This document shows positions 1 to 19,010 of a DNA stretch of 19,010 nt, one piece after another. Source of the DNA: Firmicutes bacterium OM04-13BH (GTDB taxonomy: Bacteria; Bacillota; Clostridia; Lachnospirales; Lachnospiraceae); contig QULP01000015.1 of assembly GCA_003481745.1 (NCBI GenBank), positions 1-19,010 on the forward strand. Reading direction: 5' to 3'. Within the stretch, counting starts at the first letter, position 1, and the number at the start of each line of letters is the position of its first letter. Under the pieces are notes generated by a model that made no database searches, was not told the origin of the DNA, and saw only the letters and a list, made by a program, of their open reading frames with translations. Both the position numbers and the translations under genes were made by a program.

Positions 1-14
1 GCCAGATTTCAGAT

Positions 15-45
15 GCTCTGGTAACTCAGTTGCCGAGTAGTTCAC
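15..45 (+). repeat. Dispersed hairpin repeat, copy A
   Basis: The stem is CTC-t-GGTAAC, the loop is TCA, and the other arm is GTTGCC-GAG, followed directly by TAGTTCAC. The 11-mer GAGTAGTTCAC recurs at 7041-7051 after a similar hairpin and at 1429-1439 inside a perfect 14-bp inverted repeat. In frame with the metallophosphoesterase remnant downstream, this element supplies a TAG stop at 38-40, so it sits at the truncation point of that gene. The mobile or REP-like nature is inferred. Confidence 0.5.
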
Positions 46-55
46 TTGGAAAAAT

Positions 56-268
56 ATGGGAAGAGGAACGATTTTGCTGTATGGTCACACGCATAATGGG
101 AAAGAGGATGATTATTTCCAAAGATGTATCGTACAAATGAGCGAAAACGAGTGTGGGCATATTTATGACAAAATGCCACGGGCATATAATGTCGGCTGTA
201 TGAAACCGTGGATGAATTATGAGCCGAGGACGTTAAAAGAGATTTTGGAGAATGCAGGGCATAACTAG
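56..268 (+). pseudogene. 5'-truncated metallophosphoesterase remnant
   Basis: About 70 residues resemble the C-terminal end of small calcineurin-like metallophosphoesterases. A GHTHN metal-binding motif lies near residues 10-14, followed by a tail (YNVG...PWMNYEPRTLKEIL) that I associate with uncharacterised Clostridial members of the family. Whole proteins of this kind are roughly 170-250 residues and carry the other metal-binding motifs (DxH, GDxxD, GNH) upstream. Those are missing here: an in-frame stop at 38-40 lies just upstream and the sequence before it is a repeat-like hairpin. The ATG at 56 has no convincing ribosome binding site. The piece lacks most catalytic residues and is probably not functional. 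It could instead be the tail of a gene whose start lies left of the window and was disrupted by the repeat. Confidence 0.55.
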
Positions 269-327
269 AACTTGATTAGGAATAAGGCTATGAATAAGAG
301 AAAATCAAAAAGGAAAGAAGGGGAATC

Positions 328-1287
328 ATGCGAACTGAATTTGCACGAAATTTAGATTTGGCGCAAGCAAAGATTCAGTATGATGAGCAGTGCAAAAAAG
401 TATTAGGAGATAAGAACATTCTTTCTTGGATTATGCAGCGTACTGTCAGTGAATATGCAGGTATGAGTCGAGAAGAAATTATGGAATGCATAGAAGGAGA
501 ACCAGAAATTGGAAGTAGAAAAGTAAATCCGGGAGAGACGAATGCAACACGGATTACAGGTTTACCTAATGAAGACAAGGTAAATGAAGAAGGAGAAATA
601 TATTATGATATCCGCTTTTTTGCCTGGGTACCGAAAAAAGAGGAAAGAATTAAACTGATTATCAATATTGAAGCACAGAAAGCATATTATGTTGGATATT
701 CTTTAACGACAAGAGGAGTCTTTTATGCTGCAAGAATGCTTTCAGCACAGCTTGGAACGGAATTTGAAATTCCTAAATACAATAATTTGAAAAAAGTATA
801 CTCTATCTGGATTTGTATGAACGCACCGAAATATATTGGAAATGCTATTTCAGAATATAAAATTGAAAAAAGTGATTTAATATCGGGAATTCCAGATAAA
901 AGGCTGGAATATGATAAACTTTCAGTTGTAATGGTGTGTTTGAATACCGAAACAGAGACCGAAGATACATTTCTTCAAATGATGAATACACTGTTTGATA
1001 CCGAAATGCCAGAGAAAGAGAAAAAAGACCGATTAGAAAAAGAGTATGAAATTAAAATGGAAAATGGACTAGGAGAGGAGTTGAGTTTTATGTGTAATTT
1101 GTCAGATGCAGTAGAAGAACGAGGAATAGAAAAAGGAATAGAAAAAGGAATAGAACAGGGCAAATTAGAAATGCTCATCTCGTTGGTTAGAGACCATGTA
1201 TTGAGTACGAAAGATGCTGCCAATCGGGCAGAAATATCAGAAGAAGAATTCATAAAATTAATAGAGGAGAAGGAAAAGATGAAGTAA
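328..1287 (+). CDS. Rpn-family recombination-promoting nuclease / putative PD-(D/E)XK transposase
   Basis: This 319-residue protein has the layout of the Rpn/YhgA-like or PDDEXK_2 family often annotated as a putative transposase in Lachnospiraceae. The nuclease core is visible: an acidic residue at D94 in a beta strand (IYYDIRFF), then E115-x-Q117 in NIEAQ, the E-x-Q variant of the PD-(D/E)XK active site, and a conserved stretch around TRGVFYAARMLSAQLGTEF (129-147). The C-terminus has the charged tandem GIEKGIEKGIEQG (near 266-278) followed by a helical region typical of the family. A purine-rich AGAAGGGG site precedes the ATG. Family members are linked to DNA cleavage and RecA-independent recombination; the role here is not known. 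No terminal inverted repeats were seen around it, so it is not obviously part of an insertion sequence. Confidence 0.85.
   Translation: MRTEFARNLDLAQAKIQYDEQCKKVLGDKNILSWIMQRTVSEYAGMSREEIMECIEGEPEIGSRKVNPGETNATRITGLPNEDKVNEEGEIYYDIRFFAWVPKKEERIKLIINIEAQKAYYVGYSLTTRGVFYAARMLSAQLGTEFEIPKYNNLKKVYSIWICMNAPKYIGNAISEYKIEKSDLISGIPDKRLEYDKLSVVMVCLNTETETEDTFLQMMNTLFDTEMPEKEKKDRLEKEYEIKMENGLGEELSFMCNLSDAVEERGIEKGIEKGIEQGKLEMLISLVRDHVLSTKDAANRAEISEEEFIKLIEEKEKMK
1123..1158 (+). repeat. 12-bp tandem repeat encoding GIEK units
   Basis: Three consecutive near-identical 12-bp units (GGAATAGAAAAA, the last ending in ACAG) encode GIEKGIEKGIEQ in the Rpn-family protein. Such repeats are typical of this family's C-terminal linker and can change copy number by slippage without breaking the frame. 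Confidence 0.7.
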
Positions 1288-1401
1288 CTACTTAATTTCC
1301 ATTGATTCTGTTAATGTGTGATAAGGATTCTTTTGGCAAATAGCTTTCTGTATAATTCAAAGTGTAGAAAGTAAATGATTTTACAAAAATAGATACCTAA
1401 G

Positions 1402-1439
1402 GTGAACTACTCCGACTTCTATAAATCGGAGTAGTTCAC
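1402..1439. repeat. Perfect 14-bp inverted repeat, dispersed repeat copy C
   Basis: Arms GTGAACTACTCCGA (1402-1415) and TCGGAGTAGTTCAC (1426-1439) are exact reverse complements around a 10-base loop. The right arm ends in the GAGTAGTTCAC string shared with copies at 35-45 and 7041-7051. It overlaps the last codons and stop (1419-1421) of the minus-strand regulator gene. It could act as that gene's terminator, but there is no immediate T-run on either strand; the nearest on the minus strand lies about 10 bases beyond the hairpin. Confidence 0.75.
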
Positions 1440-2618
1440 GATGAACTGATGCAGATAAAGGGCAAGATGCAGATTCAGACGAACAGAAGCATCCTGTAAA
1501 TCGACACGTAACAGTTCTTCAATTCTTGTAATGCGGTATTTAATGGTATTTCTATGGGTATAGGTAGCATCTGCGGTATGCAGAATATTACAATTATTTT
1601 GTAAATAAAGAGATAACGTTTCAACTAACTGGGTGTGGTTATCTGCGTCATAGCGGATGAGTACACCCAGTTGATTTTCTATGAAAGATTCGTATAAAGG
1701 AGTCTGGTTTAAATCGGAAAACAGCTGATAAAGACCGAGCTGGTTGTAGCAGAGGGACTGATGATTTAAGTTTAATTTATTGCAGTAATTGATACATTCC
1801 GCAGCCTGCTCATAGCTTTGTTTTAATTTTTTAATATCGGATACAGCAAGTCCGATACCGATATTGCAGGTTAACTGCGGATGGTTCTGACAGACGTAAT
1901 CCATTGTTTTGGAAAATGCTTCTGTAATTTCAGAAAAATCTTTGTCAGGAAAAATACCAATGATGTGGTTGCTGTAAGTAGATGAGAGGAAGGATGCATC
2001 TTGTTCAGAAAATGCCTGATGAAGATATTCGTAAAGATTATTGCTGATGGTTTGTTCCATTCCGGCAGTCTGACCGGATTCCGGTAAGATAAAATGCAGA
2101 AGGAAAAAATGATGACTGCCTTCAAAAGAATATCCACTATTGGCAGCTTGAAGTTTCAGGGCAGAAGCGCTGATATGGTTTTCAAATATAATATTAAAGA
2201 TAACATCATTGCGGGTACTTTGATAAAAGTTATTGTTGGAAATTGCGTGGCCGATTTCTTCAAAGAAGTCAACAAGCGGAAGATTCCATGGAATTGCAAA
2301 TAAAGGAAAATCATTTTCATTGCATAAGGAAAGCACGGATTTTGAGATTTTTTCAATATAGTTTGGACCGATTAGTAAAAGTGCACCGGACATATTCAGG
2401 TGAATCGCTTCTTTTAAAAGCACTGAAAGATTGAAATTGGGTTCAGAGCTGACCGGTCGGCTGATGATTAGAAGTTCTCCGCCATGAACCCATTGAGAAA
2501 GGGACAAAGACTCTGCTTTGTAGACCCAGCGAATCCCTTTGTGCAGTCCGTTATTTCCGGCGATTAATTTTAACTTGGATAAAGATGACAATGTGTAAAG
2601 GTCTTTACATTGAAACAT
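1419..2618 (-). CDS. PucR-family transcriptional regulator
   Basis: This 399-residue protein has the PucR architecture. An N-terminal PucR ligand domain covers roughly 10-125, including GIRWVYKAE and the GGELLIIS stretch. A middle GGDEF-like region covers about 165-300. The C-terminal PucR helix-turn-helix (HTH_30) covers about 325-395, with the family hallmark NNCNILHTADATYTHRNTIKYRI and IEELLRVDL. PucR proteins control purine, allantoin and other nitrogen-compound catabolism, usually as activators of neighbouring operons. This gene is divergent from the symporter-creatininase-amidohydrolase operon, so it is the likely regulator of that operon; the inducer may be creatinine, creatine or a purine. 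An AGGAGGG ribosome binding site precedes the ATG. Its last codons run into a perfect inverted repeat. Confidence 0.88.
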   Translation of the reverse strand: MFQCKDLYTLSSLSKLKLIAGNNGLHKGIRWVYKAESLSLSQWVHGGELLIISRPVSSEPNFNLSVLLKEAIHLNMSGALLLIGPNYIEKISKSVLSLCNENDFPLFAIPWNLPLVDFFEEIGHAISNNNFYQSTRNDVIFNIIFENHISASALKLQAANSGYSFEGSHHFFLLHFILPESGQTAGMEQTISNNLYEYLHQAFSEQDASFLSSTYSNHIIGIFPDKDFSEITEAFSKTMDYVCQNHPQLTCNIGIGLAVSDIKKLKQSYEQAAECINYCNKLNLNHQSLCYNQLGLYQLFSDLNQTPLYESFIENQLGVLIRYDADNHTQLVETLSLYLQNNCNILHTADATYTHRNTIKYRITRIEELLRVDLQDASVRLNLHLALYLHQFIVNYSDL

Positions 2619-2650
2619 AATAGCACCCTCCTTGAAAAAATGTTTAACTC

Positions 2651-2679
2651 ATTATAAAAGAAGAATCGTTTGGTTTCAA
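2651..2679 (-). promoter_or_regulatory. Promoter of the PucR-type regulator gene
   Basis: On the minus strand a TTGAAA -35 box (2674-2679) and a perfect TATAAT -10 box (2651-2656) are separated by 17 bases. They lie about 35 bases upstream of the regulator start, diverging from the operon promoter at 2772. Confidence 0.65.
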
Positions 2680-2771
2680 CTTATTTTTGAAGTGATTTGT
2701 GCAAAGATGACAAATAGAGGGAAGAAGATTCGTTTCTGACTAATAAATGAAAGAAATAAAGTAATAAAATA

Positions 2772-2800
2772 TTGACTTTTCAAAAAATTGTGCCTATAAT
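2772..2800 (+). promoter_or_regulatory. Promoter of the symporter/creatininase/amidohydrolase operon
   Basis: TTGACT (2772-2777), a 17-base spacer and TATAAT (2795-2800) make a strong sigma-A type promoter. The start site would be near 2807, giving a leader of about 155 bases before the first small ORF. The region between this and the divergent regulator promoter (2680-2771) is A/T-rich and presumably holds the regulator's binding sites. I could not pick an operator with confidence. Confidence 0.75.
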
Positions 2801-2808
2801 GGCACCAT

Positions 2809-2893
2809 CAAAAACATACAGGAATCGTAAACAAAGGAGTTTATGCAGATAAACAAAATCTGTGTAAGCTCCTTTTTTGATTCTAATGTTTTG
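2809..2893 (+). terminator. Leader hairpin with terminator/attenuator features
   Basis: The core stem pairs 2834-2849 (AAGGAGTTTATGCAGA) with 2859-2874 (TCTGTGTAAGCTCCTT), about 16 pairs including G-T wobbles, and runs into a six-T tract at 2873-2878. Outer segments can also pair (GAATC 2822-2826 with GATTC 2879-2883; AAAACAT with ATGTTTT), which would make a longer alternative hairpin. Because it lies between a good promoter and the first gene, it looks like a conditional terminator or the expression platform of an RNA switch. I recognise no known riboswitch class in it. Confidence 0.6.
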
Positions 2894-2962
2894 AAGTAGC
2901 GTTACTGTTGGTTGTAGTAGAAAAAATAAGGATAGAAAGTTGATTTAAAGGAGGAAATGATT

Positions 2963-3121
2963 ATGATGACATGGGAAATTATGATAGGGGCACAGTTGAT
3001 TTCGATTTTAGCTTCCGCAGGAGTAGTGATTTCATTTATGTTAAAGAAAGAACCATTAGATGCAGTTGAAACAGAACCGACACCTGTAATGGAAGGTACA
3101 CTGGCACATGGAACTGTATAA
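2963..3121 (+). CDS. 52-residue membrane peptide, probable symporter accessory protein
   Basis: This short ORF has an excellent ribosome binding site (AAAGGAGG at 2946-2953) and two adjacent ATG codons (2963 and 2966). The product has one hydrophobic segment at about residues 7-27 (start IMIGAQL, end ISFML), then a KK pair and an acidic, threonine/proline-containing tail that would be cytoplasmic by the positive-inside rule. It lies 108 bases upstream of a sodium:solute symporter on the same transcript. Short one-helix peptides encoded next to SSS-family symporters are known as 'symporter small accessory proteins'; assignment here rests on position and topology rather than a sequence match. 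It could alternatively be a leader peptide whose translation influences the hairpin that follows. Confidence 0.65.
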   Translation: MMTWEIMIGAQLISILASAGVVISFMLKKEPLDAVETEPTPVMEGTLAHGTV

Positions 3122-3125
3122 GGAA

Positions 3126-3189
3126 AATGCCTGAATCCTGCTGTGAAAATTTAAAAATACAGCAGGAAATCGGCAGGCATTATTTTTTT
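3126..3189 (+). terminator. Intra-operon terminator-like hairpin before the symporter
   Basis: AATGCCTG (3126-3133) pairs with CAGGCATT (3174-3181), and the inner TCCTGCTGT (3136-3144) pairs with ACAGCAGGA (3159-3167). A run of seven T follows (3183-3189). It begins five bases after the stop of the small membrane ORF and ends about 40 bases before the symporter start. It probably gives partial termination or processing, so that more small peptide than symporter is made. No separate promoter was found between it and the symporter. Confidence 0.65.
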
Positions 3190-3229
3190 ACGCTTTTTTA
3201 GACCATTTTCAAAAAAAGGAGGAGAAAAA

Positions 3230-4714
3230 ATGACACTTGAACAGATTTCCGTTATTTTTTTCGTAGGATTTTTAATTTTTGTAGGTCTGGTTGCATTTAT
3301 TTCAAGTAAACTTGGAGCAAAGCAGACCAGCGGTTCGGCAGATGTAGATTATTATTTGGGTGGAAGAAGTACACCAACCGTAGTACTTGCATTTTCTTAT
3401 GTAACTTCATCCATCAGTGCAGCCTGTTTTATGGGTGATCCGGGTATCATGTCAACTGTAGGATGGCCATATTACTGGGTTGTTATTGCAGTCATTCCGG
3501 GTCTGATTATTCCGGCGGTACTGTTGATGCCGAAAATGAGGATGCAGGCAGAAAAGCTTGGTTCTCTTACCATTCCGGAATATTTAGGTGACCGCTATCA
3601 GAGTGAAATTTTGAGATTAATTATTGCAGGTGTGATTTCTGTTTTTTATATTTTCCCGTTAGTAGCTCAGTTTAAAGGTGCAGCTGTATTATTGGAATCC
3701 TTTACCGGTATTTCTTTTAAAGCAGGACTTGCAATCATCACGGTTGTTATTATATTCTATGTTATTGTAGGTGGATTAAAATCCGTTGCATGGACTGATT
3801 TTGCACAGGGACTTCCGATGTTGATTATTTCCGTGGTACTTGTAATTTTATCTTTAAAAGCAGTTGGAGGATTTAACGGACTTGAAACAAAACTGGCTCA
3901 GATTGACCCGAATATGTTAAATATTGTACAGGCAGAATCTTCCGATGCGCAGATGTCATTATCCGGTGTGTTTGGTAACTTTGTATTCTGGTGTATTATC
4001 TTCATCAGTCAGCCTTACCTTTGCTCCAGATTTCTTGCAATTCCAAATGTAAAGAGAAAAACAATTGGAACGTTCTTAATTACCGCATTGATCTTAAGTA
4101 CGATTTATAATAGCTTTTATCTTTGTGGTTTAACCGGACGAGTATTATTCCCGGATGTAGAAGCCGATTATTTAACCGTTACAATGGCAAAAGAAATGCT
4201 TCCAAAATGGGCAGCAGCAATGATGATGATTGGTATTTTTGCAGCGATGATGTCTACAGCAACCTCTGTTTTACTGGTTGTAGGTCAGGCAGTCGGACGT
4301 GATTTCTATTCCAAGACCATTAATAAAAATGCAACTGCGGAACAGGAAGTACGTGTAACAAGAGTTGCAGTCGTTGTGGTTGCATTTATCTGCTTTGCAT
4401 TTAATTTTGTAAATCCACCGGAATTTTTGAGCGTAGTACTTTATCTGGGATTAAGTGGAATTGGAGCATGTATTGGAGTTCCGTTATTTGCCGCAATTAT
4501 TTCAAACCGTGCGACAAAAGAAGGTGCAATTGTATCCTCAATTACAGGACCGATTGCCTATCTGATTTTTAATTATGTCATTGGAATTAACTATTGGTTT
4601 TCCTGCCTGCTTGCAGTTGTCATTGCCGCAATTTTAATGATTGGAATTTCTGCTTCTGTCAATAAAAAAGCAGAAAGCTGTCAAATGAAAAAATATGCAA
4701 AAAATATGCAGTAG
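3230..4714 (+). CDS. Sodium:solute symporter (SSS family)
   Basis: This 494-residue integral membrane protein has about 13 hydrophobic helices and SSS-family signatures: YYLGGRSTP near residues 41-49, SYVTSSISAACFMGDPG at about 61-77 in the first core helix, and the conserved mid-protein stretch around IVGGLKSVAWTDFAQG (about 180-195). Length and topology match PutP/PanF-type sodium-coupled transporters in the plasma membrane. An AAGGAGG site lies just upstream. It is followed after 29 bases by the creatininase gene and is preceded by the small membrane ORF. From this context the substrate is likely creatinine, creatine or a related guanidino or ureide compound. The family alone does not fix the substrate, and pantothenate, proline or other solutes cannot be excluded from sequence. 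Confidence 0.88.
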   Translation: MTLEQISVIFFVGFLIFVGLVAFISSKLGAKQTSGSADVDYYLGGRSTPTVVLAFSYVTSSISAACFMGDPGIMSTVGWPYYWVVIAVIPGLIIPAVLLMPKMRMQAEKLGSLTIPEYLGDRYQSEILRLIIAGVISVFYIFPLVAQFKGAAVLLESFTGISFKAGLAIITVVIIFYVIVGGLKSVAWTDFAQGLPMLIISVVLVILSLKAVGGFNGLETKLAQIDPNMLNIVQAESSDAQMSLSGVFGNFVFWCIIFISQPYLCSRFLAIPNVKRKTIGTFLITALILSTIYNSFYLCGLTGRVLFPDVEADYLTVTMAKEMLPKWAAAMMMIGIFAAMMSTATSVLLVVGQAVGRDFYSKTINKNATAEQEVRVTRVAVVVVAFICFAFNFVNPPEFLSVVLYLGLSGIGACIGVPLFAAIISNRATKEGAIVSSITGPIAYLIFNYVIGINYWFSCLLAVVIAAILMIGISASVNKKAESCQMKKYAKNMQ

Positions 4715-4743
4715 AAAAATAAGAATGAGAAGAGGTTGAAAAA

Positions 4744-5496
4744 ATGTCCTATTATATGCACGATATTACATGGCCTGAATTTCAGGCAAAAAAAGATTCG
4801 GTAGTAATTTTACCGATTGGAGCGACGGAGCAGCATGCACAGCATCTCCCACTTTGTACAGATGCAAAAATTGCAGAAAAATTTTCATATTATCTGGCAA
4901 AAGAATTAGATGGAATTATCATGCCGACGTTAACTTATGGATATAAATCAAAGCCGTTGAGCGGAGGCGGTCCACTTTTTCCGGGAACGATTGATTTAAA
5001 TGGAAAAACCGTGATTGATTTAGTGTATGATATTTTGATGGAGCTGATAAAAGATGGATTTACAAAAATCTTTATTATGAATGCACATTTTGAAAATGAA
5101 GCGTTTGTGGTAGAAGCGATGGATTTGGTTAATCGTGATACGCATGGTGTGGCTACGATTATCGAATCGAACTGGTGGGATCCGATGCCGGAAGATGTGA
5201 TTGATAAAGTGTTTGATGAAGTACCATTTCCGGGCTGGGCATTTGAACATGCAGCAGTAACCGAAACTTCTCTTATGATGTATTTTGCACCGGAACTGGT
5301 TCATTTTGAGAGAGCGGTAGAAGCTCCTCCTACAGAAGCTCTTCCATATTTCCGTTATCCACTGAAAAAAGGAGATGTGCCGGAAAGCGGAGCTTTGGCA
5401 AGTAGTGTCTCTTCAAGTGCAGAGAGAGGAAAAATTATTGTGGACAGTGTGGTTCCTGAACTTGTAAAGATATGTAAGAAAGAATTTCAGATTTAA
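4744..5496 (+). CDS. Creatininase (creatinine amidohydrolase) family enzyme
   Basis: This 250-residue protein matches the usual length of creatininase (EC 3.5.2.10), which interconverts creatinine and creatine. The metal-site residues are in place: E29 and H31 in IGATEQH, D40, and H115 and E117 in NAHFEN; E168-H169 follow in FEHAAVTETS. Features specific to true creatininase rather than the broader family are also visible: YGYKS...SGGG with FPGT at 65-82, W145 in NWWDPMP, W165 in PGWAFEH, and a C-terminal APPTEALPYF segment. These align well with the Pseudomonas enzyme from memory. The gene lies between a sodium symporter and a CodA-like deaminase. In vitro the creatininase equilibrium lies towards creatinine, so here it may turn imported creatine into creatinine. 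A related lactam substrate remains possible. Confidence 0.85.
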   Translation: MSYYMHDITWPEFQAKKDSVVILPIGATEQHAQHLPLCTDAKIAEKFSYYLAKELDGIIMPTLTYGYKSKPLSGGGPLFPGTIDLNGKTVIDLVYDILMELIKDGFTKIFIMNAHFENEAFVVEAMDLVNRDTHGVATIIESNWWDPMPEDVIDKVFDEVPFPGWAFEHAAVTETSLMMYFAPELVHFERAVEAPPTEALPYFRYPLKKGDVPESGALASSVSSSAERGKIIVDSVVPELVKICKKEFQI

Positions 5497-5559
5497 AAAT
5501 TTAACCGAATCAAGTAACAGATAAGAAAGTGCTGGTTCAAAAAGCAGGAGAAAAATGTT

Positions 5560-6816
5560 ATGATAAAATTATTTAAAAATGTGCGTTTAAAAGGTCAAAA
5601 AGAATTAAAAATGATACTGGTAGAGGATGGAACAATTAAAAAGATAGCAGAGCAGATTGCTGTGCCGGATGAGGCAGAAGTGATTGATTTGCAGGGGTAT
5701 CTGACTGTTCCACCGTATGTAGACCCTCATATTCATCTGGATTATGTATTTACTGCAAGAAAAGAAGGTGCTTTAAATGGCACCGGAACTCTGTTTGAAG
5801 GAATCCAAAGATGGAGTGAAACCAAATCAGACCTTACGGTAGAAGAAGTAAAACAGAGGGCAATTGCCGGAATTAAGAAAGAAATGACAGCAGGAGTCCA
5901 GTATATTCGTACTCATGCAGATGTAACAGACCCAAATTTTACTTCTTTAAAAGCTTTGCTGGAATTAAGAGAAGAATTAAAAGATATTGTGACGATTCAG
6001 GTTGTGGCATTTCCGCAGGAGGGAATGTATGCCTATAAAGGCGGAGATGAACTGGTAGAAGAGGCCTTGAAAATGGGAGCAGACTGTGTCGGAGCCATTC
6101 CTCATTATGAGTTTGCCAGAGAATTTGGAGAAAAATCCATTCATAAAACGGTAGACTTGGCAGTGAAATATGATAAATTAATCGATGTACACTGTGATGA
6201 AACAGATGATGACCAGTCAAGATTTCTGGAATTGTTGTCAGCTTTAAGCTATATGGAAGGGATCGGAAGTAAAACAACAGCCAGCCATACCTGTTCTTTT
6301 GGTTCTGCAAATAACAGCTATGCCTTTCGTTTGATGAAATTATTGAAGAAAGCAGAAATTAATTTTATCTCCTGTCCGACAGAAAATATTTACCTTCAGG
6401 GACGTCAGGACACCTATCCAAAACGAAGAGGGTTAACCAGAGTAAAAGAATTAAATGATGCAAAGATTAATGTCTGCTTTGCCCAGGATTCGATGTCAGA
6501 TCCATGGTATCCTCTTGGAAATGGAAACATGATGATGATTCTGGATCACGGAATTCATATCTGCCAGATGATGTCATTTGAAGAAATCGACAATGCACTG
6601 GATTTAATTACCGTAAATGGAGCAAAAACCATGCATATTCAGGACGAATATGGTTTAGAAGAAGGCAAGCCGGCAAACTTTATTGTACTTGAAGCAAAAT
6701 CAGAGTTTGATGCAATATGCGAACGAGCCGGAATTCTGGCTTCTGTACGAAATGGAGAATATTTATTAAAAAAAGAACCACAGGTAATACAGACAGATAT
6801 TGAAATTTTAAAATAA
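5560..6816 (+). CDS. CodA-like amidohydrolase, probable creatinine deaminase (or cytosine deaminase)
   Basis: This 418-residue amidohydrolase is co-linear with E. coli cytosine deaminase. The metal and catalytic residues are H57 and H59 in DPHIHLD, Q153 in FPQEG, H211 and E214 in HCDE, H243 in ASHT, and D310. It also keeps GTLFEGI (76-82), AIPHYEF and DTYPKRRG (284-291). At the substrate pocket the E. coli motif GHDDVFDPW is AQDSMSDPW here, so the metal aspartate is kept while the next aspartate (D314 in CodA) is serine. That suggests a substrate other than cytosine. Creatinine deaminases belong to this family and release ammonia and N-methylhydantoin. Since the gene directly follows creatininase in one operon, creatinine is the favoured substrate. 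AGGAG sits upstream of the ATG. Confidence 0.82.
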   Translation: MIKLFKNVRLKGQKELKMILVEDGTIKKIAEQIAVPDEAEVIDLQGYLTVPPYVDPHIHLDYVFTARKEGALNGTGTLFEGIQRWSETKSDLTVEEVKQRAIAGIKKEMTAGVQYIRTHADVTDPNFTSLKALLELREELKDIVTIQVVAFPQEGMYAYKGGDELVEEALKMGADCVGAIPHYEFAREFGEKSIHKTVDLAVKYDKLIDVHCDETDDDQSRFLELLSALSYMEGIGSKTTASHTCSFGSANNSYAFRLMKLLKKAEINFISCPTENIYLQGRQDTYPKRRGLTRVKELNDAKINVCFAQDSMSDPWYPLGNGNMMMILDHGIHICQMMSFEEIDNALDLITVNGAKTMHIQDEYGLEEGKPANFIVLEAKSEFDAICERAGILASVRNGEYLLKKEPQVIQTDIEILK

Positions 6817-6836
6817 TCTTAAAATATTTTTAGAAA

Positions 6837-6883
6837 AAAGTTCTCAACAGGCATGAAATTTCAGCTTATTGGGAGCTTTTTTT
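6837..6883 (+). terminator. Rho-independent terminator of the creatininase operon
   Basis: AAAAGTTCTCAA (6837-6848) pairs with TTGGGAGCTTTT (6869-6880), with a few G-T pairs, and runs into seven T. It ends the operon about 20 bases after the amidohydrolase stop codon. Confidence 0.8.
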
Positions 6884-6896
6884 GACTTACGTTCTT

Positions 6897-6930
6897 AGAC
6901 TTGACAAAAGTCTCTTACTCACCCTATGAT
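6897..6930 (+). promoter_or_regulatory. Promoter with an overlapping short inverted repeat
   Basis: TTGACA (6901-6906), 18 bases, then TATGAT (6925-6930). The -35 box lies inside the inverted repeat AGACTT-gacaa-AAGTCT (6897-6913), which could be an operator. It would drive the leader ORF, the acylphosphatase remnant, the acetyltransferase and the dehydrogenase. Confidence 0.6.
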
Positions 6931-6962
6931 AGTAGCAACGAAACACTTGAGGAAAAAAAATT

Positions 6963-7046
6963 ATGAACGTAACGGATATAGTACTTACAGCAAAAATGTT
7001 TTTTATTATTTTTAAGCAAGAAGCTCGGTTACTTGTAGCTGAGTAG
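6963..7046 (+). CDS. 27-residue leader ORF, unrecognised
   Basis: A short ORF with a GAGG ribosome binding site (6949-6952) encodes a mildly hydrophobic peptide starting MNVTDIVLTAK and ending RLLVAE. Its stop codon TAG is part of the dispersed repeat string GAGTAGTTCAC. It lies between a good promoter and the acylphosphatase start, so it may be a translated leader, or a decayed gene truncated by the repeat. I do not recognise it. Confidence 0.3.
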   Translation: MNVTDIVLTAKMFFIIFKQEARLLVAE

Positions 7047-7051
7047 TTCAC
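7023..7051 (+). repeat. Dispersed hairpin repeat, copy B
   Basis: CTCGGTTAC (7024-7032), loop TT, and GTAGCTGAG (7035-7043) form a 9-bp hairpin including two G-T pairs, followed by TAGTTCAC. The string GCTC-GGT-ACT-GT-GC-GAGTAGTTCAC is shared in order with copy A (15-45). It sits immediately before the acylphosphatase ribosome binding site. Confidence 0.5.
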
Positions 7052-7070
7052 AGATAGTAGGAGTGTATTT

Positions 7071-7340
7071 ATGATTCGCAGACATATTATTTTTTATGGA
7101 CATGTATAAGGCGTGGGATTTCGATATTATTGCGTACATAAAGCAAGGCAGCTTGGATTAACCGGCTGGGTAAAAAACAAATACGATGGGACGGTCGAAG
7201 CCGAAGTGCAAGGCTTAGAAGAGCAAATTGACCAACTCATTCAGTATTTGAATTCACAGACGTATATTTTGATTACAAATATGGATGTGAAAAAGCTTCC
7301 GGTGATAGGAGAGCATGATTTCATAAGGAAAGGATACTAA
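7071..7340 (+). pseudogene. acyP: Acylphosphatase gene with an in-frame nonsense codon
   Basis: Read from the ATG at 7071, which has an AGGAG site 8 bases upstream, the frame gives MIRRHIIFYGHV, then TAA (7107-7109), then GVGFRYYC and onwards to a normal end at codon 89, the usual acylphosphatase length of about 90. The stop replaces the conserved glutamine of the family signature GxVQGVGFR and would arise from one CAA-to-TAA change. Both catalytic residues lie after the stop and are intact: R18 in GVGFR and N36 in GWVKN, followed by YDGTVEAEVQG. A GTG at 7113 could restart translation, but would lose the first beta strand and the phosphate loop. The enzyme hydrolyses acyl phosphates. Most likely it is a recent pseudogene; a sequencing error is possible. 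The stop codon is 2 bases before the acetyltransferase start. Confidence 0.85.
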
Positions 7341-7342
7341 CA

Positions 7343-7810
7343 ATGAAGGTAGAAATGAAAAAGGGAGAGGTTATAATTCGTTCCATGCAGGAGAAAGACA
7401 GAGCAGAGGTCTTAAAAATGATGCAGATCTTTTATGCATCGGATGTGGTTATTCATAAAGCGGATGACGAAACATTACAGAAAGATATTTCAGATTGCGT
7501 TGGAGGCTGCCCATACGTGGATGGATATGTGTTTGAAATCGAAGGTGAGCTTGCGGGATATGGCATCGCCGCAACCGGATATTCAACCGAATTTGGCGGG
7601 GTCTGTATCTGGCTGGAAGATTTGTATATGAAGCCAGAATACAGAGGGCACGGAATCGGAAGAAAATTTTTTGAGGCAGTAGAAGAAATCTATACAGATG
7701 CAGTACGATTCCGTCTGGAAGTAGAAAAAGAAAATGCAGGTGCGGTTGCGCTATATCAGAGATTAGGATATAACTTTTGCACTTATGATGAAATGAGTAA
7801 AGAAATTTAA
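7343..7810 (+). CDS. GNAT-family N-acetyltransferase
   Basis: This 155-residue protein has a typical GNAT fold layout. The acetyl-CoA pyrophosphate loop is seen at R101-G-H-G-I-G106 after the beta-4 strand WLEDLYMKPEYR, and the C-terminal NAGAVALYQRLGY (131-143) matches the end of the family's second conserved region. It begins 2 bases after the acylphosphatase stop and uses an AAGGAAAGG site that lies within that gene, so the two are translationally linked. The start at 7343 could also be moved to the ATG five codons later (7355). The acceptor substrate cannot be told from sequence; amines, amino acids or ribosomal peptides are all possible for this family. Confidence 0.85.
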   Translation: MKVEMKKGEVIIRSMQEKDRAEVLKMMQIFYASDVVIHKADDETLQKDISDCVGGCPYVDGYVFEIEGELAGYGIAATGYSTEFGGVCIWLEDLYMKPEYRGHGIGRKFFEAVEEIYTDAVRFRLEVEKENAGAVALYQRLGYNFCTYDEMSKEI

Positions 7811-7828
7811 TTAAGGGAGAGATGGATC

Positions 7829-8764
7829 ATGAAAATTGTATTTTTGGATGCAAAGACAATAGGAGATGACATTGATTTATCAGCCTATGATGCGCTTGGA
7901 GAAGTGGTAAAATATGGATTTTCCACATCAGAAGAAGTGCCGGAGCGTGTAAAAGATGCAGATGTGTTAGTAATTAATAAGATTGAGATTAATGAGCAGA
8001 CGATTGGAACAGCAAAAAATTTAAAGTTAGTCTGCGTAACAGCTACCGGAACAAACAATCTGGATAAGGAATATCTTGAAAAACGTGGAATTGCATGGAG
8101 AAATGTAGCCGGATATTCGACAGAGTCGGTTACCCAGCATACCTTTGCGCTGTTATTTTATTTACTGGAAAAAATGCGTTATTATGATGAGTATGTCAAA
8201 ACGGAAAAATATGTAAATGATACGATTTTCACTCATTTTGCAGAGCATTTTAATGAAATCAGCGGAAAAACCTGGGGAATTATCGGACTTGGAACGATCG
8301 GAAGACGGGTTGCTGATATTGCGAAAGCATTTGGTGCACATGTGGTTTATTATTCGGCTTCCGGAAGAAGCGCACAGGAAGGATATGAACAGGTAGATTT
8401 TGATACTCTGCTTTCTAAATCCGATATTGTTTCTGTTCATGCTCCGTTAAATGAATATACAAAAGATTTGATGAATAAAGAAGCATTTGCAAAGATGAAA
8501 AAGACAGCGATTTTCTTAAATTTAGGACGTGGACCGATTGTGGTAGAACAGGATTTGTGTGAAGCTCTGGAGACCGGAGAAATTGCGGCAGCAGGTCTTG
8601 ATGTGTTATGTAAAGAACCGATGAGTGAGAAGAATCCATTGGTAAAAATAAAAGACAGCAGGAAGCTTATCATTACTCCGCATATTGCATGGGCAAGTGT
8701 GGAAGCGAGAACCAGACTGATGCAGATTATTGTGGGACAGATTAAAGAGTTTTTTGCATTATAA
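7829..8764 (+). CDS. D-2-hydroxyacid dehydrogenase
   Basis: This 311-residue protein has the D-isomer-specific 2-hydroxyacid dehydrogenase architecture: a split catalytic domain at both ends around a central Rossmann domain (about 100-280). The nucleotide-binding GLGTIG is at 153-158, and the catalytic trio is R234 in NLGRGP, E263 in CKEP and H285 in TPHIAW. After beta-2 of the Rossmann fold the sequence is VVYYSASGR, with serine instead of the acidic residue seen in strictly NAD-dependent members, which hints at NADP use. Candidate reactions are reduction of hydroxypyruvate, glyoxylate or another 2-keto acid. It follows the acetyltransferase by 18 bases with an AGGGAGAG site, so it probably shares its transcript. 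No clear terminator follows before the next promoter. Confidence 0.87.
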   Translation: MKIVFLDAKTIGDDIDLSAYDALGEVVKYGFSTSEEVPERVKDADVLVINKIEINEQTIGTAKNLKLVCVTATGTNNLDKEYLEKRGIAWRNVAGYSTESVTQHTFALLFYLLEKMRYYDEYVKTEKYVNDTIFTHFAEHFNEISGKTWGIIGLGTIGRRVADIAKAFGAHVVYYSASGRSAQEGYEQVDFDTLLSKSDIVSVHAPLNEYTKDLMNKEAFAKMKKTAIFLNLGRGPIVVEQDLCEALETGEIAAAGLDVLCKEPMSEKNPLVKIKDSRKLIITPHIAWASVEARTRLMQIIVGQIKEFFAL

Positions 8765-8800
8765 ACTTGTATGATTTTTGAAAGGATTCTTTGATTTTGC

Positions 8801-8868
8801 TTGCCATAACAGGACTCTCTCCTCTATAATGGGGAAGATGTACTCTTAAAAAAATTTCGAGAGCACAT
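8801..8868 (+). promoter_or_regulatory. Promoter and short leader hairpin of the uracil/xanthine permease gene
   Basis: TTGCCA (8801-8806), 18 bases, TATAAT (8825-8830). The leader holds a small hairpin, ATGT-a-CTCT (8838-8846) with AGAG-c-ACAT (8860-8868). It is too short for a purine riboswitch or a PyrR attenuator, and neither consensus was seen. Confidence 0.65.
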
Positions 8869-8900
8869 GAAAGATAAAAAAACGAAAGAGGAGAGAAAAA

Positions 8901-10307
8901 ATGGGAGAAAGAGGAGAAGCAATTCGTGACGCCAGAAAACTTGGCGTGCCTAAAATGCTGATTTTAGGCTTACAGCACATGTTCGCCATGTTTGGTGCAA
9001 CAATTTTAGTACCGATTCTGGTCAACAGCTATTTTGTTCAGGCGTGTGGGGAACCGCTTACAACCGGTCTGACTGTTTCCGTAACCTTATTTGGTGCAGG
9101 ATTTGGTACATTGTTGTTCCATGTGTGTTCCAAATTCAAAGTGCCTGCATTTTTGGGTTCATCCTTCGCATTTTTGGGAGGATTTTCCACAGTGGCAAAC
9201 TTAAACAGTGGAATGTATGCATCTATGGGAGCAAATGAAAAAGCAGCTTATGCCTGCGGGGGAGTTGTAGTAGCAGGTCTTTTCTATCTGATATTTGCAC
9301 TGATTATCCGTATCGTGGGAGTCAAACGTGTGATGCGTTATCTTCCGCCTGTTGTAACCGGACCGGTTATCATCTGTATCGGTTTAAGTCTTGCAGGCTC
9401 TGCAATTTCCAATGCATCCACAAACTGGTTTCTTGCACTGGTTGCCCTTGCAGTTATCATTGTGTTTAATATCTGGGGAAAAGGAATGTTTAAAATCATT
9501 CCGATTCTGATGGGGGTTGTGATTTCCTATGCAGTGGCAATGATTATGAATGCGTGTGGAATTAAGAATCCAGACGGTTCTGCAATTTTAAATTTTGCAT
9601 CTATTGCAAGTTCAAGCTGGGTGGGACTTCCGGGATTCCAGCTTTGTAAATTTGATGTAACTGCAGTTCTTGTTATGGCACCGATTGCCATTGCAACTAT
9701 GATGGAACATGTAGGAGATATGTCTGCGATTTCCGCAACGGTAGGAGAAAATTTCCTTGCAGAACCGGGACTTCACAGAACTCTGCTCGGAGATGGTCTT
9801 GCGACAGCTGTTTCCGGTCTGTTTGGAGGTCCGGCAAATACCACTTATGGAGAAAATACAGGAGTACTCGAATTAAGTAAAGTCTATGACCCGAGAGTTA
9901 TCCGTATTGCTGCCGTGTTTGCAATTATCGTCAGCTTTATTCCAAAAGTATCCGCTGTTATCAGTACCATGCCAAGCGCAATTATTGGTGGAGTCAGCTT
10001 CATGCTTTACGGAATGATTTCCGCAATTGGTGTACGTAATGTCGTAGAAAATAAAGTAGACCTGACAAAATCCAGAAATCTGATTATTGCAGGCGTTATC
10101 TTTGTCTGCGGTCTGGGATTCAGTGATGGAATTACCTTTACGATAGCAGGAACTTCGATTACCTTGACAGCACTTGCGATTGCAGCGATTGCAGGAATTG
10201 CCTTAAATATTATTCTGCCGGGAAATGACTACGAATTTGGTGTTAATGAAGCAGGAGATGAAAATAGAGGAATTCATACCAATAGTAAACGAAAAGAAGA
10301 AAAATAG
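8901..10307 (+). CDS. NCS2-family uracil (uracil/xanthine) permease
   Basis: This 468-residue membrane protein has about 14 transmembrane helices and clear NCS2/UraA signatures: LGLQHMFAMFGATILVP (22-38), KVPAFLGSSFAF (80-91), and the substrate-binding segments MMEHVGD with E269 and GGPANTTYGENTGV with E318. These correspond to the two glutamates that contact uracil and carry protons in E. coli UraA. A hydrophilic, lysine-rich C-terminal tail of about 25 residues (GDENRGIHTNSKRKEEK) is slightly longer than usual. The gene has its own promoter and AGAGGAGAG site and is followed by a structured 3' region and terminator, so it is probably a single-gene unit. The transport direction is inward with protons. 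Xanthine or another nucleobase cannot be excluded as substrate. Confidence 0.9.
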   Translation: MGERGEAIRDARKLGVPKMLILGLQHMFAMFGATILVPILVNSYFVQACGEPLTTGLTVSVTLFGAGFGTLLFHVCSKFKVPAFLGSSFAFLGGFSTVANLNSGMYASMGANEKAAYACGGVVVAGLFYLIFALIIRIVGVKRVMRYLPPVVTGPVIICIGLSLAGSAISNASTNWFLALVALAVIIVFNIWGKGMFKIIPILMGVVISYAVAMIMNACGIKNPDGSAILNFASIASSSWVGLPGFQLCKFDVTAVLVMAPIAIATMMEHVGDMSAISATVGENFLAEPGLHRTLLGDGLATAVSGLFGGPANTTYGENTGVLELSKVYDPRVIRIAAVFAIIVSFIPKVSAVISTMPSAIIGGVSFMLYGMISAIGVRNVVENKVDLTKSRNLIIAGVIFVCGLGFSDGITFTIAGTSITLTALAIAAIAGIALNIILPGNDYEFGVNEAGDENRGIHTNSKRKEEK

Positions 10308-10335
10308 ATTATAATTTTCAAGGTTACAAATTGGT

Positions 10336-10409
10336 GAATAAACTCAAGTTTCGTATTCGTTACGGTGAGTTATTCCGTTTAGGCTGTTGCTGCCGGATGT
10401 CTACCATCC
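10336..10409 (+). other. Structured 3' region of the permease transcript
   Basis: A long hairpin pairs GAATAAACTCA (10336-10346) with TGAGTTATTC (10366-10375), leaving one bulged A, with a nested CGTA/TACG stem. A second small hairpin is GGATG-tctac-CATCC (10395-10409). The intergenic stretch 10308-10630 holds these two hairpins, a terminator (10437-10466) and two promoters for the next gene. Whether the hairpins are a small RNA or only a 3' untranslated region is open; no convincing internal promoter was found for them. Confidence 0.35.
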
Positions 10410-10436
10410 AGTCATTTGCATATATAGAAAGAAATG

Positions 10437-10466
10437 CCCTCGGACGAAAGTTCGGGGGATTTTTTT
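10437..10466 (+). terminator. Rho-independent terminator after the permease gene
   Basis: CCCTCGGAC (10437-10445), a GAAA tetraloop, and GTTCGGGGG (10450-10458) form a 9-bp stem with two G-T pairs, followed by A and seven T. Confidence 0.88.
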
Positions 10467-10473
10467 GCATCAA

Positions 10474-10505
10474 TGCCCAATTTGGGCACTAATACCTGTT
10501 ATGCT
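10474..10505 (+). promoter_or_regulatory. Operator/extended -10 promoter module, copy 1
   Basis: The palindrome TGCCCAATTTGGGCA (10474-10488) is followed after 11 bases by TATGCT (10500-10505) in the extended -10 context TG-t-TATGCTTA. The same palindrome, 11-base gap and -10 recur at 13208-13239. No good -35 box is present: the palindrome sits where the -35 box would be. It would drive the LRR surface-protein gene. Confidence 0.6.
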
Positions 10506-10546
10506 TAGAAAAGAAAAAAGAAATTAGTATCATTAAATATTTTGTA

Positions 10547-10621
10547 ATTGTAATATTATTATAGTAATGATATAATGATTTAAAACTAAAATAAGTATAG
10601 TTATAAAAAAATAAGGAGAGG
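10547..10621 (+). promoter_or_regulatory. Duplicated promoter-to-RBS block, copy 1
   Basis: TTGTAA (10548-10553), 17 bases, TATAATGATT (-10 at 10571-10576). The block ATTGTAATATT-TT-TAGT overlapping the -35 and spacer, the ATA-TATAGTTATAAA leader and the GGAGAGG site all recur at 13887-13961 with the same -35/-10 geometry. It is the proximal promoter of the LRR surface-protein gene. Confidence 0.7.
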
Positions 10622-10630
10622 GATAAAATT

Positions 10631-13117
10631 ATGAAAAAGCAAGTAGTAGCAGCAATGTTAGCGGTTTCACTGAGCATGAGTGTGAATACACCTGCATGGG
10701 CAGCGCAAGCGGAAAATAACGCAGGACAGGCAGAAGAAAAAGAAACAAACGAAGTAAGTAGTGAAGTAAAAGATGAAGCGCAGGAAGCTGATGCGGAAGA
10801 ACAGAGCCAGGAAACTGGAGAGGCTGAAAGCGCAAATGACGAACAGACTGAAGATGAGACGGAACAAAGCAAACAGGAAGAAACATTAAAAGAAGAAAAA
10901 TCAAGCGAAGAGACATTAAGTGAAGAAAACTTAGATTCCGAAGGAAACCAAACAGAAAGTCAGGCAGAAGAAGGAGAACTGTCTGGAAGTCAAACAAATG
11001 AATTAAAAGAGGCAAATGAACCTTGTGGGGCAAATGCTAGTTGGAAATTAGAAAATGGGGTTCTTACGATTTCGGGAACTGGGGATTTGTATGATGTTAG
11101 GGTCGATATGGGGTGGACACCATGGGACGAACAGAAATATGAAATTACATCCGTTGTAATAGAAAAGGGAATTACTTCAATTGGTATGTGGATGTTTGAA
11201 GAATGTAGTAATTTAAACAATATTACAATTCCAGATAGTGTTACATCTATTGGTGCCTCTGCATTTGAAGGTTGTACAAGTTTAACAGAGATTACGATTC
11301 CGGAAGGAGTTGAGGTTTTATATGGGGGTGCATTTAGTGAATGTAGCAACTTGCAAGAAATCTCGTTACCTTCTAGTTTGAAAGAAATTGGTAGATCTGC
11401 ATTTGAAGGTTGTACAAGTTTAAAAGATGTCAATTATGCTGGAAGGAGAAATAATCTTCTTATACGGAAAGAGGGAAATGAGAAACTTAGAAATGCAACA
11501 TGGTATTGTACAAATGCGGAAATTTACACAGAAGGAAATATAACGTATGCAGTAAACGAAGACAAAACAAGTTGTGCTGTTATTGAAGTAGGAGAGGATT
11601 TGAGTGGAAAAATTCAAATACCAGAAAAGGTAAAAGAACTTACAGTAAATAAAATTGCATCAGGAGCTTTCTTGGATAATAGTAAAGTAACAGAAGTTAT
11701 TTTACCAAACACAATAACAGAAATTGGTGAAGCATCGTTTAAAAGTTGTTCAAATCTTAAGAATATTACCTTATCAAATATAATGACGAAAATCGGAGAT
11801 AGCGCTTTTGAAAATTGCGCTAACATTAAAGATATTACATTGCCACATACAATAACAGAAATCGGAGATAGCGCTTTTAAAAATTGCGCTAATCTTAAAG
11901 ATATTACATTACCAAACACAATAACAAAAATCGAAGATAGTGTTTTTGAAAATTGCACTAGCCTTAAAAATATTACATTGCCAAATTCAATAACAGAAAT
12001 TGGAGATAGTGCTTTTCATGATTGTTCCAACCTTAGAAAGGTTATATTATCTCAAAAGTTAGAACGTATAGGGAAAAGCGCTTTCTTAAGTTGCCATAGT
12101 TTGGCTGAAATTACCATAACAGAAAAAGTAAAGGTAATAGAGTATGCTGCTTTTAGTGGCTGCGCCTTTACAAAGATTATTATTCCTTCAAATGTGGAAT
12201 CAATAAAAAATTGTGCCTTTATGGGATGTGAAGAATTAACTGAAATTGTATTTTCAGAGGGAGTTAAAGAAATAGAAAATAATGCTTTTTCATATTGTAA
12301 TAAGATAAAAGAAGTTTATTTTCCAAAGACACTGACAAGTGTAGGTAGATTATTTTTTGATAATTTTGACCATGATGCATTTGATGGTAAGTCAAAGGTA
12401 GATATTTACTATGCTGGAACTGAGAAAGAGTGGAATAACGTTTCTAAGAGTAAAGAATTTGAAGATGGAATTATACCGACCTACCACTTCAACTCTAAAT
12501 ACCAAACTAACGGTCGCTGGATAAAATCCGGTTCCAGATGGTGGTATCGTTATGAAGATGGTTCTTATCCGAAAAATAAATTATGCAAAATCGGAAATAC
12601 CTGGTATGGATTTGACGCAGCAGGATGGATGAGAACCGGCTGGGTTAGTTACGATAAAAACTGGTATTATTTTGCCTCAAGTGGAGCAATGAAAACCGGT
12701 TGGTTTGCAGAAAACAAAACCTGGTATTATTTAAAATCTGATGGAAAGATGGCAAAAGGCTGGCTGAGAGTTGATGGTGCATGGTACTACTTTAACGGCA
12801 GTGGAAAAATGGCAAAAGGCTTTACTACAGTTGGAAATACAAAATATTATATGAATGGAAGCGGAAGAATGGTAACCGGCTGGCAAAAGATAAACGGTTC
12901 CTGGTATTATTTTGTATCAAGTGGAGCAATGAAAACCGGTTGGCAGAAAGTAGGCAGTTATTGGTACTATATGAAAGCTGATGGCAAAATGGCAACCGGA
13001 TGGCAGAAAATAGGCGGTAAATGGTATTATCTGGATGCATCTGGAAAAATGGCTGCAAACAGATGGGTCGGTAATTGGTATGTAAATGGCTCTGGTGTAT
13101 GGGTAAAGAGCAGATAA
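10631..13117 (+). CDS. Secreted BspA-type LRR protein with cell-wall-binding repeats
   Basis: This 828-residue surface protein starts with a signal peptide (MKKQ, hydrophobic core to about residue 19, cleavage likely near AWA-A at 24). An acidic E/Q/S-rich linker follows (about 28-125), then the BspA-type entry segment ASWKLENGVLTISGTGDL (about 135-152). LRR_5 leucine-rich repeats of 23 residues run from about 160 to 285 and from about 340 to 590, with a non-repeat insert between. Units read like ITLPNTITEIGDSAFKNCANL. The C-terminus (about 625-828) holds about nine GW...WYY cell-wall-binding (CW_binding_1, choline-binding type) repeats that would attach it non-covalently to wall polymers. 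Likely roles are host or matrix adhesion, by family resemblance only. An AAGGAGAGG site precedes the ATG. It has two promoters, each shared with another gene of this locus. Confidence 0.93.
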   Translation: MKKQVVAAMLAVSLSMSVNTPAWAAQAENNAGQAEEKETNEVSSEVKDEAQEADAEEQSQETGEAESANDEQTEDETEQSKQEETLKEEKSSEETLSEENLDSEGNQTESQAEEGELSGSQTNELKEANEPCGANASWKLENGVLTISGTGDLYDVRVDMGWTPWDEQKYEITSVVIEKGITSIGMWMFEECSNLNNITIPDSVTSIGASAFEGCTSLTEITIPEGVEVLYGGAFSECSNLQEISLPSSLKEIGRSAFEGCTSLKDVNYAGRRNNLLIRKEGNEKLRNATWYCTNAEIYTEGNITYAVNEDKTSCAVIEVGEDLSGKIQIPEKVKELTVNKIASGAFLDNSKVTEVILPNTITEIGEASFKSCSNLKNITLSNIMTKIGDSAFENCANIKDITLPHTITEIGDSAFKNCANLKDITLPNTITKIEDSVFENCTSLKNITLPNSITEIGDSAFHDCSNLRKVILSQKLERIGKSAFLSCHSLAEITITEKVKVIEYAAFSGCAFTKIIIPSNVESIKNCAFMGCEELTEIVFSEGVKEIENNAFSYCNKIKEVYFPKTLTSVGRLFFDNFDHDAFDGKSKVDIYYAGTEKEWNNVSKSKEFEDGIIPTYHFNSKYQTNGRWIKSGSRWWYRYEDGSYPKNKLCKIGNTWYGFDAAGWMRTGWVSYDKNWYYFASSGAMKTGWFAENKTWYYLKSDGKMAKGWLRVDGAWYYFNGSGKMAKGFTTVGNTKYYMNGSGRMVTGWQKINGSWYYFVSSGAMKTGWQKVGSYWYYMKADGKMATGWQKIGGKWYYLDASGKMAANRWVGNWYVNGSGVWVKSR
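11694..12050 (+). repeat. 69-bp tandem repeats encoding LRR units
   Basis: About five consecutive 69-bp units, each encoding 23 residues, contain variants of ATAACAGAAATCGGAGATAG and GCTTTTGAAAATTGC. The third and fourth units are the most alike, which points to recent unit duplication within the gene. Confidence 0.75.
12511..13117 (+). repeat. Cell-wall-binding repeat region
   Basis: About nine units of roughly 60 bp encode TGW...WYYF...SGAMK-type repeats. Two 43-base stretches, at about 12660 and 12900, are almost identical (both contain TCAAGTGGAGCAATGAAAAC), a likely site of unit gain or loss. Confidence 0.75.
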
Positions 13118-13170
13118 ATCGAACCAAATATGTGAGTACAGAAAATGTGTAAAGGATAGTTAAAGAAAAG

Positions 13171-13202
13171 TCTCTCAGATGAAAAAATCTGGGAGATTTT
13201 TT
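13171..13202 (+). terminator. Rho-independent terminator after the LRR surface-protein gene
   Basis: TCTCTCAGAT (13171-13180), loop GAAAAA, ATCTGGGAGA (13187-13196), then six T. Confidence 0.88.
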
Positions 13203-13207
13203 ATCAG

Positions 13208-13239
13208 TGCCCAATTTGGGCATTGGAACTTGTTATGCT
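13208..13239 (+). promoter_or_regulatory. Operator/extended -10 promoter module, copy 2
   Basis: The palindrome TGCCCAATTTGGGCA (13208-13222), 11 bases, then TATGCT (13234-13239) preceded by TG-t. Sequence and spacing are the same as at 10474-10505, and both copies start within a few bases of a terminator T-run. It drives the 93-residue ORF. Confidence 0.65.
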
Positions 13240-13270
13240 TATGGAAGAAAAAACAAGGAGAATATAAATT

Positions 13271-13552
13271 ATGAGTATGAAACTATCTGAAGCCACATTA
13301 AAGAAACTTTATGAAATATTACTGGAAACAGACCAGCAAATGATTCAGGAGCTCAGAGAGTGTGATACTAAGGTAATAATGGCATTTCGAAAGTATTACC
13401 AAGGAAGCCAAAATGAAATGGAAGCCTTTCGAGATGAAATTTTTGGAATCCTTTTAGAAGAGAAGAAGAAAAGTTTCTGTCAGGGAGCAAAGCTCCCTCA
13501 AATAGATTCGGAAGAATGTAAAGAACTATTTGAGGGCTTTGACGATTTTTAA
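13271..13552 (+). CDS. Small acidic hypothetical protein (93 residues)
   Basis: This is a soluble, predominantly helical and charged protein with no signal peptide or membrane segment. I recognise no family. Visible features are a long amphipathic helical region (about 5-70), clusters of charged residues (EMEAFRDEIFGILLEEKKKS) and an acidic C-terminal end (EECKELFEGFDDF). It has an AAGGAG site and its own promoter with the TGCCCAATTTGGGCA operator. Its 3' end overlaps the 3' end of the convergent repressor gene by 27 bases. It may be a partner or antagonist of that regulator, or an unrelated gene of the same regulon; the sequence does not decide this. Confidence 0.65.
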   Translation: MSMKLSEATLKKLYEILLETDQQMIQELRECDTKVIMAFRKYYQGSQNEMEAFRDEIFGILLEEKKKSFCQGAKLPQIDSEECKELFEGFDDF

Positions 13553-13846
13553 AATTTGTACTTTCGTTTCATAAGGACAGGATTGTAATTCGTGAAGAAT
13601 TTCCTGCTCAATCGGACCGGAAACATCATTATATTCATCGGAAAGAATGAAATCTAAGGTCACATCAAGCGCATTACACATCTGAACAAGAGTGGAAAGA
13701 GAGACCTTTACACGGTTGTTTTCGATGTTACTGATGTGGCTGACATTGACGTCGGCAACACTGGCAACATATTCTTGTGTCATGTTTTTAGAAATACGAA
13801 TTTCTTTTAATTTTTTTGCTATTTTTGGAAAATCAAGTTCTTTCAT
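13526..13846 (-). CDS. XRE-family transcriptional repressor
   Basis: This 106-residue protein has an N-terminal Cro/C1-type helix-turn-helix (HTH_3) at about 10-66: LKEIRISKNMTQEYVASVAD, then VNVSHISNIENNRVKVSLSTL. A short C-terminal helical region for dimerisation follows (about 75-106, ending QILKIVKALK). An AAAGGAG site precedes the ATG. Its promoter on the minus strand must overlap the plus-strand promoter at 13888-13916, the arrangement of an autoregulated repressor that also controls the divergent gene. The same promoter block stands before the LRR protein gene, so that gene may be another target. Direct binding is inferred, not seen. Confidence 0.85.
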   Translation of the reverse strand: MKELDFPKIAKKLKEIRISKNMTQEYVASVADVNVSHISNIENNRVKVSLSTLVQMCNALDVTLDFILSDEYNDVSGPIEQEILHELQSCPYETKVQILKIVKALK

Positions 13847-13871
13847 TTAGAAAACTCCTTTAAAATAAAAT

Positions 13872-13961
13872 ACTACAGTTTTACTGATTGTAATATTTTT
13901 GTAGTGCGAGTATAATGATTTGCAAGTATGATAAATATAGTTATAAATAGTGTGTGGAGAG
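13872..13961 (+). promoter_or_regulatory. Duplicated promoter-to-RBS block, copy 2, with inverted repeat
   Basis: TTGTAA (13888-13893), 17 bases, TATAATGATT (-10 at 13911-13916). The block 13887-13961 parallels 10547-10621 through the GGAGAGG site. An inverted repeat ACTACA (13872-13877) / TGTAGT (13900-13905) surrounds the -35 region and is a candidate operator for the divergent XRE repressor. Confidence 0.7.
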
Positions 13962-13973
13962 GAAAAGAAGAAT

Positions 13974-14894
13974 ATGAAAAAAGAAATTATAATTATTGTG
14001 ACAATTGTACTTGTCACAGCACTGGGAATTACGGGATTTTGTGTATACAAAGAGAAAATGAAACAGAAAGAATTGAATCAAAGTGCAAAGGTAAATGAAG
14101 CAATAAAAGAAAATGAAAAGGATTCAATAGCAGAAGAGCAGAGCGAACCGGAAGAAATGGAAGAAAAAGAAGAAGCGGTTGGAAAACAAGAAGAGGAAAC
14201 AAATCCAGAGGAAGAAACTGCAAATGAAGAAACAATACAGGAATCTGAAGCAGTAAAAAATGAGGAAAATCAAGGTATAGCAGAAGAATCAGAAACACCG
14301 CAAGTACAGTCAGAAAGTGTGACAGGAACTACCTATACAACAAAATATGCACAGACAAATGCAGTGACAGCACCAGTATTTCAGTTTGAATATCCAGAAG
14401 GATGGAATGTTCAAACTGAAAATGTAGATGCTGGAAATGTGATAGAAGAAAATGTAGTGATTTCTAATCCAAGAGGTGTTACAGTTACCTATTGGGACTG
14501 CCAGACAAATTTAGGAGTAAATGCGAAGTCAATGTTGAAAGCAGAGATTTCAAAGGCAGCAGATTCTTCATTTGTAGCGGGATATCCGGCAGGAACAGAT
14601 AAGGACTGTTCGGGACTTGGAACATTTGTGGTAGCCAAAGTACAGCTTGTGGGAGAAATGATACTAGGACTCGATTCAGATTATATGTCTATTGATAAGG
14701 CATTTTATGCGGTCGTTCCAGAATCTTATATTGGAGAAAGAGAATTTCAGGGACAGGCAGGAAATGTAGATGAATTTTCATTTGAATATCCAAATCCGCA
14801 TGCATTCATTGCAGAATCACCAGATGGTACATTTACAGCGGAAGAAGAACAGCAGGTGATTCAGATTTTGAAAAGTTTTAAAATTGCACAATAA
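13974..14894 (+). CDS. Membrane-anchored protein with acidic linker and C-terminal globular domain
   Basis: This 306-residue protein has an uncleaved signal-anchor (MKKEIIIIV to about residue 25), then a strongly acidic, E/Q-rich linker of about 80 residues (about 35-115), then a folded extracellular domain (about 125-306). That domain contains FEYPEGWNV (about 135-143), which resembles the start of PsbP-like/MOG1-type lipoprotein domains common in Firmicutes surface proteins. I do not know a specific function. The chosen ATG has GGAGAGG 12 bases upstream, matching the layout at the LRR gene. An in-frame GTG at 13950 lies before that site and was not used. The linker composition matches that of the LRR protein (10631-13117), with which it shares a promoter block. 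Confidence 0.75.
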   Translation: MKKEIIIIVTIVLVTALGITGFCVYKEKMKQKELNQSAKVNEAIKENEKDSIAEEQSEPEEMEEKEEAVGKQEEETNPEEETANEETIQESEAVKNEENQGIAEESETPQVQSESVTGTTYTTKYAQTNAVTAPVFQFEYPEGWNVQTENVDAGNVIEENVVISNPRGVTVTYWDCQTNLGVNAKSMLKAEISKAADSSFVAGYPAGTDKDCSGLGTFVVAKVQLVGEMILGLDSDYMSIDKAFYAVVPESYIGEREFQGQAGNVDEFSFEYPNPHAFIAESPDGTFTAEEEQQVIQILKSFKIAQ

Positions 14895-14905
14895 AAAGAA
14901 AAATA

Positions 14906-14934
14906 TTGCATTTTATCTATATAAAATGTATAAT
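14906..14934 (+). promoter_or_regulatory. Promoter upstream of the WYL remnant and payload gene 1
   Basis: TTGCAT (14906-14911), 17 bases, TATAAT (14929-14934). It lies only 9 bases before the WYL remnant, so the transcript would carry the remnant as an untranslated or short translated leader before the payload gene. Confidence 0.65.
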
Positions 14935-14942
14935 AGAATGGA

Positions 14943-15062
14943 ATGATTTATTGGTCGTTGTATCATTATGATGTGACAGAGTGGATAGAAAATAAAGAGG
15001 AAAAGTTGGGGAAAGAATTGAGGGATGCGGTGGAGAGATTGGATGAGAAGTATTGCCAGTAG
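14943..15062 (+). pseudogene. C-terminal remnant of a second WYL-domain protein gene
   Basis: These 39 codons ending in TAG (MIYWSLYHYDVTEWIENK... ...YCQ) align without gaps to the last 39 residues of the WYL protein at 16424-17464 (MVYWLLHHYDVAELIENK... ...YCE). Nucleotide similarity continues for about 60 bases past both stop codons, to near 15110 and 17515. No ribosome binding site precedes the ATG at 14943. The rest of the gene is missing and is replaced by the 3' end of the acidic membrane-protein locus plus a promoter. It marks a deletion or recombination joint. Confidence 0.85.
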
Positions 15063-15149
15063 ATTATTTGTAACATTTGTAGATTGAAACAGTTAGATTA
15101 ATGAATTTTAGAGTTCGAACAAATAAATATGGAAGGAACTAATATAGCA

Positions 15150-16061
15150 ATGGGAAAATCAGAAGATGATTCAGAAAAAAGTTTAGAAGAACGTTTATTA
15201 GATTTAAAAAAGGTTGATATAGATCTTGATTTGAAATATCCTTTTGACACAAAGAAAAATGTATATGATCCAGATTCTAGCCTGCGAGCATGGGAATATT
15301 ATTTTGAGATGTATTATGAATTTTTGAGTAATGTTGAGGAAGAAGATAAAAATCTTTTATTTGAAAAAAGATTTGGAAAAAAGAATAAGTTTTGGCTTAG
15401 TGGTAAGGCTTATAAACGAGTAGTGGGAACATTTTGTTATTTTGAAAATAAAGATTATATATGGCCGTACAAGTTGGATAGCTGTTGGCTTAAAGAAGGC
15501 AAAAATATAGGTATAGCGGGAGACTGTACATTTAATTTTAATGAAAAAAAAGTTTCACATTTTTGGAATGTGATAGAAAAAGATGATAATAAGGAAAATC
15601 AGCAGATTAAAGAAATTTTATTATTATGTTCATCAATGCATCATTCACCATTTAATTTTTCGTTAATGCCGACAACTGGGGGATTAAATAATATTAAAGG
15701 AAGAAATGCGTTAGATCGTATAGATGTTTTTTTAAATACGCTAAAAAATATTTATGAAAAGATTAAAAAAAATGAGGAAATCGAAGAAATTAACGTAACA
15801 AAAACAACAGGAAGAGCGTTAATACATTTTTTGAAGTGTATTGGTAGCTTCGAAAATTATTGTAAGATATTTTATCAACTTGATTATGAAGAAGGGAACA
15901 AGGAGAATTTAGTACAAAAATTACTTGACAATGCAGAAGAATATAAGAGTATTGAAAATTCAGATCAGCTTGTAAAATATATGGAATTAGCAGTCGAGTA
16001 TTGGGAGAAGCAGAAAGAAAAATATGAAAAGGTATCAGGCACCAATAAAAATCAGTCATAA
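15150..16061 (+). CDS. Unrecognised 303-residue protein behind the WYL remnant (payload 1)
   Basis: I do not recognise this family. It is a soluble, charged, aromatic-rich protein without signal peptide or membrane segment. Notable stretches, counting from the chosen start, are DSSLRAWEYYFEMYYEFL (about 43-60), KRVVGTFCYFE (about 89-99), the turn-rich GIAGDCTFNFNEKKVSHFW (about 122-140), and SPFNFSLMPTTGGLNNIKG (about 167-185) followed by LDRIDVFLNTL, which looks like the most conserved core. The C-terminal 50 residues are helical and highly charged. The ATG at 15150 has GGAAGGA about 12 bases upstream; the ATG at 15129 has no site. The gene is very AT-rich with A/T-ending codons compared with the metabolic genes, which suggests transfer. 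Because it follows a WYL remnant exactly where the intact copy is followed by a nuclease gene, a defence role is possible. Confidence 0.7.
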   Translation: MGKSEDDSEKSLEERLLDLKKVDIDLDLKYPFDTKKNVYDPDSSLRAWEYYFEMYYEFLSNVEEEDKNLLFEKRFGKKNKFWLSGKAYKRVVGTFCYFENKDYIWPYKLDSCWLKEGKNIGIAGDCTFNFNEKKVSHFWNVIEKDDNKENQQIKEILLLCSSMHHSPFNFSLMPTTGGLNNIKGRNALDRIDVFLNTLKNIYEKIKKNEEIEEINVTKTTGRALIHFLKCIGSFENYCKIFYQLDYEEGNKENLVQKLLDNAEEYKSIENSDQLVKYMELAVEYWEKQKEKYEKVSGTNKNQS

Positions 16062-16118
16062 ATTCTGAAACGTGTCATCCATCAACTAAATCCAAATCAT
16101 TAAATATCTGGGTATCCA

Positions 16119-16154
16119 ATATGCTGCTCATAGTGAGCAGCATATATTTTATTT
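16119..16154 (+). terminator. Terminator after payload gene 1
   Basis: ATATGCTGCTCA (16119-16130), loop TAG, TGAGCAGCATAT (16134-16145) form a perfect 12-bp stem, followed by ATTTTATTT. Confidence 0.85.
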
Positions 16155-16162
16155 ATAAAAAA

Positions 16163-16180
16163 GCGTCACACAAATGACGC
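16163..16180. promoter_or_regulatory. Palindrome upstream of the WYL locus (operator or minus-strand terminator)
   Basis: GCGTCA-CACAAA-TGACGC is an 18-bp perfect palindrome with a 6-base centre, about 60 bases upstream of the small ORF that precedes the WYL gene. An A-run on its left side would give a T-run on the minus strand, so it could be a minus-strand terminator. Its position also suits an operator for the WYL regulator. Confidence 0.45.
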
Positions 16181-16241
16181 CCCTAAATGGTAGACTAACA
16201 TTACCAAAGAAATTAAAAAACAAAAAGGGAAAGGAACGGAT

Positions 16242-16394
16242 ATGAATTCGAAGGATGTGATTGTGGAGACACCAGCGATACAGGAAATGATTCGGAATAA
16301 GTTGCTAACAAACGGAATCGAAAAGGCTCAATTTACATCAGAAACTCCAGCTGTAGAAGCAATTCTGTTCAAGGATTATTTAAAATCATTTTGA
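16242..16394 (+). CDS. 50-residue hypothetical protein upstream of the WYL gene
   Basis: The ORF starts at an ATG with GGGAAAGGAAC upstream and encodes MNSKDVIVETPAIQEM and onwards to ILFKDYLKSF. It is soluble and half charged, with one probable helix (12-28). It ends 29 bases before the WYL gene start and just before that gene's ribosome binding site, so the two are likely co-transcribed. I recognise no family. It may be a small partner of the WYL regulator or a decayed gene. Confidence 0.5.
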   Translation: MNSKDVIVETPAIQEMIRNKLLTNGIEKAQFTSETPAVEAILFKDYLKSF

Positions 16395-16423
16395 ATTTGT
16401 ATTATGGGACAAGGAGAAAAATC

Positions 16424-17464
16424 ATGAATCTTAGAAAATATTTGATTGAACTGTTGAAGAACAATACAGGGGAAGATAAAAACTCTAAAGAAATAAAAAC
16501 AATGCAACAGAATGAGATTTATGAAAAATTACATGCGGATTATCCGGATATCACATTAAAAAAAGTCAGAACGTGCCTGAAAAATCTTGTTGAAGAAGAA
16601 GCAAACTTACCAGATGAAGAAAAAACAATTTGTTACGAAGAACGCTATGGAAGAAAAACAAATTATTATTATAACAAAAGCAGTACCGATATTTCAGATG
16701 TTGAATTAAAGTATTTAATCGATTCGATTATGTATGGAAAAATATTCAACTCTAAACAGGCAAAAAGCTTTGCAAAACGAGTACAAAAGCTAAGTGGGAA
16801 AAATTTAAAAGACATTACACCCTATGTCAATGACAGCTTTGGAAGACAAAGATTTACCTTGGAAACAGATGTGCTTCAAAATATTGATGTTATCTTAAAA
16901 GCGATAAAAAGCGGTCAGTGTATTTCCTTTAATTGGAATGTTTATGATATCGTAAATGGAAAAGTAGAGACAAGAGAAATCTATCAGGCAACAGTAAAAC
17001 CAATTCGACTGATTTTAAATGAAGGTCGATATTGTGCGCATGTTCGTTATGAAAAAGGGAGAAAAATTTACACTTATAATGTGGATTTGATGAAAGAGAT
17101 TAGGGTAGTTCCGGGATTTCAGGATGGAATCAGAGAAGAAGAAATACAAAGAAATTTTGAACGGGCAGAGTATCTCTTACAGACTCCATATAACTTTGGT
17201 GGAGAAATAAAAACTTATAAGTTAAGGGTACAAAAAGAGTATTTCTCTCGGTTGGTAAATACATTTTCGTATGGAATAAAAATAATAGATGGAACGGAAA
17301 CTGAAAAAACAGTAGATGTCAGGATAAAAGCAACGAAAAGAGGAATGGTCTATTGGCTGCTGCATCATTATGATGTGGCAGAGTTGATAGAAAATAAGGA
17401 TGAAGAGTTGGGAGAAGAGCTGAGGAGGGCGGTGGAGAGTTTGTATAAGAGGTATTGCGAATAA
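16424..17464 (+). CDS. WYL-domain transcriptional regulator
   Basis: This 346-residue protein has an N-terminal winged-helix region (about 1-75; MNLRKYLIELLKNN, LKKVRTCLKNLVEEE), a linker, and a WYL domain at about 165-230. There the strands TREIYQATVKPIRLILNEGRYCAHVRY and KIYTYNVDLMKEIRVV match the family's P-x-x-L...W-Y-L pattern, with G-R-Y-C in place of W-Y-L. A C-terminal extension (about 255-346) ends in YWLLHHYDVAELIENK. WYL regulators (CapW, BrxR, PafBC types) sense nucleic acids or nucleotides and often precede defence operons. The ATG at 16424 has AAGGAG just upstream; the in-frame TTG 11 codons earlier lacks a site. It is followed by a nuclease gene after 147 bases. A remnant of a paralogue lies at 14943-15062. 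Confidence 0.85.
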   Translation: MNLRKYLIELLKNNTGEDKNSKEIKTMQQNEIYEKLHADYPDITLKKVRTCLKNLVEEEANLPDEEKTICYEERYGRKTNYYYNKSSTDISDVELKYLIDSIMYGKIFNSKQAKSFAKRVQKLSGKNLKDITPYVNDSFGRQRFTLETDVLQNIDVILKAIKSGQCISFNWNVYDIVNGKVETREIYQATVKPIRLILNEGRYCAHVRYEKGRKIYTYNVDLMKEIRVVPGFQDGIREEEIQRNFERAEYLLQTPYNFGGEIKTYKLRVQKEYFSRLVNTFSYGIKIIDGTETEKTVDVRIKATKRGMVYWLLHHYDVAELIENKDEELGEELRRAVESLYKRYCE

Positions 17465-17549
17465 GTTACTTGAAGCATTGTGTAAATTGGAGCAGTTTAA
17501 ATTAATGAGATTTAGGACTAAAAAAAGAAAAGGTACTAACCAAGTTCAT

Positions 17550-17587
17550 GTTGACAGGATAGATATCATATAATGCGAGTTGACAGT
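17550..17587 (+). promoter_or_regulatory. Possible promoter/operator before the nuclease gene
   Basis: TATAAT at 17569-17574 overlaps the first in-frame ATG (17573), so a transcript from it would start past that codon, favouring the ATG at 17612. The 8-mer GTTGACAG occurs on both sides of the -10 box (17550-17557 and 17579-17586) as a direct repeat, a possible regulator site. The TTGACA is only 12 bases from the -10 box, so a canonical promoter is not present. Confidence 0.35.
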
Positions 17588-17611
17588 ATTGATGAAAGGG
17601 AGAATCTTGTA

Positions 17612-18436
17612 ATGGAATTAAAAATCATGGAATGGAATATTAATCAGCGTATGAATTATTCAGGTAAAAATATGCCAGATTGGATCGCTGATGTAATAGC
17701 TAATGAGGCTGCGGATATAATTGCGTTGACAGAGGTATATAAAGGTAATAATTGGGAGAAGGTTAAGACGGCAGCATTTAATTCAAATTATGTTGTTTTT
17801 GAAACATCTAATAGTTCAGCAGGACAGAATGATGTTGCTATTGCAATTAATATTAATAAGTTAAATGTGATATATGCAAAAACATATTATCCGAGTATTC
17901 AAGGAATTCCAGACTATCTTGAAGTTAAATGTAAAAGCAAGAAAACGGATAAAGAATTTATATTTATTTGTATAAGAATACATGCTTCAGTAGGGGGCAG
18001 TATAAGGCGTCAAGAATTAAAACATACTATGTCAGTTGTAGAGAATGAAGACACAGTTATTGTTTGTGGGGATTTTAATAACTATAGAAGAGGTTATGTC
18101 GATGGCACTTGGTGCTTAAATGAAATTTCCAAAATTTGTGAGAAGTATAATTTTGTTGTTAAAACACCAGAGGGTTCAAGTATTTATGAAGAAAATCCTA
18201 GTGATACAAATTATGAATTTCCAGAGGATCATTTTTTGCTAAAAGGTATTGAAGAAAAAGATTTTAGTTTATCTCCATATGATCGTAATTTTATGGAAAA
18301 TGACAAAACAATATATAGATGGAATCGAGACTTTCAAGTGTATTTAGGAAATGATAAAAGTAGAAAAAGTATATATGATTCTGTTCCAACTCCATTTCCA
18401 GATCATGCAATTTTGAAAGGTAAAGTTGTAATTTGA
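17612..18436 (+). CDS. Endonuclease/exonuclease/phosphatase (EEP) superfamily protein (payload 2)
   Basis: This 274-residue stand-alone EEP-fold enzyme (the DNase I / exonuclease III / inositol phosphatase superfamily) keeps the full set of motifs: N9 in MEWNIN, E41 in IIALTEV (metal ligand), H124 in IRIHASV, D154 and N156 in VCGDFNN, D206-H207 in PEDHFLL, and the terminal catalytic D264-H265 in PFPDHAIL. There is no signal peptide, so it acts inside the cell. The substrate could be DNA, RNA or a phosphoester. The ATG at 17612 has GGGAG about 9 bases upstream; the earlier ATG at 17573 overlaps a -10 box. It follows a WYL regulator gene, as defence effectors often do, and is AT-rich like payload 1. 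A housekeeping role is not excluded. Confidence 0.82.
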   Translation: MELKIMEWNINQRMNYSGKNMPDWIADVIANEAADIIALTEVYKGNNWEKVKTAAFNSNYVVFETSNSSAGQNDVAIAININKLNVIYAKTYYPSIQGIPDYLEVKCKSKKTDKEFIFICIRIHASVGGSIRRQELKHTMSVVENEDTVIVCGDFNNYRRGYVDGTWCLNEISKICEKYNFVVKTPEGSSIYEENPSDTNYEFPEDHFLLKGIEEKDFSLSPYDRNFMENDKTIYRWNRDFQVYLGNDKSRKSIYDSVPTPFPDHAILKGKVVI

Positions 18437-18557
18437 TTCTTTGATTTCTTTTAGGGAAAACAGTATCATACATATTCTTACAAAAATCTAAAATGTTAAG
18501 AGAAAGAAACTAGCACCAATTAAACTAGAGATCGCTGCTTGGCATCCTAATTAAAAA

Positions 18558-18600
18558 AGCAGAAAAAACCCAGAATTACAAGCTTTGAGTTTTTTCTGCT
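18558..18600 (-). terminator. Terminator of the UPF0175-like gene (possibly bidirectional)
   Basis: AGCAGAAAAAAC (18558-18569) and GTTTTTTCTGCT (18589-18600) form a 12-bp stem overlapping the last codons and the stop of the minus-strand gene. On the minus strand a T-run follows (the plus-strand A-run at 18553-18558). Confidence 0.65.
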
Positions 18601-18830
18601 TCACTCTTTTTCAGCTGTCTAAAGGTATTTAATTCTTCATACAGGTCAATCAATTCTGATTTCTTAATTCCCAAAATCTCAGCAGCACGGCCATGAGAGA
18701 TTGTCTGATTCAATATACATGGATATAACAACAATGCATTTCTGGTAAGTTCAGCTTCTGGAGTCATAGTTACCAAATATTTTGACATTCCTGCGGGAAC
18801 TTTTATAGTTACAGATTCTGTTGTTACCAT
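18576..18830 (-). CDS. UPF0175-like small protein, possible antitoxin
   Basis: In this 84-residue protein the C-terminal half, ISHGRAAEILGIKKSELIDLYEEL (about 43-66), matches the helix-turn-helix-like pattern of UPF0175 proteins (GRAAELAG...EFL). The N-terminal half has a beta strand (VTIKVPAGM) and a helix. UPF0175 members are often antitoxin components paired with PIN-domain toxins. No toxin-like ORF is adjacent here, so it may be an orphan or a solitary DNA-binding protein. An AAAGGACGTG site lies upstream of the ATG. It sits inside a 14-bp inverted repeat (18510-18895) and its end overlaps a terminator hairpin. Confidence 0.65.
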   Translation of the reverse strand: MVTTESVTIKVPAGMSKYLVTMTPEAELTRNALLLYPCILNQTISHGRAAEILGIKKSELIDLYEELNTFRQLKKSEAEKTQSL

Positions 18831-18979
18831 AGTATCACGTCCTTTCTTTATTATTAAAAAGGCAACTTGGAGTTTTTAATATTAACTGGTGCTAGAATAT
18901 AAATAGTACAAGCCAAAATGAGAAATTTCAAATACACATAAACATGATACAATAGAGGCATGTTGAAGGAGGATCTCAT

Positions 18980-19010
18980 ATGGCAAAGCAACATGACAAA
19001 CAATTTAAAC
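18980..19010 (+). CDS. Start of an IS3-type transposase ORF (OrfA), cut by the window end
   Basis: The ten visible residues, MAKQHDKQFK, with a strong AAGGAGG site (18966-18972), match the start I remember for IS3-family OrfA (HTH) transposases of Clostridia (MAKQ-DKQFK). A weak -10 box TACAAT (18948-18953) precedes it. If right, the left end of the insertion sequence lies between about 18896 and 18965. I could not define its terminal repeat. Confidence 0.5.
   Translation, partial: MAKQHDKQFK

Follow-up and report, generated by a model that had tools for sequence, protein, structure and literature searches.

The question raised by this locus is how the 3' end of a WYL-type regulator gene came to stand twice, before two different genes, in one stretch of 19,010 nucleotides of Firmicutes bacterium OM04-13BH (hereafter the window). 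The original prediction placed the two copies at 14943-15110 and 17345-17515, and these coordinates proved correct to a few bases: BLASTN of 14900-15140 against 17300-17580 gave a single alignment of 14940-15111 with 17342-17515 (137 of 174 positions identical, 79%, two gaps, E 4e-38). Its local score, 159, far exceeds the highest value among 500 shuffles of the first segment, which was 33. The repeat was also recovered as family D4 by the repeat finder, and the duplication of the WYL 3' end is confirmed as real. The features of the locus, including the genes behind the first copy (payload 1) and the second (payload 2), are collected in Table 1.

Table 1. Positions of the features discussed in the text
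Feature	Position	Strand	Remarks
Calcineurin-like metallophosphoesterase tail	47..268	+	aligns with residues 133-201 of the 203-residue L056 protein, 55%
Gene directly upstream of the WYL stub	13950..14894	+	46% over its last 172 residues to a homologue in the G028 island
WYL tail (stub) of a truncated regulator paralogue, last 40 codons and stop	14940..15062	+	matches residues 307-346 of the intact WYL
Post-stop leader common to the stub and the intact WYL copy	15063..15111	+	homology stops 17 nt short of ATG 15129
Payload 1, unrecognised protein, 310 aa	15129..16061	+	no Pfam family above cut-off
Intrinsic-terminator-like hairpin, 12 pairs and T-rich tail	16119..16145	+	1 site found vs 1.6 expected in shuffles
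HAD_SAK-type gene tail	16281..16394	+	inside 50-codon ORF 16242-16394
Intact WYL-type transcription regulator, 346 aa	16424..17464	+	ORF opens at TTG 16391
Repeat copy 2, WYL 3' end and post-stop leader	17342..17515	+	repeat finder, BLASTN
Payload 2, EEP-superfamily nuclease/phosphatase, 274 aa	17612..18436	+	carries the family motif residues; ORF open from 17573

The WYL stub before payload 1

The stub reads on in the WYL frame through 40 codons, GMIYWSLYHYDVTEWIENKEEKLGKELRDAVERLDEKYCQ, to a stop at 15060-15062, and its counterpart in the modelled WYL protein is the last helix-strand-helix. The possibility that it aligns no better than unrelated WYL C-termini was checked with the WYL of the window and 24 of the 32 WYL homologues, and the outcome was otherwise: 29 of its 40 residues agree with the near-identical metagenome WYLs P0058 and P0059 and 26 with the WYL of the window, while none of the other 22 homologues compared exceeds 23 of 40. 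This comparison supports the assignment of the stub, as a close paralogue, to the lineage of the intact WYL. The rest of a WYL gene was undetected upstream, where tblastn of WYL residues 1-306 against 12500-15200 returned matches of 8-15 residues with E of at least 3.7. The dN/dS ratio between stub and WYL, with the frame open, is 0.38, a value that might reflect some constraint on the stub, although 40 codons are too few to judge. The G028 island that carries the homologue of the gene directly upstream of the stub also contains a payload-1 homologue and a HAD tail.

The stub is probably what is left of a paralogous second WYL gene, formerly located in front of payload 1 in a variable island. 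The 3' ends and a leader of about 50 bases are common to both copies, which then diverge; the sequences thus show that one ancestral WYL-leader segment came to precede two different genes. The second WYL would have preceded payload 1 in the way that the intact WYL now precedes the nuclease. This upstream WYL, the first in order along the window, would have lost about 88% of its length from the 5' side, its tail being left beside its payload. A point against this deletion step is that no relative with an intact first WYL, or lacking the stub, was found. The setting is an island of variable content, with WYL, metallophosphoesterase, HAD_SAK, EEP, DUF6994-like and unrecognised genes; in several such loci tails of broken genes lie just upstream of the next gene. 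Such tails may persist because longer deletions would harm the start region of the next gene or its coupled translation, an idea suggested by genome G333, where the start codon of the payload lies inside a WYL tail.

The intact regulator and the two payloads

The intact WYL scores 18.1 bits with the Pfam WYL model, under the cut-off of 21.8, and matches the PADLOC WYL profile with E 3.2e-13; a precomputed PF13280 assignment is carried by 5 of the 32 WYL homologues listed. Foldseek supports the winged-HTH, WYL and WCX arrangement, with matches along the length of the protein to DriD (E 3.8e-11 over 363 columns), CapW (5.5e-6), BrxR (2.7e-5) and PafBC, whereas sequence identity to BrxR, CapW, DriD and PafBC is 8-18% and the global TM-scores are low (0.2-0.3), which fits the uncertain placement of domains in the WYL model (pLDDT 76.9, pTM 0.53). 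Judged from its family, by analogy with DriD, CapW and BrxR, the probable role of the regulator is to sense a nucleic-acid or nucleotide signal and to control the nuclease. One published account (PMC9122601) reports an association of BrxR homologues with phage-defence systems in 48% of cases. Unlike such neighbourhoods, the two payloads of the window contain no convincing known defence component beside the WYL according to the PADLOC 2023 models, with which three proteins were scanned (no match for the nuclease; payload 1 reached at best 14.6 bits, E 0.006), a scan that leaves room for a newer or undescribed defence system.

The nuclease scores 29.9 bits with PF03372 (Exo_endo_phos), above the cut-off of 24.5, while exodeoxyribonuclease III models match it weakly, far under their cut-offs, and no relatives among solved structures were found by sequence profile. 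Its start was placed at the codon at which most aligned relatives begin. The EWN, E, GDFNN and PDHA residues, which we take to be the catalytic motifs, are invariant in 38 aligned sequences, that of the window included.

Payload 1 may be read from ATG 15129 or, as a protein of 303 residues, from ATG 15150; by eye, the ribosome-binding site of the latter start is the better one. It has 57 related proteins and an AlphaFold2 model with a mean pLDDT of 87.6, for which the searches made among solved structures gave no close match. The family recurs in islands of the WYL/metallophosphoesterase/HAD_SAK/EEP kind and in one prophage-like contig. Likeness to DUF6994 (PF22507) is limited to a weak match in one of 39 family members (E 7.5e-5) and to a profile comparison of the family with 22% probability over 70 columns, payload 1 itself being unmatched. 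The hairpin downstream may end the payload-1 unit. The GC contents of payload 1, the nuclease and the WYL (0.283, 0.302 and 0.33, compared with 0.359 for the window and 0.38-0.43 for three core genes) are in keeping with a foreign origin.

Other gene tails and the variable island

Tails of two further gene kinds are present in the window. Over 37 residues the HAD tail is 57% identical to the L130 HAD protein, and over 30 residues 60-67% to the HAD tails of L060 and L057; the metallophosphoesterase tail has an in-frame stop just 5' of it and is preceded by 46 bases of the window. A WYL tail is also found in the distant genome G333 (locus L058), where a 109-residue ORF that clusters with WYLs (76 residues aligned with the 401-aa WYL of L056, 32%, E 1.4e-9) lies directly before a frameshifted payload-1 homologue, the start of which it overlaps by 11 nt. 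A WYL tail stands upstream in just two of the four payload-1 loci with context (the window, L058, L057/L141 and L019), which weighs against the remnant reading. Other tails are those of a metallophosphoesterase in L056 (10951-11064) and of a HAD protein in a 127-aa chimera of G028. The gap from the tail stop to the next ORF, computed for seven of the eight named tails, is at most 70 nt in five of the seven by script, and in six if an internal ATG chosen by eye is accepted for the G028 neighbour.

Islands that combine genes of the WYL, metallophosphoesterase, HAD_SAK and EEP kinds also occur in other genomes, and the HAD_SAK_2 (PF18143), metallophosphoesterase and EEP nuclease genes stand together in the islands of L059 and L060. 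The window resembles these islands in its tails of the HAD and metallophosphoesterase kinds; no intact gene of either kind was seen in its island, which may run past the window. The start of an IS-like ORF was seen by eye at the right end of the window. A link between HAD_SAK and RNA repair was reportedly made in a 2016 NAR paper. The Pfam description of this 'Swiss Army Knife' domain states the same link.

An excess of tails over heads in such islands was considered and dropped, the raw counts being 12 tails and 15 heads in a BLAST screen and 5 tails and 11 heads in a profile scan, of which two candidates lay at contig ends and which missed the L058 tail and the HAD tail of the window. Tails outnumber heads only after the removal by hand of artefacts of truncated queries or divergent full-length proteins: tails found with the G028 chimera as query (L129, L130, L144), heads found with the short L059 HAD as query (L060, L129, L130, L144), heads from divergent metallophosphoesterases and one EEP protein matching just at their start, and unclear cases (L133, L135/L126, L139, L142 and others). 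Further tail candidates are L136:7294-7512, L134:1823-1906, L141:8591-9109 and those of L133. Partial HAD_SAK_2 places in 250 genomes comprised four on the C side, one of them adjoined by its own N part and one at a contig end, and, besides that N part, one on the N side; these counts are too few for any claim of tail bias.

Possible leader function, exchange and turnover

A rather unlikely alternative to a remnant is that the 174-base segment was kept as a working leader, through coupled translation, a small ORF or regulator-binding DNA, which would place payload 1 under the nuclease's WYL. Such a role would agree with the retained frame and stop, with similarity that reaches about 50 bases past the stop toward both payload starts, and with the overlap in G333. 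Moreover, an N-terminal extension (MNLEFEQINMEG) in P0016 and P0026 matches LEFEQINMEG, encoded before ATG 15129, and, on this protein-level match, other payload-1 genes probably have these bases conserved in front of them. The two segments are, however, just 79% alike, promoter-like sites between 13400 and 19010 number 25 against 25.5 expected, the Rfam search gave no match, and no binding site was identified.

Less likely still is a kept or exchanged unit offset by one gene, in which each downstream gene would keep, or carry along with it, the 3' tail and leader of its upstream neighbour. Island turnover would then leave the C-terminal ends of regulators and enzymes as scars, and leaders copied from one WYL would come to stand before payloads of different sources. 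This reading was rated lower because the raw counts held no tail excess before filtering by hand.

The original prediction had proposed a cassette system, in which the WYL 3' end is the homology arm for recombination of new payloads into the place behind the regulator, with stubs left over. The variation of payloads that it implied was found: the next same-strand gene (an ORF of at least 90 aa) behind this WYL subfamily is of five kinds in seven loci, namely the EEP nuclease in the window, a 327-aa unrecognised protein in L001, a 354-aa unrecognised protein in L002 and L003 (in L003 with an 87-aa ORF between), a second WYL in L004 and L005, and a metallophosphoesterase in L056. The WYLs of L005 are in tandem and followed by a DUF6994-type protein (28.5 bits); in L004 the second WYL is split into two ORFs and followed by a homologue of that protein. 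At the 44-52% protein identity of the WYL relatives, this variation could be old.

Islands of this sort do have single genes replaced: two near-identical copies of a related island, in L060 (genome G121) and in the gut record MT835651.1, are set apart by one gene body of about 0.9 kb between flanks of 98.3% and 96.9% identity. The breakpoints of this swap, however, lie inside the swapped gene's own start and just 5' of the next gene, and the two versions, with shared ends and 27% identity overall, look from their sequences like diverged forms of one protein, not different families. The WYL end as exchange homology is not supported, as the longest run of exact identity between the copies is 14 bases. 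Two segments of 79% identity with so short an exact run are a poor substrate for homologous recombination. The samples searched contained no close relative and no two strains in which the payloads behind this WYL had been swapped. The cassette system is the least probable of these explanations.

The remnant of a second WYL gene remains the favoured reading of the stub. If such tails mark old gene borders, the islands would record which regulator once preceded which effector, a record that would help in guessing the function of uncharacterised effectors such as payload 1. The locus offers a concrete pair of WYL regulator and nuclease, together with an uncharacterised payload-1 family that has numerous relatives and a confident structural model.

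Two WYL 3′ ends before different genes

In the window's sequence two WYL 3′ ends, each with its leader, precede different genes: a stub stands before payload 1, an unrecognised protein, and the end of the intact WYL gene before payload 2, an EEP nuclease. The original prediction that the WYL 3′ end and the bases following its stop are present twice was confirmed by BLASTN, as 14940-15111 and 17342-17515 (family D4 of the repeat finder) share 137 of 174 positions (79%, two gaps, E 4e-38), with a local score of 159 against a maximum of 33 among 500 shuffles of the first segment. No exact run of more than 14 bases is common to the two copies. The stub opens with the WYL codon for G307, reads in the WYL frame for 40 codons up to a retained stop and corresponds to residues 307-346, the final helix-strand-helix in the predicted WYL model; the similarity runs about 50 bases beyond this stop and ends 17 nt 5′ of the earliest start that payload 1 could use. 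The remainder of the WYL gene was not detected upstream, where residues 1-306 gave only 8-15-residue matches in 12500-15200 (E 3.7 or worse).

Compared with 24 of 32 WYL homologues and the window's own WYL, the stub shares 29 of its 40 residues with two near-identical metagenome proteins (P0058 and P0059), 26 with the window's WYL and 23 with P0060; none of the remaining 21 has more than 22 in common with it. It thus aligns better with its closest relatives than with other WYL C-termini. By residue comparison, it is the end of a close WYL paralogue rather than a generic WYL end. The dN/dS of stub versus WYL is 0.38 (16.3 non-synonymous and 7.7 synonymous differences), a figure that does not decide whether the stub is constrained.

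The intact WYL protein matches the PADLOC profile at E 3.2e-13, and its Pfam WYL score (18.1 bits) lies under the 21.8-bit cut-off. Its predicted model (pLDDT 76.9, pTM 0.53) resembles DriD (Foldseek 3.8e-11), PafBC, CapW and BrxR, with low global TM-scores of only 0.2-0.3. BrxR is described as a repressor, 48% of whose homologues are located with defence systems (PMC9122601). By analogy with its family, the WYL protein may control the nuclease, and perhaps payload 1 too. In the nuclease (281 relatives found, 120 of them listed), the conserved residues of the EEP family are unchanged across 38 aligned sequences. A direct repeat, GTTGACAGgATagAT / GTTGACAGtATtGAT at 17550-17595, was spotted by eye immediately 5′ of its start and is a candidate regulator site.

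Payload 1 has 57 related proteins and no convincing family in Pfam, NCBIfam or PADLOC; its predicted model is confident (mean pLDDT 87.6) and has no match in the structure libraries searched. In the family alignment, the identity of relatives P0002-P0026 to the window protein reaches 90-100% in some blocks and is about 36-60% in others, which suggests mosaic alleles. In a prophage-like contig of IMG/VR, a distant homologue (28%, L019:5401-6255) has tail genes on either side.

Stranded gene remnants

C-terminal remnants (tails) recur across these islands, several of them close to the next gene, and in a second genome (G333) a WYL tail likewise precedes a payload-1 homologue. Distances to the next same-strand ORF were computed for seven of the eight named tails, leaving out that of L134. 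The chimeric ORF of G028 is possibly a gene fusion at the same junction. Tails were no commoner than N-terminal remnants (heads) in raw screens (12 versus 15; 5 versus 11), and an excess was seen only after entries were hand-filtered; the claim is therefore restricted to tails existing and recurring, not outnumbering heads.

Genes, remnants and genes next to WYL relatives (next gene, next same-strand ORF of at least 90 aa)
Feature	Location	Description	Gap after tail
WYL tail (stub)	window 14940-15062	last 40 codons and stop	66 nt
HAD_SAK tail	window 16281-16394	directly 5′ of WYL gene	4-nt overlap with TTG start; 29 nt to ATG 16424
Metallophosphoesterase tail	window 47-268	in-frame stop just 5′; directly before Rpn-type gene at 328	59 nt
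WYL tail	G333 (L058)	C-terminal part, end of 109-codon ORF	11-nt overlap with start of frameshifted payload-1 homologue
Metallophosphoesterase tail	L056		14 nt
HAD_SAK tail	G028, L141:7664-8047	last 50 residues of chimeric 127-aa ORF; first half unrelated to HAD	803 nt; ~40 nt if overlapping DUF6994-like gene uses internal ATG judged by eye
Rpn-type nuclease tail	L002		502 nt
HAD tail	L134	32 residues	
Tail candidates	L136:7294-7512, L134:1823-1906	from remnant screen	
HAD head	L059	judged real	
Lipoprotein-type head	L003	judged real	
Head	L126	possibly real	
Payload 1	window 15129-16061	no convincing family	
Intact WYL gene	window 16424-17464	346 aa; PADLOC WYL profile; next gene EEP nuclease	
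Payload 2, EEP nuclease	window 17612-18436	PF03372, 29.9 bits	
WYL relative	L001	next gene unknown, 327 aa	
WYL relatives	L002, L003	next gene unknown, 354 aa; 87-aa ORF intervenes in L003	
WYL relatives	L004, L005	next gene second WYL, then DUF6994-type protein	
WYL relative	L056	next gene metallophosphoesterase	

Variable islands and gene replacement

When GTDB species genomes were first scanned, the single protein as query retrieved no WYL relatives; a second scan with alignment A1 yielded five loci (44-52% identity), and one further relative (50%) was found in G011 among 195 sampled relatives of the nearest genome. Identities above 31% occurred in the seed genomes alone within the genera of G002, a Lachnospiraceae bacterium that carries L002 (81 genomes), and G011 (22 genomes), and the nearest genus (5 genomes) gave only two matches of 22-24%. 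The subfamily is therefore sparse and patchy in the genomes sampled. Five kinds of next gene follow it in seven loci, which include two pairs of related organisms (L002/L003 and L004/L005); the WYL genes are tandem in L005, and the second is split into two ORFs in L004.

In overlapping samples of G002's family, payload 1 was present in 2 of 397 genomes (single-sequence query) and 1 of 250 (alignment query), the nuclease in 4 of 397, all at 35% identity or less, and HAD_SAK_2 in 22 of 250 (21 above cut-off); the top DNA match of the window's uracil permease gene was 77% among the 397, so that the window most likely stems from a Lachnospiraceae-like organism of a genus absent from this sample. 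Loci with a homologue of one window gene often hold homologues of others together with metallophosphoesterases: G333 has the latter and a payload-1 homologue, L059 and L060 combine them with HAD_SAK and EEP nucleases, and in G028 a payload-1 homologue and the HAD tail occur with a metallophosphoesterase, a DUF6994-like gene and a homologue of the gene immediately left of the stub. Against a general rule, 10 of 17 loci with a HAD-profile ORF gave no match to the other four profiles or to the DUF6994-like and lipoprotein-type families. Within the window, 10463-10607, 5′ of an LRR/choline-binding-repeat gene (10631), is partly duplicated at 13197-13256 and 13880-13947 (80% over 60 nt, 76% over 68 nt), 5′ of the gene at 13950, with a small ORF and a Cro/C1-type HTH gene parting the blocks of the second copy; both regions share the palindrome TGCCCAATTTGGGCA, a possible operator.

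Replacement of single genes happens in such islands, since L060, in genome G121, and MT835651.1 (L146; a gut record with the label unverified bacteriophage sequence, human faeces) differ by one gene between near-identical flanks (98.3% over 4.5 kb and 96.9% over 3.6 kb). The intervening 0.9 kb or so encodes two versions of a 335-341-aa protein, alike at their ends only and 27% identical overall. Adjoining the replaced gene in L060 is a 1158-aa protein (5787-9263) matching PF05183, cellular-type RNA-dependent RNA polymerase (37.3 bits, E 1.8e-9), with homologues in L130, L141 and L059.

Origin of the stub

Probably a WYL-leader segment was either copied or gained on two occasions, each time with another payload; the first WYL gene would then have lost its 5′ side and kept its tail because this adjoins the start region of the next gene. 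At 16119-16145 a hairpin resembling a terminator (one found, 1.6 expected) may set the unit of stub and payload 1 apart from that of WYL and nuclease. Exchange of payloads through the WYL 3′ end, as originally proposed, is a reasonable idea, and the variation it implies behind the regulator was indeed found; recombination through that 3′ end, however, found no support, and the breakpoints of the L060 swap lie elsewhere, at the start of the swapped gene itself and just 5′ of the next gene's start. A decayed WYL paralogue in a variable island is the ordinary and more likely account, and the observation of the repeat was right and worth having.
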